Shown here piece after piece: positions 1-64,000 of a DNA stretch of 64,000 bases. A program made the position numbers and the translations under genes. The stretch lies in contig NZ_JABKDD010000005.1 of assembly GCF_013623905.1 (NCBI RefSeq), positions 124,001 through 188,000 of the forward strand, in the 5' to 3' direction. The notes beneath the pieces were generated by a model. The model did not search any database. It had not been told where the DNA came from and was given only the letters and a program-made list of their open reading frames with translations. This DNA comes from Brevibacterium sediminis (GTDB lineage Bacteria > Actinomycetota > Actinomycetes > Actinomycetales > Brevibacteriaceae). Within the stretch, counting starts at the first letter, position 1, and every line of letters starts with the position of its first letter.

Positions 1-1043
1 CGAACGAACGCGTCTCCGACGAAACCCTGAAGACCCTCGCCGAGGTGGGGGTCATGGGGCTCAACCTGCCCGAGGAATTCGGCGGGCCCGGCGTCGGTTC
101 GGTGGCGATGAGCCAGATGGTCGCCGCCATCACCGAGGCGTGCGCATCGACCGCGTCGATCGTCACCGCGCAGTTCCTCGCCACCGACTCGATCCTCCTC
201 GGCGGCACCGATGCCCAACGCGAAGCGTGGCTGCCACGTGCCGCTGCCGGCGAGGTCATCGGCGCTTTCGGGCTCACCGAGCCGGGTGCCGGTTCGAACC
301 CGGCGGAGATGTCGACGAAGGCCACACGGGTCGACGGTGGTTGGCATCTCAAGGGCACGAAGTGCTTCATCACCAACGCCGGCTTCGCGGACTTCATCAT
401 CGTCTATGCGAAGACCGACGTCGATGCCGCCCACAAGGGCATCAGCGCATTCATCGTCGACACCGCGGCCGCCTCGGCGGGGCTGGATTTCAATCCCCCG
501 GAGAAGACGATGGGCCTGCGCGGCAGCCCGGTCTTCGAATTCGTCATCGACACGGTCGTCCCCGAGGATGCCCTCCTCGGGAACGCAGGCGAGGGCTTCA
601 CCACGGCGATGCGCGTGCTCGACCGTGGTCGCATCGAGGTCGCGGCGATGAGCCTGGGAATCGGCAAGGCCGCTCTCGACGCCGCCGTGGATTGGGCGGG
701 CGAGCGCAAGATCAGCGGGAAACCGCTGGGCCGCCTGCAGGGCATCGCGTTCAAGCTCGCGGACATGTACACGAAGTACCGGTCGGCGTGGCTGCTGACG
801 ATGGACGCCGCCGAACAGCGCGATTCGGGGGTCGATTTCACCCGGTCTTCGGCCACGGCAAAGCTCGCCGCCTCCGAGGCGGCCGCGTACATCGCCGATG
901 AAGCCCTGCAGATCCACGGCGGCTACGGCTTCACCCGGGACTTTCCGCTCGAACGCTACGTTCGAGATGCCCGAATCTACCGCATCTACGAAGGCTCGTC
1001 GGAGATCCAGCGCACGATCATCGCGCGCTCTCTGTCGAAATAG
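1..1043 (+). CDS. acyl-CoA dehydrogenase, 5' partial
   Basis: Flavin enzyme that oxidises acyl-CoA thioesters to enoyl-CoA, in fatty acid or branched-chain amino acid breakdown. The frame is open from base 3 to the window edge, and the residues before the first GTG (45) already read as family sequence (GVMGLNLPEEFGGPG), so the true start lies outside. Visible: the FAD/substrate motif FGLTEPGAGSNP, a GTKCFITNAG segment, and the C-terminal QIHGGYGFTRDFPLERYVRD followed by YEGSSEIQ, whose first Glu is the usual catalytic base. About 346 of the roughly 385 residues typical of the family are present. Substrate chain length cannot be told from sequence. Confidence 0.95.
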   Translation, partial: NERVSDETLKTLAEVGVMGLNLPEEFGGPGVGSVAMSQMVAAITEACASTASIVTAQFLATDSILLGGTDAQREAWLPRAAAGEVIGAFGLTEPGAGSNPAEMSTKATRVDGGWHLKGTKCFITNAGFADFIIVYAKTDVDAAHKGISAFIVDTAAASAGLDFNPPEKTMGLRGSPVFEFVIDTVVPEDALLGNAGEGFTTAMRVLDRGRIEVAAMSLGIGKAALDAAVDWAGERKISGKPLGRLQGIAFKLADMYTKYRSAWLLTMDAAEQRDSGVDFTRSSATAKLAASEAAAYIADEALQIHGGYGFTRDFPLERYVRDARIYRIYEGSSEIQRTIIARSLSK

Positions 1044-1237
1044 CGGCCGGTGCGGCCGGGAGACCGGGCGCGAAACAGCACCGAAACGTGTCGGAGTCTA
1101 CGATCGGCACGGTATCTGAGGGCGAGTCGGTCGCTCCTCGGACCCCCGCTCCGATGTCCGGACGTTCCGGGCCACCTCGGCGAGATTTTCCGATATTTCG
1201 GACAGAAAGTGTGATCCGGACCTCGTCGGGTGTTGTG

Positions 1238-1253
1238 CAGTGGTGCCACACTG
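1238..1253. promoter_or_regulatory. palindrome upstream of the NCS1 permease
   Basis: The 16-mer CAGTGGTGCCACACTG has 5-bp outer arms (CAGTG/CACTG) and an inner GTGG-TG-CCAC dyad, and ends about 20 nt before the ribosome binding site at 1273-1279. The position fits an operator. A second small dyad, TCCGA-N4-TCGGA, lies near 1189-1202. No cognate regulator gene is adjacent, so the role is inferred from position only. Confidence 0.3.
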
Positions 1254-1284
1254 AACCAGGTCCATCAGTTCAAAGGAGACAATC

Positions 1285-2715
1285 ATGGCTAGTACGACCA
1301 ATTCGGGGATCGAGAAGCGGTCCATCGAGATGGTGCCTGACGCCGAGCGTCACGGAACGCCACGTTCCCAGTTCACTCTGTGGTTCGGCGCCAACACTCA
1401 GATCACCGCGATCGTCGACGGGGCTCTGGCCGTCGTCTTCGGTGCCGACGCGCTGTGGGCCATCATCGGCCTGCTCATCGGCAACATCATCGGCGGAATC
1501 GTCATGGCGCTGCACTCGGCGCAGGGTCCGCAGCTGGGTCTGCCGCAGATGATCTCCTCGCGTGCCCAGTTCGGCATCATCGGTGCGATCATCCCGCTCG
1601 TGCTCGTCGTGCTCATGTACATCGGCTTCGCCTCGACCGGAGCGGTCCTGTCCGGCCAGGCCGTCAACCTCATCATCGGCGTGCAGACTCCGTGGATCGG
1701 CATCGTCATCTTCGGCGCACTCACCGCCCTGGTGGCCCTGCTGGGATACAAGTACATCCATGTGCTCGGGCGGATCTCCTCGGTGACGGGCCTGCTCGGC
1801 TTCCTCTTCATCACCTACTGCGTGCTCACGCAGGTCGATGTCCCCGGACTGATCTCGGGTTCGTCGTTCGCCTTCCCCGCCTTCCTCTCCGCGATCGCCC
1901 TGTCCGTGGGCTGGCAGCTGACCTACGGCCCCTACGTCGCCGACTATTCGCGGTACCTGCCGCGGTCGACACCGTCGTCGAAGACCTTCTGGTTCACCTT
2001 CGGCGGATCGGTCATCGGTTCGCAGTGGTCGATGACCCTCGGCGCGCTCATCGGGGCCGCCGCCATGACGGAGTCCGGCAATGAGTTCGTCGAGAACCAG
2101 GTCGCCTACGTCGGTGACATCGTCGGCGGTGGCGTCTTCGCGCTCCTCATCTTCATCGTCATCCTGCTGGGCAAGCTCACCGTCAACACGCTCAACGCCT
2201 ACGGTGCGTTCATGTGCACGCTGACGATCCTCACCTCCTTCGGCAACAAGGCGACGATCCGCCGCTGGACCCGCGCGGTCTTCGTCATCGGCATCGTCAC
2301 CCTCACCGTGCTTGTGGCGCTGCTGGCCTCGGCGGACTTCCTCGCGAACTTCAAGAACTTCGTGCTCGCGCTGCTCATGGTGTTCACGCCCTGGAGCGTC
2401 ATCAACCTCACCGACTACTACCTCATCTCGAAGGACCGCTTCGACATCCCAGCCTTCTACGACCGTCATGGTCGCTACGGCAACTGGAACTGGCGCGCGC
2501 TTCTCGCGTACGGCATCGGCGTCGTCATCCAGATCCCGTTCCTCGCTCAGTCCTTCTACACCGGACCGCTGGTCGCCAAACTCGGCGGCGCGGACATCTC
2601 GTGGCTCGTGGGCATCGTCGTCACCTTCGTCCTCTACTTCGTGCTCATCCGCAACCACGGAGTCGCCCCGAAGGAGACGATCTACCCCAGCCTCGAGGAA
2701 CTCGAGCGCAAATGA
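1285..2715 (+). CDS. NCS1-family purine/cytosine-type permease
   Basis: Integral membrane symporter of the nucleobase:cation symporter 1 (CodB-like) family, 476 residues with about 12 hydrophobic segments, close to the usual length. The N-terminal soluble piece is followed by FGANTQITAIVDGALAVVFG, which resembles the first helix of cytosine permeases, and an LTDYYL segment near residue 378 is characteristic of the family. The start is ATG with AAAGGAGAC 5-11 nt upstream. It stands alone between an acyl-CoA dehydrogenase and an Nramp-like gene, with its own terminator-like hairpin behind it. Cytosine, a purine, allantoin or a hydantoin are all possible cargos. Confidence 0.85.
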   Translation: MASTTNSGIEKRSIEMVPDAERHGTPRSQFTLWFGANTQITAIVDGALAVVFGADALWAIIGLLIGNIIGGIVMALHSAQGPQLGLPQMISSRAQFGIIGAIIPLVLVVLMYIGFASTGAVLSGQAVNLIIGVQTPWIGIVIFGALTALVALLGYKYIHVLGRISSVTGLLGFLFITYCVLTQVDVPGLISGSSFAFPAFLSAIALSVGWQLTYGPYVADYSRYLPRSTPSSKTFWFTFGGSVIGSQWSMTLGALIGAAAMTESGNEFVENQVAYVGDIVGGGVFALLIFIVILLGKLTVNTLNAYGAFMCTLTILTSFGNKATIRRWTRAVFVIGIVTLTVLVALLASADFLANFKNFVLALLMVFTPWSVINLTDYYLISKDRFDIPAFYDRHGRYGNWNWRALLAYGIGVVIQIPFLAQSFYTGPLVAKLGGADISWLVGIVVTFVLYFVLIRNHGVAPKETIYPSLEELERK

Positions 2716-2718
2716 GCC

Positions 2719-2773
2719 CCACCCTCACCGAGGCGGCACTGCCCATCCCGGGCAGCTGACCTCGGCGGGGTGG
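2719..2773 (+). terminator. three-tier hairpin behind the NCS1 gene
   Basis: Four bases after the stop codon a stacked hairpin begins: CCACCC (2719-2724) pairs with GGGTGG (2768-2773), CCGAGG (2728-2733) with CCTCGG (2760-2765), and CTGCCC (2739-2744) with GGGCAG (2750-2755). There is no T-tract. The 5' half is a copy of the CTCACCGAGGCGG repeat found behind several other genes in the window. Confidence 0.55.
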
Positions 2774-2837
2774 TTCCGCTCCTCCAACGGCCGTCGGCCG
2801 GCAACGTGCTTCGCTGCCGACCGGCGGCCGTCGTCGT

Positions 2838-2903
2838 GTCCCCTGTGGGTGGATCCACCTCGAAACCTGCATGAAAATCAGGGTGGATCCACCCGCAGGG
2901 GAC
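2838..2903. repeat. 66-bp inverted-repeat element, copy 1
   Basis: Two 23-nt arms (2838-2860 and 2881-2903) are complementary at 22 of the positions I compared and enclose a loop of about 20 nt. The core of each arm is GGGTGGATCCACC, itself a palindrome around the BamHI-like GGATCC. A second copy at 16342-16407 matches at 59 of 66 positions, including the loop, so this is a dispersed element and not a simple terminator. Confidence 0.8.
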
Positions 2904-3010
2904 ATCAACGGTTCCCGCAGCGCGGCAGATCAGTCGCCGAAAGCTCTCCCCAATCAGATCGCCACTTCACGCTCACAACGAGCAATCGATCATCGTCAAA
3001 CCCACCCCTC

Positions 3011-3048
3011 CTGCGCAGTTCATGCACTATTGTTGCGCAAATCACGCA
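3011..3048. promoter_or_regulatory. tandem candidate DeoR operators before the first Nramp-like gene
   Basis: Two 16-mers of the form YTGCGCA-N3-CRYGCA lie at 3011-3026 (CTGCGCAGTTCATGCA) and 3033-3048 (TTGCGCAAATCACGCA). Their starts are 22 bp apart, about two helical turns. Each is a 9-bp direct repeat of GCGCA-like half sites, the layout common for DeoR-family regulators. The same motif precedes four other units of the region. The rest of 2904-3159 shows no gene. Confidence 0.6.
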
Positions 3049-3159
3049 TTCGATGGCACACTTGCATGAGCCGTGCCGACCGGGCCGTCGTCCTTCGATT
3101 CGCTCCGAGGCACCGGCACGAACAACGGACAGATCCACCTTCGTGCAAGGAAGCCGAGT

Positions 3160-4593
3160 ATGACCGCGCAGAACATCGACCGGGACGACCGCGCAGGCGC
3201 CGACGCCGCCGTCGACCCCTACCATCTCGACCCCAAGGACGTGCTCGAACCGCCCACGACCTTTGCGGGCAAGCTCAAGTACCTCGGTCCCGGTCTTGTC
3301 ATCTCGGCCGCCGTCATCGGCTCCGGCGAACTCATCACCACCACGGCGCTCGGGGCCAAAGCCGGATTCGTCCTCCTCTGGCTCGTCATCATCTCCACCG
3401 CGGTCAAGGTTTGGGTCCAGCTCGAGCTCGCGCAGTGGACCATCCTCTCCGGCAAGCCCGCGCTCGAAGGCTACGGCCACGTCGGTCCCCGCCTCATCGG
3501 GCGTGCCGGGTGGATCAACCTGCTGTGGATCCTCATGGACTTCGCGAAGGTCCTCCAGCGCGGCGGCATCATCGGCGGTGCCGTCGCTGCACTGAGCATC
3601 ATGCTGCCCGTCTTCGGCGAGCCGCTCTCGACTCCGTCTCTCGTCTTCTGGACGGTCGTCTCGCTTGCGGTCGTCATCGCCCTGCTCGTGACGAACAGGT
3701 ACAGCATCGTCGAGAAGTTCTCCGTCGGCGCGGTCATCATCTTTACCGTCTCCACCGTCGGACTCGCAGTATCGCTGCCCTTCACCGACTTCGCCTACAC
3801 CTCGGCGGACGTCATGAGCGGACTGACCTTCGCCATTCCCGCCGGCACCCTGGGCTTCGCGGTCGCGATGTTCGGCATCACCGGCGTCGGCGCCGACGAG
3901 ATGACGACATACACCTACTGGTGCCTCGAAAAGGGCTACGCCCGCTACACCGGTCCGAACGACGGCACCGCGGAACGCGCCCGCCGCGCCCGCGGCTGGA
4001 TCTCGGTGATGCGCACGGACGTGCTCGTCTCCTGGATCGTCTCGACCGTGTGCACGATGTCCTTCTACGTCATCGGCGCAGCCATCCTCCACCCGCAGAA
4101 CCTCGTGCCCGAGGGCAACGACATGATCACCACGCTGTCGTCGATGTACTCCTCGACGATGGGTGAAGCCGGACACTGGATCTTCCTCATCGGCGCCTTC
4201 GCCGTCCTCTTCTCGACCTTCATCGCCTCGACCGCGAGCGTGCCCCGGCTGTGGACGAACACGGTGTCCATCCTCGGCGTCTTCGAATGGGAGAACACCC
4301 TCACCCGTGGCCGCATCATCCGTGTGCTCACCGTGGTCTTCCCGATGATCTGGGCACTGAGCTACCTCATCATCCAGTCCCCGGTGATCATGGTCCAGAT
4401 CGGCGGTGTGGCCAGCGGCGTCTTCCTCGTCGCCGTCGTCATCGCCGTCTGGTACCTTCGCTCCCGAGAGGTGCCGGCCGAGTTCAAGTCCAACCACTTC
4501 TTCACGGTGATGCTCGTCTTCGCCTCCCTGGCGATCGGCCTGCTGGGCATCTACACCGTGTTCGAGACCTTCGGAATCGAGATCGGAGCCTGA
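3160..4593 (+). CDS. Nramp-superfamily transporter without the metal motif (A)
   Basis: Membrane transporter of 477 residues with about 11 hydrophobic segments, related to Nramp (SLC11) proteins. The first helix reads GPGLVISAAVIGSGELIT: the position of the metal-binding DPGN motif is occupied by GSGE, and the helix 6 motif (normally MPH) reads VGADEMTT. Loss of these ligands argues against manganese or iron transport. The start is ATG 3160, with AAGGA 8 nt upstream. An upstream in-frame start at 3073 would add a non-hydrophobic stretch with no conservation. The stop codon overlaps the start of the 2-hydroxyacid dehydrogenase (TGATG), so the two are co-translated and the cargo is probably the hydroxy acid handled by that enzyme. 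That assignment is inference. Confidence 0.85.
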   Translation: MTAQNIDRDDRAGADAAVDPYHLDPKDVLEPPTTFAGKLKYLGPGLVISAAVIGSGELITTTALGAKAGFVLLWLVIISTAVKVWVQLELAQWTILSGKPALEGYGHVGPRLIGRAGWINLLWILMDFAKVLQRGGIIGGAVAALSIMLPVFGEPLSTPSLVFWTVVSLAVVIALLVTNRYSIVEKFSVGAVIIFTVSTVGLAVSLPFTDFAYTSADVMSGLTFAIPAGTLGFAVAMFGITGVGADEMTTYTYWCLEKGYARYTGPNDGTAERARRARGWISVMRTDVLVSWIVSTVCTMSFYVIGAAILHPQNLVPEGNDMITTLSSMYSSTMGEAGHWIFLIGAFAVLFSTFIASTASVPRLWTNTVSILGVFEWENTLTRGRIIRVLTVVFPMIWALSYLIIQSPVIMVQIGGVASGVFLVAVVIAVWYLRSREVPAEFKSNHFFTVMLVFASLAIGLLGIYTVFETFGIEIGA

Positions 4594-5537
4594 TGCGCCT
4601 CACCGTCCTCACCCCGTCTTTCGGCAAGCAGTCGAATACCCCTCGCGCTCGCGCAGACGAGCTCGGCCTCGACCTCGACTACCGGACCGAGAATCATCCC
4701 AAATCCGGGCAAGACCTCATCGAGACGATCTCCGGCGCCGAGGCGGTCCTCGTCGGTCTCGATCGGATCAACGCCGAGGTGCTCGCCGCCTGTCCCGACC
4801 TCAAGGTCGTCGCGAAGCACGGAGCCGGAGTCGACAACATCGACCTGGACGCCGCCGCTGCCGCCGGAGTCAGGGTCGTCAACACTCCCGGAGCGAATGC
4901 CGAGTCCGTCGCCGACCTCACGCTCGGGCTCCTCATTATGGGCGCCCGCCGGATTCGCGCCGCCGAGGATTCGCTGCGCACCGGCGAGTGGGGCGTATTC
5001 TTCGGTTCGCAGCTGAGCGGCAAACGCCTCGGCATCCTCGGCTTCGGCCGCATCGGGCGGGAGGTCGCGAAGCGTGCCGCAGGATTCGGCCTGAGCATCG
5101 CCGCATACGATCCGTACGTCCCCGATGAGGCCATCGCCGAGGCGGGGGCCGAGCCCCAGAACCTCGCCGAGGTGGTCGCAGGGTCCGATTTCCTCACCCT
5201 CCACCTGCCCGGTGGCGACGAGCCGCTGCTCGATGCCGAGCTTCTCGCCACGATGCCCAAGGGTGCCGGGCTCATCAACGCGGCCCGTGGCGGGCTCGTC
5301 GACGAGGCAGCTCTGGCCACGGCTCTTGAGTCCGGGCGGCTGTCATTCGCCGCCCTGGACGCCTTCGCCAAGGAACCGCCGGCGGCGGACGATCCGCTGC
5401 TCTCCGCGCCGAATCTCATCGCCACCCCGCACATCGGCGCCTACTCGGATATTGCGAACGCGAACATGGGAACCTGGGCCGTCGAAGACGTCGTCCGGGT
5501 GCTGCAGGGCGAAGAGCCCCGCTTCCCCGTCGCCTGA
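4593..5537 (+). CDS. D-isomer-specific 2-hydroxyacid dehydrogenase
   Basis: Cytoplasmic NAD(P)-dependent dehydrogenase of the phosphoglycerate/hydroxypyruvate reductase family, interconverting a 2-hydroxy acid and a 2-oxo acid. The 314 residues are complete: catalytic-domain halves flank a Rossmann domain with GILGFGRIG (about 147-155), the substrate-binding HGAGVDNID near 76, catalytic Arg in NAARGGLVDE, and the general-acid His in TPHIGAY near 277. There is no C-terminal ACT domain, so it is not a SerA-type biosynthetic enzyme. Translation is coupled to the Nramp-like gene by a one-base stop/start overlap. The tandem DeoR-type sites at 3011-3048 would control both genes. Confidence 0.92.
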   Translation: MRLTVLTPSFGKQSNTPRARADELGLDLDYRTENHPKSGQDLIETISGAEAVLVGLDRINAEVLAACPDLKVVAKHGAGVDNIDLDAAAAAGVRVVNTPGANAESVADLTLGLLIMGARRIRAAEDSLRTGEWGVFFGSQLSGKRLGILGFGRIGREVAKRAAGFGLSIAAYDPYVPDEAIAEAGAEPQNLAEVVAGSDFLTLHLPGGDEPLLDAELLATMPKGAGLINAARGGLVDEAALATALESGRLSFAALDAFAKEPPAADDPLLSAPNLIATPHIGAYSDIANANMGTWAVEDVVRVLQGEEPRFPVA

Positions 5538-5607
5538 CCGATACGTCGATCAGCTCAGTTCCCCTCTGCCGGCTCGGCTGTCGACTCCGGCGCGTCCAAG
5601 CGCTGAT

Positions 5608-6831
5608 TCAGATTTCGTTGGCGAGCAGGAACTCAGGGAGTCTGCGATGTTTGATTCCATTCACGTTTCCTCCGACAAGCGGGTCGAGTGTCAGCAGGTA
5701 TTTCGGATGGTTGTCCGCAATCGCTTCGAGCGGCCGATGTTCTCGGTGGCGGGTATCCTCAGTCGCGATCGTCGTGGCCACCTGGATGTAGACGACCTCG
5801 TCGGCACGCTGAGCCACAAAATCGACTTCGGCTGTTCCGATCCGACCGATGGTGACCTCGTAGCCGCGTCGACGCAGCTCCATCCAAACGATGTTCTCCA
5901 GCACTCCCGGCAGACGCTGGTCCGAGTAGCCGAACAGGGCATTGACGATGCCATGATCGCCGACGAAGTGCTTCTCATCTGTCGCGAGGATGGCCCTGCC
6001 GTGCAGATCGAACCGAGGAACTCGTGCGATCACGAAGGCTTCGGACAGTGCCGTCAGATAGTTGAGCACGGTCTCATGGCCGATCGACCGGCGCTGAGAC
6101 TTCATGAAGTCGGCGACACCTCGAGCGGAGAACGGATTGCCGACATTGTCGATCGCGAATGCGGCGACGCGTTCGAACATATCAGCGTCACGGATCCGAT
6201 TCCTCGCGAGCACATCCCGGACGAGCGTGGACCTGTAGATGTCCATGATCATCGAGCGGGCGTCGATTTCGTCGAGCGGCAGCATGTGCACACCGGGGAA
6301 TCCGCCGAGGCGCAGATAGCGTGTGAACTCGGCATCTGTGCCCGCCGTGTCGTCAGCGGCGAATGCCTCTCGGAACGACAGGTATTCGCGGAAGGACAGT
6401 GGCCATACTTCGATCGTCACGTACCGCCCGGCGATGTAGGTCGCGAGTTCGCCGGACAGCAGTCGCGAGTTCGACCCAGTGATGTAGAGATCAGTCCTCC
6501 CCTCGGCAAGAAGCGAATTGACCAGGCGCTCCCACTCGGTGACTTCTTGGATCTCATCGAGGAGGACGTAGGTGCGGCCCTCGCTCGGGAGCACATCCTT
6601 GAGGTGCGCATTGAGCGCTTGAGCCGATGCCAACGACGCATGTTCGAGGGAATCGAAGTTGAGATGCACGATGCGTTCGGGGTCGATGCCACGCGCGATC
6701 AGCCGCTCGACGACGAGGTCGAGGAGCCGCGATTTGCCGGACCGGCGCAATCCGGTGAGCACTTTGACGACCGGAGCGTCGATGAACGATTCGAGCTTCT
6801 CGAGATACTTCGGCCTGTCGACGATAGACAT
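5608..6831 (-). CDS. AAA ATPase with DUF4143 C-terminal domain
   Basis: 407-residue stand-alone ATPase (AAA_14 plus DUF4143). Walker A GLRRSGKS is at 27-34, Walker B LLDEI at 90-94, a sensor-like TGSNS at 118-122, and the C-terminal half carries VDFVAQRADEVVYIQVA, which resembles a nuclease-fold core. The biological role of the family is not settled. The ATG is preceded by GAGGGGG at a spacing of 9 nt. The gene sits inside the DeoR sugar-acid locus, opposite to the dehydrogenase, and has three palindromes in front of it (6850-6947). Base composition is somewhat less GC-rich than its neighbours, consistent with a transferred cassette, but I see no boundary repeats. Confidence 0.88.
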   Translation of the reverse strand: MSIVDRPKYLEKLESFIDAPVVKVLTGLRRSGKSRLLDLVVERLIARGIDPERIVHLNFDSLEHASLASAQALNAHLKDVLPSEGRTYVLLDEIQEVTEWERLVNSLLAEGRTDLYITGSNSRLLSGELATYIAGRYVTIEVWPLSFREYLSFREAFAADDTAGTDAEFTRYLRLGGFPGVHMLPLDEIDARSMIMDIYRSTLVRDVLARNRIRDADMFERVAAFAIDNVGNPFSARGVADFMKSQRRSIGHETVLNYLTALSEAFVIARVPRFDLHGRAILATDEKHFVGDHGIVNALFGYSDQRLPGVLENIVWMELRRRGYEVTIGRIGTAEVDFVAQRADEVVYIQVATTIATEDTRHREHRPLEAIADNHPKYLLTLDPLVGGNVNGIKHRRLPEFLLANEI

Positions 6832-6849
6832 CGCACTACCCCCTCACTG

Positions 6850-6947
6850 TGGCGATCACAATCGCCGCACAGGTCGATCTGACCCATGGTGGCGATTATA
6901 ATCGCCACAATTTGTTGAGTGAAGGATTCTGGCGGTTGTAATCGCCA
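6850..6947. promoter_or_regulatory. three 18-bp palindromes at 40-bp pitch
   Basis: The central copy, TGGCGATTATAATCGCCA (6890-6907), is a perfect palindrome. The copies at 6850-6867 (TGGCGATCACAATCGCCG) and 6930-6947 (TGGCGGTTGTAATCGCCA) are imperfect. The starts are 6850, 6890 and 6930, exactly 40 bp apart, close to four helical turns, so all would face one side of the DNA. The nearest copy ends 19 bp before the ATPase start codon. They look like operators of this gene. No DNA-binding regulator is adjacent, so the ATPase itself or a distant factor would have to act. Confidence 0.75.
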
Positions 6948-6975
6948 CGGAACGGGCGGATCAGGTCAGCCTGTC

Positions 6976-7869
6976 TCAGGCCAAGCCGCGCTCCACGTCC
7001 GCGGCCACTGTCGCAGCGACCTGCTTCTTCGCTTCATCCGAGAGCGCGTTGAACGGCGCCCGGGCCGGGCCGAGGCCGAATCCGCGTTCGTTCGCAGCTG
7101 CCTTGACGACGGTGTTCGGGTTGCCGAGCGCGAGACAGTTGCGGATCGGGCGGATGCTGTCCTGTGCAGTGCGCGCAGCATCGGTGTCGCCGGCGACGAA
7201 CAGGTCGTAGATCGAGGCCATCGTCTGCGGGTAGATGTTCGCGATGCCGCTGATCCCACCGGCACCTCCTGCCAGCAGGGTCCAGAGGATGAGGGAGTCA
7301 TTGCCGGAGATGACGTCGAAGGTCTCGCGATCGGTGCGCTCGAGGTACTGCAGGATTGTGTCGAAGTTCCCGCTCGAGTCCTTGACTGCGGTGATGTTGT
7401 CCACGGCTGCGAGCTTTTCGAGCGTCGCCGGTGCCACGACATTGCCGGTGCGTGCGGGAATGTTGTAGACGATGACCGGAACGTCGACGGAGTCGGCCAC
7501 GGCCCGGAAGTGATTCTCGATCTCGACCTGCGAGGCGGCCGCGAAGTACGGGGTGATGATCGACAGCGCGTCGGCACCGGCCGCAGCGGCATCGGCGGCG
7601 ATCGCGATGGTCTCCCGGGTCGTTGCGGCTCCGGCACCGATGACAACGGGGACGGCGCCGGCCACCTCGTCGATGACGATCCGCGCGGCCTCGGCGCGTT
7701 CATCGGCGGACTGGGCGTAGAACTCACCGTTGGTGCCGAGGGCGAAGATGCCGTGGATGCCGGCGTCGAGCTGACGGCGGACATGGGCTCGCAGGGCCAC
7801 CTCGACGAGGTTCTCATCCCCGTCGAACGGGGTGGCGATAGCGGCGAGGATTCCTGAGATGGATGACAT
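6976..7869 (-). CDS. DapA-family aldolase/synthase
   Basis: Class I aldolase-type TIM barrel of 297 residues in the dihydrodipicolinate synthase/N-acetylneuraminate lyase superfamily. Key residues are visible: GTNGEF (45-50) for the carboxylate, Tyr135 in VYNIPARTG, and the Schiff-base Lys163 in AVKDSSGNF. The members in sugar-acid operons usually cleave or dehydrate 2-keto-3-deoxy acids; lysine biosynthesis is unlikely here. It lies 104 bp downstream of the aldo/keto reductase in the same direction and shares the DeoR-type control region at 9008-9044. The substrate is not determinable from sequence. Confidence 0.9.
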   Translation of the reverse strand: MSSISGILAAIATPFDGDENLVEVALRAHVRRQLDAGIHGIFALGTNGEFYAQSADERAEAARIVIDEVAGAVPVVIGAGAATTRETIAIAADAAAAGADALSIITPYFAAASQVEIENHFRAVADSVDVPVIVYNIPARTGNVVAPATLEKLAAVDNITAVKDSSGNFDTILQYLERTDRETFDVISGNDSLILWTLLAGGAGGISGIANIYPQTMASIYDLFVAGDTDAARTAQDSIRPIRNCLALGNPNTVVKAAANERGFGLGPARAPFNALSDEAKKQVAATVAADVERGLA

Positions 7870-7973
7870 GATTTCCCTTCGAACGGTTGGTGCAGCCGAG
7901 CCTGTGCAGGGTTGCGAGATCGGTGGAGACGGATGCGGGCCGGCAGCTCTGCCGACAGCTCTTGATTCGTGAG

Positions 7974-8954
7974 TCAGCGGTTGTACTTCGGCTGGGAACC
8001 GCGGATTGCGGCGGTGGCGTCATCGACGGCGGTGAGCACATCGGCCGGCAGCGGGCCTTTGGCGATCGCGGCGATATTGCCCTCGAGCTGGGAGACGCGG
8101 CTGGCTCCGAGCAGCAGGGCGGAGATTCCGGGTGCCTCGGCGACCCAGCGCAGGGCGAGCTCGGCCTGCGGGATCCCGGAATCGTCGGCGACGGCGGCAA
8201 AGGCCTCGACCGAGGCGAGGACGGAGTCGGAGAGGTAGCGCTGCGAGTACATCTCTGCCAGCACGGATCCCGAGAAACGGTCCCCCGTTCCGTCGGTCGA
8301 CGGGCGGCGGGCGAGCAGGCCCCCGGCCAGCGGGTTGTAGGCCATCGTTGCGATGCCGTGGGACTGTCCGCATTCGAGCCATTCGTCCTCGATCCGGCGG
8401 GCCAGGACGCTGTAGACGTTCTGCGCCACGACGGGGCTTGGAGCGCCCGCGCGCTCGGCGGCGGCGATGACGTCGACTGCCTGCCAGGCGGCGAAGTTCG
8501 AGATGCCCAGCGCGGTGATCTTGCCTTCGGCGCGCAGGGCGGCGATGGTCTCGAGCGTCTCGTCGAGCGAGGCCGCACGGTCGGGCTGGTGGAGATAGAA
8601 GAGGTCGATCGATTCGACGTCGAGGCGTCGCAGCGATCCTTCGACGCTCGCGCGCAGGCCGGCTGCGGACAGTGGCGAATGCTCGCCGGCGTCGGCGTGG
8701 GGCATTCCTGCCTTCGTCGCGAGCACGATCCGGTCGCGGTGCTTCTTCACCAGCGGCGAGATCAGGCTCTCGGTCGTCGACTTCGCATATCCGTTGGCGG
8801 TGTCGATGCCGGTGATCCCGGCCGCAACGGCCGCTTCGAAGACCTCGTGCGCTGCCGCTTCGGTCACCGTGTCGCCGAAGGTCATCGTGCCGAGCACCAG
8901 CCGGGACAGGGGGACGGAGACTCCGTCGAGCGTGATGGTCGAGTCTGTGGTCAA
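7974..8954 (-). CDS. aldo/keto reductase
   Basis: NADPH-dependent oxidoreductase of 326 residues with the AKR tetrad Asp51, Tyr56, Lys81 and His122 (DTANGY, TKAG, YLHQPD) and the C-terminal LLLGASRVSQL cofactor loop. It probably reduces or oxidises a sugar-derived aldehyde. The start is an unusual TTG: GAGGAG lies 6 nt before it and no nearer ATG gives the conserved N-terminus. It is first in a two-gene unit with the DapA-like gene and divergent from the kinase-PdxA gene. The 140-bp space between them holds the DeoR-type sites. Confidence 0.9.
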   Translation of the reverse strand: MTTDSTITLDGVSVPLSRLVLGTMTFGDTVTEAAAHEVFEAAVAAGITGIDTANGYAKSTTESLISPLVKKHRDRIVLATKAGMPHADAGEHSPLSAAGLRASVEGSLRRLDVESIDLFYLHQPDRAASLDETLETIAALRAEGKITALGISNFAAWQAVDVIAAAERAGAPSPVVAQNVYSVLARRIEDEWLECGQSHGIATMAYNPLAGGLLARRPSTDGTGDRFSGSVLAEMYSQRYLSDSVLASVEAFAAVADDSGIPQAELALRWVAEAPGISALLLGASRVSQLEGNIAAIAKGPLPADVLTAVDDATAAIRGSQPKYNR

Positions 8955-9007
8955 GGGAGTCTCCTCGTTGAGTGGGGCAGATCGTCAATACACTGATCTT
9001 CCCATTT

Positions 9008-9044
9008 GTGCGTGGATCGTGCAACGACTTGCGCATTTCGCGCA
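9008..9044. promoter_or_regulatory. candidate DeoR operators in the reductase/kinase divergent promoter
   Basis: A strong site, TTGCGCATTTCGCGCA, lies at 9029-9044. A weaker copy, GTGCGTGGATCGTGCA, is at 9008-9023, 21 bp earlier. The spacing matches the pair at 3011-3048. The sites are 54 bp upstream of the reductase start and 50 bp upstream of the kinase start and could repress both directions. Confidence 0.6.
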
Positions 9045-9094
9045 CACATGTCAGTGTAGAGGGTGTTCAGTCGGACCGGACGCAAAGGAGTGCC

Positions 9095-11611
9095 ATGTCA
9101 GCAGGCGAATCCGGTGTCCTGGTCATCGCCGACGATCTCAGCGGAGCCGCCGAGGTCGCCGCCACGCTCGATCCGGGTACCCCGATCGTTCTCACCCCGT
9201 CGAGTGCAGAGTCCGCGACCGGCTCAGATGACGCCATCGCCGAGGCGAACGCCGGCGCAGAATCCGATCGACCCTTCGCCGAGGCGGCCCACACCGATCC
9301 CCGGGACCTTGTCGTCGATCTCGACTGCCGTTATCTGCCGGCCGAGTCGGCCGGCGCCCGCACTTCGGCTGCGCTTCACGACTTCGGCTCGTCCCGCGCC
9401 ACACTCATCAAGGTCGATTCCCTGCTGCGCGGCAACATCCGCGCCGCGCTCGCTGCGGCCGTCGGCCACGCGAGCGGCCCCGTGATCTTCGCTCCGGCGC
9501 TTCCGCAGCAGAGCCGCACGGTCATCGGCGGAGTGCCCTTCGACAACGGAATTCGGCTGAGCAGCACCCGCGCCTGGAGCCTCGAGGACGGCAGCGCACC
9601 GGAGTTGCTTTCGGATCTGTGCCCCGTCCCCGCCCGCCATTTGGACCTCGACGAACTGCGATCGCTGCCCGGCACCAATGCTGCCGACGTCTTCGACGAC
9701 GCTGACAGGCTCGACGACGCTGACAGCCGCGACGCCGCTGTCAGTTCGGACGCCGCTGACAGCCGCGACGCCCCTGCCAGTTCGGAAGCCAGTGTCGACG
9801 TCTCGAATGTCGGCGTCGGCGGCGATCGCCTCATCACCGCCGACGCCGAGACGATGGAGGATCTCACCCGTATCGTCGCTCTCGCCGAGGCGACCTCGGC
9901 CATCCTCGTCGGCACTTCCGCGCTCGCGCGCGCCTTGGCCGAGCGTCGACGAGCCGGACTCACTGCGCCAAGCGACGCATCTGCCCTGGCCGATGCGGGT
10001 GACACAGCAGCTGAACGGCCCGACCCCTCATCATTTCCGCGCACGCCCACACGGGTCCTCACTCTGCTCGGCACCGCAGCGGAGAGGATCGAGACGCAGA
10101 TCGCACACCTGCGTGACCACTCGGACACTCGTGTGCTCGACTTTCCCGCCACAGAGGTAGCCGCGTGGGCCGACGATCCGCACAGTCTCGACGATTCCGC
10201 CGCACGCGTACGCGCGGCGCTGGCCGAGTCCCACCTCGTCGTCCGACTCACCGACACGGGAGCCTCCGTCGACCCTCGGCCGCTGCCAGGGCTCCTCGCC
10301 GAACTCACCACCCGTGCACTGTCCGGATTCGGTCCCATCGCCCTCGCAGCCGCCGGCGGCGAGACGGCACGAGCCGTGTTCGACCGCCTCGGCGTGCACC
10401 GGATCGAAACGATCCGCGAAATCCACCCGGGGGCGGTGCTGTCCACGGTCGGAACCGCCTCGGCGAGCATTGCCGACGACGTCGACCTCGCCTCCGTCGT
10501 CACCCGGCCCGGCGGCCAGGGCGGACCCGATTCCCTCACCCTCATCCACGCGGCTCTGAGCACCGGTGAGCCCACCACGACCACCGCGGCCACCGTCGCG
10601 AACCACGAAGGAGAGTCAATGAACGCGCTTCCCACAGTCGCAGTGACCATGGGCGACGGGGCCGGCGTCGGCCCCGAGATCTGCATCGCCGCCTGCCTCG
10701 ACCCCTCGGTGCTCGCCGTCGCCGCGCCCGTCGTCATCGGGGATGCCGCGCGACTCGAACAGGCCGCGCAGGTGCTCGGCACCGCGGTCGAGATCCGCCG
10801 CGTCGACTCCCCCGCCGAGGCCGAACACGTGCCCGGAGTCATCAACGTCATCGACCTCGCCCTCCTCCCGGCCGACCTGCCCTGGGGCGAACTCTCCCCC
10901 GTCGCCGGAGACGCCGCGTTCCGCTACATCGAACGCGCCGCGCAGCTGGCCATGTCCGGTGAGGTGCAGGCGATCTGCACGGCGCCGCTCAACAAGGAGG
11001 CCCTCCACTCCGCCGGGCACAAGTACCCCGGGCACACCGAGATGCTCGCTGCCCTCACCGGCACCGAGGAAGTCTCGATGATGCTCTCCTCCCCCAAGCT
11101 GCGCGTCATCCACGTGACCACCCACATCGGACTCATCGATGCCGTGGCGAAGATCCAGCCCGGCCTCGTTGAACGCACCGTCCGCCGCGGCCACGATGCA
11201 CTCGTCCGGGCCGGACTGGAACGACCGCACATCGGGGTGTGCGCGATCAACCCGCACGCCGGTGAGAACGGGCTCTTCGGCTACGGCGAAGAGGAGGAGA
11301 AGATCACTCCGGCGATCACGAAGCTGCGGGCCGACGGCATCGACGCCGTCGGGCCCCTGTCTGCCGACACCGCCTTCTTCCTCGCCGGGCGCGGCGACTA
11401 CGACCTCATCGTCGCGATGTACCACGATCAGGGCCATGGACCGATCAAGGTCCTCGGCATCGATGCCGGCGTCAACATCACCGTCGGCCTGCCGGTCATC
11501 CGCACCTCGGTCGATCACGGCACCGCGTTCGACATCGCCGGCACCGGCAAGGTCGACACCGAGTCGATGAGCGAGGCGATGCGTCAGGCTGCGGCTCTCG
11601 CCGTCGTCTGA
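9095..11611 (+). CDS. four-carbon acid-sugar kinase fused to PdxA-type dehydrogenase
   Basis: One uninterrupted 838-codon frame. Residues 1-508 are a DUF1537-family (OtnK/DtnK-like) sugar-acid kinase: N-terminal VIADDLSGAAE, and a glycine-rich nucleotide region in the C-terminal half. Residues 509-838 are a PdxA-like 4-phosphate dehydrogenase: TMGDGAGVGPEI, HVTTHIGL, NPHAGENGLFG and MYHDQGHGPIKVLG with the metal-binding histidines. In the known D-threonate route these two enzymes act in sequence, giving a 4-phosphate and then dihydroxyacetone phosphate plus CO2. The start ATG 9095 has AAAGGAG 4 nt upstream. Five 18-bp repeats (9698-9787) add an Asp/Ala/Ser-rich loop to the kinase. An internal SD and ATG at 10619 may also release free PdxA. 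A sequencing error at the junction is possible but would have to preserve the frame. Confidence 0.9.
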   Translation: MSAGESGVLVIADDLSGAAEVAATLDPGTPIVLTPSSAESATGSDDAIAEANAGAESDRPFAEAAHTDPRDLVVDLDCRYLPAESAGARTSAALHDFGSSRATLIKVDSLLRGNIRAALAAAVGHASGPVIFAPALPQQSRTVIGGVPFDNGIRLSSTRAWSLEDGSAPELLSDLCPVPARHLDLDELRSLPGTNAADVFDDADRLDDADSRDAAVSSDAADSRDAPASSEASVDVSNVGVGGDRLITADAETMEDLTRIVALAEATSAILVGTSALARALAERRRAGLTAPSDASALADAGDTAAERPDPSSFPRTPTRVLTLLGTAAERIETQIAHLRDHSDTRVLDFPATEVAAWADDPHSLDDSAARVRAALAESHLVVRLTDTGASVDPRPLPGLLAELTTRALSGFGPIALAAAGGETARAVFDRLGVHRIETIREIHPGAVLSTVGTASASIADDVDLASVVTRPGGQGGPDSLTLIHAALSTGEPTTTTAATVANHEGESMNALPTVAVTMGDGAGVGPEICIAACLDPSVLAVAAPVVIGDAARLEQAAQVLGTAVEIRRVDSPAEAEHVPGVINVIDLALLPADLPWGELSPVAGDAAFRYIERAAQLAMSGEVQAICTAPLNKEALHSAGHKYPGHTEMLAALTGTEEVSMMLSSPKLRVIHVTTHIGLIDAVAKIQPGLVERTVRRGHDALVRAGLERPHIGVCAINPHAGENGLFGYGEEEEKITPAITKLRADGIDAVGPLSADTAFFLAGRGDYDLIVAMYHDQGHGPIKVLGIDAGVNITVGLPVIRTSVDHGTAFDIAGTGKVDTESMSEAMRQAAALAVV
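9698..9787 (+). repeat. five 18-bp tandem repeats inside the kinase
   Basis: Units start at 9698, 9716, 9734, 9752 and 9770 and vary around GACGCTGACAGCCGCGAC. They encode the six-residue steps DADRLD, DADSRD, AAVSSD, AADSRD and APASSE, a hydrophilic loop between the two kinase lobes that is probably flexible. The 18-bp step preserves the frame. Confidence 0.75.
10605..11611 (+). other. internal translation start for the PdxA-type part
   Basis: At the domain boundary a good Shine-Dalgarno sequence (GAAGGAGAG, about 10608-10616) stands a few bases before ATG 10619, in frame with the upstream kinase. Starting there gives a 330-residue protein, the normal length of PdxA. The fused frame may therefore give both a fusion and a free dehydrogenase, or it is a recent loss of a stop codon between two cistrons. 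The protein resembles PdxA2 of threonate catabolism by context; vitamin B6 synthesis is less likely. Confidence 0.6.
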
Positions 11612-11714
11612 GCTCGGAAGGTCATCCGGCCGAGGCGAGGTGCGGTCCGCACAACGGAACACCGTGCCAGCGCCAAGGAGGTAGTGCGATCCGCGCGTCA
11701 CCGTTGTCTGAGTT

Positions 11715-11730
11715 CTGCGCGGTTCGCGCG
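11715..11730. promoter_or_regulatory. candidate autoregulatory DeoR operator
   Basis: CTGCGCGGTTCGCGCG matches the TTGCGCA-N3-CRCGCA motif of the region with changes at the last base of each half. It lies 47 bp before the DeoR start codon. Autoregulation would be typical for the family. Confidence 0.45.
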
Positions 11731-11777
11731 ATAATCCGCGATACAGTGGCGATCAACGGCAATCCGACAGGAGAGAC

Positions 11778-12563
11778 ATGAACGCAGGCGAACGTCGCGA
11801 GGAGATCCTTCAGCTGGCGCGCACCCAAGGTGAGATGAGTGTCGAGACTCTGTCGGAGATGCTCGGAGTCACCGCGTCGACGATCCGCCGGGATCTGGCG
11901 AAGCTCACCGATTCCGGCGAATTGGCCCGCACCTACGGCGGTGTCCTCGCTGTGCCCACCGAGGCGGAGACCACGCTGGCTGAACGGTCGCACGAAGCCC
12001 CCGAGGTCAAACGCGCGATCGGTTCCTGGTGTGCCAAGCAGGTGCCGGCGGGCTCGCATGTGCTCCTCGACGCAGGCACGACAACCGCGCAAGTTGCGCG
12101 CGGACTGCGCGAGACGTCCCCGCTGTCGGTCGTGTCGACCGGGTTGACATCGCTGCAGCAGATGGCTGATCTCCAGGGGGTCGAGTTCACCCTTCTCGGC
12201 GGCAGATATCGTCCCGTCAGCCAGGGCTTCATCGGCCCCATCACCGAGGCGGGGCTGGAGAAGTTCACGTTCGACTTCGCCTTCCTCGGTGCCGATGCCG
12301 TCACCGCTGAGGACGGTGTGTGCGAAGCCCTGCCCGAACAGGTCCGCCTCAAGGAACTGATGAGCCGCCGCGCCACCCACGTCTTCGTCGTCGCGCACGC
12401 TGAGAAGCTCGGCCAGCGGCCCTTCCATGCCTGGGCCGACCTCGGCAGCGGATGGACGCTCGTCACCGACGATTCGGCCGATCCGGCGCAGATCACACCG
12501 TTCGAAGAGCGCGGAATCGCCGTCGTCCGTGTCGACCAGATGGGCAATGCCGTACAGAACTGA
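11778..12563 (+). CDS. DeoR/GlpR-family transcriptional regulator
   Basis: 261-residue repressor: an N-terminal helix-turn-helix (residues 5-55, with VTASTIRRDLAKLTDSGELARTYGG, the DeoR signature) followed by the sugar-phosphate-sensing domain with LDAGTTTAQVA near residue 97 and FLGADAV near 172. These proteins usually respond to a phosphorylated sugar intermediate, here perhaps the product of the adjacent kinase. The ATG has CAGGAGAG 3 nt upstream. It follows the kinase-PdxA gene by 166 bp and carries its own motif copy. I infer that it controls the units with TTGCGCA-N3-CRCGCA sites from 3.0 to 15.5 kb. Confidence 0.93.
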   Translation: MNAGERREEILQLARTQGEMSVETLSEMLGVTASTIRRDLAKLTDSGELARTYGGVLAVPTEAETTLAERSHEAPEVKRAIGSWCAKQVPAGSHVLLDAGTTTAQVARGLRETSPLSVVSTGLTSLQQMADLQGVEFTLLGGRYRPVSQGFIGPITEAGLEKFTFDFAFLGADAVTAEDGVCEALPEQVRLKELMSRRATHVFVVAHAEKLGQRPFHAWADLGSGWTLVTDDSADPAQITPFEERGIAVVRVDQMGNAVQN

Positions 12564-12594
12564 CGGCACGCGAGCATATAGAAGCCCCGGGGGC

Positions 12595-13761
12595 TCAGCC
12601 CCAGAGTTTGCAGTCGGTGTGGACCTGGTCCTCGACTCCGGAGATCCACGCTTCGTCGAAGACGACGTGCCGGATCGCCCGTCGGGAGCCGTAGGCGTAG
12701 ACGACGTGGATGAGCCCGTCGGCATCGACGATGCCGTGCGGGTACTCCTGACGGCGATTGCTGCGTAGGTTGCCGTCACCGGAGAACCCGTCACCGGGCT
12801 CGATGACTCGACGCACCGGCCAGGTGCGGCCCTCATCGTTCGACACTGCGATGACGATCCGCATCCGTTCGTACGGCCAGACCACCTCGCCGGGTTCCGT
12901 GGCGACCTGGTGTTCGTTCGAGACGAGAGCGAGCATGCCCGAGGGCAGACGGAAGGCGCTGATACCGGCATTGTTGTTCGGCACCTCGGTGGCCTCGGGC
13001 ACCGACCAGGTCTCTCCTCCGTCGTCGGATCGGCTGAGGTAGACCCAGTCGGCGAAGCGTGAGCGGAAGAGGCTGACGAGGCGTCCCGGTTCGAGCTCGA
13101 CGATGTTCGGGTGGACCCGACCGACTGCCTCGGGGAACTCGACTTGTCTCCAGATCGATCCCTGATCCGTGGAGATCTGGACGACCGGTTGGTCGGAGCC
13201 GTTTTTCGAATCGTCGTCGAGGCACAGCCACTGAGTGTGCACCCACGTCCCGTCCTCAAGGACCTGGATGGGCTGCCGGCAGAACGTCCCCTCCCGGTCG
13301 AAGAGCGTCTCCGGTTCGCTCCAGCTCACTCCGTCGGCCGAACGGATCACTTTGACCACGGAGGTGTGCTGGAGGTTGAAGGTCTCGGGGACCCCGGACT
13401 GTCGCGACAGCTGGGAAGTATAGACGAGCCAGATCGTCCCGTCGGGGGAGGCGAAGAGACCGGGGTTCTGATCAGATCGGATCTCATCGTGGGTCACCGC
13501 CGCCGAGGCGGTCCACCGTCCCGTATCGACGTCGAATCGGGAGACGAGGATGTCGATGTCCTTGTTTCCCTCATCGCTGCCGCCGAACCAGGCGGCCAGG
13601 AGTCCGCCGCCGGGCAGGGACAGGATCGACGGCGCGTGGTTCGAGCGCCGATCGGTCGGGATCACCGCGGCCGCGGAACCGTCGTCCTCGAAGAAGCGGA
13701 GCCGGCCGTCAGCCGACGGTGCGGGAACTCGTTCGAGTGCGGGCTGGGACAGCAGTGTCAT
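12595..13761 (-). CDS. sialidase-family (BNR repeat) protein, cytoplasmic
   Basis: 388-residue six-bladed propeller of the exo-alpha-sialidase type. Asp-box-like turns are visible (SADGVSWSEP, STDQGSIW, SDDGGETWSVP, SNDEGRTWP), and Arg and Tyr residues of the kind found in sialidase active sites occur (RSNHAPSIL, YPHG). There is no signal peptide, so it acts on something already inside the cell, perhaps as a sugar-acid hydrolase or lyase. I chose ATG 13761 because GGAGGAG lies 7 nt before it; the upstream ATG 13776 overlaps that SD. It is transcribed after the second Nramp-like gene across a 128-bp gap holding two 36-bp repeats. True sialidase activity is unproven. Confidence 0.85.
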   Translation of the reverse strand: MTLLSQPALERVPAPSADGRLRFFEDDGSAAAVIPTDRRSNHAPSILSLPGGGLLAAWFGGSDEGNKDIDILVSRFDVDTGRWTASAAVTHDEIRSDQNPGLFASPDGTIWLVYTSQLSRQSGVPETFNLQHTSVVKVIRSADGVSWSEPETLFDREGTFCRQPIQVLEDGTWVHTQWLCLDDDSKNGSDQPVVQISTDQGSIWRQVEFPEAVGRVHPNIVELEPGRLVSLFRSRFADWVYLSRSDDGGETWSVPEATEVPNNNAGISAFRLPSGMLALVSNEHQVATEPGEVVWPYERMRIVIAVSNDEGRTWPVRRVIEPGDGFSGDGNLRSNRRQEYPHGIVDADGLIHVVYAYGSRRAIRHVVFDEAWISGVEDQVHTDCKLWG

Positions 13762-13800
13762 GGGTGTCTCCTCCATGTCGTGGCAGTGAAATCAAGGTAC

Positions 13801-13870
13801 GTAAGAGTGGGTCGCCTCGGCGGGATCGTTCGCACGGCAGCCGTGGGCCGCCTCGGCGAGGGAATCCCCG
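13801..13870 (-). repeat. two 36-bp repeat units between the Nramp-like and sialidase-like genes
   Basis: Read on the minus strand, CCTCGCCGAGGCGGCCCAC recurs 36 bp later as a variant ending GCGACCCAC; the conserved CGCCTCGG cores sit at 13813 and 13849. Between them is the perfect dyad CACGGC-A-GCCGTG (13833-13845). The array begins about 20 nt behind the Nramp-like stop codon, in transcription direction. It could act as a processing or attenuation hairpin inside the operon. Confidence 0.6.
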
Positions 13871-13889
13871 AACCGACGGTCCGGACTCA

Positions 13890-15263
13890 TCATCCGAACA
13901 CGGTCTGGAACATCGCGGGGATCTGCATGGCGATCTGGACGCCGACGACGATGGCGATGATGCCGAGGAGAAGCAGCAGTCCGGTCTGCCATTTCCGATT
14001 GACCGCGTAGGAGTGCATGTGCTTCTTCCGCGAGGTCAGCAGCAGGATGCACACGACGATGATCGGGAGGCTGAGCACGGTGGAGATCGCGGTGCCGACG
14101 ATGTTGAGCGAGATGAGATCCGGGGCGCCGGGGATCGTCGAGGCCAGGGGCAGGACGATGAAGACGATCGCCTGGATCCACCGGAAGGCGGGGTTCTCCT
14201 CGTCGCGGCCGAGGAACTTTCGCATCGACGGCACGGTGTGGTTGATGCCGTTGATGGCCAGCTGCGAGAAACCGCGCGACTGCGGCGGGAAGCTCGTCAT
14301 CGCGGCGAAGAAGATGCACATCCACAGCAGATACGGACCGACCGGGCCGACGGCGACCGAGAGCATGTGGGAGAGGTCGAATTCGTCGGCGATGGAGAAG
14401 CCGGGGTGGGCGGCACTGAATTCGGCGGCGACGATCCAGAACAGCAGGTTGATGATGAGCAACGGGGCCATGCCGGCGATGAGGTCGAACTGCTGAATCC
14501 TCCGGTACTTCGGTCCGACCCAGCCCTTGTCGCGCATGAACCCGGAATAGAGCAGGTTGGGCATATTGCCGGCGATCGTGCCGATGGTCGCCGAGGCGAT
14601 GACGATGGGGGCGAATGCCGAGGTGTTCTGCTCCTTCGGGATTTCGAAGGCCATGCCCTGGACGAAGCCGGCGATGTCGAAGGTGCCGATCTTGATGAGC
14701 GCGTAGACGAAGGCGATGATCATCGCGACCGAGGCGAAACGGGCGAAGTACTCGAGGACGACGAACTGCTTGCGCAGCATGACCAGCGACAGGGTGAGAG
14801 CGACGATGATGATCGCGCAGAAGAACCGGCCCCAAGAGCCGCCCCACTCACCGCCGGTGAGTTCGTGGAGGCCGACAGCAGCGGCGAGGAGGAAGGTGGC
14901 CTGGGTGATGAAGCCGGCGATGAGGACGACCGCGGCCATGATCCCCGGCAGCACCGGCGACAGGCGGGCGAATCCGTCGAGGATCTGCGTGTCTCCGTGC
15001 TTGTTCATCAGCGTGTACTTCGCGATGGACGAGATGATGAACGTGCGGGCGACGAGCGAGAGGATGAGCGTCCACAGCAGCGCATACCCGTAGGAGGCAC
15101 CCGAGACAGAGGAGCTGACGAGGTCGCCGGTGCCCAGGAAGGACATGGCCAGCACGAGACCGGGCCCGACCGAGGTGACGAGGCCGAGACCGCGCGGCAG
15201 CGGATTCTGCGCGGGCATCGAAGAGACAGAGCTGCGTTTCACGCTATGGACGTCGGCGGCCAT
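13890..15263 (-). CDS. Nramp-superfamily transporter without the metal motif (B)
   Basis: 457-residue membrane protein with about 11 hydrophobic segments, paralogous to the gene at 3160. Helix 1 reads GPGLVLAMSFLGTGDLVSS, so DPGN is replaced by GTGD; helix 6 reads IGTIAGNMPNLLYSGFM, closer to the classical pattern but without the MPH histidine. The ATG has GGGAG 7 nt upstream. It is the first gene of a unit with the sialidase-like protein, and a DeoR-type site lies at 15373-15388, 110 bp upstream. Two diverged Nramp-like paralogs in one regulon suggest uptake of two related organic acids, or uptake and export. Metal transport cannot be excluded without assay. Confidence 0.85.
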   Translation of the reverse strand: MAADVHSVKRSSVSSMPAQNPLPRGLGLVTSVGPGLVLAMSFLGTGDLVSSSVSGASYGYALLWTLILSLVARTFIISSIAKYTLMNKHGDTQILDGFARLSPVLPGIMAAVVLIAGFITQATFLLAAAVGLHELTGGEWGGSWGRFFCAIIIVALTLSLVMLRKQFVVLEYFARFASVAMIIAFVYALIKIGTFDIAGFVQGMAFEIPKEQNTSAFAPIVIASATIGTIAGNMPNLLYSGFMRDKGWVGPKYRRIQQFDLIAGMAPLLIINLLFWIVAAEFSAAHPGFSIADEFDLSHMLSVAVGPVGPYLLWMCIFFAAMTSFPPQSRGFSQLAINGINHTVPSMRKFLGRDEENPAFRWIQAIVFIVLPLASTIPGAPDLISLNIVGTAISTVLSLPIIVVCILLLTSRKKHMHSYAVNRKWQTGLLLLLGIIAIVVGVQIAMQIPAMFQTVFG

Positions 15264-15372
15264 GGCTGCACTCCCATGTGTAGATGGACAACTGGGTGAT
15301 CGCCCGGCGATTGATGCAGCGGTGGAGGCGCGTCATCATCGTGCGCGATCTTCGTAAAGACTAGCCCATTCA

Positions 15373-15388
15373 TGCGTGTTGTGCGCAA
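15373..15388. promoter_or_regulatory. candidate DeoR operator, Nramp-like B promoter
   Basis: Read on the minus strand the site is TTGCGCACAACACGCA, a full match to TTGCGCA-N3-CRCGCA. Towards the TauE-type gene there are two further partial copies, TTGCGCA at 15423-15429 and ACGCGCAGTCTGCGCC at 15447-15462. The 290-bp space 15264-15553 thus serves two divergent units and holds no gene. Confidence 0.55.
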
Positions 15389-15553
15389 GTGTTTTCGCGA
15401 AGAAGATGGTGAGTTGTTCGGTTTGCGCATAGAATAGGTGCTCAAAACGCGCAGTCTGCGCCGCACGGCCATTGTTGTGAGCGGCGAGTGCCGTCTGACC
15501 GGAGGCCCGCAGATGTCTGACCGTGGCGCCCACAGCGGAGGAATGAGGAATCG

Positions 15554-16282
15554 ATGGAGATCATCCAGTACCTGATCATCGGGATCGTGGTGCTGGGTTC
15601 AGCCTGCCTGCAGGGCTCCATCGGATTCGGCCTCGGCATGATCACCGCACCGGTGCTCGCGCTCCTGCGCCCCGACCTGCTGCCGTCCGCCCTTCTGCTG
15701 CTGGCCACCCTCACCTCATTCACGGCATTCGCCCGTGAGCGTCAGGACGTCGATTGGAAGCTCGTCGGCTGGGGCGCTCTCGGACGGCTGCCCGGAATCG
15801 CGATCGGCACCGCCGCCGTAGTGCTGCTGCCGGACTCCGGCCTGTCCCTGATGCTCGCGATCACAGTCCTCGCCGGCGCTGCATTCAGCCTGGTCGGCTG
15901 GTCACCGGCGGCCTCGCACCGCAATATGTTCTTCGCATCGTCGGTCTCGGGGATCTTCGGCACGGCCACGAGCATCGGCGGGCCCCCGATCAGCCTCATC
16001 ATGCGCTCGCTCGATCCGTCGTCGATGCGCTCGACGATGAGCGCCTACTTCACCCTCGGCAGCATCCTGTCTCTGGCGGGACTGACCATCGGCGGCGAGG
16101 TCGGCACCAGGCACCTCATCGCGGCGGCGTTCCTGCTGCCATTCATGCTCATCGGACTGTGGCTGTCGAACTTCGTCATCCGACGCGCCGACCGCAGGCT
16201 CCTCTACCGCCTCGCTGTCGGCTCTTCGATCGTCGGCGCGATCCTCGTCATCGCCGAAGTCGTTCGCTCTCATCTCGCCTGA
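15554..16282 (+). CDS. TauE/SafE-family membrane transporter
   Basis: 242 residues, about eight hydrophobic segments, in the sulfite exporter TauE/SafE family. The family repeat is visible near the N-terminus (GSACLQGSIGFGLGMITAPVLALL) and again in the second half (GIFGTATSIGGPPISLIM). Family members move sulfite, sulfoacetate or other organic anions. GAGGAATCG directly precedes the ATG. Its promoter shares DeoR-like half sites with the divergent Nramp-like gene, so it may export an acid made by this pathway. The cargo is inferred from context only. Confidence 0.85.
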   Translation: MEIIQYLIIGIVVLGSACLQGSIGFGLGMITAPVLALLRPDLLPSALLLLATLTSFTAFARERQDVDWKLVGWGALGRLPGIAIGTAAVVLLPDSGLSLMLAITVLAGAAFSLVGWSPAASHRNMFFASSVSGIFGTATSIGGPPISLIMRSLDPSSMRSTMSAYFTLGSILSLAGLTIGGEVGTRHLIAAAFLLPFMLIGLWLSNFVIRRADRRLLYRLAVGSSIVGAILVIAEVVRSHLA

Positions 16283-16341
16283 ACCGGCGACCACTAGTCG
16301 CGATCTGACGAGACGGCATCCCGCCCGACGGCCGCCGTCGT

Positions 16342-16407
16342 GTCTCCTGCGGGTGGATCCACCTCGAAACCTGCATGGAAATCAGGGCGGATCCACCCGC
16401 AGGATGC
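16342..16407. repeat. 66-bp inverted-repeat element, copy 2
   Basis: Matches copy 1 (2838-2903) at 59 of 66 positions, in the same orientation, with the GGGTGGATCCACC core arm and the same loop. The flanking CGGCCG-CGTCGTGTC just upstream is also shared. The 3' arm end has diverged (three changes in the last five bases). The 375-bp space 16283-16657 otherwise holds only the lipase promoter region. Confidence 0.8.
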
Positions 16408-16657
16408 GCCGACCCACCGACGCCAGACGCTCGGCACCAGACCGAATCTGTCACTTAACTACCACTCAGTTCTACTATCAAGTAATGTGTGTGGTGCCCG
16501 TCACAATCAGGGCGTCCAACGGTGAACACTCTGGCCGACGGCACCCCGTCACCACACTGATCTCACCGTCACGGTGCACTCCACCGCGATCTGCACCGAC
16601 ACTACTGTCCCGCACCTTCTCAATGCCGAGAGACATGGCAGAACAGGACCACCGCCT

Positions 16658-18115
16658 ATGAGCACGCCAACTACAGCACTGCCGACCACCTCCTCGTACA
16701 GGCCCCGTCGTCGCCTCCAGGCTCTGAGCGCCGCAGCCGTCGTCGGCCTCGCACTCACGTTGTGCACGACCACCGCGCCGGCCCACGCCGCCGAACTCGT
16801 TCCGCAGACCGATGCCGAGGCCGAACAGTTCCTCGATGACCGTGCGGCAGAGGATCCGAGCACACTCGACCGCGAATCAGTCCCCGAGGGTATCAGCGTC
16901 GAACAGGCGAAGAAAGCCGTCGAGAAGACCGACGAGCTCACGCCCGCCGACGTCGAATACGCAGCCGCGCAGGAAGACCTGCCGGCATCAGGAGTCCCCG
17001 GAGATTTCTATGAGACCCCGGACTCGCTGCCGAGCGAGGACGGAACAGTGCTCAAGCAGGCCGACTCGGAGTTCTACCTCGACCCGGTGAAACTCATCAA
17101 GCATGACGCGAAGTCGACGGTCTTCATGTACAAGACCACTGATGAGAAGGGCCAGGCCCGAGCCGCGACCGCCACCCTGCTCACTCCGAACGGCGCGAGC
17201 GGCCATGCCGACGATGCCGTCGTCATCTCGCCGGGCACTCAGGGCATCGCCGACAAGTGCGCTCCCAGCCGTCAGCTGGGCATGGGAACCGAGTACGAGG
17301 GGATCTCCGTCGCCTCGGCCCTGGCCGCGAAGCATCCTGTCGTCGTCGTCGACTACATGGGCCTCGGCACCGAGGGCACTCACCACTTCGTCGATCGCGT
17401 CGAAGAGGGTCGGTCGGTCCTCGATGCGGCACGTGCCGTCCAGCAGGTCGATGGCAGCGAGATCGATGAGGACACCAAACTCCAGCTGCGCGGCTACTCG
17501 CAGGGCGGTCATGCCACGACGGCTGCCCTGGAACTCCAGAAGGAGTGGGCACCCGAGCTCAACATCGCCTCGGCTTCGGCCGGCGCAGTGCCCGTCGATC
17601 TGCACAAGACGGTGTCCGGGCTCTCGAGCGTCTACACGGCATTCGCGCTCTACGGTGTCGTCGGGTTCGCCGAGCAGGCCGACATCGATACAAGCGACTT
17701 CCTCAACGAGAAGGGGCAGAAGATGGTGGCCGAAACAGCGGACAAGTGCACCGTCGAAGCCCTGCTCTCGACAGCCTTCACGGATGGCAAGTCGCTGACG
17801 AAGAACGGCGAGTCATTCACCGACATCATCGACGAGAACTTCACGGACATCGTTGACCGGCAGCGGTTGGGCAAGTCCGAGGTGCCGGATGTTCCGCTGC
17901 TGGTCAATCACAGCCGCCTCGACGACGTCATCTCGTTCGATCAGGGCAAGGAACTCGCCTCGACGTGGTGCCGAGCCGGCCACAAGGTGGCGTTCGAGGA
18001 CAACCTCGGGCCCACGCATGTCGGCGGCTACGTCGCCGCGTTGCCGCGCATCGAGACCTTCACCACCCGCACGTTCGCAGGCAAGGCTCCGCTCGACAGC
18101 TGCTGGAGGCTGTGA
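16658..18115 (+). CDS. secreted lipase (LIP family)
   Basis: 485-residue alpha/beta hydrolase of the secretory lipase family. A signal peptide is clear: RPRRR, a hydrophobic stretch of about 20 residues, then APAHA-AE as the cleavage site near residue 38. The nucleophile elbow is GYSQGGHA near residue 280, followed by the acid and a late His (GPTHVGG). It would hydrolyse triacylglycerols or esters outside the cell. An acidic pro-region of roughly 90 residues sits between signal and catalytic domain. The start is ATG 16658, with AGGA about 10 nt upstream. It is a single gene, ending in the 36-bp repeat array. Confidence 0.92.
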   Translation: MSTPTTALPTTSSYRPRRRLQALSAAAVVGLALTLCTTTAPAHAAELVPQTDAEAEQFLDDRAAEDPSTLDRESVPEGISVEQAKKAVEKTDELTPADVEYAAAQEDLPASGVPGDFYETPDSLPSEDGTVLKQADSEFYLDPVKLIKHDAKSTVFMYKTTDEKGQARAATATLLTPNGASGHADDAVVISPGTQGIADKCAPSRQLGMGTEYEGISVASALAAKHPVVVVDYMGLGTEGTHHFVDRVEEGRSVLDAARAVQQVDGSEIDEDTKLQLRGYSQGGHATTAALELQKEWAPELNIASASAGAVPVDLHKTVSGLSSVYTAFALYGVVGFAEQADIDTSDFLNEKGQKMVAETADKCTVEALLSTAFTDGKSLTKNGESFTDIIDENFTDIVDRQRLGKSEVPDVPLLVNHSRLDDVISFDQGKELASTWCRAGHKVAFEDNLGPTHVGGYVAALPRIETFTTRTFAGKAPLDSCWRL

Positions 18116-18122
18116 CCTCCCA

Positions 18123-18239
18123 CCTCACCGAGGCGGCCCACCCGGTTGAGGATTCTGTCCTCACCGAGGTGGCCCGCCCGGTTGAGGGTTCCGTCCTCAC
18201 CGAGGCGGTCCACCCCGAACGGAGTGGGCCGCCTCGGCG
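18123..18239 (+). repeat. three 36-bp tandem repeats plus inverted copy behind the lipase
   Basis: Units start at 18123, 18159 and 18195. Each opens with CCTCACCGAGG[C/T]GG; units 1 and 2 share 31 of 36 positions by my alignment, and unit 3 diverges after base 20. An inverted GGGCCGCCTCGGCG follows at 18226, so unit 3 can fold into a strong hairpin (GAGGCGGTCCAC with GTGGGCCGCCTC). The array starts 8 nt behind the lipase stop and lies between convergent genes, so it may also terminate transcription. Confidence 0.75.
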
Positions 18240-18271
18240 ATATTCACAGGGTTGGGCTGTGCCGGTGACGG

Positions 18272-19015
18272 TCACATGACGTATGAGAGGATCATCGAGA
18301 CGAGGGTCGCGACGACGACGGAATTGAAGGCAAAAGCGACGATGACGTTCGTACGCACCAATCGCCAGGCTTTCCGCGACACCGCACGGCCGGGGAGCGC
18401 GGCCGTCATCGTCGACGACAGCACGGAGAAGGTCAGGTAGTCGCCGAACTCGCGTGGGCCTTCCATCTCGAATTCGAGTTGCCGCTCCCCCGGGCTGCCG
18501 CCGCCACTGAGGTCTAGACGCATGAACTCGAGTGCGAACGAATACACGAGCACCGCCCACGAGGCGATGACATTCGCGATGCCGAGCGCTGCAGAGATAC
18601 CGATGCTGGCGCTCGAGCCAGAGGTGACGAGGAAGATGTTGAAGATGAATGCGAGGTAGGCAGCCATGGTCGCCCAGGACACTGCTCCGCCCATCCCGAA
18701 CCACCGCGACCACCACCGTCGGCGGTTCGCCACTGACCACCGGGAATGGACGATGAGCTCGGTCTCGTCGAGGTCTCTCAGTCCCGCGTGGGTCCACAGC
18801 AGATAGGTCAGCGCGAAGAGCGGCCAGAAGACGAGGAAGAGGTTGATGACCTCGTGCGGCAGGGCCAGCGATGCAGCCATGCTCGGGCCAGAACCCAGTG
18901 GGTCGAAGTCGAATCCGAACACGAGGATGCCGCTGACGATGAGCGCAGGGACTCCCGCGATATTTGCGCGCGAGTCGTCGGAGAGGGTGAGCATCTGACT
19001 GTGCGTGGGTCTCAT
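18272..19015 (-). CDS. DUF1345 membrane protein
   Basis: 247 residues with about five to six hydrophobic segments and the characteristic C-terminal motif FGDYLTFSVLSSTMT, as in DUF1345 proteins of unknown function. I place the start at ATG 19015 (MRPTHSQM), preceded by GGAG; the upstream in-frame start at 19084 lies inside a long hairpin and would add a basic leader without conservation. The charged loop HSRWSVANRRRWWSRW is probably cytoplasmic. It is monocistronic and its neighbours give no functional hint. Confidence 0.75.
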   Translation of the reverse strand: MRPTHSQMLTLSDDSRANIAGVPALIVSGILVFGFDFDPLGSGPSMAASLALPHEVINLFLVFWPLFALTYLLWTHAGLRDLDETELIVHSRWSVANRRRWWSRWFGMGGAVSWATMAAYLAFIFNIFLVTSGSSASIGISAALGIANVIASWAVLVYSFALEFMRLDLSGGGSPGERQLEFEMEGPREFGDYLTFSVLSSTMTAALPGRAVSRKAWRLVRTNVIVAFAFNSVVVATLVSMILSYVM

Positions 19016-19072
19016 CGGCCCGGCTCCGGTTCGTTCGACTCGGCGGCTGTTCGAATTCAGCCTAGTCGAGAG

Positions 19073-19112
19073 GGAAGCGCGCACTCGCCGATATTGGCGA
19101 GTGCGCGCTTCC
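19073..19112 (-). terminator. perfect 17-bp hairpin
   Basis: Arms 19073-19089 and 19096-19112 are perfect complements (GGAAGCGCGCACTCGCC) around the loop GATATT. It lies about 95 bp behind the dehydratase stop codon in its transcription direction and before the DUF1345 gene. It fits a strong terminator, although no T-tract follows. Confidence 0.6.
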
Positions 19113-19207
19113 TCGACAAGCAGGTGCCGCTCAGTCAGACGGCTGACTTCCGAACTCTCATACTCGGCGAAGCCGCAATACAGCGACTATGTTGTGACAA
19201 CTGACCA

Positions 19208-20428
19208 TCAGTCCTGCGCTTCGCCGAACGTTTCAGTCTCGAGTGCCCATTCGCGAGCCTGTTCGCTCAGGCTGAACCCCAGTCCTGGGCGGTTGGGAAC
19301 GATCATCCGTCCACCGGAGATCTCGAGCTTCTCGTTGAATAGCGGTTCCAGCCACTCGAAATGCTCGACCCAAGGATCGATCTCATAGGCGGCAGCCAGG
19401 TGCAGGTGGATCTCCATGGCAAAGTGCGGGGCCATTCGAATCCGCGCCTGTTCTCCCAGAGACATGATCTTCAGGAACGGTGTGATGCCGCCGACACGAG
19501 GGGCATCCGGCTGCATGAAATCAACCGAACGATTTCGAATGAGGTCCCAGTGCTCGGCAACGCTGGTGAGCATCTCGCCCGTGGCGATCGGTGTTGCAAG
19601 CTCCCGCGCCAGGTCAGCGTGCCCTTCGGAATCGTATGCGTCAAGCGGTTCCTCGATCCATGTCAGCCCATAGTCTTCCAGCGCCCGCCCCATTCGGATC
19701 GCAGTGCTTCGATTCCACTGCTGGTTGGCGTCGACCATCATGGGAAACTCGTCGCCAAGAGCTTCCCTGATCGCCTGGACACGCTTGAGATCGATCTTGG
19801 TATCAGGCTGCCCCACTTTGATCTTGATGCCACCGATTCCGCGCTCGACCGAAGCTCGAGTGTTGTCGAGAACTTCATCGATCGACATCGACAGATATCC
19901 CCCGGAAGTGTTGTAACACTGCACCGAGTCTCGATGCGCCCCAAGGAGCTTGGCGAGCGGAAGTCCGGCGCGTTTCGCTTTGAGATCCCACAGCGCGATG
20001 TCGATCGCAGCAACGGCCTGTGTCGACAGCCCGCTGCGTCCCACGGAAGCACCCGCCCACACAAGCTTCGTCCACAGCCGCTGAATATCATTGGGATCCT
20101 CTCCGAGAAGTTCCTCCGCGATCTCCTTGGCGTGCACATACTGTCCGGGTCCGCCGGCGCGCTTCGAATAGCTGTAGCCGACGCCTTCAAAACCCGCTTC
20201 GGTTCGGATCTCAGCGAACAGAAAGGCGATGTCGAGCAATGGCTTCTGCCGTCCGGTGAGGACTTTCGCATCACTGATCGGCGCGGCGAGCGGCAGGCTG
20301 ACCAACGAGAGTTTGACCGAACTGATGCTGTCTGTGCTCGCTTCACCTCTCCTGAGAGCGGCGAAATGGCTTTCATTCACCGAACTGGTCTCCGTTGCGC
20401 TCGTCAGATCGAGGAACGATGCTGTCAT
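19208..20428 (-). CDS. L-talarate/galactarate dehydratase-like enolase-superfamily enzyme
   Basis: 406-residue mandelate racemase-type dehydratase acting on an acid sugar. Active-site residues are visible: Lys202 and Lys204 in IKIKVGQ, metal ligands Asp233, Glu259 and Glu285, and the Asp308/His335 dyad (MQPDAPR, APHFAMEIHLHLAAAY). The APHFAMEIHLHLAAAY and WVEHFEWLEPLFNE segments strongly resemble characterised TalrD/GalrD proteins, which dehydrate both aldarates to 5-keto-4-deoxyglucarate. The start is ATG 20428, chosen because AAGGAGA lies 5 nt upstream; ATG 20473 lacks an SD. It follows the MHS transporter gene by 110 bp. The product would feed the semialdehyde dehydrogenase at 29212. Confidence 0.9.
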   Translation of the reverse strand: MTASFLDLTSATETSSVNESHFAALRRGEASTDSISSVKLSLVSLPLAAPISDAKVLTGRQKPLLDIAFLFAEIRTEAGFEGVGYSYSKRAGGPGQYVHAKEIAEELLGEDPNDIQRLWTKLVWAGASVGRSGLSTQAVAAIDIALWDLKAKRAGLPLAKLLGAHRDSVQCYNTSGGYLSMSIDEVLDNTRASVERGIGGIKIKVGQPDTKIDLKRVQAIREALGDEFPMMVDANQQWNRSTAIRMGRALEDYGLTWIEEPLDAYDSEGHADLARELATPIATGEMLTSVAEHWDLIRNRSVDFMQPDAPRVGGITPFLKIMSLGEQARIRMAPHFAMEIHLHLAAAYEIDPWVEHFEWLEPLFNEKLEISGGRMIVPNRPGLGFSLSEQAREWALETETFGEAQD

Positions 20429-20538
20429 GGTTTTCTCCTTCTGTTTTTTGCTGAAATCGGGGTTGGAGGCCAAGTGGACTCGGTGTCACTGGCTCACAGC
20501 GAAGTTACGACTGCGAGGCAGCCCTCGGCTGACCGGTG

Positions 20539-21939
20539 TCAGATCGTCGACCGTGGATTCTCAATAGGCGTTGTCGGTTCGTGCTCATCGGTAGACTCAG
20601 ATTCGAAGCCTTCCACCTCATCGCGGTCATTGAACTCGTCTCCTTCAAGGCTCTTCGAGCCGTACCGCGTCGCGGCAAAAGTGATGAGACACAGAATCAT
20701 GATGTAGACAGCGACCGGCCAGTAGTGCCCCGTCCACGCCAGCAGCGCAGTACCTATGACTGGAGACAGACCACCTGAGAGAGCCGCGGCGAGCTCCCTC
20801 GACGAAGCCACACCGCTGTATCGGACCTTCGTAGGAAACAGTCCCGATAGAAGCGCTCCCTGATTCGCGCCCAGCGCGCGGATTCCAAAGTTGTACATGA
20901 TGATGATCGCAACGTAGATGAGTACGGTTGTCCCGGTGCCGATGAGCCAGAAGAACGGGAAAGCGAATACGAAGATGAAGATCGTAGCCGTTCCATAGAC
21001 GCGTTTCACTCCGAAACGGTCGCCGAGGTATCCGAACACCGGAGTCGACGCGAGGCTGATAAGTGACGCAACAAGGATTGCGTTGAGCCCGATGCTCTTG
21101 TCAAGAAAGAGGAATGAGGCAATGTACGTGATGATGAAGGTCTTGACGAGATAGCTGGTTCCGTTTTCAGCCACCACGGCCGCCATCGATGTGAGGAAGT
21201 TCTTGGGGTGCTTCGAGAACACATCTTTGAGAGGCTGACGCTTCTTCGCTTCGCCGCTCTTGCGCATTGCGATGAAATCCGGTGACTCCATCACGCCCAG
21301 GCGGACCCACAGCCCCACTGCAATGCCGATGACCCCCAAGAGGAAGGGGATTCGCCATCCCCAGCTGAGCAGCTGATCCTCTGTGAGGACGGCACTCAGA
21401 AGCGAGAAGATTCCAGTGCCGAGCACAAGCCCGACTGCGTTCCCCCATCCTGGCAGGCTCGTCAACAGCGTACGGTGCTTCGGGGGTGCGAATTCGGCCA
21501 CCATGATGACGGCTCCGGCGAATTCTGCCCCTGCGCCAAGTCCCTGTACCAGCCGCAGGAACACGAGGAGGAGAGGGGCGAGAATTCCGATGTCCTCATA
21601 AGTGGGAAGCAGTCCCATGCATGCTGTCGCCAGTCCCATCATGACCAGCGTGAAAATAAGAATCGAACGGCGACCGAAGCGATCCCCAAGCGCGCCGAAG
21701 ACGAAGCCACCGAGAGGCCGAATGAGGAATCCCACCGCGTTCGCTCCGAACGCAGCGACCGTTCCTACCAGAGGGTCGAAATCTGGGAAGAAGAGAACAT
21801 TAAATACCAGCGCAGAGGCTGTCCCGAAGAGGATGAAATCGTACCATTCGACGGTGGTTCCGACAGTGGAGGCAAGCACCGCTCGGGCGATCTGCTTTTT
21901 GCTCGGCTGAACCGGCAGTGATGTGTCTGACTTTGACAT
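20539..21939 (-). CDS. MFS transporter, metabolite:H+ symporter family
   Basis: 466-residue, 12-helix proton symporter of the MHS group (citrate, ketoglutarate and shikimate permease relatives). Signatures: TVEWYDFILFGTA at helix 1, GALGDRFGRRS in loop 2-3 and a second GYLGDRFGVKR in loop 8-9. I use ATG 21939 (MSKSDTS), with GAGGAG 7 nt upstream; the longer frame from 21993 begins inside an inverted repeat. It precedes the talarate/galactarate dehydratase-like gene, so an aldarate is the likely cargo. The C-terminal tail is acidic. Confidence 0.9.
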   Translation of the reverse strand: MSKSDTSLPVQPSKKQIARAVLASTVGTTVEWYDFILFGTASALVFNVLFFPDFDPLVGTVAAFGANAVGFLIRPLGGFVFGALGDRFGRRSILIFTLVMMGLATACMGLLPTYEDIGILAPLLLVFLRLVQGLGAGAEFAGAVIMVAEFAPPKHRTLLTSLPGWGNAVGLVLGTGIFSLLSAVLTEDQLLSWGWRIPFLLGVIGIAVGLWVRLGVMESPDFIAMRKSGEAKKRQPLKDVFSKHPKNFLTSMAAVVAENGTSYLVKTFIITYIASFLFLDKSIGLNAILVASLISLASTPVFGYLGDRFGVKRVYGTATIFIFVFAFPFFWLIGTGTTVLIYVAIIIMYNFGIRALGANQGALLSGLFPTKVRYSGVASSRELAAALSGGLSPVIGTALLAWTGHYWPVAVYIMILCLITFAATRYGSKSLEGDEFNDRDEVEGFESESTDEHEPTTPIENPRSTI

Positions 21940-21992
21940 CGGTGGCTCCTCAACTTCATTGTCCAGAGAGGTGTTGATCGATTCGATTCCCA

Positions 21993-22030
21993 TTCATTCG
22001 GAATTACGTGCCGTAAATGAGACGAATGAA
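21993..22030. promoter_or_regulatory. nested inverted repeats upstream of the MHS transporter
   Basis: TTCATTCG (21993-22000) is mirrored by CGAATGAA (22023-22030). Inside lies TTACG-TGC-CGTAA (22003-22015). The position, 54-90 bp before the transporter start, suits an operator. The IclR gene nearby is the obvious candidate to bind, but this is inferred. Confidence 0.45.
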
Positions 22031-22108
22031 GCATAGCGTGAGCCGCTCAACCGTGCAAGCGGTCACATTTTTCGCCGGCAGAACAGCAAAATGAAGGCAG
22101 AAACACAG

Positions 22109-22146
22109 ACGCTCTCCCCAGCCGAGGAAGCGGCTGAGGAGAGCGT
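22109..22146 (-). terminator. terminator of the IclR gene
   Basis: ACGCTCTCC (22109-22117) pairs with GGAGAGCGT (22138-22146), with an inner CAGCCG/CGGCTG stem. On the minus strand it lies about 20 nt after the IclR stop and is followed by a T-rich stretch (CTGTGTTTCTG), as in an intrinsic terminator. Confidence 0.75.
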
Positions 22147-22165
22147 CGGGAACCTGGGACAGAAC

Positions 22166-22960
22166 CTACTGTGGGAGCGTTCCGCCTGTGGTCAACGTGA
22201 TCACCTCGGCGGCATGACGGACCTGAGGCCCCATCTGTCCGAGGATGCCCTCCATCCTCTCTGCTACACCGGCGACACTGATCGCCGCCACCGGATATCC
22301 AGCAGCGTCATAGATCGCCGCCCCGCAGCAGGCACTCGAGTAATCGAATTCCCGCTCGTCCTGCGACCAGCCCCGCTCCCGCGTTCGCTCGATCTCGTCG
22401 CGCAGTCGTCCCAGTGTGCGACTGGTCAGCGTCGACTGGGGGGAGTCCATGAGTCGTTGGATCATCGCCTCACGCTCGTCCTCTGGCAACGCTGACAAGT
22501 AGGCGCGCCCGACGGATGTGGTGTGCATAGGACGCGACGATCCCAGTTGCGCAGACACAGCGACCGGCCTGGGGCCCTGCTCACGGTGGATGAAGACCAT
22601 GACGTCATCGTGCGGAATCGCCAGACTGACGGTTTCCTGCGTCGACCGCAACAACTCGCGCAGCGCCGGCACGGCCACATCTTTGAGCAGGCTCGACCCC
22701 GTGGCCGCGGCACCGACCCGAGCCGCCGCCGGTCCTAGCGAGACACGACCCGAAGGGCCATCTGCGCCGAGCCACCCCTGCTCGCGCAATTTGTCAACGA
22801 GACGATAGGTCGTGCTCCGCGTGAGGTCAAGAGCCGCCGCAAGATCAGCTACCGTACATGAGCGCACAGAGGAGACGTAGGTGAGAATCGCAAGCCCTCG
22901 ATCGAGCGCTCCCGCATTGGCGGCGAGCACCGGAACCTCGGCGTCGTCCTGGGTCGTCAA
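22166..22960 (-). CDS. IclR-family transcriptional regulator
   Basis: 264 residues: N-terminal winged helix (LDRGLAILTYV, LDLTRSTTYRLVDKLREQGWL) and C-terminal effector domain with the SVGRAYLSALPE, FDYSSACCGAAIYD and ISVAGVAERM motifs of the family. IclR proteins of this type control acid-sugar and aromatic-acid operons. Start choice: a GTG at 22969 directly touches GAGGA, which is too close; TTG 22960 lies 8 nt behind GAGGAG and is preferred. It is flanked by catabolic genes on both sides and probably controls the units from 19.2 to 33.1 kb. Confidence 0.9.
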   Translation of the reverse strand: MTTQDDAEVPVLAANAGALDRGLAILTYVSSVRSCTVADLAAALDLTRSTTYRLVDKLREQGWLGADGPSGRVSLGPAAARVGAAATGSSLLKDVAVPALRELLRSTQETVSLAIPHDDVMVFIHREQGPRPVAVSAQLGSSRPMHTTSVGRAYLSALPEDEREAMIQRLMDSPQSTLTSRTLGRLRDEIERTRERGWSQDEREFDYSSACCGAAIYDAAGYPVAAISVAGVAERMEGILGQMGPQVRHAAEVITLTTGGTLPQ

Positions 22961-23143
22961 TTGGGGCACTCCTCACTGGATGGAACATTTTCACTCCCAC
23001 TGAGACTACACGCCTCGCCCACCGCTGACAGCGCGTAAGCCGGTCGAATGATCCGCAGTCAGCATGTCCGCGTTTGCCGCTTTCAGCGTGCAGTCGACGT
23101 GCCTGCCGCGCTTCACAGCTGCCGTGCGGACGTTGTCATGCAG

Positions 23144-23962
23144 TCACCGCAACGGCGAGACCACCGGATTGCTGAGTTCGCCGACACCTTCAATATCAAC
23201 GTTCACCACATCCCCGGGACGCAATGACCGCCGAGGCGATCGAAAGTCACCGCATCCCGCCGGAGTCCCGGTGAGGATGACATCGCCCGGGCGCAGAGTG
23301 AACCACGTCGACAGATACTCTATGAGCTGCGGGATGCCGAAGATCATGTCAGCCGTCGTTCCATCCTGCACGATTTCGTCATTCACCCAAGTTCGGATCC
23401 GCACGCCGTCGACATCAGGGGCTTCGTCCGCAGTGACGATGGACCCGAGGGGGCAGAATGTGTCCAATCCTTTGCCACGGACCCACTGACCATCCTGCTC
23501 CTGGAGGTCACGGGCGGAGATGTCATTGGCCGGCGCGTACCCGAAGACCACTTCGTGAGCCGCGTCCGCCGACACCGACCGACAGGTCCTGCCTATAATT
23601 ACGGCAAGTTCAGCTTCCCAATCGGCACGCTTCGTAATGTTCTCGTCGACGACGATCGGATCCCTCGGACCGGTCACGCTTGATGAAAGCTTCGGGAAGA
23701 GATAAGGAGTGCTCGGTGTCTCCCACCCCATGTCAATGACAGTGTCTCTGAAGTTCAACCCGATTCCGAAGATCGTCGGAGGCATAAATGGCGTGGTCAC
23801 CTCGGCGTCTTCGATTCGGACCTCGCCTCCGTCGAACGTCACTTCAGCGCCCGCGATCACGTCGAGCACGCTCGCCTTCTCGTGTCCCGCGATACGCCAC
23901 TGCCGTCCGTCACATTCGGCAAGTCGTCGTCGGCCGTCGATCATGACTGTTCCCAGTCGCAT
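23144..23962 (-). CDS. fumarylacetoacetate hydrolase-family protein
   Basis: 272-residue cytoplasmic metal-dependent hydrolase/hydratase. The FAH fold is recognisable: GIGLNFRDTVIDMG, the metal-site glutamates in DWEAELAVIIG, ARDLQ, QWVRGKGLDTFCPLG, and GDVILTGTPAGCG. In sugar-acid routes such enzymes cleave 2,4-diketo-3-deoxy acids to pyruvate plus a hydroxy acid, or dehydrate 2-keto-3-deoxy pentonates. Its ATG overlaps the stop of the upstream MFS gene by one base, so the two are translationally coupled. Which reaction applies here is open. Confidence 0.9.
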   Translation of the reverse strand: MRLGTVMIDGRRRLAECDGRQWRIAGHEKASVLDVIAGAEVTFDGGEVRIEDAEVTTPFMPPTIFGIGLNFRDTVIDMGWETPSTPYLFPKLSSSVTGPRDPIVVDENITKRADWEAELAVIIGRTCRSVSADAAHEVVFGYAPANDISARDLQEQDGQWVRGKGLDTFCPLGSIVTADEAPDVDGVRIRTWVNDEIVQDGTTADMIFGIPQLIEYLSTWFTLRPGDVILTGTPAGCGDFRSPRRSLRPGDVVNVDIEGVGELSNPVVSPLR

Positions 23963-25428
23963 CAGACGCCTTTCACCGTGGCTGCTCGGCTGCCGCCGGA
24001 GGAGTCTCCAGCCTCGTCCGCAACCAGAGCGCGGTCAACTGTCGATCCGGTTCTGGCTTCGTATGGGACGACGAGGTCCTCTTCAATCTCCTCAAGTGAC
24101 TTGCCCTTCGTCTCACGGACAAAGAACAGGCAGAAAAGGAAGCCGATGATGTTGCATACGACGAAGACGACCATCGTCTGCGCGAGCCCGAGGCCGTCAC
24201 GCATCAGCGGGAATCCGAAGGTGATCGCCAGTGTCGCGAACCATGTCACCATCGAAGCCATACCCATTGCGGCCCCGCGAATGCGCAGCGGGAAGATCTC
24301 TCCGAGCACAACCCAGTTCACCGGACCCCAGGTCAGAGAGTAGCTGACGAACATGACGGACATCGCGAGAAGCATCGACAGCGGGTTGATCTCCGCGCTC
24401 TTGCTCGCCTCAAATGCCATCCATGCCATTGAGACGGCCATACATGCGCTGCCTCCGACGAGAAGAGTCTTCCGCCCGACTCGGTCGATGAACTGCAGCC
24501 CGATGATCACGGAGATGACCTTCACCGTGCCGAGGATCATCGTGAAGATGAGGGCATTCTCGTGTGGCAGGCTGAGGCTCTCGAAGATCGTCGGAGCGTA
24601 GTAGGTGACCATATTCAGCCCTGTGGCCTGGCAGAGGATCGGGATGCCCACTCCGACGATGATCGCCGGTCGGACCCACGGAGCGAGAAGCTCACGCTTC
24701 GACGGCTTGCGATCGACATTCTCCATCGCAGTGAGATCCGTTTTCGACTCGGCCTCGGAACGCGTCGCGCGCAGCAGAGCTGCCGCTTCATCGCGACGCC
24801 CATGCGCGAAGAGCCACCGAGGCGACTCCGGGAGAAAGGGCAGCCCCACGACGAGCAGAATCGCCGGGAGAGCACCTGAGGCAAGCATCAGACGCCAGTT
24901 CCCTGAGTCAGCGAGCAGGAAGTTCACGCAGTAGCCGAGCAGCAGACCGGTGACGATCATCAGTTGGTTGAGTCCGGCCAGGCGACCACGTGTCTTCGCC
25001 GGCGCCATTTCAGAAAGATAGACAGGGACGAGGGCAGAAGAGCCGCCGACGCCGAGGCCGAGGAAGATCCGCCCCGCGATGAGTGTTCCATTGTTCGGCA
25101 CTGCCGCGCAGACAAGGGAGCCGACGATGAAGATGACGCCGAGGATGAGAATGACCTTGCGACGTCCTATCCGATCGGAGAGGCGTCCGGCTGCGACCGC
25201 GCCGAAGACAGCTCCGAGAGAGATGCCACCGACGATCATTCCCGTGGTGAAGGCAGTCTGCTCGAACCCGGGAGTCTCGTAGATGTAGGACAGGGCTCCT
25301 GCGATGATGCCCGTCTCGTAGCCGAAGAGGATGCCGCCCAGGGCACCGAAGAAGTAGATGAGGAACGGTCGCGGAGCTCGGACGGCGGCCGCCGCTCTGC
25401 CCGCGGCGATGCCGGCAGTTTTCTGCAT
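23962..25428 (-). CDS. MFS sugar porter
   Basis: 488-residue, 12-helix member of the sugar porter family. Signatures: GYETGIIAGALSYI at helix 1, GRLSDRIGRRK in loop 2-3, PESPRWLFAHGR after helix 6, WGPVNWVVLGEIFP at helix 10 and RETKGKSLEEIEE at the C-terminus, close to the PETKG signature. Such porters carry neutral sugars by proton symport, so the cluster may begin with an aldose or lactone. The ATG has AAAGGAACCAGCA upstream. It is co-translated with the FAH-family gene and divergent from the second dehydratase. Confidence 0.92.
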   Translation of the reverse strand: MQKTAGIAAGRAAAAVRAPRPFLIYFFGALGGILFGYETGIIAGALSYIYETPGFEQTAFTTGMIVGGISLGAVFGAVAAGRLSDRIGRRKVILILGVIFIVGSLVCAAVPNNGTLIAGRIFLGLGVGGSSALVPVYLSEMAPAKTRGRLAGLNQLMIVTGLLLGYCVNFLLADSGNWRLMLASGALPAILLVVGLPFLPESPRWLFAHGRRDEAAALLRATRSEAESKTDLTAMENVDRKPSKRELLAPWVRPAIIVGVGIPILCQATGLNMVTYYAPTIFESLSLPHENALIFTMILGTVKVISVIIGLQFIDRVGRKTLLVGGSACMAVSMAWMAFEASKSAEINPLSMLLAMSVMFVSYSLTWGPVNWVVLGEIFPLRIRGAAMGMASMVTWFATLAITFGFPLMRDGLGLAQTMVVFVVCNIIGFLFCLFFVRETKGKSLEEIEEDLVVPYEARTGSTVDRALVADEAGDSSGGSRAATVKGV

Positions 25429-25476
25429 TGCTGGTTCCTTTCAGGAAGAATGACACCCCTCAGCGGACATCAATCT

Positions 25477-25600
25477 CATTAAGTAGGATTCACTTTAAAG
25501 CATTGAGAATGTGGTGTGCTTCACCGTAGCGTAGGCTAATGGCCAGCGCAACACTTTTTCTCAATGAACGCACCTGCTCCTAACGAATAGGACACGAAGA
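25477..25600. promoter_or_regulatory. divergent promoter with two TAGGA-type sites
   Basis: CATTAAGTAGGATTCACTT (25477-25495) and TAACGAATAGGACACGA (25581-25597) share a TAGGA core with two sites at 26798-26847. The first closely matches the inverted site at 26798-26817. Both lie between the MFS porter and the dehydratase genes. A common regulator, perhaps IclR, is suggested but not shown. Confidence 0.4.
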
Positions 25601-25612
25601 GAGGATTTCCTC

Positions 25613-26803
25613 ATGTCATCACTGCCCGCACAGCTTGGCCCCCAACGCCCGACAGTCTCTGAAGTCGAGACCTTTCCCCTCGAGCACATCTTGGAGTCCC
25701 CCTACGGCACAGCGAAGGGACGCATTCCCGCCCGGATCGGCACACTCGTCAAGATCACTACCAGCGAGGGCTTCGTCGGCTGGGGCGAGAGTTTCGGCCC
25801 TCCGCGCTTCGTCGCGCCGGCACTCGAGGCGTTCTCCAGGGCACTCGTCGGTCAGCCGATCGACATTCGTGAGAACTTTGCACAGCGGATCATCGCAGAG
25901 AACTACCACCTGAGCATCGGCGGCAGCCACATTGCCGCGCTCTCCGGAATCGACATCGCCCTGTGGGACGCTCAGGCACGAACCCTCGGCGTGCCCATCG
26001 GCCACCTGCTCGGAGGAGTGATCCGCACCGAAGTTCCTGCCTACGCCTCGATCGGCTACGTCACCGAGAATGCCGATATCGATGACTTCCGAGCACAGCT
26101 GGCGTCGGCCGCTGCGGAAGGATTCCAGGCGGCGAAGATCAAGATCGGCATCGATCCGGTCGCCGATCGCCAACGAGCCGAAGCCGCTCTGGCCGAACTC
26201 GGCCCCCACGGCGAACTCATGGTCGACTACAACGCGAATGGGACCGTTGACTCCGTGATGCGCTCACTGCGCGGCCTGCTCGATCTCGATCCGCGCTGGG
26301 TCGAGGAGCCCCTGCCGCCGTATCAGCATGACGGCTGGGAACGCGTCCGCGAACTCGGCGTGCCGCTCGCCGGCGGCGAGGCGCTCTATGGTCGATTCGG
26401 GTTCCGAGAGCCCATCGCCAATGGGCATTTTGACATCATCCAGCCCGATGCGGCGAAGTGCGGCGGACTGACGGAGGCGAAGCTGATCAGTCAGCTCGCC
26501 TACACGTTCAATCGGCGCGTCTCTCCCCACTGCTGGGGCACGGGCGTCGCTCAGGCCGCCTGCCTGCAGCTTCTGTCGACGCTGCCCGACCTGCCGTTCG
26601 GCGAATTCGGAGGGACTCCGCAGTTCTTTGAATTCGACCGCGGACTCAACCCGCTGCGCGAAGGGGTGCTCGCCGAACCAATCCTGCCCGCAAACGGCAC
26701 CGTAGCAATCCCCTCAGGACCAGGTCTCGGCGTGGAGGTCGACGCCGAGTGGGCAAGATTCCACCGGGTCGAAGGTCTATTCACTCACGTTGCATCCAAG
26801 TAA
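25613..26803 (+). CDS. mandelate racemase/muconate lactonizing-family dehydratase
   Basis: 396-residue enolase-superfamily enzyme, a second acid-sugar dehydratase of the cluster. Lys175 and Lys177 (AKIKIG), metal ligands Asp205 (VDYNANG), Glu231 (WVEEPLP) and Glu256 (GGEALYG), and His306 (SPHCWGTG) are in place. It differs strongly from the talarate/galactarate-like paralog at 19208, so the substrate is different, perhaps an aldonate or uronate-derived acid. GAGAGGA lies 8 nt before ATG 25613. It heads a seven-gene plus-strand unit running to the MFS gene at 31829. Confidence 0.9.
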   Translation: MSSLPAQLGPQRPTVSEVETFPLEHILESPYGTAKGRIPARIGTLVKITTSEGFVGWGESFGPPRFVAPALEAFSRALVGQPIDIRENFAQRIIAENYHLSIGGSHIAALSGIDIALWDAQARTLGVPIGHLLGGVIRTEVPAYASIGYVTENADIDDFRAQLASAAAEGFQAAKIKIGIDPVADRQRAEAALAELGPHGELMVDYNANGTVDSVMRSLRGLLDLDPRWVEEPLPPYQHDGWERVRELGVPLAGGEALYGRFGFREPIANGHFDIIQPDAAKCGGLTEAKLISQLAYTFNRRVSPHCWGTGVAQAACLQLLSTLPDLPFGEFGGTPQFFEFDRGLNPLREGVLAEPILPANGTVAIPSGPGLGVEVDAEWARFHRVEGLFTHVASK

Positions 26804-26854
26804 ATTCCTATTTAATGCGATCCAGTTGCACTGAATAGGACTCAGTGTCATGAT
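26798..26854 (+). promoter_or_regulatory. promoter and operator before the SDR gene
   Basis: TTGCAC (26826-26831) and CATGAT (26849-26854), 17 bp apart, form a plausible promoter. Between and overlapping them is the dyad CACTGAATAGGACTCAGTG (26829-26847), with 6-bp arms. On the other strand, 26798-26817 reads CATTAAATAGGAATTTACTT, a near copy of 25477-25495. An operator covering the spacer would repress directly. Confidence 0.45.
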
Positions 26855-26892
26855 GGAGGAGCAACACATCTCGTCATAGGAGGCAAAGGCGC

Positions 26893-27801
26893 ATGATCAA
26901 CAGCGGAGAATCGGAGTCGGCGGCAGACCCCGCGCCACCCCGGCAGGAAACGACGCCAGGGATCGAGGCGCCTCTGCAGGGACGGGTCGCACTCGTCACC
27001 GGTTCCGCACGGAACATCGGCCGCGCAATCGCCGACCGGCTCGGCGCCGCCGGAGCCTCAGTCGTCATCGTCGACATCGATGCTGCCGCGGCTGATGCTG
27101 CCGCGGATCACCTCACCAGCCTCGGCATACCGAGCCTTGCGATCGCCGCCGATCTCACTGCGACGGAGGGAATCGACTCCGCCTTCGCACAAGCCGAAGA
27201 CCGGTTCGGCGTCGTCGATGTTCTCGTCAACAACGCCTATGCTCGCATCGACGAGAACTGCTTCGGCCCTTTCCTGACGATCGACCCGAACAACTGGGAG
27301 CGATTCTTCGCCGCCAATACAACGATGTTCTTCGGAGCGTGCCAGCGATTCGCCCGTGCCCTCGCACATGCCGAGCAGACAGGCTCCATCGTCAACATCA
27401 GTTCGCACGGCGCGGCTCGAGCGCACCGAGAACATGTGCCATACGACTCGGTCAAAGGTGCGATGGAATCCTTCACCCGAGCCGCGGCCGTGGACCTCGC
27501 CCCGTGGGGCATTCGTGTGAATGCCGTACGGCCCGGATCGATCCTCGTCACCGATGAAGCCGTCGATTGGGGAACCGGGGGCCGACAGGATACGCAGATC
27601 CCTCTCGGGCGTCAGGGAAATCCTTTTGACGTCGCGAACTCCGTCCTCTACCTCGCAGGACCCGCCTCGGCGTATGTCACAGGACAGATCTTCAACGTCG
27701 ATGGCGGACTCGCTGCTCAGGCCAGAGCTCCACAAGTCGAGCCACACGCACCGGCTGGGCCGACCACCCTCACCGAAATACCCGCCACGCTCCGCCCTTG
27801 A
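26893..27801 (+). CDS. SDR-family oxidoreductase
   Basis: 302-residue short-chain dehydrogenase: cofactor motif GSARNIG (37-43), catalytic Ser in NISSHG, and YDSVK (catalytic Tyr/Lys) near residue 180. VDID after the second strand suggests NAD preference. Likely a sugar or 2-keto-3-deoxy acid dehydrogenase of the pathway. A strong AGGAGG lies 9 nt before the ATG. The N-terminal 30 residues and C-terminal 28 residues extend the usual 250-residue core. The C-terminal ACCACCCTCACCGAAATACC resembles the start of the CTCACCGAGG repeat. Confidence 0.9.
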   Translation: MINSGESESAADPAPPRQETTPGIEAPLQGRVALVTGSARNIGRAIADRLGAAGASVVIVDIDAAAADAAADHLTSLGIPSLAIAADLTATEGIDSAFAQAEDRFGVVDVLVNNAYARIDENCFGPFLTIDPNNWERFFAANTTMFFGACQRFARALAHAEQTGSIVNISSHGAARAHREHVPYDSVKGAMESFTRAAAVDLAPWGIRVNAVRPGSILVTDEAVDWGTGGRQDTQIPLGRQGNPFDVANSVLYLAGPASAYVTGQIFNVDGGLAAQARAPQVEPHAPAGPTTLTEIPATLRP

Positions 27802-27830
27802 GCACGGCCACGATTATGAAAGGCACGACC

Positions 27831-28640
27831 ATGACCACTCCGGACATCGCTCCGCTCCCCGAGAGAGTGTTCGAACAGCTCTCACAGGTGAGCACGGCGA
27901 CCCTCGCCACCCAGCTCTACCGTCGCGGGATCAGACAGCCGTTCCTCGTCGGCGTCTCACCGGTGGGGACGGGCTTCGACGGTTTCGTCGGTGAAGCCTT
28001 CACCATGCGCTTCATCCCGGCCAGAGAAGATGTCGACCCCCTCGGCGATCCCTATCGGACAGGCAATGTCCTGCAATGGCAGGCAGTCGAATCCATCGGC
28101 GAACGTCAGGTCATCGTCGTCGACAGCCGCAATGACATCAGTGCCGCCAGTGCCGGTGACATGCTCATCACCAGAGCTCGCGAACGCGGAGCCGCCGGAT
28201 TCGTCACCGACGGCGCCTTGCGAGATGGGGAGGCCATCGCCGCCCTTGACTTTCCTGCATATTGCCGGGCCAACACCGCGACCACCCGACCGGCTTCCTT
28301 CCATGTCGCCGATCTTCAGGTGCCGGTCGGCTGTGCCGGGGTCGCCGTGTATCCCGGTGATGTGCTCGTAGGGGATCGCAATGGTGTCATCGTCGTTCCG
28401 CGCGCACTCGCCGCTGAGATCTCTGGCCCCTCGCTCGAACAAGAACGTCTCGAGCACTGGCTCAACGAACAGGTCGCAGCAGGGGCCGAACTTTGGGGTA
28501 CCTATCCCCCGAACGAAGAAACCCTTGCCCGTTACGACGAGTACCGCCGCACACGGTTTCCGACAGACACCGGATCGCTCGACCGAGCATCTGCGTTTCC
28601 GACCACCGATTCGAACGACAATCAGGAGGTAACAGCATGA
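27831..28640 (+). CDS. RraA-family protein, probable hydroxy-oxo-acid aldolase
   Basis: 269 residues with the RraA fold: GDPYRTGNVLQWQAV, VIVVDSRND, GDMLITRARERGAAGFVTDGALRD with the Arg-Asp pair, and VYPGDVLVGDRNGVIVVP. The family includes 4-hydroxy-4-methyl-2-oxoglutarate aldolase and oxaloacetate decarboxylases; an RNase E inhibitor role is unlikely here. It is longer than the usual 160-230 residues, with a C-terminal helical tail. I start at ATG 27831, with GAAAGG 7 nt upstream; earlier TTG and ATG codons at 27798 and 27816 are weaker. The next gene overlaps by four bases. It may cleave the 2-oxo acid made by one of the dehydratases. Confidence 0.87.
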   Translation: MTTPDIAPLPERVFEQLSQVSTATLATQLYRRGIRQPFLVGVSPVGTGFDGFVGEAFTMRFIPAREDVDPLGDPYRTGNVLQWQAVESIGERQVIVVDSRNDISAASAGDMLITRARERGAAGFVTDGALRDGEAIAALDFPAYCRANTATTRPASFHVADLQVPVGCAGVAVYPGDVLVGDRNGVIVVPRALAAEISGPSLEQERLEHWLNEQVAAGAELWGTYPPNEETLARYDEYRRTRFPTDTGSLDRASAFPTTDSNDNQEVTA

Positions 28641-29212
28641 CCGAAAATGCCATCCAGACGCCCACAGTTCAGCCCACTTCCCTCGAGGAGCGCAAACAGA
28701 CGCTCCGTAATCGCATTCGCGTCTACTTCGACGGCTGCAACGAGGCCGATGTGGACAAGATCGCTGCCCAGTTCACCCCCGATGCCGTGCACTTCTTCCC
28801 ACCCGGCATCGGGGGGCCGTGGAGAGGAGCTCGCACGATCGGCGAGAACTGGCGTCGACTCGTCAAGACCGTCGGCTCGGCATGGAGTATCGAACGCTAC
28901 ATCGTCGATCCGGATGCACACGAAGCCGTCATCGAGTGGACCCACTGGAAGACTCGGAGCGGGCAGGCACTGCGCGGAGACGAATGGTACAAGTTCGATC
29001 CCGAGTCGGGGCTCATCACCGAGATCCGGGCGTTCTATGCGTCCCCCGCTGACGCTCGGACTCATATCCACCTTGAGGACTTCGACTACGTGGCCGAGGG
29101 ATACCAACTCGAGCCCCCGGAAGCACGGCCTCATCCGGACGCCGAGTACACGGCCGAGCAGGCGGCGGCCGAACGCGAGGCAGCACGCTCCTACATCGGG
29201 AAGATCCAGTGA
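28637..29212 (+). CDS. SnoaL/NTF2-like protein
   Basis: 191-residue alpha+beta barrel protein of the nuclear transport factor 2-like superfamily. The core is IRVYFDGCNEADVDKIAAQFTPDAVHFFPPG, then WRGARTIGENW and a final IRAFYASP strand, followed by a charged helical tail. Members are small isomerases, hydrolases or binding proteins; no specific reaction can be assigned. AGGAGG stands 8 nt before the ATG. The gene overlaps its neighbours at both ends (ATGA before, TGATG after), so it is a co-translated pathway component and not an accident. Confidence 0.82.
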   Translation: MTENAIQTPTVQPTSLEERKQTLRNRIRVYFDGCNEADVDKIAAQFTPDAVHFFPPGIGGPWRGARTIGENWRRLVKTVGSAWSIERYIVDPDAHEAVIEWTHWKTRSGQALRGDEWYKFDPESGLITEIRAFYASPADARTHIHLEDFDYVAEGYQLEPPEARPHPDAEYTAEQAAAEREAARSYIGKIQ

Positions 29213-30759
29213 TGGCACCCACCACAACGACGACGGCAGAGACAGCTTCGATGATCGAGAGCATCAGCCCGTTCACCGGCGAGTCCACCGGGGCCGTCGC
29301 TGAGGCGACCGCCACGACGCAGGTCGACGCGATCGCTCGCGCAGCCGCGGCTGCGGCTCCTGCATTCGACGCATTGGGACGTGGACGTCGTGCCGCGCTC
29401 CTCCGTAGACTCGCCGACTTCCTCGAAGAATCCCGAGACGAGATCATCTCCACCGCACATGCGGAGACAGCGATCCCCGAGGCTCGTCTCGGTGGGGAGC
29501 TCAACCGCACTGCCTATCAGGCTCGCTTCTTCGCCGACGTCATCACCGACGGCGCCTACCTTGAAGCGACTGTCGATCACGCCGGCGACACTCCGATGGG
29601 CCCCGGGCCCGACCTGCGGAGCATGCTGGTGCCGACCGGGCCAGTCGCCGTCTTCGGTGCCAGCAACTTCCCGCTCGCTTTCTCCGTCCCCGGCGGCGAC
29701 ACGGTTTCGGCGCTGGCGGCCGGAAACCCTGTCGTGATCAAGGCCCACAGCTCGCACCCGCGCCTGTCGCAGCTGACCTTCGGAATCCTCAATCGGGCCG
29801 CTGCCGAGATCGGCGCTCCAAAAGGCACGGTCGGCATCGTCTACGGCACGGCTGCTGGAGCTGCCTTGGTCGCCCACCCGGCGATCACCGCAGTCGGCTT
29901 CACGGGTTCGCTGTCCGGCGGTCAGGCTCTGCTCGACATCATCGCCGAACGCGAGAACCCGATCCCGTTCTTCGGAGAACTCTCGAGCATCAACCCGCTC
30001 GTGGTGTCACCGGGCGCGGCCGCATCCCGCGGAACCGAGATTGCAGCCGGGCTCGTCGGGTCCTTCACCACGTCCGGCGGACAGCTGTGCACAAAGCCCG
30101 GGGTCGTGTATGTTCCGGTCGGCGCCGACGGCGACAATCTCGTCGCCGAAGCCGCCCGGCAGGTCGAGGACACAGATTCTAGCGTGCTGCTCAATCAGAG
30201 GATCGCCGGAGAATACGCCGACTATGCGGCCGCCTCGGCATCGTGGACCGATGTCAGCGTCGTCGCCGAAGGGACTGCAGATCCTGATGGCACCGGTGTC
30301 GCCGCGCGCCTGCTGGAGACATCGGCGAAGAGCATCAACGGTCGTGAGCTCTCCGAGTGCTTCGGCCCGACGACGATCATCATCCGTTACGGAGATTCCG
30401 AACTTGATGCCGCGCTCGAGACCCTGCCCGGTTCCCTCACCGCGACTGTGCACAGTGAACCCGGCGAAGAGGGCTTCGCCGCACATGTGTTCGATCAGCT
30501 GCGGCCCAAGGCCGGACGTCTGCTGCACAACGGCTACCCGACCGGAGTACTCGTCTCGTGGGCGCAGACACACGGTGGACCGTGGCCGTCGACGAACACT
30601 CAGTACACGTCGGTGGGCGCTCATGCCATCAAGCGCTGGCTGCGGCCAGTGACCTGGCAGGACGTTCCGGAGGCGCTGCTGCCAGCCGAACTCCGCGAAG
30701 GACGGGCCGCCATCCCCCGACGCATCGACGGTGCTCTGATCACCCCGGCAGTCGGATAG
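29212..30759 (+). CDS. ketoglutarate semialdehyde dehydrogenase-type aldehyde dehydrogenase
   Basis: 515-residue NAD(P)-dependent aldehyde dehydrogenase of the 2,5-dioxovalerate dehydrogenase group. Catalytic Glu256 lies in FGELSSINP and the nucleophile Cys293 in GGQLCTKPG, both typical of that group; PTGPVAVFGASNFPLAFSVPGGD is its cofactor-side signature. It oxidises 2-ketoglutarate semialdehyde to 2-ketoglutarate, the last step of hexarate and non-phosphorylative pentose routes. The stop of the SnoaL-like gene overlaps its ATG. Together with the TalrD-like dehydratase it completes most of a glucarate/galactarate route; a dedicated ketodeoxyglucarate dehydratase is not in the window. Confidence 0.92.
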   Translation: MAPTTTTTAETASMIESISPFTGESTGAVAEATATTQVDAIARAAAAAAPAFDALGRGRRAALLRRLADFLEESRDEIISTAHAETAIPEARLGGELNRTAYQARFFADVITDGAYLEATVDHAGDTPMGPGPDLRSMLVPTGPVAVFGASNFPLAFSVPGGDTVSALAAGNPVVIKAHSSHPRLSQLTFGILNRAAAEIGAPKGTVGIVYGTAAGAALVAHPAITAVGFTGSLSGGQALLDIIAERENPIPFFGELSSINPLVVSPGAAASRGTEIAAGLVGSFTTSGGQLCTKPGVVYVPVGADGDNLVAEAARQVEDTDSSVLLNQRIAGEYADYAAASASWTDVSVVAEGTADPDGTGVAARLLETSAKSINGRELSECFGPTTIIIRYGDSELDAALETLPGSLTATVHSEPGEEGFAAHVFDQLRPKAGRLLHNGYPTGVLVSWAQTHGGPWPSTNTQYTSVGAHAIKRWLRPVTWQDVPEALLPAELREGRAAIPRRIDGALITPAVG

Positions 30760-30764
30760 GCATC

Positions 30765-31724
30765 ATGTCACCGTCCGGTGCGAGCAGTGAGATTCTTGAG
30801 GTCTCTTCCGGTCCGAGCCGCCTGCGGGTGGCTCGGACCGGGGCAGAGCTCCTCTCTGCCGAAATGGCGATCACGTCATCCGCCTCATCAGCGAATGTCC
30901 TGTCGCGCGTCGACAATTCGGTCGAGTTCATCTGTTTCGGCGGCGAAACATGGCCGCATCATGCGCCAGTGCTGTTCCCGGCGATCTGCCGCCACCCGGA
31001 TGACACCATCACCGTCGACGGTCGGCCACACCGTCTGGGACATCACGGGTTCCTCCGCGATTTCGAATTCAGCGTGGTCTCACACGCCGACGACGAGGTG
31101 GTTCTGCGCGCGACTGACACCGCCGAGACGCATTCTCAATATCCGTTCTCCTTCGTCGTCGACATCGCCTACCGAGCGGTGCCGACGGGGTTTCAAGTCG
31201 ATTTCATCGTCACCAACTCCGGCTCCGACCCCATGCCCTATGGATTGGGCTGGCACCCGGCGTTCAGGCGAACCAACGATGATCGACCATCTGTGACTTG
31301 GGAAGAAGCGCCTGAACATGTGCACCGGGTCCGTGAGAATCTGTTGACTGAAACGATCCACCCGCCGCCGCACCATGGATCGGTCTGGCCGGCCGATGCG
31401 AGCCAATTCTCTGCCGGCGGCCTCATCTGCCCGGTTCCAGTCTCGTCTTCAGTTCGCTGCCGACTCGGCGGAGGACGAAGCGTGGAGATGAGTTGGCGGG
31501 GATTCGACCACCTCACCCTGTGGTCTCCGCCGACCGGAGAGGGCACATCGTGTCGTTCCGCAGGCGATGCCGATCTCCTCTGCGTCGAACCATGGCGCGG
31601 GCTTCCTGCCCGAGCGGACTGGACCGGGGAAGAATCCGACCGGGTCGATCTCGCCAAGCTCAATCCCGGTGACAGTGCGGCTCACACTGTTCGCTGCACA
31701 CTTTCCGTGAGCGATACCCACTGA
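30765..31724 (+). CDS. aldose 1-epimerase-family protein
   Basis: 319 residues with galactose mutarotase-like signatures: GGETWPHHAPVLFPAI, HHGFLRDFEF with the first active-site His, and GLGWHPAF with the second. LCVEPWRG supplies the likely catalytic Glu. It would interconvert anomers of an aldose or open a lactone, which fits a cluster that also has a sugar porter and an SDR. The ATG is 5 nt behind the upstream stop and has only a weak GGATAGG as ribosome site. The 104 bp after it to the MFS gene hold no obvious terminator. Confidence 0.87.
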   Translation: MSPSGASSEILEVSSGPSRLRVARTGAELLSAEMAITSSASSANVLSRVDNSVEFICFGGETWPHHAPVLFPAICRHPDDTITVDGRPHRLGHHGFLRDFEFSVVSHADDEVVLRATDTAETHSQYPFSFVVDIAYRAVPTGFQVDFIVTNSGSDPMPYGLGWHPAFRRTNDDRPSVTWEEAPEHVHRVRENLLTETIHPPPHHGSVWPADASQFSAGGLICPVPVSSSVRCRLGGGRSVEMSWRGFDHLTLWSPPTGEGTSCRSAGDADLLCVEPWRGLPARADWTGEESDRVDLAKLNPGDSAAHTVRCTLSVSDTH

Positions 31725-31828
31725 GCTGAGTTCTCGAAGAGCTCGGTTCGCCCTGCTTCTTCCAATCATTCGCCCTACCTCCATTTCGTCGTCCACAGGA
31801 CCAAGGACGGTTCTGAAAGGTCACTGCT

Positions 31829-33109
31829 ATGCGCACGTTCCTTCGCACCAACTATCGGTGGGTCATCGTCGGCCTTCTTCTGCTCGTCGGCATACTCAAC
31901 TACCTCGACCGTTCGGCCCTGTCGGTCGCGGCCCCCTATGTCAAAGAAGATCTCGGGCTCGATGACACAGAGTTCGGGATCATTCAGTCGAGCTTCTTCT
32001 TCGGCTACGTCATCATGTGTTTCCTCGGCGGGTGGGCGGCCGACAAGATGGGCCCGCGCAAGGTGTTTGCATGGGCTGCTGCGGCATGGGCAGTGTTCTG
32101 CGGTCTCACAGCCGCGGCCTTCACTTTCGTCCACCTGTTGGTGCTGCGCGTTCTGTTCGGCATCGCCGAGGGCCCGATGGGGACGACGATGAACAAGTCG
32201 ATCGCGAACTGGTTCCCCAAGCATGAGGTCGGCCGCGCCGTCGGAGCTGCGAGCGCCGGTCAGCCCCTGGGAGCAGCCGTCGCCACTCCGGTTGTCGGTC
32301 TGATCGCTCTCAGCATCGGGTGGCGGGAGTCCTTCGTCTTCATCTCTCTGCTCACGCTGGCGTGGGTCGTTCTGTGGGTGGTGGTCTTCCGCAACCGCCC
32401 ATCCCAACATCCTCGGGTCAGCAGCGAAGAACTCACCGTCATTGACCGGGGACAGCAGGCCAACGCCCTCACCGAAGACGAATCTTCTCACGGAGTCTTC
32501 CACTACGTGTTCTCGTGGCCGGTGTTAGGAGTTGCCGCAGGATTCTTCTGCTTCAATTACATCCAGTTCTTCTTCCTCACCTGGCTGCCGTCCTACCTCG
32601 TCGAAGGCCGGGGACTGTCTGTGCACGACATGTCGTTCGTCGGCATGCTTCCCTGGCTCGGAGCCACGGTCGGCTTCCTCCTCGGCGGAACCGTCTCCGA
32701 CATTCTGTTCAAACGCACCGGACGGCTGCTCTTCGCCCGCAAGACGACAATCGTCATCGGGCTCGGGGTCGCGGGTGTCTGTGTGCTGCTGAGTGCTTTC
32801 GCGACATCGACGGCCCTGGCCGTCATGTGGATCACGATCGCTGCCGTCTTCGCGTATTTCACGCCACAGAACTGCTTTGCGATGGTCCAGGACACCGTTC
32901 CTGCCGACCGAGTCGGCGCAGCCGGCGGATTCGTGCATCTCCTCGCCAACTTGGCAGGGATCTTCGCACCGGCACTGACGGGAATCTTCGTTCAACATCT
33001 CGGCGGTTACACAACGGCATTCGCCGTCGCCGGTGTCTCGGCACTCGTTGGGGTCCTCATGGTCCTCGGGCTCGTCAGGCCGAAGACAGTTGCCAAGGTA
33101 GCTGTCTGA
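31829..33109 (+). CDS. MFS transporter, anion:cation symporter family
   Basis: 426-residue, 12-helix transporter of the ACS type, relatives of the galactonate, hexuronate and glucarate permeases. Signatures: NYLDRSALSVAAP in helix 1, GWAADKMGPRK in loop 2-3, GIAEGPMGTTMNKSIANWFP around helices 4-5. GAAAGG lies 8 nt before the ATG. It closes the plus-strand unit and is the third transporter of the cluster, after an MHS and a sugar porter, so the cluster can take up several related acids or sugars. Confidence 0.93.
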   Translation: MRTFLRTNYRWVIVGLLLLVGILNYLDRSALSVAAPYVKEDLGLDDTEFGIIQSSFFFGYVIMCFLGGWAADKMGPRKVFAWAAAAWAVFCGLTAAAFTFVHLLVLRVLFGIAEGPMGTTMNKSIANWFPKHEVGRAVGAASAGQPLGAAVATPVVGLIALSIGWRESFVFISLLTLAWVVLWVVVFRNRPSQHPRVSSEELTVIDRGQQANALTEDESSHGVFHYVFSWPVLGVAAGFFCFNYIQFFFLTWLPSYLVEGRGLSVHDMSFVGMLPWLGATVGFLLGGTVSDILFKRTGRLLFARKTTIVIGLGVAGVCVLLSAFATSTALAVMWITIAAVFAYFTPQNCFAMVQDTVPADRVGAAGGFVHLLANLAGIFAPALTGIFVQHLGGYTTAFAVAGVSALVGVLMVLGLVRPKTVAKVAV

Positions 33110-33249
33110 GCAGCACGCGGACCGCACTCGAGCGCAGCTGACATACCTGAGCGCCGATCTGGTCAGCCGACCAAGTCTGCCAGGAGGGAGGAATCCCCCA
33201 AAGGACCGGCGAGGATGCGTCCGATCTGACACAGTTGAGCGGTCGCCAT

Positions 33250-34467
33250 TCAGCCTAACCGCGAGGCGAAGGCGAGCAGGTCGCGGTCGCTGCCGGGGCG
33301 ACCGACCAGCTGCACCGCTTGTGGTCCTTCGCCGGCTCCGGCCCCGGGCAGCGGGATCGTCAATGCCGGCCAGCCCAGGACGTTGAATGGCATCGAATAG
33401 CGCATGAACTTCGCCGCCGTGCCGGAGTCGATCTCATCCCAGCGGACCACGGGTCCGTCGATGGCCGGAGTGAGCAGGAGGTCGGTGCCACCGAAGACCG
33501 ATAGTGACCGTTCCCGCAGTTCGGCGAGCGCGTCCAACTGCGTCCGGTATTCCGCCTGCTCGAGGCCCCGTCCCGCCTCGACCTTCTTGGCCACACCCGG
33601 TTGGTAGTCCGCGGCACGCTCGGCGAAGAGGTCTCTGTGGACCTCGAAAGCCTCATAGAGGCGGATGTAATCGTAGATCGGTGCGAGGTCGTCGAGGAGT
33701 TCGTCCAGGGCCGGCCCATTCGCCGAGGTGATCGTGAGTTCCGGGACCGACTTGAGCAGGTCCCGCGCTCGGTCGCCGTCATCCGCGAAGAGACTGACAT
33801 CGATGGTGTGTGCACTGCTCCCTCGGCCATCACCCGAACCGGCTCCCGCGATCACGTCGAAAGCCGCGGTCAGCACGCCGAGGTCGGAGGCGAAGAGTCC
33901 GACGGTGTCGAAGCTCTGCGAGAGCGGGAAGACTCCGTCGACGGGCACGACGCCGAAGGTCGGTTTGAACCCGAGCACGCCTTGGCAGGCCGCCGGCACC
34001 CGCACGGACCCGGCCGTGTCGGTGCCCAAAGCCAACGGCACCACCCCGGCGGCAACGAGTGCGGCCGATCCGGAGCTCGACCCGGCGGTGCACAGTGCCG
34101 CATCAACAGGATTGACGACTCGGCCGAAGGCCGACTCGTCGCCGAGGATTCCGTAGGAGTACTCCTGGCAGTTCGTCTTCGCCACAGGGATCGCGCCCGC
34201 CGCTTCGAGTCGGTCGACGACCGGCGCCGAGTTAGCAGCCGGGGCATCGCTGCGCACATTCGATCCCATCGTCGTCGGGTACCCGACGAGGTCGATGACG
34301 TCTTTGATCGCGAAGGGAATCCCCTCCAATCGCCGAGGCGGCTGACCAGAGTCGCGACGCTCGACTGATTCCGCGGTGAGGGCATTCGCGCGGTCGACGG
34401 TCATCGCTGTGACGGCGTTGAACTGCGTTCCGGCTCGCTCCACCTCGGCGAGGGTATGCTCATCCAT
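33250..34467 (-). CDS. amidase-signature enzyme, short form
   Basis: 405-residue amide hydrolase of the amidase signature family. The Ser-cisSer-Lys triad is recognisable: Lys in GIPFAIKDVIDL near 55, and GSSSGSAALVAAGVVPLALGTDTAGSVRVPAA with the two serines. Slightly shorter than the 450-500 typical residues. Its start overlaps the end of the upstream amidase by eight bases, so the two are co-translated and may act in sequence or as a complex. It is the last gene of a four-gene unit with an M20 hydrolase and an MHS transporter. The amide is unknown. Confidence 0.92.
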   Translation of the reverse strand: MDEHTLAEVERAGTQFNAVTAMTVDRANALTAESVERRDSGQPPRRLEGIPFAIKDVIDLVGYPTTMGSNVRSDAPAANSAPVVDRLEAAGAIPVAKTNCQEYSYGILGDESAFGRVVNPVDAALCTAGSSSGSAALVAAGVVPLALGTDTAGSVRVPAACQGVLGFKPTFGVVPVDGVFPLSQSFDTVGLFASDLGVLTAAFDVIAGAGSGDGRGSSAHTIDVSLFADDGDRARDLLKSVPELTITSANGPALDELLDDLAPIYDYIRLYEAFEVHRDLFAERAADYQPGVAKKVEAGRGLEQAEYRTQLDALAELRERSLSVFGGTDLLLTPAIDGPVVRWDEIDSGTAAKFMRYSMPFNVLGWPALTIPLPGAGAGEGPQAVQLVGRPGSDRDLLAFASRLG

Positions 34468-36061
34468 CCGATGAGCCTATCTGAACCGTCGGCGCCAGTC
34501 CGGGCCATGGGCACAGCGCTTCGATGGCGGCGGCGACGTCGAAGGCGCGGGCGTCGTCATAGGGGTGGGCGATGACCTGGACACCCGTGGGGATGCCGCA
34601 GTCGGCCATGCCGGAGGGGACGTTGACGATCGGCACTCGGTTGCAGATGTTGAATGGCATCGTCATATGCGCCTGCCAGTAGTGATCGAGGCGCACGCCG
34701 TCTCTTCCGCTGTTGTCGGACGCACCGTCCGCCCCGGATGCGCCCTCCCCTTCGCGACCGACGCCGTCGGCGCCGATCGTGATCCCGTCGAGGTAGCTGG
34801 TCCCGGCCTCCAACCCGGCCACCGCCGAGGTGGGTGCCAGGAGCACATCGAACCCGTCCATTGCGGACGCCAGCTCCGCCTGGATCTGTGCTTCCATGGC
34901 GAGTCCGTCGTAGAAGGAGCGGCGGCCGGCGACCGCCTCGGCGTCGACCATGAACCGCAGCGTGTATTCGGCCAGGGTGTCCTCGTGGCCGCGGGTGGCG
35001 GCGCGCATGGCGGGGGCGAGGAGATTCCCGAAGTGGGTGAACGCGGCTTCGAAGATCCGCTCGGCCGTCCACGGCAGTTCGATCTCCTCGACTTGTGCCC
35101 CGGCCGATTCCAGCGCCGAGGCGACCGCGCGGGTATTCGCTTCGATGTCCTTCCCGACGGGGAAGTCCCCCAACCGGACGCACAGCGCGACCCTGCGTCC
35201 GCGGAGTCGATCGGCCGCCTCGGCGGGGTCGAAGTCGTCGAGGAACCCGGGCGAGGCGATGGTCGCGTGGTCGCTCGGATCGACCCCGACCATGACCTTG
35301 GCGAGCAGGGCGGCGTCGGCGACGGTGCGCGCCATCGGCCCGTCCCCGCGGTACCAGTCCGCGGCCAGAGGTTGGGCACCGGGGATCCGACCGTACGGGG
35401 CTTTGTAACCGACGGTGCCGGTGAAGGCGGCGGGCAGCCTCGTGGATCCGGCGATGTCGGAGGCCGTGGCCAGGGGCGCAAACCCGGCTGCCAGCGCAGC
35501 ACCGGACCCGCCGGAGGACCCGCCCGGTGAGAGGTCGGGGTTCCACGGATTGCGGGTCACGCCCCACATCGGCGAGTGCGTGATCGTCGCGCAGCTGAAC
35601 TCCGGAGAGGTGGCTCGGGCGTGGACGAATCCGCCGGCGGCGCGGATGCGGGCGATGATCGCGGCGTCGTGGTCGGCGACGGTGTCGCGTTCGTGCAGCA
35701 GCCCTTGGGTGAGGCCGCGGCCGGCGAGCGCGTGCTTCTCCTTGGCGATCACGGGAAGTCCGAGCAGCGGACGGGTGGCGGCCGCCTCGGCGAGGTCATC
35801 GCTGGTGGCGTTCGCGTAGAAGTCCTCGGCTTCCCGCGCCGAGGTGACCGCCTCCTCGACGACTTCGGTGACCGCATTGATGCGCTCATCCTCGGCGGTG
35901 ATGCGGCCGATGAAGGAGGTCAGGTAGTCGATTGGGGACAGCTCCTTGGACCGGAAGGCGGCGAGCGCCTCGGTGGCGGACAGGGTCCAGGGTTCGGCTG
36001 TCGAACTGGTCGGGTCTGCGGCCGAGGCGGCGGCGCTGGGGCGCGGGGTATCGGTGCTCAT
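34460..36061 (-). CDS. amidase-signature enzyme, long form
   Basis: 533-residue amidase. Signature: Lys in GLPVIAKEKHALAG near 105, then SPGGSSGGSGAALAAGFAPLATASDIAGSTRLPAA with both catalytic serines. A Ser/Ala-rich N-terminal 25 residues and an acidic Gly-rich insertion (DGVGREGEGASGADGASDNS) near residue 440 are additions to the family core. The ATG overlaps the stop of the M20 hydrolase by four bases. Only about one third of it resembles the downstream paralog, so the two probably have different substrates. Confidence 0.92.
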   Translation of the reverse strand: MSTDTPRPSAAASAADPTSSTAEPWTLSATEALAAFRSKELSPIDYLTSFIGRITAEDERINAVTEVVEEAVTSAREAEDFYANATSDDLAEAAATRPLLGLPVIAKEKHALAGRGLTQGLLHERDTVADHDAAIIARIRAAGGFVHARATSPEFSCATITHSPMWGVTRNPWNPDLSPGGSSGGSGAALAAGFAPLATASDIAGSTRLPAAFTGTVGYKAPYGRIPGAQPLAADWYRGDGPMARTVADAALLAKVMVGVDPSDHATIASPGFLDDFDPAEAADRLRGRRVALCVRLGDFPVGKDIEANTRAVASALESAGAQVEEIELPWTAERIFEAAFTHFGNLLAPAMRAATRGHEDTLAEYTLRFMVDAEAVAGRRSFYDGLAMEAQIQAELASAMDGFDVLLAPTSAVAGLEAGTSYLDGITIGADGVGREGEGASGADGASDNSGRDGVRLDHYWQAHMTMPFNICNRVPIVNVPSGMADCGIPTGVQVIAHPYDDARAFDVAAAIEALCPWPGLAPTVQIGSSDG

Positions 36062-37398
36062 GCGCGCGCCTCGGCGACGGACGAACCGACCCAGACGGCA
36101 CCGTCGCGGACATCGGCGAGCTCACCGCGGACGAGTTCACCGGCCACCGAAGTGAGCACGCGGACGCCGCGAAGCATGTCCTCATCGGTGGTGAACTCGC
36201 GTTCGCAGTGGGAGACGCCGTCGACGCTGGGAACGAACATCATCACGGCGGGCACGCGGTGATTCATCGCCACGGAATCGTGGCCGGCCATCGTCTCCAA
36301 CCGACGGATGCTCAGACCTTCGTTGGCCACGGCCTTCTCGGCGAGTTCGAGGCCTTCGGTCGGGAAGTGGCGCTTGTCGCGGATGTCGAAGTCGCGGGCG
36401 TTGATGGTGATGTCGTGGGCACGGGCGATCTCGGCGATCTGCGTCTTCAGTAAGTCGCGGGCGGCTTGGACGATGGCCGGATCGGAGGAGCGGAGGTCGG
36501 CGACCATGTGGACGCGGCGGGGAACGACGATCGGCGAGTTCGGTTCGACGACGTGCTGGCCGACCGAGGAGACGAGGGCTTCTTCCTCGAACGCGTCGAC
36601 CACCTCGGCGACGGCGAGGACGACCTTGGCCGCGGCGACGAGCGCGTCGTGGCGGTCGGCCATGGCTGTAGCCCCGGTGTGGGACTGTTCGCCGAGGACG
36701 TCGATGTCGAGCTTCTGCGTGTACCAGCTGGACTCGACGACGCCGATGTCCGTGGCTTCGCGTTCGAGGATTCGGCCCTGTTCGATGTGGATCTCGGCGT
36801 AGGTGATCGCCTTTGGCGGGGTGTCGGTGCCGGCATAGCCGATGGCGCCCAGCGCTTCTGCGACGGTGGTGCCTTCGAGGTCGGCGACGGCGAGCATCTC
36901 GTCGAGGTCGAAGAGCCCGGCGTAGACGGAGCTTCCCATGATCGAGGGGGCGAAGCGCCCGCCTTCTTCGTTGAACCAGTTGACGACGGCGAGGTTGAAG
37001 GTGGGCTGCAGGCCCGATTCGGCAAGTTCCTCTTTGACGCGCAGGGCCGCGAAGAGGGCTGCGATGACTCCGTAGGCTCCGTCGAAGCGGCCGCCGAGCG
37101 GCTGCGAGTCGAGGTGGGAGCCGATGAGGACGTACGGGGCATCGGGAACGAATTCGAGGCACGCGAACATGTTCCCGATCGCATCGACGCGCACGTCGAA
37201 GCCTTTGTCCGTCGCCCACCCGCGCATCCAGTCACGCGTCTGCTTGTCCTCGGGCGTCAGCGCCTGCCGGTCGACGCCGTTGTTGTCGGTGGCACCGATG
37301 GTGGCGACGAAGTGGAAGTCTGCGAGGAAGGCCGCGTCGGAGGATGGGGGTGCGGACGACGGGGCGGCGTCGGGCGACGGGGGTGCCTGATGGTTCAT
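36058..37398 (-). CDS. M20 Zn-dependent carbamoylase-type hydrolase
   Basis: 446-residue member of the N-carbamoyl-L-amino acid hydrolase/allantoate amidohydrolase/beta-ureidopropionase group. Metal ligands: His in GSHLDSQPLGGRFDG near 95, the NEEGGRF pair near 146, and His in EIHIEQG near 210; a late MAGHDSVAMNH supplies the last one. It hydrolyses an N-carbamoyl or ureido bond, releasing ammonia and CO2. Combined with two amidases, an uptake system and LysR, it points to use of a ureide, hydantoin or carbamoylated amide as a nitrogen source. The first 20 residues are a Pro/Ser-rich leader. Confidence 0.92.
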   Translation of the reverse strand: MNHQAPPSPDAAPSSAPPSSDAAFLADFHFVATIGATDNNGVDRQALTPEDKQTRDWMRGWATDKGFDVRVDAIGNMFACLEFVPDAPYVLIGSHLDSQPLGGRFDGAYGVIAALFAALRVKEELAESGLQPTFNLAVVNWFNEEGGRFAPSIMGSSVYAGLFDLDEMLAVADLEGTTVAEALGAIGYAGTDTPPKAITYAEIHIEQGRILEREATDIGVVESSWYTQKLDIDVLGEQSHTGATAMADRHDALVAAAKVVLAVAEVVDAFEEEALVSSVGQHVVEPNSPIVVPRRVHMVADLRSSDPAIVQAARDLLKTQIAEIARAHDITINARDFDIRDKRHFPTEGLELAEKAVANEGLSIRRLETMAGHDSVAMNHRVPAVMMFVPSVDGVSHCEREFTTDEDMLRGVRVLTSVAGELVRGELADVRDGAVWVGSSVAEARA

Positions 37399-37578
37399 TG
37401 GTTATCGCTGCTTTCCTGTGGGTGGGATGTGGTTTGCAAAGGTCTGGGGCGCGGTTGAGGGCGCGGGCGGGCCCGCACATCGCTTTTCGTTCAGTTCAAC
37501 GCTTTTCATCCCGATGATCTGTACAAAATGTGATGTGAAAGTGGACGAAACTCGATGTCAATGCAGGCTCACCCGTGC

Positions 37579-38883
37579 TCACCCCAGCCGTCCGCGGGTC
37601 TCGGGGAGGCGCGTGACGAAGATGAGGACGAGGCACACGGCGGCCGCAGCGGCCATGTAATAGCCGGGTGCGGTGTTGACGCCGGTGATGTCGACGAGCC
37701 ACGTGCCCACGAACGGAGCGGTTCCGCCGAGCGCCGCGTAGGAGATGTTGTAGCTGATGGCCGCCGAGGTGAACCGCGTCTTCGTCGAGAATCGCTCACA
37801 GAAGAAGGTGTAGCAGCCGCCGCCGTAGCAGCAGAGCGCGAGGACGAAGATCGTCTGCCCGAGGAATGCCAGCCCCATGTGGCCGCTGGTGACCAGCCCG
37901 AATGCCGGCACCGAGGTGACCGCGAGCAGGATCGCACCCGCGATGAGCATGGGCCGACGTCCGAATCGATCACCGAGATGGCCGGCGATGGGCAGGAAGA
38001 TCGTGTAGCTGGCCATCGCGATCGCGTTTGTCAGCAGCGACTGTTCGCGGCTGAGGTCGCCGGTGGTCTGGATGTAGGTGACGAAGTACGCCGAGAGCAT
38101 GTAGAAGCCGAGCGCGGTGACGCCGAGGACGAAGAAGACCTGGAGCATTCCGACCCAGTTCTCGCGGAAGCTTTCGCGGATCGGGCTGAACTCTTTGGGC
38201 CGTTCGGCGGCGGTCTTCTTGAACAGCTCGGATTCGTCGGTCTTCGACCGGATCCACAGCCCGACGGCCGACAACGGCAGCGCCAGGAGGAACGGAACGC
38301 GCCAGCCCCATGAGTCGAAAGAGGCGTCACTCATCACAGTCGACAGCAGGAGGATGAGGCCGCCGGCGAACACCGAGGGCAGGGCGGTCGCGGCCAGAGT
38401 GATGTTGATCCAGAGTCCGCGCTTGGCAATAGGAGCGTGCTCGTAGACGAAGGACGGACCGCCGACGGATTCGCCGCCGGCGGAGAAGCCCTGTCCGAGG
38501 CGGGCGAGGATGAGCAGGATCGGCGCGAACCAGCCGATCGTGTCGAACCCGGGGAGGATGCCGATGAGTGCGGTGCAGGCTCCGACGAGGAAGATCGTGA
38601 TGGTCAGGGTCTGGCGCCTGCCGACCTTGTCGCCGAGAGCTCCGAAGAAGAGTCCGCCGAGGGGGCGCATGACGAAGGCGACTCCGAAGGTCGCGAAGAT
38701 GACCAGCAGACCGGTGATCCGGTCGCCGTCGGGGAAGAAGTACTCGGACAGGATCACCGCCGATAGACCGTACAACGTGAAGTCGTAGAACTCGACGAAC
38801 TGGCCGATGCTGCCGCCCAGAAGCACCTTCCGCTGCATCTTCGTCGACGTGGTTCGCTGCTCGGTCGGGGCTGTGATGGACAT
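37579..38883 (-). CDS. MFS transporter, metabolite:H+ symporter family
   Basis: 434-residue 12-helix proton symporter. MHS signatures: GQFVEFYDFTLYGLSAVIL in helix 1, GALGDKVGRRQ in loop 2-3, RLGQGFSAGGE in helix 4 and GHLGDRFGRRP in loop 8-9. ATG 38883 is preferred because AAGGAG lies 8 nt before it; 38934 would add an arginine-rich leader. It is first in the amide-utilisation unit, directly downstream of lysR, and is likely the importer of the amide or carbamoyl compound. Confidence 0.92.
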   Translation of the reverse strand: MSITAPTEQRTTSTKMQRKVLLGGSIGQFVEFYDFTLYGLSAVILSEYFFPDGDRITGLLVIFATFGVAFVMRPLGGLFFGALGDKVGRRQTLTITIFLVGACTALIGILPGFDTIGWFAPILLILARLGQGFSAGGESVGGPSFVYEHAPIAKRGLWINITLAATALPSVFAGGLILLLSTVMSDASFDSWGWRVPFLLALPLSAVGLWIRSKTDESELFKKTAAERPKEFSPIRESFRENWVGMLQVFFVLGVTALGFYMLSAYFVTYIQTTGDLSREQSLLTNAIAMASYTIFLPIAGHLGDRFGRRPMLIAGAILLAVTSVPAFGLVTSGHMGLAFLGQTIFVLALCCYGGGCYTFFCERFSTKTRFTSAAISYNISYAALGGTAPFVGTWLVDITGVNTAPGYYMAAAAAVCLVLIFVTRLPETRGRLG

Positions 38884-39106
38884 CCGGGATCTCCTTAGGG
38901 CGCGGGGACGATTTCCACCATCTTTGCGATCCACAACACATTAGTCCAACAGATACTTTTGAAACTGGTCATGAGGAAAATCGATGAGAAGCCGAGCCGC
39001 GTAAGCCCCTTACCTCGGCGACGGACCGCTTCCCCACCGACCGCCTTCCCCGGCACCAGCGCAGTCCTCGGCCCGCGGCTCGGGTCCTTCTGTCCGCTTC
39101 AGCCGC

Positions 39107-40018
39107 CTAGGTCCCGAGGATCTCCAAGGTCAGCTCGCAGAAGGCTCGCGCACGCTTGCTCAGCCTCAGCTCTTTCGGCCAGACGATGGCAAGGTCGATG
39201 CTCGGGAAGTCGTCGAGCAGCGGAACGTCCACCGTCTTCGATCCGATGTACGTTCCCGAGGACACGCTCTGGCTCAGCAGCGAGTACCCGTGCCCCATCG
39301 CCACGAACGACCGCACGGTTTCGTAGCCAGCAAAGGTGTGCCGCACGATCGGCTCGACGCCGGCGATCCGGAAGAGCTCGTCATAGTATTGAGTGCTGAA
39401 CGGCAGATCCAGTTGGATGTAGTTTTCATCTGCGAGCTCTCGCAGGTGGATTGGTCGCGGCCGTTTCCCACCCCCGCCGAGGTGGTGATCGAGTGAGACG
39501 AGGACGTGCGGCTTCACGACGTCGATGAGGAAGCGATCGAAGCGATCGGTCATTCCCAGCGTGTAAGTCAGTGCGAGATCGCAGTCGCCGGCGATGACAG
39601 CGGCTTGCAGCTCCTGAAGGTTCGCCTCGAGGTAGTTGATCCGAACATCCGGGTAGCGCTTCTCGAATTCGCTGTGGATGAGCGGCAGGCGGGTGGGCGC
39701 GATCGGCGAGAAGACTCCGACAGTGAGGTCTCCACTGAGACGACGTGAGAGGCCCAACGCAGTCTCGCCGAGGTTGTCGGAGGCTTCGAGGAAGGGTGTG
39801 ACCTCTGAGAGGAATCGCTTCCCGGCAGGCGAGAGCACCACCGAACGATTGCGCTGTCGGATGAAAAGGTCGAGGCCGATGGTCCGCTCGAGCTGGGCCA
39901 TCGCCGTCGAGATCGCCGACTGGGTGACGTTGAGCTGCTTCGCCGCCTCGGTCATGTTCTCCCGCCTGGCGACCTCCTGGAAGTAGCGCAGCTGCACCAG
40001 GGTGAAATCAAGGGCCAT
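39107..40018 (-). CDS. LysR-family transcriptional regulator
   Basis: 303 residues: N-terminal winged helix (LRYFQEVARRENMTEAAKQLNVTQSAISTAMAQLERTIGLDLFIR, LysR signature) and a periplasmic-binding-protein-like effector domain from about residue 90. It is transcribed in the same direction as the MHS-M20-amidase unit, 223 bp ahead of the transporter start, which is not the usual divergent layout. The intervening region holds a CCTCGGCG repeat copy behind its stop. It probably activates the amide genes. Confidence 0.92.
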   Translation of the reverse strand: MALDFTLVQLRYFQEVARRENMTEAAKQLNVTQSAISTAMAQLERTIGLDLFIRQRNRSVVLSPAGKRFLSEVTPFLEASDNLGETALGLSRRLSGDLTVGVFSPIAPTRLPLIHSEFEKRYPDVRINYLEANLQELQAAVIAGDCDLALTYTLGMTDRFDRFLIDVVKPHVLVSLDHHLGGGGKRPRPIHLRELADENYIQLDLPFSTQYYDELFRIAGVEPIVRHTFAGYETVRSFVAMGHGYSLLSQSVSSGTYIGSKTVDVPLLDDFPSIDLAIVWPKELRLSKRARAFCELTLEILGT

Positions 40019-40064
40019 AGCTCCCCATCATCCCATCCGCGATGGCGATTCGCGGAGACCCAAC

Positions 40065-40172
40065 CCTCGCCGAGGCGGCTCACCGTTATAGACGGACCAT
40101 CCCCAACGAGGCGGCCCACCTTCACCGAAACACCGTCCCCACCGACGAGACCCACCGTCAGAGAAACACCCG
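40065..40172 (+). repeat. degenerate 36-bp tandem array upstream of lysR
   Basis: CCTCGCCGAGGCGG at 40065 recurs as CCCCAACGAGGCGG at 40101 and CCCCACCGACGAGA at 40137, exactly 36 bp apart. Second half-units CCTTCACCGAAACACCG (40119) and CCGTCAGAGAAACACCC (40155) also match at 36 bp, with an 18-bp half step. Beyond the array, 40173-40411 is markedly AT-rich and presumably holds the promoter of the HNH gene; I see no gene there. Confidence 0.6.
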
Positions 40173-40411
40173 CCACGACTAACCCCGGAGCATGCGACCA
40201 TCACGACAGTCAACGTGGATCACGCGTCAGTGCCGACTGATACATTCGACGCCAAATCAGCAATAGGTAAAGTAGTCGTCCTCATCATATGCAGATCTAC
40301 CTGCAATGACAGTTCCAATCGAATTCTTTTCGAAGTTTCTATTGCTTTCTATTCATCAATGGCCTAACATTTGACTAAGAGACCTTCAACGACGAACGGA
40401 ACTCGACAGCG

Positions 40412-42622
40412 ATGACCTTCACCCCCGACCGCAAGCGACGCAAGTCAGGAAAGCGCGACCGCCGCGCTGCCGCTGACTCGCGCGGTGGGGCGAGCAGAAG
40501 ACCGCCGACGAACACCACACCAGCAGACCTCGTGGGTACCCCTCCTCAGAATGCCCACGCACCCGAGGACACCGCGCAAGCACAACTCGAAGAAACATCG
40601 GGCCCCGCAACACTGGCCGAACAGCTCAAGGCGGCCGGACTCGACCTCAGCGGCCACCACTTCGCCGAGGTGTTCGAGGCTCTTGACCCAGTTTCGACCG
40701 ACGATGACGAACCGAACGACGATACGTCGATCGCCGACGTCGAAGAACCAAGCAATGCAGTTGGAATTGCCGGTTCCGACCAACCACACGAAACCGTCGA
40801 ATCCGCGGACTCAGCAGAGCTCACTTCGACCGCACCGGCAGAATCGACTGCGCAACCCGAGCACGGAGACGATGATCAGCGCCCGACTTCGATGCACCCG
40901 ATCCTCACCGACGCCGCCTGGAACGACCTGGCTGCGAGCGCACCTGAGATCACCGATTCGATTTCGTCCCTGACCGAACTGGTCGGAGGTCTTCGCGCCT
41001 TCGACCGGCCGATGGGGCCGAACGAGGCCCTGCAGGTCATCGATGGAGCCGAGGCTCTGCGTCGGCTCAGTGAGTCTCTGTCCACCCTGGCGCTGGCCGT
41101 CTACGAACGCGTCGGCACGCCCAAGGACAGTGGCGCCAAGTCGACCAAGGCGCTCATCCAGGAACGCCTCAACCTCTCGGGGCGAGAAGCGAACCGCCGG
41201 GCAAAGCTCGCAGAGAATCTCGGCAGACGAGTCGCACTCGACGGACAACCGCTTGAACCCGAACACCCGCTCGTCGCCGAGCAGCTCCACCTCGGCACCC
41301 TGCCCGCAGAGCACCTCACTGTCATCGAAGACTGCCTCAAGGCGCTGCCCGCATGGGTGGATCATGAGACGAAGTCCCGTGTGGAAACCGACCTCGTGAA
41401 ATACGCGAAATCGGTGACTGTGAGCGAGCTTCGCGACATCTTCCGTCAGATGCTCGCTCTCATCGACCCCGACGGTGCCGAGCCGCTCGACCCCAGCGAT
41501 CGTTCCGCCTACTTCATCACTGCCCGCCCCAAGCGCAATGGAGACTGGAGGCTGGAGGGCGTGCTCGATCCCGTGGCGGGATCCGAACTGCACGGACTGC
41601 TGACCTCGCGGATCCAATCGGCGAAAGACAACACATCAGACACAACAGAAACCGCCGGTGACAACCCGTCGAACACTGCAGAATCGTGCGACGGCACCAC
41701 ATCGAACAACGTCTGCCCCACCGACACTGAGACGATCGCCTCCGACACTGAAGCGGCCCGCTCCGCGGCCGACGACGCTCCCGCGCTCTTCCCGAACGTC
41801 GGACTCGGTCAGGCTCCCGGCGAAGAGAAGTTCGAACCCCTCGACGCAGTGCTCACCGGCGATCGCTATGACGCTCCCTCATGGGCTGTATTAGACGCGG
41901 CCAGCGACTCCGGTGCCGACAGTGAAGCTGCCGGTGACGCCGGTGCGGATACGACCGATCCTGCTGGCGGACGCTCCACTCCCGCGGGCCACGGCATCCG
42001 CGCCGACGGTTCGACTGTCGATCTCATGAGCGCGCAGCCCAGTGCGAAGGCCTGGATCTACGAACGTTTCGCCACTCTCATCTCGCGCATCAGCATGAAG
42101 GAAGCCGCCAAGGGTTCGCCCTACGCCCTGGTCGTCACAGCCAAAGCGTCCGACATCGCCAACGGCATCGGCGAAGCCACCACAGGCTCCGGCGACCGGT
42201 TCCCGATCGGCGACATCGCCCGACGCGGTCTCAGTGGCACTGTTTTCTACCACCTGATGGACGAAAAGGCCCGCACGGTGGAAGTCTGCGCGGAACAGCG
42301 CTTTGCCAACAAGAAGCAGACCGCAATCGTCACCGCCAGGGACCGCGGATGCGTGTTCCCCGGTTGCGACGCACCGGCGGGTTGGTGCGACGTGAACCAT
42401 GTTGTGCCGCACGCCCTGGGCGGCAAGACCGACATCAACAACATGTGCCTGCTGTGCTCCTTCCACCACCACCTCATGGACCGCTCCGACTGGGAAGTCT
42501 TCATGCTCGGCGACGGACGGCCGGCATGGCGACCGCCCGAAAGCATCGACCCCGCCCGCACTCCCATCCTCCACTCACGATTCGTCACCGACGACATCAT
42601 CGACGGCCTCTTCGGCACGTAG
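40412..42622 (+). CDS. DUF222 HNH endonuclease-family protein (13E12 repeat type)
   Basis: 736 residues. A DUF222 core of about 220 residues begins near residue 190 (RAFDRPMGPNEALQVIDGAEALRRL). The HNH nuclease domain is near 645-695 (RDRGCVFPGCDAPAGWCDVNHVVPHALGGKTDINNMCLLCSFHHHLMD): four Cys for a structural zinc and the H-N-H set. The first 170 residues and a 150-residue stretch before the HNH are low-complexity (Asp, Thr, Ser, Ala, Glu). Such proteins occur in many copies in actinobacterial genomes and their role is unclear. The upstream region is the most AT-rich of the window. No good SD precedes the ATG. Confidence 0.92.
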   Translation: MTFTPDRKRRKSGKRDRRAAADSRGGASRRPPTNTTPADLVGTPPQNAHAPEDTAQAQLEETSGPATLAEQLKAAGLDLSGHHFAEVFEALDPVSTDDDEPNDDTSIADVEEPSNAVGIAGSDQPHETVESADSAELTSTAPAESTAQPEHGDDDQRPTSMHPILTDAAWNDLAASAPEITDSISSLTELVGGLRAFDRPMGPNEALQVIDGAEALRRLSESLSTLALAVYERVGTPKDSGAKSTKALIQERLNLSGREANRRAKLAENLGRRVALDGQPLEPEHPLVAEQLHLGTLPAEHLTVIEDCLKALPAWVDHETKSRVETDLVKYAKSVTVSELRDIFRQMLALIDPDGAEPLDPSDRSAYFITARPKRNGDWRLEGVLDPVAGSELHGLLTSRIQSAKDNTSDTTETAGDNPSNTAESCDGTTSNNVCPTDTETIASDTEAARSAADDAPALFPNVGLGQAPGEEKFEPLDAVLTGDRYDAPSWAVLDAASDSGADSEAAGDAGADTTDPAGGRSTPAGHGIRADGSTVDLMSAQPSAKAWIYERFATLISRISMKEAAKGSPYALVVTAKASDIANGIGEATTGSGDRFPIGDIARRGLSGTVFYHLMDEKARTVEVCAEQRFANKKQTAIVTARDRGCVFPGCDAPAGWCDVNHVVPHALGGKTDINNMCLLCSFHHHLMDRSDWEVFMLGDGRPAWRPPESIDPARTPILHSRFVTDDIIDGLFGT

Positions 42623-42820
42623 CTGCGCATGGCCATTCAATGGCACCGCTGTGCCTCCATTCTGATGTGAGCGCGAATGGCCTTGTCGCGGCTGCCTTCA
42701 CCCCGCAGGACTCGGGTTTACGCGCTAGTCGGAGCGCAGGCGGCACAGCAATCGGCCCGAAAACGGTCCTCGCCGGTCAGAGACCAGACGCTGCATAAGA
42801 GATTCTCAGACGGGTGCAAA

Positions 42821-42833
42821 TAGACTGGCCCCA
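42821..42833 (+). promoter_or_regulatory. leaderless-type -10 box of lgt
   Basis: TAGACT (42821-42826) is followed by 6 nt and the ATG, and there is no purine-rich ribosome site. This is the pattern of a leaderless actinobacterial transcript starting at the A of the ATG. Confidence 0.5.
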
Positions 42834-43747
42834 TGCACCTCGGCCTAGTGACTTCCAGCGCTGTCCCGCACGACATCTCGGCGGCAATCCCCAGCCCGTC
42901 CATCTCGAGCTTCCAACTCGGACCGCTGACGATCCATTTCTATGCACTGTGCATCCTCGTGGGCATCATCATCGCCATTGTGCTGACGAACCGCCGCCTG
43001 ACCAGGCGCGGTGTCGAGGACTGGCAGGTGCTCGACATCGCGACTCTTGCCGTACCGATGGCCATCGTCTTCGCCCGCATCTATCACGTCATCACGCACT
43101 ACACCGATTACTTCGGTCCCGGCCGCAACCCGTGGAACCCGTTCGAACCCGGCTCGGTATGGGCGATCTGGGAGGGCGGCATCGCGATCTTCGGTTCACT
43201 CATCGGCGGCACGCTGGGTGCATGGATCATGTGCCGCCGCCTCGGCCTCAAACTCACCACTCTGCTCGACGCCCTGGCACCGGGCCTCATCCTCGCTCAG
43301 GCCTGCGGTCGCTTCGGCAACTGGTTCAACCAGGAGCTCTTCGGCCTGCCCACCACGTTGCCTTGGGGACTCGAGATCGATCCCGGCAATCCGGCAATCC
43401 CACTGGGCACTCCCCCCGGCACCCTCTTCCATCCAACGTTCCTCTACGAGGTCATCTGGAACAGCCTCGGCGCTCTCGTCCTGCTCTACCTCGGCCGCAA
43501 GGTCTTCTTCCAGTGGGGACGCCTATTCGCTGTCTATCTCATGTGGTACGGCGCCGGCCGCATCGTCTGGGAGTCCATCCGCCTCGATCCGAGCTTCGTC
43601 ATCCTCGGCCTGCGCACCAACGTGTGGGGCGCGATCGGCGCCGTCGCTCTCGGTGTGGCGATCATGCTCATCCAGTGGAAGCGCCACCCCGAGCCCGAAG
43701 AATCACCGTTCATCCCCGGCCACGACCCCGAACCCGCGAAGGACTGA
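42833..43747 (+). CDS. lgt: prolipoprotein diacylglyceryl transferase
   Basis: Membrane enzyme that attaches diacylglycerol from phosphatidylglycerol to the lipobox cysteine of prolipoproteins, the first step of lipoprotein maturation. 304 residues and seven hydrophobic segments, close to the usual size. The Lgt signature GRFGNWFNQELFG stands near residue 158, FARIYHV and GGIAIFGSLIGG carry further conserved positions, and HPTFLYEVIWN is the C-terminal motif. A short hydrophilic tail (KRHPEPEESPFIPGHDPEP) ends the protein. The start has no SD, but a TANNNT box 6 nt upstream suggests leaderless expression. A CTCGCCGAGGCGG repeat copy follows the stop by 10 nt. Confidence 0.96.
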   Translation: MHLGLVTSSAVPHDISAAIPSPSISSFQLGPLTIHFYALCILVGIIIAIVLTNRRLTRRGVEDWQVLDIATLAVPMAIVFARIYHVITHYTDYFGPGRNPWNPFEPGSVWAIWEGGIAIFGSLIGGTLGAWIMCRRLGLKLTTLLDALAPGLILAQACGRFGNWFNQELFGLPTTLPWGLEIDPGNPAIPLGTPPGTLFHPTFLYEVIWNSLGALVLLYLGRKVFFQWGRLFAVYLMWYGAGRIVWESIRLDPSFVILGLRTNVWGAIGAVALGVAIMLIQWKRHPEPEESPFIPGHDPEPAKD

Positions 43748-43775
43748 CACCCACCCTCGCCGAGGCGGCTCCCCG
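43748..43775 (+). repeat. single CTCGCCGAGGCGG repeat behind lgt
   Basis: CACCCACCCTCGCCGAGGCG starts a few bases after the lgt stop codon, in sense orientation, exactly as behind the NCS1 permease (2718) and the lipase (18123). The rest of the 219-bp gap holds only the promoter of the thioesterase. Confidence 0.55.
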
Positions 43776-43953
43776 GGTCCGTGGATGCGCACCCTTCCGC
43801 GATTGCAACCTTTCACGACCGCATTCACCTCCGCGTCCGCGTTCGCCTCCGGGTCCACGATCGCCCTGACCGCATACGCTTTCTGCCCACGTTCGCCAGT
43901 CAGAGCCCCATTCACCCGGCAGGGTTATGGTCGTCCAGCAAACTACTGTCAAG

Positions 43954-43967
43954 TAACATAGTTCGCA
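43954..43967 (+). promoter_or_regulatory. leaderless-type -10 box of the thioesterase
   Basis: TAACAT (43954-43959) then 7 nt then ATG, without a ribosome binding site. Confidence 0.45.
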
Positions 43968-44509
43968 TGCACTTCTTCCGCATGATCCTGCACCTGCTGA
44001 GGTCCCACCGACGTTCCGCGCGCGACATCTGGGACACCTACTCCCTCCCCATGCGCGTCCACCTGGGCGAGATCGACATATTCATGCATCTCAACAACGG
44101 CAAGTACCTCTCGATCATGGACCTGGGGCGGCTCGACATGATGGTGCGCAGCGGAGCATGGCAGGCGATGCGTGAGCGCGGATGGACCGGCGTTGTCAGC
44201 GCCGAGACCATCAGCTTCCGCAAATCACTGAAACTCTGGCAGCGCTACAACCTCGAGAGCAAGGTCTGCGGAATCGACGAGCGCACCGTGTTCTTCGAAC
44301 AGCGCATGGTCGTCGACGGCGAGATCTTCGCCCGAGCCTATGTCGCCACCCGCCTGATCTCCGACGACCGTCCGCTCACCAGGGACGACCTCATGGAGGC
44401 GTTCGGGATGCCGGAGAACGAACCCGAGCTGCCCGACTGGATCCACGATTGGCGCCGTGACAACGCACTGCCGAGCACTCGCCGACCTGCCTGGAGCAGC
44501 TGGACCTAG
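43967..44509 (+). CDS. hotdog-fold acyl-CoA thioesterase
   Basis: 180-residue thioesterase of the 4-hydroxybenzoyl-CoA thioesterase type. MRVHLGEIDIFMHLNNGKYLSIMDLGRLDMMVRSG is the hotdog helix region, where Asp usually replaced by Asn-Asn-Gly-Lys stands in many actinobacterial members. It would hydrolyse an aryl- or acyl-CoA, substrate unknown. The N-terminal MHFFRMILHLLRSHRRSA is hydrophobic-basic and could be a membrane-associating helix. A second ATG at 43982 is possible, but the TAACAT box fits 43967. It converges with the aminotransferase gene. Confidence 0.85.
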   Translation: MHFFRMILHLLRSHRRSARDIWDTYSLPMRVHLGEIDIFMHLNNGKYLSIMDLGRLDMMVRSGAWQAMRERGWTGVVSAETISFRKSLKLWQRYNLESKVCGIDERTVFFEQRMVVDGEIFARAYVATRLISDDRPLTRDDLMEAFGMPENEPELPDWIHDWRRDNALPSTRRPAWSSWT

Positions 44510-44588
44510 CAGAGCTGTGGTCGGCGCCGAGTTGTGGTCGGGACGGCGCCGCAGCCCGGTACCGCCGAATGCAACCCCGCCGAACGGA

Positions 44589-45788
44589 CTACCGCCCCGC
44601 TTCGATCCACTCCTTGAGGCGGCCGAGACCCGTCGTGATCGCGGTTTCGTCGATACCCGAATAGGCCAGCCGAATGTAGGACCGGTCCTCACCGGGCTGC
44701 GGCGACCCGAAGTGCTCGCGAGTGCAGAATGAGACGCCAGTGGCATGCAGCGCCTCGGTGGTGAAGTCCGCCAGAGTCGCGATTCCCTTCGCCTCCATCG
44801 CCTCGGTGACATCGGGGAAGACGTAGAACGTCGAGCCCGGGGTCGCCACAGACATGCCGGGAATCTCGTTGATGAGCCGGCAGGTGGCATCACGTCGCTT
44901 GCGCAGCACCTCCAGCATCTGCCCGACCGGCCCCTGCGGTCCACGCAGGGCGGCGATCCCCGCCCACTGCACGTACTGGTTCGTGCAGGATTCGTCGTTG
45001 GTGTTCATCAGCGAGATCGCCTCGGCGACCTCTTTCGGGGCCACTGCACAGCCGAGCCGCGAACCCGTCATCGCGTACTTCTTCGAGAACGTGTAGAGAA
45101 TGACGGTGCGCTCCCGCATTCCCGGCAGCGCGGCGATCGACTGGGACTTCCCGCGATAGCGCATCTCGAAGTACGCCTCGTCGGAGAGCACCCACAGGTC
45201 GAATTCCTGCGCAATCGCTGCGATGGCCTCACGCTCGCCCGGGGTGGACTCTGCGGAGATCGGGTTCTGCAGGTCGTTGTAGATGATGGCGGTGGTGTTC
45301 TCATCGATCGATGCCCGCAGGTGGTCGAGGTCGATGGCGAAGCCGTCGGAGGTCGGAACATATCGGTAGGGCAGGGCCGTACCGCCGAGATATTCGATCT
45401 GGGATTCGTAGATCGGAAATCCGGGATTCGGGTAGAGCACGCCTTCGCCGGGGTTCATCACGGCTTGGAGGAATTTCGTGATCACGGGCTTGCCTCCGGT
45501 GGTCACGACCACCTCGGCGGGGTCGATCGTCATTCCGCGTCGCGAGCCGATGTCATCGGAGAGCGCCTCCCGCAGTTCGGGAATCCCCGGCCCAGGGCAG
45601 TAACCGGTCTTGCCGTTGCGGATCGCCTGCTCCATCGCCTCGACGATGTGGGGAGCGAGCGGGAAATTGAGATCGCCGAGGTGGAACGGGAAGACCTCGT
45701 TGCCCTTCGCCTTCCAGTCGGCGGCGGCCTGGGCCACGCGGAAAGCGGTCTCGGTGCCGAGGTTGTCCAAGCGGCGAGCAGTCTTCAT
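44589..45788 (-). CDS. PLP-dependent aminotransferase (class I/II)
   Basis: 399-residue fold-type I aminotransferase. The PLP lysine is in TFSKKYAMTGSRLG near residue 235; Asp-x-Ala-Tyr (LSDEAYFEM) and the NPxxF/Y-type NPGFPIYES segments are in place, and SYIRLAYSG supplies the C-terminal substrate Arg. Similar to aspartate-type enzymes that act on aromatic or branched-chain amino acids. The ATG has GAAGGAGTCG upstream. It stands alone; a second aminotransferase at 48921 is only distantly similar. Confidence 0.92.
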   Translation of the reverse strand: MKTARRLDNLGTETAFRVAQAAADWKAKGNEVFPFHLGDLNFPLAPHIVEAMEQAIRNGKTGYCPGPGIPELREALSDDIGSRRGMTIDPAEVVVTTGGKPVITKFLQAVMNPGEGVLYPNPGFPIYESQIEYLGGTALPYRYVPTSDGFAIDLDHLRASIDENTTAIIYNDLQNPISAESTPGEREAIAAIAQEFDLWVLSDEAYFEMRYRGKSQSIAALPGMRERTVILYTFSKKYAMTGSRLGCAVAPKEVAEAISLMNTNDESCTNQYVQWAGIAALRGPQGPVGQMLEVLRKRRDATCRLINEIPGMSVATPGSTFYVFPDVTEAMEAKGIATLADFTTEALHATGVSFCTREHFGSPQPGEDRSYIRLAYSGIDETAITTGLGRLKEWIEAGR

Positions 45789-45957
45789 CGTCGACTCCTT
45801 CTTCGGGGTCCATCACTTCGGGGCAATACTGAGGTGTCGGTGCTGGGGTGTCCATGCGTGCCGCGCGCCGTGGGACGGAGCCCGCCCCAGGGCACGGTGC
45901 GCACCGGTTCACTCACGATAGAGCACCTGACCAGGGCTTGTCAGCGGTGTCCGTGTT

Positions 45958-46518
45958 TCATCCGGCGGCGAGCGGGCTGCGCCCGGCGAGCAGACACCAC
46001 AGTCCGATGCCGAGGAAGACCGGAGCGCCGAGGATGCCGCACCAGAAGCTCGGCGCCGCGGTCTCGCGCGGCAAGATGAACGCGACCACCGCGACGATGG
46101 TCAGCATCAGCCCCGCCACGTGAAGGACGGGCTGGCCGAAGACGACGGCGAGCGCGAAGAAGTGGATGCCGACGATCGCGAAGATGAGTGGAGCGATATT
46201 CTCGGTCTGGCCGGTGCGGATGAGGAAGAAGCTCGCCACCGCCCCGATGATGACCTCGGCCCAGAACACGATGAGGTAGAGGGTGAACGCGGTGGTCCCG
46301 GTGGTGAAAGCGCTGGGTTCCGACCAGTTGCCGATGGCGGTGAGGATGCTCGGCACGGCGAGTGCGAGGCCCGCGATTCCGAGTCCGGCGAGCACGAGTC
46401 GCCAGACCAGTCCTCTGGGTGGCGCTTCCTGTGCCCAGCCTGACCAGATGAACGCGGCGAGTCCGAAGATCGCGCCGATCATGACAAGGTCGCGCGGGTG
46501 GGCCACGTCGATCATCAT
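45958..46518 (-). CDS. small multi-pass membrane protein
   Basis: 186 residues with about six hydrophobic segments and few charged residues; no family I can name. The segment PRDLVMIGAIFGLAAFIWSGWAQEAPP at the N-terminus resembles proteins annotated in actinobacteria only as hypothetical. GAAAGG lies 6 nt before the first of two adjacent ATG codons. No operon partner. The gene is supported by codon bias and by the clean membrane profile in this frame only. Confidence 0.75.
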   Translation of the reverse strand: MMIDVAHPRDLVMIGAIFGLAAFIWSGWAQEAPPRGLVWRLVLAGLGIAGLALAVPSILTAIGNWSEPSAFTTGTTAFTLYLIVFWAEVIIGAVASFFLIRTGQTENIAPLIFAIVGIHFFALAVVFGQPVLHVAGLMLTIVAVVAFILPRETAAPSFWCGILGAPVFLGIGLWCLLAGRSPLAAG

Positions 46519-46634
46519 CGATACCTTTCGTCAAAGCTGGCTGACTTCGACACTAGTCAACGAGGCGAATCCGCGCCCATGACGTTTCCCCGACTCCCTC
46601 GTCCCTGCCAACCCTGCTGGCCAGAGAGTGAAGC

Positions 46635-47114
46635 TCACCCTTCGCCGGGCGCGATGAACAGCTTCCGCAGCGGCGTTCCGTCGATGTACCAGCGCGCCTT
46701 CATCCCATCATCGAGGCGAACCAGCGATCCCGGCGCCAGTTCGATGGGGTCGCGAAGGGGTTCGTCGAATTCGATGCGCCCGGTCCCGGAGATGACGAGG
46801 AAGACCTCGTCGCCTTCGATATCGCGCATCGCTCCAGCGCTCATCTCCCACAACCCGTATTCGGCACCGCCGATGGTGCCGAGTTCGGCGAATCCCGTTG
46901 TCACAGACGCCTCCCCCGCCGAGGCGGCCGCCCCTTCCAGCTCGACCGAGCTGCTCGTGCCGAAATCCCCCGCCGAGGCGGCCGGACCTTCCAGCCCCAC
47001 CGACCCGACCGTGTCGGGTCCTCCCGTCGAGGCGGCCGGAATGGTCTGCCACTCCTCGATCAATTCATGGCTGAGAGGAAATTCGTGGGTGTTGATCGGC
47101 TCCATTGCGCTCAT
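46635..47114 (-). CDS. cupin-domain protein with in-frame repeat insertions
   Basis: 159 residues. The C-terminal 75 residues are a small cupin of the DUF861/EutQ-like kind (GLWEMSAGAMRDIEGDEVFLVISGTGRIEF, PGSLVRLDDG, ARWYIDGTPLRKLFI); a binding or isomerase role is likely but not assignable. Residues about 24-70 are an unusual Ala/Ser/Gly-rich insert with PAASTGG, EGPAASAGD and EGAAASAGE, coded by three copies of the CCGCCGAGGCGG repeat. No SD: TACACT stands 6 nt before ATG 47114, a leaderless pattern. ATG 47105 is an alternative start. Confidence 0.82.
   Translation of the reverse strand: MSAMEPINTHEFPLSHELIEEWQTIPAASTGGPDTVGSVGLEGPAASAGDFGTSSSVELEGAAASAGEASVTTGFAELGTIGGAEYGLWEMSAGAMRDIEGDEVFLVISGTGRIEFDEPLRDPIELAPGSLVRLDDGMKARWYIDGTPLRKLFIAPGEG
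46915..47040. repeat. three 54-bp-spaced repeat copies inside the cupin gene
   Basis: GAGGCGGCCG occurs at 46921, 46975 and 47029, exactly 54 bp (18 codons) apart. On the plus strand each is preceded by CCCCGCC or CCCGTC. 54 is three 18-bp half units of the 36-bp array, so the insertions keep the reading frame. Confidence 0.7.
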
Positions 47115-47126
47115 GCGAACAGTGTA
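47112..47126 (-). promoter_or_regulatory. leaderless-type -10 box of the cupin gene
   Basis: On the minus strand TACACT (47126-47121) is followed by 6 nt and ATG. No purine-rich site precedes the start. Confidence 0.45.
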
Positions 47127-47293
47127 ATTAAACAGCCCACCCGAGTCCCGCCTCGACGAAGAAATCAGTGGGCAGTCGAGCGCGTTTCAACACTCAATAC
47201 AAATCACCACAACTGTTTACTTCCCGTTGAGCGTGAGATAGAACTGTTTTCGTAGGCGACCACAAGGTCCGCCTCGAGTTCAGGAGATGATCC

Positions 47294-48748
47294 GTGTCCT
47301 ACTTCAATGGCGAAGCCTCACACTGGCTGGCAGCATCCCCCGCCGACGACGTCGACGCCGTCCCGCTGCCGCGCGAGAAGCAGGATCTCGTCATCGTCGG
47401 CGGCGGACTGACCGGCCTGTGGTCGGCCTACTACGCCAGGCAGGCCCACCCCGATTGGGCGATCACCATTATCGAGGCCCGCCACATCGGCTACGGCGCC
47501 TCCGGCCGCAATGGCGGATGGCTCTCGACCCTGCTGCCGGGCAATCGCAGCAAGTTCGCCGAGGCGGTCGACCGCGCCCGGAAGAACGATCCCACCGGGC
47601 CGGTCGGCTCGGCAGGACTCGACGGCGTCGCCAGCGTCAGCGCCTTTCAGTCCGCACTCTTCGACTCCATCGACGAGGTCCTCGACGTCTGCGAGACCGA
47701 GGGCATCGATGCCCACCAAGTCCGCGGCGGCCACATCGACATCGCTCAAACGGAGGCCGGCCTGTCCCGGCTGCGCGACCTTGAGGCCGGCAATGAGCAG
47801 TTCGGATACGGGCCCGAGGACATGCAGTTCCTCGACGCCGAGGCGACTCGTGCCCGCATCAACGTCGACGGGGCACTCGGCAGTCTCTACTTCCCCGGTA
47901 CCGCCGCCATCGATCCCGCGCTGCTCACCCGGGGACTCGGCCACGTGCTCAGGGAACAGGGCGTGACAATCTGCGAGGCCACCTCGGCGAGGCATATCCG
48001 AAAGAATTCGGTCGCCACGGACCGCGGGCCGGTGCGCGCGGACACGATCTTCGTGTGCCTCGAGGGGTATTCGGACACGGTCGGCGGCGACCTGCCGGGC
48101 CTGCAGGGACGGCAGGTCATCCCGGTGTTCTCGTCGATGATCGCAACCGAGCCGCTGCCGGGCGACGCGTGGGCGTCGATCGGCTGGGAGGGGCGCGAAT
48201 GTCTCGGCGACACGGCGCACACGTTCATCTATGCCCAGCGCACGGCCGACGGCCGGATCGCGCTCGGCGGGCGAGGAGCACCATACGCGTTTCGCTCGGG
48301 TCTGCCCGGTGACGGCGAGGTCCCCGCCGAGGTGGTCGACCTCCTGGCCGGGCGCTTGTCCTCGCTCTTCCCAGACCTCGAGTTCGAGGTTGCGCATGCC
48401 TGGCGCGGTGCTCTCGGGGTGACCAGAGACTGGTGCGCCGGCATCTTCTTCGACTCCTCCCAGCGCATCGGAGTGGCCCGCGGCTATGCCGGGCACGGGG
48501 TGACGGCAACACATCTGGCAGCCAAGACCCTGCTCGATCGGGCCGCCGGAGCCTCGACGTCCTTGACCGCGCTGCCGTGGAACGACCACTTCTCCGGGCA
48601 GTGGGAGCCTGAACCGATTCGCTGGTTGGGCATCCGGTCGATGTACAAGGTCTTCGGTCTCGCCGATGCGTGGGAGTCAGCGACCGGGGCGAAGAAGACG
48701 AGCCTGCTCGCCCGATTCGGGTCCCGGCTGGCCGGGTTGCACGAGTAG
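47294..48748 (+). CDS. FAD-dependent amine/amino acid oxidoreductase (DAO family)
   Basis: 484 residues. N-terminal dinucleotide motif LVIVGGGLTGLWSAYYARQ followed by IIEARHIGYGASGRNGGWL, the pattern of gamma-glutamylputrescine oxidase-like enzymes, and a C-terminal GYAGHGVTATHLAAKTLLD flavin segment. Likely oxidises an amine or amino acid. The start is GTG 47294, with AGGAG 9 nt upstream. The aminotransferase at 48921 follows after a long hairpin, so the two may form one amine-utilisation unit. Confidence 0.9.
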   Translation: MSYFNGEASHWLAASPADDVDAVPLPREKQDLVIVGGGLTGLWSAYYARQAHPDWAITIIEARHIGYGASGRNGGWLSTLLPGNRSKFAEAVDRARKNDPTGPVGSAGLDGVASVSAFQSALFDSIDEVLDVCETEGIDAHQVRGGHIDIAQTEAGLSRLRDLEAGNEQFGYGPEDMQFLDAEATRARINVDGALGSLYFPGTAAIDPALLTRGLGHVLREQGVTICEATSARHIRKNSVATDRGPVRADTIFVCLEGYSDTVGGDLPGLQGRQVIPVFSSMIATEPLPGDAWASIGWEGRECLGDTAHTFIYAQRTADGRIALGGRGAPYAFRSGLPGDGEVPAEVVDLLAGRLSSLFPDLEFEVAHAWRGALGVTRDWCAGIFFDSSQRIGVARGYAGHGVTATHLAAKTLLDRAAGASTSLTALPWNDHFSGQWEPEPIRWLGIRSMYKVFGLADAWESATGAKKTSLLARFGSRLAGLHE

Positions 48749-48774
48749 GCAGGGCGGGGCGCTGCTTGCACTAC

Positions 48775-48836
48775 CAGCTTGGTGAACCTGCAGCAGCTGG
48801 GTCCCTGCACCTAGCTGATGCAGGTTCACCAAGCTG
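48775..48836. repeat. perfect 18-bp inverted repeat with nested stem
   Basis: Arms 48775-48792 (CAGCTTGGTGAACCTGCA) and 48819-48836 are perfect complements. The 26-nt interior also pairs (CAGCTGGG with CCTAGCTG), so the whole 62 nt can form one near-continuous hairpin. It lies 27 bp behind the FAD enzyme stop and lacks a T-tract. No second copy is visible in this window. Confidence 0.7.
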
Positions 48837-48920
48837 ATGCCAAACGGCCGGGGACCGGCCCCGGTCTTACGCTGTGGCCCACCCCTGTCGTCCCCGCAGG
48901 ATCAGAGGCAGACTGAAGCC

Positions 48921-50111
48921 ATGACGAGTTCGCACAGCCGCATCTCCCCCATGGCCGCCACCTACCCTGCGTCGAGCATCCGCAAGATGTTCAACCTCGC
49001 CCTCGACTTCCCCGATGCCGTGAGGCTCACCGTGGGCGAACCTGACTTCACCACTCCGGAGCACATCAAGACCGCCGGCACCCGTGCCATCGAGAACAAC
49101 AACACCCGCTACGTCGCCAACGCGGGCATCCCCGAACTGCGGCAGGCGATCGCCCGGAAGTACTCGACTCGGTGGAATCGCGGCATCGCGCCCGAGAACG
49201 TCATGGTCTCCTTCGGCGCGATGGAGGCGCTCACCTTCGCCCTCGACGTCACTGTCACCCCCGGTGACGAGGTCATCATCCCCGACCCGAGCTTCCCCAA
49301 TTACATGGGTCAGGTGCACCGCCTCGGCGGGATTGCGGTATCCGTTCCTGTCACCGAGGACAATGATTTCAAGCTCCGCGCAGAGGATGTCCGCTCAGTG
49401 ATCACGGACAAGACCGCGGCCGTGATCATCAACAGCCCGTCGAACCCTTTGGGTTCGGTCATGGATCGGGCCGACCTCGAGCAGATCGCTGCGCTGGCCG
49501 ATGAGCATGAGTTCACCGTCATCTCCGATGAGGTCTATGACGAGATGGTCTTCGACGACGCTGTCTTCACCTCCATCGCGGAGGTGAAACCATCCACCGC
49601 CGAGGTGGGAGCTGAGTTCGATCGGTTCCTGGCCATCGGCAGCTTCTCGAAGACCTATGCGATGACTGGTTGGCGGTGCGGTTTCGTCATCGGTTCGGAA
49701 GACCTCATCGCGCCGATGTCATTGCTGCAGGAGGGCCTGACCTCGAGTCTGCCCGGGTTCGTCCAGGAGGCTGCGGTCGCCGCGATCGAGGGACCGCAGA
49801 CAGCTGTTGAGGAGATGGTCGCTTCATATGCCAGGCGGCGTGAGCTCATGATCGAGCGCATCAACGCCATCGCGGGCTTGAGCCTGCTGCGCCCGGCGGC
49901 GACGTTCTATGCCTGGGTGAACGTGTCCGAGTGGGGGCTGGACTCCTGGGAGCTGGCGACCCAGCTGCTTGAGAAGCACAACCTTGCGACGATTCCAGGT
50001 TCGGCCTTCGGCCCGGCCGGCGAAGGCTACCTGCGCCTGACATTCGCGGTGTCGGACGAGACCATCAACACCGCGTGCGACCGGCTGGAGGCGTTCGCCG
50101 CTAACCGGTGA
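48921..50111 (+). CDS. PLP-dependent aminotransferase, AspC/PatA type
   Basis: 396 residues from ATG 48921. PLP lysine in SFSKTYAMTGWRCG near residue 245, NSPSNPLGSV for substrate carboxylate and cofactor, SDEVYDEMVF with the cofactor Asp/Tyr, and YLRLTFAVS with the C-terminal Arg. Resembles aspartate- or putrescine/aromatic-type aminotransferases; exact substrate unknown. AGAGG stands 12 nt upstream, rather far. It follows the FAD amine oxidoreductase in the same direction. Confidence 0.92.
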   Translation: MTSSHSRISPMAATYPASSIRKMFNLALDFPDAVRLTVGEPDFTTPEHIKTAGTRAIENNNTRYVANAGIPELRQAIARKYSTRWNRGIAPENVMVSFGAMEALTFALDVTVTPGDEVIIPDPSFPNYMGQVHRLGGIAVSVPVTEDNDFKLRAEDVRSVITDKTAAVIINSPSNPLGSVMDRADLEQIAALADEHEFTVISDEVYDEMVFDDAVFTSIAEVKPSTAEVGAEFDRFLAIGSFSKTYAMTGWRCGFVIGSEDLIAPMSLLQEGLTSSLPGFVQEAAVAAIEGPQTAVEEMVASYARRRELMIERINAIAGLSLLRPAATFYAWVNVSEWGLDSWELATQLLEKHNLATIPGSAFGPAGEGYLRLTFAVSDETINTACDRLEAFAANR

Positions 50112-50210
50112 TGCCGGGAGTGTTGGGCCACCGACCGCTCAAGTTACCGTCGACCGCGCATCGCATAGCGTGAGCGGTCGGAGGAAGATGTACGGTCGCT
50201 GATCCACACT

Positions 50211-50861
50211 TCACTCCACCGCAGCGAGCGCTGAATTCCAGCTTCCGTAGAACTTCCGGACGGCCGCGGCCGAGGGCACCTCGCCCTTATGCTCGGCGGC
50301 GTATTCGGTGTAAGCCTTGTAGGTCGCGGCGGTCCCGCGTGATTCGCAGTCGGCGAGGAATTCGGCGATCGCCTTGTCGTAGGCATCCGAGTCGAAGCGC
50401 AGCTGGCCTTTGGCTCGGCCGATCTTGTTCGTCGCCAGACCCGCCGCCTTGAGCGCTTCGTTCCAGGACCCGAATCGCTGCACCGCGGTCTGACTGGTCG
50501 GCGGCCAGATCGTCGCCCCCTGCGCCGAGGTCGCTCCGAGACCGTCGAGCACCGACTTGCGCAGTTTGTCGTACCGGCTGGCGGTCAGACTTGGGACCTC
50601 CGCCCGGCCGCGGACGTACGCAACCGCCGCAGCCACCTCGGCGAGAGTGGACGTCACCGACGTCCCTGAATTCTCGAGTTGGACGGTCAGCGCGGACTCC
50701 ACCTCGGCGAGGGTCTCTCGGTCGGTGGGGCTGAGCTTGGCCGGGTCGGCACTCGCGGGGATCCCCGGCGTGCCGGTGGCATCGAGGCTGCGGGCGGTGA
50801 CGAACAGCAGCGCACCGAGCACGGCCAGCGACGAGGTGTGGGTTCTCCCGGTATCAGACAT
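50211..50861 (-). CDS. protein with homing-endonuclease-associated (HNH) repeats
   Basis: 216 residues. The C-terminal half has two repeats of the HNH-associated type, AVQRFGSWNEALKAAGL and KFYGSWNSALAAVE, each ending a helical DNA-binding-like unit of about 60 residues. The N-terminal part is helical with no nuclease domain. Function is unknown; family members bind DNA next to homing nucleases. TACAAT stands 7 nt before ATG 50861, with no SD, so I prefer this over ATG 50870. Confidence 0.7.
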   Translation of the reverse strand: MSDTGRTHTSSLAVLGALLFVTARSLDATGTPGIPASADPAKLSPTDRETLAEVESALTVQLENSGTSVTSTLAEVAAAVAYVRGRAEVPSLTASRYDKLRKSVLDGLGATSAQGATIWPPTSQTAVQRFGSWNEALKAAGLATNKIGRAKGQLRFDSDAYDKAIAEFLADCESRGTAATYKAYTEYAAEHKGEVPSAAAVRKFYGSWNSALAAVE

Positions 50862-50874
50862 CCAGTCCATTGTA
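50859..50874 (-). promoter_or_regulatory. leaderless-type -10 box of the HNH-repeat protein
   Basis: On the minus strand TACAAT (50874-50869) is followed by GGACTGG and ATG. TGAACA lies 17 bp further upstream as a possible -35 element. Confidence 0.5.
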
Positions 50875-50935
50875 CGTTTCAGATGGTTCCCTGTTCAGGA
50901 TCACCGCCACCGTGGAGATCAGCACCGGGGCTGGG

Positions 50936-51358
50936 TCAGCTGGATCGTCGGAATCCTGTCGGTTTCATCGCCCGAACATCGAGCATCGTATTCAACGCGA
51001 AGAACAGACCGCTGATCACGACCGCAGTGATCGCGGCCAATGGGATCGAACCGGTGATCAGCAGGTAGCCTCCGCCGAGCACGAGCACCGACGCACCCGC
51101 CGACACAAGACGCCCGGTCATCTTGCCGCCGATGTCGCTTCCGCTGAGGACGACGTCGATCGTCCGCGAGATGACGAACCACGCGACGAGAATGCCCAAG
51201 GTCGCGAGCAGCGATTCGGGCAGACTCAATCGCATCTGCAGGTGCATCGTCTCGCCCAGCAGGGTCGCGGCGAACGGGACGATCAGCGGCAGTCCCAGAG
51301 CGATGAGGATCGGTCCTGTGAGTGTGAGGACCAGCCGGTGGCGATACAGCGAGCGCAT
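50936..51358 (-). CDS. small membrane protein
   Basis: 140 residues with three to four hydrophobic segments; not a family I recognise. AAAGGAC lies about 7 nt before the ATG. It is 87 bp behind the small multidrug export-type gene in the same direction and probably forms one unit with it under the MerR-type promoter at 52176-52206. Confidence 0.72.
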   Translation of the reverse strand: MRSLYRHRLVLTLTGPILIALGLPLIVPFAATLLGETMHLQMRLSLPESLLATLGILVAWFVISRTIDVVLSGSDIGGKMTGRLVSAGASVLVLGGGYLLITGSIPLAAITAVVISGLFFALNTMLDVRAMKPTGFRRSS

Positions 51359-51445
51359 GATTCGTCCTTTCTTCTTGCGGCGTCGAGGTCCGTGGGCGGT
51401 GGGCTGGTGAGGGCGGCACCTGCGGGGACCGCGTTTCCTGAGGCT

Positions 51446-52108
51446 TCAGCCGGCCAGCAGGGCGAGCGATCCGGTGGCGATGAGCGTGGTCAGGGTCGTC
51501 CAGGCGATGATCGCGATGCCCTGCCATAGCAGGATCCACGAGGTCTTCACACCAGCGCTGACGAGGATCGTGGAGGTGATCTGGGTGGGAATCGCCAGCG
51601 GTCCGAGCAGGCTCGCACCGGGGACGCCGAACCGAGTGAGGAACTTCTTGAACTTGACCCGCCCCTTGGACTCGGGCTTCCCACCTTCACCGAGGTGGCC
51701 CTCCGTCACCGTGTCACCGGCATTGCCGTCGGCCGCTGAATCCGGGGAGAGAACGTCGGCGGATCCATTCCGCGTGGCACTTGCCTCGGGCACAGCGCCA
51801 TCAACCGATCCGGAGCCGACACCTGCGCCGACTCCCACGGCCGCGAGCTCACGCTTTTCGCTCTGACGATTCACGACGGCGCGGCGCGCCCGGGCTCCGA
51901 GGAGCACGATGACGGTGACGCAGATGAAGTTGCCGATGGCTCCGGCGACTCCGGCGAGCACGGGGTTCATCCCGGCCCACACGCCGATGATCGAGGAGAT
52001 CTCACCCTCGATGAAGGGGATCGCCCCGGCCGCGGCGATGATGAACGGCTGAAGCAGGTCGGGAACCTGAGCGGCGAGACCTTGGAAGAATTCGATGATG
52101 GGATTCAT
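51446..52108 (-). CDS. small multidrug export-family membrane protein
   Basis: 220 residues of the small multi-drug export (PF06695-type) family. Two hydrophobic halves (PFIIAAAGAIPFIEGEISSIIG, FLTRFGVPGASLLGPLAIPTQITSTILVSAG) flank a variable hydrophilic linker of about 70 residues rich in Gly, Ala and Asp, which is longer than usual and includes a CTTCACCGAGGTGG repeat copy. The family is annotated as export but substrates are unproven. AGGAGGACACC precedes the ATG. A MerR-type promoter lies 68 bp upstream. Confidence 0.85.
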   Translation of the reverse strand: MNPIIEFFQGLAAQVPDLLQPFIIAAAGAIPFIEGEISSIIGVWAGMNPVLAGVAGAIGNFICVTVIVLLGARARRAVVNRQSEKRELAAVGVGAGVGSGSVDGAVPEASATRNGSADVLSPDSAADGNAGDTVTEGHLGEGGKPESKGRVKFKKFLTRFGVPGASLLGPLAIPTQITSTILVSAGVKTSWILLWQGIAIIAWTTLTTLIATGSLALLAG

Positions 52109-52175
52109 GGTGTCCTCCTGAACGTAATCGGCAGATCCCGGCCCGAATGAACCGGATCTGATGGTTGATACGTTC

Positions 52176-52206
52176 AGTACAGACTGTGTTCTCAGAACAG
52201 GGTCAA
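52176..52206 (-). promoter_or_regulatory. MerR-type promoter with 19-bp spacer
   Basis: Read on the minus strand, TTGACC (52206-52201) and TGTACT (52181-52176) are separated by 19 bp. The spacer contains the dyad GTTCT-G-AGAAC (52188-52198), extended to CTGT...ACAG. Elongated spacers with an internal dyad are the hallmark of MerR-activated promoters. The merR gene ends upstream at 53103-52318. Confidence 0.6.
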
Positions 52207-52317
52207 GCCCTCATCGTCGAACCCAGCGAATCCTCAGCTATCTTCCCTAGTCACTGTCTTCAGCTCTCTCCCTCAGCTCCCGACATCACTCCTTTTCCTC
52301 CGCCTCAGTCCCCTGCC

Positions 52318-53103
52318 TCAGCCCTCTTCCTCTGCGGCCACGTGCTTGATGAAAGCGATGAACCGCTCGCGATCTTCGTCCGGAATCTTGAGAGTCGGGA
52401 AGACAGAGATGAAGGCACGCTGGATGACGTCGATCTGTGCGTCGTTGTAGAGCTCTCTGAGCGAGCCGATGATCGCAGCCTGCCCCATCTTCACGTCCCC
52501 GGTCATCCGCTCAGTCGGCGCGAGGAGCCAGGGTTTCGCTTCGAGCTGTCGCTTCATGCTCGGAGCGATCTGCTCTGCCAAGCGTTCGCGGGTGGCGTCG
52601 TCGGCATCCTCGGCGAGCTCATCGACTTCCTGGTCGTACGGTGTGGTCTCGGACATGATGGACCGCATCTCCGCGAGCGCCGATTCCTCATACAGGGTCG
52701 AATAGATGTTCATCAGTGCGCGATCGGAATTCGACATCCGGGCGGCGATGTCGATGAAGCCTGAAGCAGTATCGATCGGCGCTCCGTGTTCGAGGAGTTG
52801 GGACACCTCGGTGCGTGCTTTTTCCAGGGCCGCGATCTGCTCACCGAGATCGACCTCAAGCTGTTTGAGGGCGAGTTGCTGCTGTTCGTGATCGTCGTCG
52901 ACCGAACCGATATCCGACAACGGGATCCCGAGTTCGCGCATCCGCCGGATCTGATGGAGTCGCAGCAGGTGGGAAGCCCCGTACTGTTTGTATCCGTTGC
53001 TCATCCGTTCGGGCTCGGTGAGCAGCCCGAGCTTGTGATAATGCCGAATCGTGTTGACCGTGGTGCCGGTCAGCCGCGCCAATTCGCTCGTGCTCCATCC
53101 CAC
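52318..53103 (-). CDS. MerR-family transcriptional regulator
   Basis: 261 residues. N-terminal winged helix of the MerR type (WSTSELARLTGTTVNTIRHYHKLGLLTEPERMSNGYKQYGASHLLRL), then a coiled helix with repeated Glu/Gln (DDDHEQQQLALKQLEVDLGEQIAALEKA) and a large helical C-terminal domain. The effector is unknown; no Cys pair for metals is present. The start is GTG 53103, with AAGGAC 8 nt upstream. It is the likely activator of the small multidrug export-type gene by the 19-bp-spacer promoter. Confidence 0.92.
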   Translation of the reverse strand: MGWSTSELARLTGTTVNTIRHYHKLGLLTEPERMSNGYKQYGASHLLRLHQIRRMRELGIPLSDIGSVDDDHEQQQLALKQLEVDLGEQIAALEKARTEVSQLLEHGAPIDTASGFIDIAARMSNSDRALMNIYSTLYEESALAEMRSIMSETTPYDQEVDELAEDADDATRERLAEQIAPSMKRQLEAKPWLLAPTERMTGDVKMGQAAIIGSLRELYNDAQIDVIQRAFISVFPTLKIPDEDRERFIAFIKHVAAEEEG

Positions 53104-53239
53104 GGTCAGGTCCTTCCGCCGATGCCGTGTAGTTCAGTGTCGATGAGGTCCTCGTCGACTCCCAACACCGCTCAGTCTAAGCGGACGGACTGACATGGTG
53201 AGCGGGAGAACCGACGTGGACGGTCTGATGTGCGCGGAC

Positions 53240-53252
53240 TACCGTGTAACCA
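53240..53252 (+). promoter_or_regulatory. leaderless-type -10 box of the HAD gene
   Basis: TACCGT (53240-53245) then 6 nt then ATG 53252; no SD sequence. Confidence 0.4.
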
Positions 53253-53974
53253 TGAGAGCAGGATTCGATTCGGTCAAGGCCCTCGTCTTCGACATGTTCG
53301 GCACCGTCGTCGACTGGCGCAGCAGTGTAGCCGCCGAGGTGGCCGTGCACTTGCGCGACCATGTTCCCGATCTCGTTCCGCTTGAGTTCGCCGACGCCTG
53401 GCGGGCCGAATATCAGCCGTCGATGGAGCGGGTGCGCAACGGTGACCGAGAGTTCGTTCGTTTGGATGTGCTCCACCGGGAGAATCTCGAGCACGTGCTC
53501 AGAGGTCTCGGCGTCGATCCGAACTCGATTCCCGCGCCGGTCCTCGACGAGACCAATCTTGCGTGGCATCGGCTCGATCCGTGGCCGGATGCGGTCGCAG
53601 GTTTGACCCGTTTGAAGGAGCAGTTCATCATCGCTCCACTGTCGAATGCGAACATCCGGTTGGCTCTCGACGTCGCCAAACGTGCTGGTCTTGCCTGGGA
53701 TGCGATCCTCGGCGCCGAGGTGGCGGCAGCCTATAAGCCGGACCCCGACGCGTATCTGCGGACCGCCGACATCCTCGGTCTCGAACCGCAGCAAGTCGCC
53801 ATGGTCGCTGCGCACAACAGCGATCTCGCCGCGGCGCAGCCCCTCGGGCTCAACACGGCTTTCGTTCGGCGCCCTACCGAGCATGGACCCGATCAGACCA
53901 TCGATCTCGAACCCACGGGCGACTGGGACGTCATTGCCGAGGATTTCGAGGACCTCGCTGACCAAATCGGCTGA
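53252..53974 (+). CDS. haloacid dehalogenase type II-like hydrolase
   Basis: 240 residues of the HAD superfamily. Nucleophile Asp in FDMFGTVVDW at about residue 13, SNAN (motif II) near 135, and YKPDP (motif III Lys) near 162, followed by MVAAHNSDLAAAQPLG. The order and FDMFGTVVDW favour 2-haloacid dehalogenases, though sugar phosphatases share the fold. The start is ATG 53252; a longer frame from 53195 exists, but the TACCGT box fits 53252. It is divergent from merR. Confidence 0.85.
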   Translation: MRAGFDSVKALVFDMFGTVVDWRSSVAAEVAVHLRDHVPDLVPLEFADAWRAEYQPSMERVRNGDREFVRLDVLHRENLEHVLRGLGVDPNSIPAPVLDETNLAWHRLDPWPDAVAGLTRLKEQFIIAPLSNANIRLALDVAKRAGLAWDAILGAEVAAAYKPDPDAYLRTADILGLEPQQVAMVAAHNSDLAAAQPLGLNTAFVRRPTEHGPDQTIDLEPTGDWDVIAEDFEDLADQIG

Positions 53975-54028
53975 CGCATCGTTTCGAACGGGTGCTGGGC
54001 CGGCAGTCCCTGCGGAACGCCAAAGTGA

Positions 54029-55309
54029 CTATTTCAGCGGCTTCAGCCCGCACCACTCGGCGATGAAGAGAGCGATGGTCTTCGTGATGTTGCGGACGGA
54101 CTCGATGTGGACGCGCTCGTCGAAGGCATGGATGTCGAGGGATCGGGGACCATAGGTCAGAGTCGGCATCGATCCATAGTTCGTGTACACCCGGCCGTCG
54201 AGGTAGCCCGGCGTGGAGAACGACCGCAGGGGCTGGCCGAACACATCCCGGTGGGCCGAGCCGAGGACGGCCTCGGCTTCTCCGCCTTCGTCGAGTCGAT
54301 ATCCTGCGGCGAAGAAGCCGGTTCGCTCCAGGCGTGGCAGGCGACTGTCCTGACCGCGCCGGGCGATGCTCGCGTGCCGGACGTGCTCCTGGATCTCTTC
54401 CCACGCCTGTTCCGGGTCGATCCCCGGATAGATGGCGGCGCGGACGGAGATCTCACACCATGACGGGACGCTGGAGGGCCAGTCTCCACCCGAGATCTCT
54501 CCGACGTTGAAGTTGATGGGATGATCGACATCCTCGAAGCCCGGGTACCGGTCCTTCTGGCCATTCCAATCCGCCTCGAGTGTGCGCAGGTCGGCGATCA
54601 CGTCATTTGTCGCGTCGAAGGCGTTGAAGCCCTTGCTCATCTCCCGGACATGACTCGGTTTCCCCTCGACACGAACGGTGAACCAGATGACTCCGACGTT
54701 GGTTCGCACCAGAGAGTTCTCTTCTGGTTCCGGGATGAGCACGGCGTCGCCGGTGTAGCCGCGCAGAAGTGCCGAAAGCGCTCCGTTGCCGGTGCTCTCT
54801 TCCTCCACCACGGATTGGAGATGGATCGGGGCTGCAGGAGAGAATCCGGCAGCGGAGATCGCGTCGAAGGCGAAGAGGTTGGCAGCGAGTCCGGCTTTCA
54901 TGTCCCCGGCGCCACGTCCGTACAGCCAGCCGTCCTCGACTCGAGGCTCGAAGGGCGGAGTAGTCCAATTCTCCAAGGGTCCGGTCGGAACGACATCCAC
55001 ATGACCTTGCAGGATCAGGGATCGGCCTTCCGAGACTGCCGGCCGATAGCTGCCTACGATGTTGAAGTCTTCGTCGTAGGGCACGGTCATCGGTCCGAAG
55101 CCCACGTGATCCTCGATGTCCTCTTCGTCGATGCGCCAGCGGTCGGTCTCCAGTCCCCTGTCGGCGAATTCCTGCTCCATGCGGTCCTGGATCGCCGCCT
55201 CACTGCCGCGGACAGAAGGACAGCGGATCAGATCACCGGTGAACTCAAGCTGACGATCGAACGCGTTGTCGACGGCGTCGGTGATGGCCTGGGCGACTTC
55301 TCGATTCAT
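54029..55309 (-). CDS. M20 ArgE/DapE-family deacylase
   Basis: 426-residue zinc peptidase fold. Ligands: His in LQGHVDVVPTG near 103, Asp in GRGAGDMKAG near 138, VVEEESTGNGA pair near 170, and a late His in LDIHAFDERV. A typical dimerisation domain lies between (VEGKPSHV). It removes an acyl group from an amino acid or amine; context (HAD on one side, SRPBCC on the other) does not give the substrate. The ATG has GGGAAGAG upstream. It is monocistronic. Confidence 0.92.
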   Translation of the reverse strand: MNREVAQAITDAVDNAFDRQLEFTGDLIRCPSVRGSEAAIQDRMEQEFADRGLETDRWRIDEEDIEDHVGFGPMTVPYDEDFNIVGSYRPAVSEGRSLILQGHVDVVPTGPLENWTTPPFEPRVEDGWLYGRGAGDMKAGLAANLFAFDAISAAGFSPAAPIHLQSVVEEESTGNGALSALLRGYTGDAVLIPEPEENSLVRTNVGVIWFTVRVEGKPSHVREMSKGFNAFDATNDVIADLRTLEADWNGQKDRYPGFEDVDHPINFNVGEISGGDWPSSVPSWCEISVRAAIYPGIDPEQAWEEIQEHVRHASIARRGQDSRLPRLERTGFFAAGYRLDEGGEAEAVLGSAHRDVFGQPLRSFSTPGYLDGRVYTNYGSMPTLTYGPRSLDIHAFDERVHIESVRNITKTIALFIAEWCGLKPLK

Positions 55310-55546
55310 GCTGTGCTCTTCCCAGTTCTCGTGTTGATGGTTGACGGTCCGAGCCCCGGAGACGCGGATGGCACGTACCTCTGTCGGCTATTCTGCATTC
55401 CTCAACGAGTATCCGGAAGAGTGACCGCATTTGCTGTGATTGATTGCGCACCCCCTCCCGTCACTTGGATCGAGCGTATAGCGTGGCCGTCAGGGACGGG
55501 TCGACCGACCCGTACTCCCGCCACCATCTGACGAAAGGTGACAAGC

Positions 55547-56011
55547 ATGAATGAGACGAGCATCAGCGCTTCCCGCACGATCGATGCCCCCGTAGAGGAC
55601 ATCTTCCACGTCCTCTCCAATCCAGAGCGTCATGCCGAGATCGACGGCTCGGGAATGGTCCAGTCGGATGACAAGACCGATCGCATCACCGAGGTCGGTC
55701 AGAAGTTCTCGATGAATATGCACTGGGACAAGATGGGCGGCGACTACAAGACCGACAACCACGTCATCGGCTATGAGGAGAACAAGCTTCTCGCCTGGAA
55801 GACGGCACCAGCCGGTGAGGAGCCACCGGGTTGGGAGTGGGTCTGGGAACTCACGTCCCACAGCCATGACTCGACCGAGGTCTCCGTGACCTATGACTGG
55901 AGCGCGGTCACCGACAAGGAGGTGCTCAAGCAGGTCGACTTCCCGGCCGTCAGCGAAGAGGACCTCGAGTCGTCCCTCGGCAACCTGGCAGCAGCGGTGT
56001 CCGGAGTCTAA
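55547..56011 (+). CDS. SRPBCC-family protein
   Basis: 154-residue START/Bet v1-like domain protein: SASRTIDAPVEDIFHVLSNPERHAEIDGSGMV is the usual N-terminal helix-grip start. Such proteins bind hydrophobic ligands or act as cyclases; no specific role here. GAAAGG lies 8 nt before the ATG. It is divergent from the M20 gene, and the 237-bp space 55310-55546 shows no other feature I can support. Confidence 0.85.
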   Translation: MNETSISASRTIDAPVEDIFHVLSNPERHAEIDGSGMVQSDDKTDRITEVGQKFSMNMHWDKMGGDYKTDNHVIGYEENKLLAWKTAPAGEEPPGWEWVWELTSHSHDSTEVSVTYDWSAVTDKEVLKQVDFPAVSEEDLESSLGNLAAAVSGV

Positions 56012-56061
56012 CGCCGCGCAGCAGCGCGCAGGCGCGGGTTCCTCACGCCTGACAGCACCCT

Positions 56062-56103
56062 GACGGCCCTGTTCGAACTCAGCGCAGTTCGTTCAGGGCC
56101 GTC
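56062..56103. terminator. bidirectional hairpin between convergent genes
   Basis: GACGGCCCTG (56062-56071) pairs with CAGGGCCGTC (56094-56103), with an inner GAACT/AGTTC stem. It lies 50 bp behind the SRPBCC stop and overlaps the stop of the minus-strand gene at 56079, so the same structure could serve both. Confidence 0.65.
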
Positions 56104-56378
56104 TCCGCGCGCCGACGACGGTCTTCGAGCGACATCTCCCACCAATATTCACCGCGTTCGCCGAGGCCGTTCTTCGCGACATCCACCCTCCGTCTCGCCT
56201 CCGCGAGATCTTTTCCATCGCCCCGCTTCTTCGCCTGCTTGACGGCGTTCCTCGCGGCGCCGAGGCGGCTCTTGAGTTCCTCGATCACGCTCGGTTCCAG
56301 TGCTGGGTCGGTTCGTCGCCACCGGCGTCCTTTGACGATCAGCCAACGCTCGTCATCATTGTCGCTGTTCTCGCTCAT
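56079..56378 (-). CDS. small basic helical protein of unknown function
   Basis: 99 residues, highly charged and helical (IEELKSRLGAARNAVKQAKKRGDGKDLAEARRRVDVAKNGLGERG). Proteins of this kind are sometimes labelled Tol biopolymer transport-related in actinobacteria, with no evidence I know of. The ATG overlaps the stop of the VOC gene (ATGA), making it the third gene of a tightly coupled unit. Confidence 0.7.
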   Translation of the reverse strand: MSENSDNDDERWLIVKGRRWRRTDPALEPSVIEELKSRLGAARNAVKQAKKRGDGKDLAEARRRVDVAKNGLGERGEYWWEMSLEDRRRRAETALNELR

Positions 56379-56824
56379 GCGACGAATATGCAGAACGGAT
56401 GGCCGGAGGGATCGGTGAAGACATACAGCGGTTCGTCCTCATCGTCGGTACGATCGACGCGCAGTTCGGCACCCAGGTCTTCGGCACGCTGCAGCTGTCG
56501 TTCCAGCATGGTCCGGTTCGGCACCGTGAGGTCGAGGTGCATCTGCATGGGGATGTCCGTTGCCGGCCACGTCGTCGGTTCGAGGCGATCAACCTGCTGA
56601 AAAGCGAGCTTCCGGTTCCCACTCGCATCAGTGAGCACCAGCCAGTCGGGGACCTCGGGCTCGGCACTCGTCCCTGAACTGCGACCGTCGGTCGGTTCGT
56701 CTCCCGGGCGATAGACGTAGCCGAGCAGCCGTCGATAGAACTCCGCGAGCATCCTCGGCTCGGTCGTATCGATGACGGTGTGGAGCAGCTCAGGAAATCC
56801 AGCGTCTTCCGCCTCATCCGTCAT
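56375..56824 (-). CDS. VOC-superfamily (glyoxalase-like) protein
   Basis: 149 residues with two beta-alpha-beta-beta units: LLHTVIDTTEPRMLAEFYRRLLGY and MHLDLTVPNRTMLERQLQRAEDLGAEL, ending FTDPSGHPFCIFV. A single VOC domain of the kind seen in resistance or dioxygenase-like small proteins; the role is unassigned. The start is ATG 56824, with GGAG 5 nt upstream; the longer frame from 56926 lies inside the previous gene. Stop/start overlaps on both sides (TGATGA, ATGA) show a three-gene operon. Confidence 0.88.
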   Translation of the reverse strand: MTDEAEDAGFPELLHTVIDTTEPRMLAEFYRRLLGYVYRPGDEPTDGRSSGTSAEPEVPDWLVLTDASGNRKLAFQQVDRLEPTTWPATDIPMQMHLDLTVPNRTMLERQLQRAEDLGAELRVDRTDDEDEPLYVFTDPSGHPFCIFVA

Positions 56825-57189
56825 CCGAGCTCCAACGGCGTGAGCACCGCGATTTTCCAGCCGTCTTCGATACGCACCAGCTGATACATGTTCCGCTCGT
56901 CGGGGGCACCTCCCTGATATTTCCACGTGACGTCGGCCCAGATGCTGTGGTCGGTCGATGCCGCCACCGTGACCTCGGCGTTCACCTCGGTGACGCCCGA
57001 GTACTGTCCGAAAGCGCTCGCGAAGAAGCTCTCCGTCTGCGCCGCCTCGGTGACGAGGATCCGCTGCCCCGGGAACTCGATGAGCGCCGGAACCGCGTAA
57101 TGATCGGCGATTGCTGCGGCGTCCCGATCGATGAGCGCACGGGTATAGGTGTCGAAGAACTGCCTGTGAACCTCTTTGTTCTCATTCAT
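56821..57189 (-). CDS. SnoaL/NTF2-like small protein
   Basis: 122 residues with the NTF2-like fold: VHRQFFDTYTRALIDRDAAAIADHYAVPALIEFPGQRIL, then strands ending WKIAVLTPLELG. Possible polyketide-cyclase or stress role; unassigned. The start is ATG 57189: TACAGT stands 6 nt before it with no SD, so it is probably leaderless; a longer frame to 57252 would read through that promoter. It is first gene of the three-gene unit with the VOC and the basic helical protein. Confidence 0.8.
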   Translation of the reverse strand: MNENKEVHRQFFDTYTRALIDRDAAAIADHYAVPALIEFPGQRILVTEAAQTESFFASAFGQYSGVTEVNAEVTVAASTDHSIWADVTWKYQGGAPDERNMYQLVRIEDGWKIAVLTPLELG

Positions 57190-57201
57190 GGGGCGACTGT
57201 A
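57187..57201 (-). promoter_or_regulatory. leaderless-type -10 box of the SnoaL-like gene
   Basis: On the minus strand TACAGT (57201-57196), then CGCCCC, then ATG. No SD is present. Confidence 0.45.
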
Positions 57202-57252
57202 CCGCTCGCTCCTGACACCGCCGCTGAGACCGAGCCTCGGAGGTACAGCCAA

Positions 57253-57281
57253 GGGACGCGCACCGTTTCGGTGCGCGTCCC
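57253..57281 (-). terminator. 13-bp perfect hairpin behind the dehydrogenase
   Basis: GGGACGCGCACCG (57253-57265) and CGGTGCGCGTCCC (57269-57281) with loop TTT. It lies 36 bp behind the butanediol dehydrogenase-like stop codon in its direction. No T-tract. Confidence 0.7.
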
Positions 57282-57316
57282 GATGTGACTGTCTCGGCTA
57301 ATCGAGAGTTTCTGAC

Positions 57317-58381
57317 TCAACTCATCGAGACGAGGATCTTCACCTCGTCGAGGCTCTTCGTCAGGCGCTCGAATCCGTCGCTGACGATATCGTCGGCGAG
57401 GATCTTCGAGGTGATGAACGGAGCCAGATCGACCTTGCCCGAACGGACGAGTTCGATCGCCTCGGCGTGGTCATCGGCATAGCCGACGCTGGCACCGAGG
57501 GTCCGATCCTGCATCATCAGTTTGCCGGTGAGATCGACCTCGACCGGTTTGCCATGGATGGCGATGACCTGCAGGCGACCGGTGGCGCCGAGCACGTCGA
57601 GCAGCTGTCCGACGACGGGGGCGGCACCAGCGGCGTCGAATGCGACGTCGGCCATAGCATCCGAGGTCTGCTCCGACACGATCGCCTTGAGATCTTCGCT
57701 CGTCGGGTCGACGACGACATCGGCGACGCCTGAGCTCTGCGCCTTCTCGCGACGGATCTGCGAGACCTCGCTGATGATCGTCTTCAGTCCCTTGGCCTTG
57801 AGTACGGCGGCGACGAGGAGGCCGATCGGTCCCGCTCCGCCGACGACTCCGACCTGTCCCTCGGCGGCCGTCGTCTGCTTGACTCCGTGGAGTGCCACAG
57901 CGAGTGGTTCGATCATCGCCGCCTGGTCCAGCGGCATATCACCCACCGGGTGGACCCACCGGGATTCGACGACGATGTGCTCGCTCAGACCGCCGCCGAG
58001 GCCGGAGATGCCGATGAAGCCCATCTGCTCGCAGAGGTTGTACGCACCGCGCTGGCACGCCGGGCACGTGCCGTCGACCATCAGCGGTTCGACGACCACC
58101 GAGTCACCGACCGACAGACCTTCGACTCCTTCGCCCAACTCTTCGACGACACCTGAGAATTCGTGGCCGAGCACCACGGGGAGGGTCTCTCCCGACAGCG
58201 GATGGGCATCCTCGGTGGTGGGGGCGGGCGGAATCGGACCATCATGGTACAGATGAAGGTCACTGCCGCAGATTCCGTTGTAAGCGGGGGCGATCTTCAC
58301 GGTTCCCGGGCGGGTCTGGGGCTCGTCGATCTCCTCGACTCGCAGATCCTCTTTGCCGTAATAACGGACTGCTTTCATCAC
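57317..58381 (-). CDS. (R,R)-butanediol dehydrogenase-like zinc alcohol dehydrogenase
   Basis: 354-residue medium-chain dehydrogenase. Catalytic zinc ligands in CGSDLH and GHEFSG; Rossmann motif VGGAGPIGLLV near 190. The N-terminal layout (GICGSDLHLYHDGPI, PLSGETLPVVLGHEFSG, GAYNLCEQMGFIGISGLGGGLSEHI) is that of 2,3-butanediol dehydrogenases. The structural zinc lobe has three cysteines in the GTCPACQRGAYNLC segment. It likely interconverts acetoin and butanediol. AGGAG lies 9 nt before the first of two ATG codons. It is divergent from the SNF2 helicase. Confidence 0.92.
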   Translation of the reverse strand: MMKAVRYYGKEDLRVEEIDEPQTRPGTVKIAPAYNGICGSDLHLYHDGPIPPAPTTEDAHPLSGETLPVVLGHEFSGVVEELGEGVEGLSVGDSVVVEPLMVDGTCPACQRGAYNLCEQMGFIGISGLGGGLSEHIVVESRWVHPVGDMPLDQAAMIEPLAVALHGVKQTTAAEGQVGVVGGAGPIGLLVAAVLKAKGLKTIISEVSQIRREKAQSSGVADVVVDPTSEDLKAIVSEQTSDAMADVAFDAAGAAPVVGQLLDVLGATGRLQVIAIHGKPVEVDLTGKLMMQDRTLGASVGYADDHAEAIELVRSGKVDLAPFITSKILADDIVSDGFERLTKSLDEVKILVSMS

Positions 58382-58586
58382 TGCACACTCCTTCGACTCG
58401 AGGTCGGTCGGAGCCGGAATGTTCCGATCGACCGTTCACTTCCGACCGTACCCCCGCCCCGTATCGTCGGCAATGAATTCCCGGCGAAGGTGAGCAACGA
58501 GACAACAACGCCCCGACGTTGCCGATGACCCCGCCCCTGACACAGCTCCGTCACCCCATGTCACCCTCCAATGAGAAGATGGCATC

Positions 58587-61500
58587 GTGCCTGAAACCCG
58601 ACCGTCCGCCGCCGCGACCGGTGCCGCCATCCCCGCCGATTGGCGTGATGCCTTCGCCCCGCTCGCCGAGGCGGCTCCGCACTCGCACACGCCCGTGGCC
58701 TTGGGATTCGAGCTCGTCCAGGTCATCCCCCGCACATGGTTCGAAGCTCAGCACTCCGTACTCCTCAACAAGGACGACGTCACCCCGGGCGCGAATCCGA
58801 GCCTCGCGATCCGCCCGCTCATGCTCAGCGAGTCCGGCAACTGGGTGAAGAAGTCCCTGACCTGGCGCACCATCGACCGCATGGCCCGGCAGTTCGACAT
58901 CGACCCGGCTCACCAGGAGTGGTTCACCCAGCTCGCGGGACTGCGCACCCGCGGGAAGACGGACTTCACGCCCGACGGTGCGCCGTACCACCTCGGCGAT
59001 TTCCGCACTCCCCTGCTGTGGGATCACTTCACGCAGGGGAAGAAGCTCGGCATCGAATTCGTCGGCATCAATCCGGATATGACCGTCCGCATCGGGCACA
59101 CCGCCCGCGCCGCCATCGACATCCGCCGCAGTCACAACCGCCTGCAGGTGCAGACGCGGGCGACCATCGACGAACGCGAATATGCTCCCGGTCTGATCAA
59201 GCCGATCTGGACGCACGGCTTCTTCGGTGTCGACGTCACCAGCGGTTTCACCGTCACCCTGGCCCCCGCGGAGACCCCGACGAAGGAATCCGCACTGCCC
59301 GTGCTCCAGTCCCCGGGGCCGATCACCATTCCCGGGGCCGAAACCGAAGAATTCTTCGAGGAGTACTACCCGCAGCTGCGCTCCAGCGCCGAGGTCATCA
59401 GCAGCGACGCCACCGTCGCCTTCCCCCAGTACGGTCGCCCCCGCCTTGTCGTCTTCGCCGCCTTCGGCGCCGGCGACAAACTCTCCTTAAGCTGGTACTG
59501 GGAATATCAGGGACCCCGTCGCACCTTCCCCGTCATCGATCGGGCGAAGCTCAGCGCCGCCTCGGCGAGGGAATATGCGGGGCAACGCGAACTCGACTTC
59601 GAAGATGCCGTCGTCACCGAGGTCGACAAACTCCTCGCCGACACCCATGAAACCGGGTCCGCCCTGCCGGGCATCAAAGACGTCGAACTCGACGACGCGG
59701 ACACCGCGGATTTCGTCGTCAACGTCCTGCCCGGGCTCGAGGAGATCGAGCACGTCAAGGTCATCACGCGCGGGAAGAAGCAGCCGTACCGGGAGCTCGG
59801 CGGGGAGCCGAACGTGAAGATCACCTCGGTCGAGTCGGAGAAGAACGACTGGTTCGACCTCGGCTTCCAGATCAGCATCGACGGCCGCCCGGTCCCCTTC
59901 GTCAAGCTGTACAAGGCGTTGGCCGCCGGGACGAAGAAGATCAAGCTCTCCGACGATTCGTTCCTGTCGCTGAACAAGCCGATCTTCGACAAGCTCAAGG
60001 CCCTCCTCGCCGAGGCGGACCTCATCCCCGAATGGGAGCCCGGAGCGCCGAAGATCTCACGGATGCATATGGGTCTGTGGTCGGATTTCGAGGACCTCGC
60101 CGACGAGTCCGAACCGGCCGTGACTTGGCGTGATTCCGTGCGCGCATTGGCCGACCTCGAACACCTGCCCGCGACCGAGGTCCCCGACCTGAACGGTGCG
60201 AAGCTGCGCCCGTATCAAGTGCAGGGATTCCGGTGGTTGGCACTGCTCTACCGGTGCCGCCTCGGCGGGATCCTCGCCGACGACATGGGCTTGGGCAAGA
60301 CCCTGCAGACGCTCGCGCTCATCAAGCACGCGAAGGCTGAATTCCTTGCTGGCAGCCAGGAATTCCTCGCCGAGGCGGCCAGACGCTCCCTCGCTGACGA
60401 CGATGCGACGCTCCCGCCCTTCCTCGTCGTGGCACCGACCTCGGTGGTTCCGAACTGGGTGAAGGAGGCAACCTCCTTCACCCCTGACCTCGATGTTCGT
60501 GTCGTGGCCGAATCGACGCGGGCGCGTGGGGTCGACCTCGCCGAGGTGGTTCGAGGTGCCGATGTCGTCGTCATGTCGTATGCGATGCTCCGGTTGGAGG
60601 AGACTCCGATCTCGCGGATGGAGTGGGCGGGGCTCATCCTCGACGAGGCGCAGTTCGTGAAGAACTCCACCGCACAGACCCACCTGGCGGCGAAGGAAGT
60701 GCGGGCACCGTTCCGCTTGGCGCTGACGGGCACTCCTCTGGAGAACTCGCTCAAGGACGTGTGGTCACTGTTTTCGATCACGGCGCCCGGACTGTTCCCG
60801 AGTCCACACCGGTTCGAGGAAGAGTACGTGCGTCCGATCGAGTCGGGTGAGAATCCGGGACGGATGCAGCGTCTGCAGAAGCGGATCCGACCGTTCATGA
60901 TGCGCCGGACCAAGGATCTCGTGGCCGCAGACCTGCCGGAGAAGCAGGAACAGGTCATCTCGGTCGAGCTCAACGCCGCGCACCGGAGACTCTACGATCG
61001 GATTCTACAGAAGGAGCGGAAGAAGATCCTCGGCTTCATCGACAGCGAATACGACAAGCAGCGGTTCATCGTCTTCCGCTCGCTGACGCTGCTGCGGATG
61101 CTTGCGCTCGATCCGTCGATCGTCGATGCCGAACATACTGAGGTGCCGTCGTCGAAGTTGGCGGCGCTCCTGCAACGGCTCGACGATGTCATCGCCGAGG
61201 GCCACCGGTCGATCGTGTTCAGCCAGTTCACGTCGTTCCTGGCCAATGTCGCCGCGGACCTCGACGCTCGCGGGATCCCCTATGTCGTCCTCGACGGGTC
61301 GACGCGCAACCGCGGGGCGGTCGTCGATGCGTTTCGGTCGGGTGAGGCGCCGGTGTTCCTCATCAGCCTCAAAGCCGGCGGGTTCGGGCTCAACCTCACC
61401 GAGGCGGACTACGTCTTCCTCATGGATCCGTGGTGGAATCCCGCCTCGGAGAATCAGGCGATCGACCGAGCGCATCGGATCGGGCAGACGAAGAACGTCA

Positions 61501-61685
61501 TGGTCTACCGCTATGTCGCCGAGGGCACGATCGAGGAGAAGGTGCTCGCCCTGCAGAAGCGCAAGGCCGAACTCTTCGACGAGCTCATGTCCGACTCCGG
61601 CACCTATCAGGGCCGCGGACCGGACGGCCAGGCGTTCAGCCAGACGGTCACAGCCGCGGATATCAAGGGGCTGTTCGAGGGGTAG
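58587..61685 (+). CDS. SNF2-family DEAD/DEAH helicase
   Basis: 1032-residue Swi2/Snf2-type ATP-dependent DNA translocase. The N-terminal 500 residues are a bacterial SNF2-associated region; the helicase core starts near 555 with DDMGLGKT (Walker A, about 565-572), DEAQ near 684 (motif II), SAT-like TGTPLENS, and motif VI QAIDRAHRIGQTK near 958. Probably a DNA repair or transcription-associated remodeler. The start is GTG 58587, with GAGAAG about 9 nt upstream. Several CTCGCCGAGG copies fall inside the gene, coding LAEAA-type stretches. It converges with the HsdR-N nuclease gene. Confidence 0.92.
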   Translation: MPETRPSAAATGAAIPADWRDAFAPLAEAAPHSHTPVALGFELVQVIPRTWFEAQHSVLLNKDDVTPGANPSLAIRPLMLSESGNWVKKSLTWRTIDRMARQFDIDPAHQEWFTQLAGLRTRGKTDFTPDGAPYHLGDFRTPLLWDHFTQGKKLGIEFVGINPDMTVRIGHTARAAIDIRRSHNRLQVQTRATIDEREYAPGLIKPIWTHGFFGVDVTSGFTVTLAPAETPTKESALPVLQSPGPITIPGAETEEFFEEYYPQLRSSAEVISSDATVAFPQYGRPRLVVFAAFGAGDKLSLSWYWEYQGPRRTFPVIDRAKLSAASAREYAGQRELDFEDAVVTEVDKLLADTHETGSALPGIKDVELDDADTADFVVNVLPGLEEIEHVKVITRGKKQPYRELGGEPNVKITSVESEKNDWFDLGFQISIDGRPVPFVKLYKALAAGTKKIKLSDDSFLSLNKPIFDKLKALLAEADLIPEWEPGAPKISRMHMGLWSDFEDLADESEPAVTWRDSVRALADLEHLPATEVPDLNGAKLRPYQVQGFRWLALLYRCRLGGILADDMGLGKTLQTLALIKHAKAEFLAGSQEFLAEAARRSLADDDATLPPFLVVAPTSVVPNWVKEATSFTPDLDVRVVAESTRARGVDLAEVVRGADVVVMSYAMLRLEETPISRMEWAGLILDEAQFVKNSTAQTHLAAKEVRAPFRLALTGTPLENSLKDVWSLFSITAPGLFPSPHRFEEEYVRPIESGENPGRMQRLQKRIRPFMMRRTKDLVAADLPEKQEQVISVELNAAHRRLYDRILQKERKKILGFIDSEYDKQRFIVFRSLTLLRMLALDPSIVDAEHTEVPSSKLAALLQRLDDVIAEGHRSIVFSQFTSFLANVAADLDARGIPYVVLDGSTRNRGAVVDAFRSGEAPVFLISLKAGGFGLNLTEADYVFLMDPWWNPASENQAIDRAHRIGQTKNVMVYRYVAEGTIEEKVLALQKRKAELFDELMSDSGTYQGRGPDGQAFSQTVTAADIKGLFEG

Positions 61686-61716
61686 AGGGCTCCGGCTAAC
61701 CTCACAGATCGCACGA

Positions 61717-61751
61717 GAATATTTACTTTAGGTGGCTTAAAGTAAATATTC
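61717..61751. terminator. AT-rich 14-bp perfect hairpin between convergent genes
   Basis: GAATATTTACTTTA (61717-61730) and its exact complement (61738-61751) enclose the loop GGTGGCT. It lies 32 bp behind the helicase stop and 15 bp behind the nuclease stop, so it may terminate both. An AT-rich stem of this length is unusual in this GC-rich DNA. Confidence 0.6.
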
Positions 61752-61765
61752 CCGCGGATCTCTTC

Positions 61766-62863
61766 CTAGCTGATGTAACCTTTCACCGTTTCTCTGATCG
61801 CGTCTGCGTGCAGATAGATTTCGTCGAGACCGTCGATCGGATGCCGGGACTCGTTCTTGTCTGCGTCGAAGATGCCAATGTATTTCTGCTTCTTACCGTT
61901 GAAGTGGAGCCGGGCAATCGGCTTCCGATTGTTGTCGTCCAAGAGCACAGCGAAGTAGGACTTGGCATCACGCTGTGCAACGCGCTCGGGCTTCACCTCA
62001 CTGCAGCTGATCGCCTTGACGATCTGATAGCCCTCAAGTTCCTCCAGGGTTGTCTCAAGTTCGGTGTCTCGATCCAGGTCCGATTCGGCTACTTCCGCGC
62101 TGGTGACAGCCTCTCCGTTCGAAACTTGCACAGGCATTGCGGTCTCAGAGGCTCCTAACGCAGTCTTCAGGCGATCATTCACCCTTTCATTGAGGAATTG
62201 CTTCGCTGCTTTGGACACCAGCTGAGTGAACTGCGCCTTGGTGTCCTGAGTGAAGCGCCCTTCGTAGACGCGACTCGTGAATAGTCGCACGAACGCCTCG
62301 TCGGGCTCCTTGAACTGCCCCGCAATTTCTCTCTTGATGGCTCCGACGTACTTCAGTTCTTCTGCCGCGCTCACCACCGAGTCGAGGTCGAACACTTCTT
62401 TGGTCAACTTCTTGAGCTCCGGAACGATCGTCTCGTCGATCTCGTTGAGGTCGAGCACAAGGAACGGTCTGTCGTCCATTTTGTTCGGCGCATCGAGATC
62501 GGTGTAGAAGTTATAGACCTCGCCGTTTGTGAGCACAGCAATCCGCGCATTTGTCACGGAGAAGTACCGGAACAGCTGGGAAGCGTGTTCGATCTTCAGC
62601 GGCTCCGTCGATTTCTTGCACTCGATGAGGATCTGCACTTCGCCATCGCGCATGATGGCGTAGTCGACCTTCTCGTTCTTCTTCACTCCGACATCGGCAG
62701 AGAACTCGGGCACTACCTCAAGCGGGTTGAAGATGTCGTAGCCCAAGATGGTTGAGATGAAAGGCATGATGAACGCATTCTTCGTTGCCTCTTCGGTCTG
62801 AATCGCCTCTCGCTGGTTTCCAACCTTGGCAGCCAGGGCAGACAGTCGTTCTTCGAACTCCAT
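61766..62863 (-). CDS. orphan type I restriction HsdR-N-like nuclease
   Basis: 365 residues. N-terminal HSDR_N-type domain: TEEATKNAFIMPFISTILGYDIFNPLEVVPEF, then the PD-(D/E)XK site Asp67, Glu81-Cys-Lys83 (KVDYAIMRDGEVQILIECKKS). No helicase motor follows, so it is not a full HsdR; the C-terminal half has no motif I can name beyond DNA-binding-like LHFNGKKQKYIGIFD. No methylase or specificity gene is nearby. Codon use is less GC-rich than the neighbours, suggesting transfer. A nucleic-acid defence role is plausible but unproven. Confidence 0.85.
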   Translation of the reverse strand: MEFEERLSALAAKVGNQREAIQTEEATKNAFIMPFISTILGYDIFNPLEVVPEFSADVGVKKNEKVDYAIMRDGEVQILIECKKSTEPLKIEHASQLFRYFSVTNARIAVLTNGEVYNFYTDLDAPNKMDDRPFLVLDLNEIDETIVPELKKLTKEVFDLDSVVSAAEELKYVGAIKREIAGQFKEPDEAFVRLFTSRVYEGRFTQDTKAQFTQLVSKAAKQFLNERVNDRLKTALGASETAMPVQVSNGEAVTSAEVAESDLDRDTELETTLEELEGYQIVKAISCSEVKPERVAQRDAKSYFAVLLDDNNRKPIARLHFNGKKQKYIGIFDADKNESRHPIDGLDEIYLHADAIRETVKGYIS

Positions 62864-63074
62864 TGTTCCTCCACAAATGCACTTCAGTGATAGTTTCGCA
62901 ATTTCAGACTGTAGCCCGTGTGGAATGAAACCGGCGGCTCAGTCGTCCTTGGTATCGGCAAAGTTGTCAATCAGTTACCTACGCAGCCACCATCGGCTCA
63001 CGCACCCGCCCCAATCACTGACGCGATTGCGACGATCGCGACTCTTCCGATCGGACGATGAACCCAACTATTGA

Positions 63075-63107
63075 CAGTTGCCCCGCCGACGAACGACGGG
63101 GCAACTG
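63075..63107 (-). terminator. terminator of the SLC13-type carrier gene
   Basis: CAGTTGCCCCG (63075-63085) and CGGGGCAACTG (63097-63107) are perfect 11-bp arms around an 11-nt loop, about 30 bp behind the carrier stop codon in its direction. The other parts of 62864-63135 show no gene. Confidence 0.7.
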
Positions 63108-63135
63108 CAGGCGACCAGCGACGAACTTGAGCGGC

Positions 63136-64000
63136 TCACCCCCAACCCGGAACGACGAAGATCAACCAAGTGACGATTGGTGCGATGACGACCATCGAGA
63201 AGCCCCACACCATGAGCTGCTTGAACACCCTGTCCCGCTGATCTTCCGGAGAGTTAGCGACGACGAGCGCCCCCGAGGTGGAGAACGGTGAGGAATCGAC
63301 CACCGAAGACGAGATCGCCAAAGCGATGATCAGCCCGATCTCGCCCACGCTGCCCGTGAGCAGGAACGGCACAGCCAGAGGAATGAGTGCGCCGAGGATG
63401 CCCGTCGTCGACGCGAAGGCAGAGACGACTGCGCCGATGAAACAGATGATCAGGGCCGCGAACAGCGGAGCTCCCATGCCGGCGACCTGCCCGCCGAGCC
63501 AATCGATCGTGCCCAAACGTTCCATGAGTTCGACATAGGTGACGATGCCGCAGATGAGAAGGACGGTCGGCCACGCGATCTTGCTCACCGCGCCCTTGCT
63601 GATGCGGGGAGAGAAGAACGAAATAATCACGGCGATGCTGATCGCGGTGAAGCCGACGTCCTGATTGAGCGGGGGCACGACCATGACCGCGAGAACGATG
63701 AGTCCGACAAGTGTGACGATGCGATTGAGATCGAGGGTGGTGACTTCGACATCCTCCTCGGTGTCCTTGACCATCGTCGTCTGGACAGACCGTCGAGCTG
63801 CCCTCCGCTCGGGGTCGTGATACGGCGCGGGCGAGCCGACCGATCCGCTGCCAGAACCGCCCACCCCGGCACCGCTTGAGCCGGACGTACCCGAGCTGCC
63901 GCTGCCACCGGTGCCGCTGCCGGAATCGGTGCCGTCGCCCTCGCCGGAGGTTCCGACGTTGACCAGTTCCCCGTCCTTGTCCTCGAGCCCATGTCCGAGG
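63136..64000 (-). CDS. SLC13/MatC-like carrier, 5' partial
   Basis: The C-terminal 287 residues of a divalent anion or dicarboxylate carrier. Visible hydrophobic segments include VTLVGLIVLAVMVV, FTAISIAVIISFFSP, FAALIICFIGAVVSAFASTTGILGALIPLAVPFL and ISSSVVDSSPFSTSGALVVANSP, the second half-repeat signature of these carriers. A soluble loop before them is strikingly Gly/Ser-rich over about 40 residues (from GTSGEGDGTDSGSG on). The frame stays open to the window edge, so GTG 63864 is not the start. It probably moves malonate, succinate or a related acid. Confidence 0.88.
   Translation of the reverse strand, partial: LGHGLEDKDGELVNVGTSGEGDGTDSGSGTGGSGSSGTSGSSGAGVGGSGSGSVGSPAPYHDPERRAARRSVQTTMVKDTEEDVEVTTLDLNRIVTLVGLIVLAVMVVPPLNQDVGFTAISIAVIISFFSPRISKGAVSKIAWPTVLLICGIVTYVELMERLGTIDWLGGQVAGMGAPLFAALIICFIGAVVSAFASTTGILGALIPLAVPFLLTGSVGEIGLIIALAISSSVVDSSPFSTSGALVVANSPEDQRDRVFKQLMVWGFSMVVIAPIVTWLIFVVPGWG

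Follow-up and report, generated by a model that had tools for sequence, protein, structure and literature searches.

Paired palindromes as candidate operators of a local DeoR-family regulon at an acid-sugar locus of Brevibacterium sediminis

Introduction

The window analysed here (the whole stretch of 64,000 nucleotides of Brevibacterium sediminis DNA) contains two Nramp-like carriers, several genes for acid-sugar enzymes and a DeoR-family regulator, and it raises the question of whether these genes are switched together and, if so, through which sites. The original prediction had joined them into a DeoR regulon by means of a motif, TTGCGCA-N3-CRCGCA, present at several of their promoters. The genes are the following.

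3160..4593, + strand: NrampA, Nramp-like carrier, TM1 motif GSGE, not DPGN
4593..5537, + strand: HADH, D-isomer 2-hydroxyacid dehydrogenase, immediately 3' of NrampA
6976..7869, - strand: DapA-family aldolase/lyase
7974..8954, - strand: AKR, aldo/keto reductase
9095..11611, + strand: DUF1537-type acid-sugar kinase in an in-frame fusion with a PdxA-family dehydrogenase
11778..12563, + strand: DeoR-family regulator (HTH_DeoR + DeoRC)
12595..13776, - strand: sialidase-fold (BNR_2) protein, 3' of NrampB in the same orientation
13890..15263, - strand: NrampB, the other Nramp-like carrier, with GTGD as its TM1 motif
15554..16282, + strand: TauE/SafE-family permease

We computed the sites, their conservation and phasing, their overlap with predicted promoters and the linkage of the genes. 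With a probability of about 85%, the DeoR-family protein encoded in the locus governs it as a local regulon and would act as a repressor through paired palindromes lying over predicted -35 boxes.

Results

Products of the locus

In profile searches, the regulator matched HTH_DeoR (58.7 bits) and DeoRC (123.1 bits), both above cut-off. From its family, it would be expected to respond to a sugar-phosphate effector. The kinase part of the fusion protein matched SBD_N (76.9 bits) and NBD_C (49.0 bits), also above cut-off, and did not reach a substrate-specific kinase subfamily, with 50 bits for D-threonate kinase (cut-off 450) and 38 bits for 3-oxo-tetronate kinase (cut-off 350). The best PDB match of the PdxA domain was 4jqp (496 bits), which is named PdxA only; the domain also matched the PdxA2 / D-threonate 4-phosphate dehydrogenase chains 2hi1 (322 bits) and 6e85 (310 bits) as well as 1ps7, named PdxA (192 bits), and the general pdxA model alone scored above its cut-off. 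The sialidase-fold protein gave only weak matches to PDB sialidases.

The candidate operator is a paired palindrome confined to the locus in this genome

Exact copies of TTGCGCA-N3-CRCGCA occur in the window at 3033-3048 (+), 9029-9044 (+) and 15373-15388 (-). The copies at 3011 and 9009 (minus strand) have two mismatches each, the site before deoR has three at 11715 or two when read on the minus strand at 11716, and the extra NrampB/TauE copies have three (15415) and two (15438). The motif is present and local as predicted, with several of the copies originally cited being weaker by two to three mismatches. It forms an imperfect inverted repeat, so that assigning it a strand has no meaning, and a reading as a direct repeat was rejected. 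A 17-bp palindrome, TTGCGCR-N3-YGCGCAA, describes the unit better; in the sequences compared, it is usually paired at a distance of 21-23 bp (two helical turns). The sites and predicted promoter elements are listed below.

3011..3027: first palindrome of the candidate operator pair at NrampA; weak, CTGCGCAGTTCATGCAC
3033..3049: second palindrome of the candidate operator pair at NrampA, at a distance of 22 bp; its TTGCGC (3033-3038) is the predicted -35 box
3057..3062, + strand: extended -10 predicted for the NrampA-HADH promoter, TG-n-CACACT; same geometry in 14/15 loci examined
9008..9024: first palindrome of the candidate operator pair between AKR and kinase
9029..9045: second palindrome of the candidate operator pair between AKR and kinase, at a distance of 21 bp; its TTGCGC (9029-9034) is the predicted -35 box
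9052..9057, + strand: extended -10 predicted for the kinase promoter, TG-n-CAGTGT; same geometry in 18/18 loci
11715..11731: site preceding deoR, possibly autoregulatory, present in 6/18 species
15341..15357: weak but conserved palindrome, separated by 31 bp from the main NrampB/TauE site
15372..15388: main palindrome between NrampB and TauE
15414..15430: weak site, conserved mainly in its GCGCA half
15438..15454: weak site, in the closest relatives only

The exact motif has six matches in the whole 4.17-Mb genome, three of them in the locus. Its degenerate form, TTGCGYRNNNYRYGCA, matches ten times (three in the locus), and the reversed pattern once. Only three degenerate matches are intergenic, all of them in the locus; the others (7/7) lie inside coding frames by our own ORF reading. 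The motif is therefore not equally common in promoters elsewhere, and a genome-wide regulon was rejected. The paired pattern TGCG-N7-YGCA-N5-9-TGCG-N7-CGCA occurs exactly twice in the genome, both times in the locus (3012-3048 and 9009-9044). At up to three mismatches, the window shows no enrichment (53 matches vs 55 expected from shuffled sequence), so that the signal resides in the exact and paired copies. The genome contains 392 matches at up to two mismatches vs 201 for the reversed pattern; single-motif counts at two to three mismatches are uninformative because of the GC-rich coding background.

Spacing and predicted promoters

The two pairs do have the predicted 21-22 bp spacing, and the proposal that the copies face one side of the DNA fits their geometry: spacings fall within 2 bp of multiples of 10.5 in 38/46, 12/14 and 37/37 cases, where the expected fraction is 0.41. 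A predicted extended -10 element stands 17-18 bp from TTGCGY in 18/18 kinase promoters and in 14/15 NrampA promoters. The predicted -10 of NrampB lies at 19 bp, a poor spacing. In the NrampB/TauE region, the main site is an exact copy as the original prediction had it; the additional copies named there are weak, and the conserved palindrome at 15341 had been left unlisted. The proposed site before deoR has counterparts in some species and is missing in 12/18, and autoregulation as a general feature was rejected.

Conservation across Brevibacterium and other genera

The AKR/kinase operator pair is kept in 18/18 Brevibacterium loci. Among 57 genomes of the genus, a strict pair is present at the locus in 17/18 DeoR carriers, and the 18th differs by one mismatch. 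Some match elsewhere is found in 5/39 genomes without DeoR, unlike the carriers' pairs, and two carriers (G005 and G028) have one further strict pair elsewhere. As loci within any one genus are related, the counts given here and below are not independent events.

For wider comparisons, pairs were scored with the 17-bp consensus TTGCGCRNNNYGCGCAA, which was widened in light of the same-order loci and fixed after them and before the named loci; the 20-24 bp window for pairs was set after the named loci had been seen. The named loci therefore test the sequence afresh, but not the spacing. In the window, the pair at 9008 is the only one to pass, since the first copy of the NrampA pair has four mismatches when scored in this way. 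Scored pairs are present in 17/17 fetched Brevibacterium loci and in 10/20 same-order DeoR loci (20 of the 28 non-genus genomes found), the other ten having none. The named set comprises the best 80 of at least 547 relatives. Within it, scored pairs occur in 26/72 non-Brevibacterium NrampA loci, or in 26/37 of those with a DeoR, kinase, PdxA, AKR or HADH homologue and in 0/35 of those without any, and outside Brevibacterium eight named actinobacterial genera have the pair next to homologous genes. For fetched loci, we called ORFs with our own GC-position heuristic and clustered neighbours by blastp linkage, which overlooked HADH in at least three loci; these were recovered by tblastn.

Controls were close to empty. 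Shuffles averaged 0-0.1 loci per group with a scored pair, the reversed consensus gave 0, and 20 permuted palindromes averaged 0.05, 0.1 and 0.25 loci, with a maximum of 2. Eight DeoR-paralogue loci had no scored pair. In Pseudomonas dryadis and P. flavescens, comparable genes lie next to one for a DeoR-family protein (39% identity), and there is no scored pair. The presence of the sites at the same promoters across Brevibacterium and beside homologous genes in other genera supports the regulon as originally proposed.

Discussion

Which protein acts at the palindromes, and how

The idea that the palindromes reflect chance or the composition of GC-rich DNA has a negligible probability: although the window count at three mismatches equals that of shuffled sequence, the exact, paired and conserved copies far exceed the controls. 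They might instead be bound by a regulator encoded elsewhere, with the local DeoR protein controlling something else. The recognition-helix residues STIRRDL are invariant in the DeoR alignment and are typical of DeoR proteins generally, so the operator motif is unreadable from the protein. Furthermore, 10/26 pair-bearing named loci (best 80 of at least 547 relatives) have no DeoR within the stretch examined, and the NrampA-HADH unit of Brevibacterium album, with its pair, sits away from deoR. However, operator and DeoR co-occur in the genus and in 16/22 DeoR-bearing loci of the same named set (the pair is absent in 6/22), and there are no further intergenic matches in the genome, which makes a regulator with a wider role unlikely. 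A foreign regulator is thus improbable, and from linkage and co-occurrence we infer that the local DeoR protein binds the palindromes. It is also rather unlikely that this protein is an activator, or loops between promoters, in place of being a simple promoter-occluding repressor. Sites at several promoters, up to ~12 kb apart in the window, and the helical phasing of copies within one promoter would suit such a role, but their overlap with the predicted -35 box and spacer places the sites where repressors usually bind, and the nearest characterised case, VdtR, is a repressor.

For binding by DeoR, its repressing (not activating) role, the operons, the inducer, the substrate and the role in transport, we infer the following scheme. 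When inducer is absent, DeoR dimers, probably joined into a tetramer, would occupy the paired 17-bp palindromes along a single face of the DNA. As TTGCGC would also serve as the -35 box, the bound repressor would keep RNA polymerase from the NrampA-HADH promoter and, likewise, from two divergent regions, DapA-AKR / kinase-PdxA-DeoR and NrampB-BNR / TauE. This double use of TTGCGC, as predicted, makes occlusion by the repressor the simplest mechanism. The likely inducer is a phosphorylated acid-sugar intermediate produced by the kinase. Induction would lead to uptake of the acid sugar by the Nramp-like carriers and to its breakdown, with final phosphorylation and oxidation by the kinase-PdxA protein. 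For a regulator of Brevibacterium and other actinobacterial genera, this provides a precise, testable operator and predicted target promoters.

Cargo of the Nramp-like carriers

Both carriers match the Nramp domain (50.6 and 81.3 bits, cut-off 29.8), and the structure model of NrampA (pLDDT 72.6) is nearest to DraNramp 6d91, a metal Nramp, with TMq 0.67 and 18% identity. PdxA-type enzymes use a metal. One could thus suppose that the Nramp-like proteins supply the pathway enzymes with a divalent metal rather than carrying acid sugar, which we regard as the less probable choice, with odds well below even. The metal motif DPGN of TM1 speaks against it, being replaced by GSGE in 17/17 aligned NrampA sequences (aligned to the DPGN of 10ky) and by GTGD in the window's NrampB. 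Near the MPH region of TM6, NrampA reads GVGADEM, in an alignment that is weak over TM6. The gene neighbourhood also argues against metal: among NrampA homologues of at least 60% identity (best 80 of at least 547 relatives), HADH is nearby in 33/36 non-Brevibacterium loci and at least two acid-sugar genes are found in 28/36. In the same set, two or more such genes accompany only 1/34 homologues of 50-59% identity, which limits the acid-sugar reading to the closer subfamily. A search of the phylum found NrampA in 8/396 genomes.

It is plausible that the Nramp fold serves here as an acid-sugar carrier. The fuller proposal, in which NrampA and NrampB form an acid-sugar, non-metal branch of Nramp that is switched together with catabolic enzymes by a DeoR protein whose phased double palindromes are shared among several actinobacterial families, is put forward tentatively, its chances being slightly under one half. 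It offers a substrate class for proteins that are modelled as divalent-metal transporters and yet have a different motif in place of the TM1 metal one. Should they transport acid sugars as predicted, some actinobacterial annotations as 'Nramp family divalent metal transporter' are wrong, and the cargo of non-metal Nramp relatives becomes directly testable.

Comparison with known systems

DtnK-PdxA2 is the D-threonate kinase / D-threonate 4-phosphate dehydrogenase pathway. The window locus resembles it in the matches of its PdxA domain to 2hi1 and 6e85 and in the SBD_N and NBD_C domains of its kinase. It differs in that the kinase scores far below the D-threonate kinase cut-off (50 against 450 bits), kinase and PdxA form one reading frame, and there are extra DapA, HADH, AKR and BNR genes.

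DeoR control of a DUF1537-kinase operon is already known: VdtR of Brucella, of the DeoR family, represses a DUF1537 operon for erythronate/L-threonate (PMC10580937). In both cases a DeoR-family regulator is encoded among acid-sugar genes that include a DUF1537 kinase, and the excerpted text on VdtR suggests several binding sites in one promoter, as is predicted for the window. It reports no palindrome or consensus, unlike what we find here, and states that binding was unaltered by L-threonate or D-erythronate themselves (PMC10580937). The operon as listed there comprises ltnD, otnK, otnI, denD, otnC and an MFS gene; a PdxA fusion and Nramp-like carriers, as in the window, are not among the genes named (PMC10580937). 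SugR of Corynebacterium, a DeoR repressor of PTS genes, is likewise described as an actinobacterial DeoR repressor of carbohydrate genes, but with other targets (PMC2222622). In the literature covered, which was open-licence PubMed Central, we found no report of the operator or of Nramp-like acid-sugar carriers.

The excerpted literature on Nramp describes an 'orphan' Nramp/SLC11 outgroup in PF01566 that has diverged at the metal site, with no non-metal substrate named (PMC9606685, PMC10606218, PMC4072509); one outgroup-like protein is stated there to transport manganese (PMC4072509). This outgroup and the magnesium transporters NRMT are, like NrampA and NrampB, related to Nramp and without metal-site residues, in NrampA and NrampB those of TM1; the likeness is one of sequence features. 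What sets the window locus apart from both is that its neighbouring genes and candidate operators suggest an organic substrate.

Gene content of the locus

The locus encodes two Nramp-like carriers (NrampA and NrampB, PF01566), a D-isomer 2-hydroxyacid dehydrogenase (HADH), a DapA-family protein, an aldo/keto reductase (AKR), a DUF1537 kinase in frame with PdxA, a DeoR-family regulator (DeoR), a BNR_2 protein and a TauE/SafE permease. This set is kept in 15 of the 17 fetched Brevibacterium loci (in L034 the stretch end cuts NrampA). For the PdxA part the best match is 4jqp, followed by PdxA2/D-threonate 4-phosphate dehydrogenase chains; against substrate-specific models, the kinase scores far under the cut-offs. 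Our best guess for the pathway substrate is a four-carbon acid sugar. In other genera, an HpcH/HpaI protein often adjoins, and some loci carry an oligopeptide-type ABC transporter. The kinase part (9095-10618), which contains a D/A/S-rich repetitive stretch, diverges much faster than its neighbours and drops to 42-49% identity in loci L032-L043, where PdxA keeps 86-89%.

Between HADH and DapA, the window has an opposite-strand AAA_14/DUF4143 ATPase gene (5608-6831). Of the 18 loci, only L027-L029 also have it, L028 matching in two pieces and L029 partially, and it seems to be an insertion that does not belong to the regulon. Two copies of a 46-bp repeat with like orientation, one on either side of the locus (2848-2893 and 16352-16397), fold as hairpins of very high stability (-46.7 and -42.5 kcal/mol; z -7.8 and -7.1). 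These are its only genome copies at up to three mismatches, and the stretches of 17 relatives hold one diverged copy, in L030. Positions 19208-31724 contain a second apparent sugar-acid cluster, judged from ORF translations alone, with enolase-superfamily proteins, MFS permeases, an IclR-like regulator, an FAH-like hydrolase, an SDR and an aldehyde dehydrogenase.

Predicted operator sites in the window and genome

The motif of the original prediction, TTGCGCA-N3-CRCGCA, is exact at 3033, 9029 and 15373, but its other proposed copies are weaker, with two mismatches at 3011 and 9009, three at 11715 and partial matches near 15423 and 15447. Loose counting is uninformative because at three mismatches the window shows no excess over shuffled DNA (53 versus 55). 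Across the 43 contigs of the 4.17-Mb genome, the exact motif has six matches and the degenerate motif ten, three of each within this locus. The motif is not equally common in promoters elsewhere, as all seven remaining degenerate matches lie inside presumed coding sequence according to the frames read around each. The paired pattern occurs exactly twice, both times at this locus.

Alignment of intergenic regions from as many as 17 further Brevibacterium loci shows that the site is an inverted repeat, TGCG-N7-CGCA, and adding DeoR loci from other families of the order gives the consensus TTGCGCR-N3-YGCGCAA. The proposed pair spacings of 21 and 22 bp hold: the copies are 21 bp apart at the AKR/kinase promoter in 18 of 18 loci, window counted, and the NrampA promoter, with its weak first copy, has the 22-bp spacing. 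By the 17-bp score, only the 9008 pair passes in the window. The main site of the NrampB/TauE region aligns in all 16 loci compared, and a weaker one lies 31-32 bp from it in 15 of them (at most four mismatches). The site predicted before deoR exists in the window and L027-L031, but this is only 6 of 18 loci. Of the spacings between 15 and 80 bp, 38/46, 12/14 and 37/37 deviate by no more than 2 bp from a multiple of 10.5 bp (expected fraction 0.41), counts that are inflated by the relatedness of the loci.

Conservation of the predicted paired operator

Pairs were scored at 20-24 bp separation with at most three mismatches per copy and five in sum. They are present in all 17 fetched Brevibacterium loci and in 10 of 20 same-order DeoR loci outside the genus (20 fetched of 28 genomes found), the shuffled mean being 0 loci in each set. 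Among the 72 non-Brevibacterium loci within the best 80 of 547 NrampA relatives, pairs occur in 22 of the 31 with DeoR, kinase-PdxA or HpaI clusters (shuffled mean 0.05) and in 4 of the 41 without them (0.1). A tblastn re-check of this set found a DeoR, kinase, PdxA, AKR or HADH homologue in 26 of 26 pair-bearing loci; pairs are present in 26 of 37 loci holding any such homologue versus 0 of 35 holding none. With the consensus reversed, no group has a pair, and 20 permuted palindromes average 0.05, 0.1 and 0.25 loci, never exceeding 2. Pairs are also absent around eight DeoR paralogues of 39-44% identity (each stretch shorter than 4 kb).

Besides Brevibacterium, the pair-bearing genera among the best 80 of 547 are Pseudoclavibacter, Arthrobacter, Frigoribacterium, Glycomyces, Saccharopolyspora, Streptomyces, Tamaricihabitans and an uncultured Propionibacterium. 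The gammaproteobacteria Pseudomonas dryadis and P. flavescens (L093, L094) have a similar set of DapA, kinase-PdxA, HADH, NrampA (68-71% identity) and DeoR-family genes, yet lack a scored paired operator, perhaps reflecting horizontal transfer with an altered regulator site.

A close DeoR orthologue (at least 73% identity) is found in 18 of 57 Brevibacterium genomes, window included. The strict pair stands at this locus in 17 of these carriers and is one base off in the 18th (G051). Elsewhere, the strict pattern occurs in 5 of 39 non-carriers and in two carriers, in every case unlike the pairs that carriers have at this locus; its backwards control has two matches altogether. Among the best 80 of 547 relatives, 16 of 22 non-genus loci with DeoR carry a scored pair; within the available stretch, DeoR was not found in 10 of 26 pair-bearing loci. 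The link is an association, with DeoR as the predicted binder.

Nramp-like carriers

The window NrampA and its Brevibacterium oceani counterpart share 99% identity. In place of the DPGN of metal Nramps, NrampA has GSGE (17 of 17 aligned sequences) and NrampB has GTGD. An AlphaFold prediction for NrampA (mean pLDDT 72.6, pTM 0.74) has DraNramp 6d91 as its nearest structure (TMq 0.67, 18% identity). Within the best 80 of 547, HADH shares the stretch with 33 of 36 non-Brevibacterium NrampA homologues of at least 60% identity, the three exceptions (L108, L123, L127) all starting at or near a contig end, and in 28 of the 36, two or more of AKR, HADH, kinase-PdxA, DeoR, HpaI and DapA lie within 8 kb. 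For homologues of 50-59% identity in the same set, these counts are 4/34 and 1/34. A Rubrobacter homologue (L072, on the same contig as L134) adjoins a galactarate/altronate dehydratase. We infer that the Nramp-like proteins may carry acid sugars, which would be the most interesting consequence of the regulon. Searches of open-licence PubMed Central turned up no report linking Nramp with acid-sugar genes; an Nramp family outgroup without the metal site is described in PMC9606685, PMC10606218 and PMC4072509.

Ten distant homologues among the best 80 of 547 (L128, L129, L132, L135, L138-L140, L142, L144, L166; nine from Saccharopolyspora) share a nearby protein cluster, whose L144 member is a molybdopterin-type oxidoreductase, hinting at another organic substrate.

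Proposed mechanism

In every one of the 18 kinase promoters, 17-18 bp separate the TTGCGY of the downstream palindrome from an extended -10 element (TGnNANNNT). The same geometry is found at 14 of 15 NrampA promoters, L034 excluded because its NrampA is cut by the stretch end, and its strict form is absent in L027. At NrampB, a TANNNT box lies 19 bp from TTGCGY in 14 of 16 loci. Any protein bound to the palindromes would sit over the spacer and the -35 box, which makes promoter occlusion by a repressor the simplest interpretation; the phasing of two dimers would suggest a tetramer. The DeoRC domain and general knowledge of the DeoR family point to a phosphorylated intermediate as the probable inducer. 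The regulon as a whole is a well supported computed prediction. According to PMC10580937, Brucella VdtR represses a DUF1537-kinase operon, its binding is unaltered by L-threonate and D-erythronate, and it binds several fragments of a single promoter.
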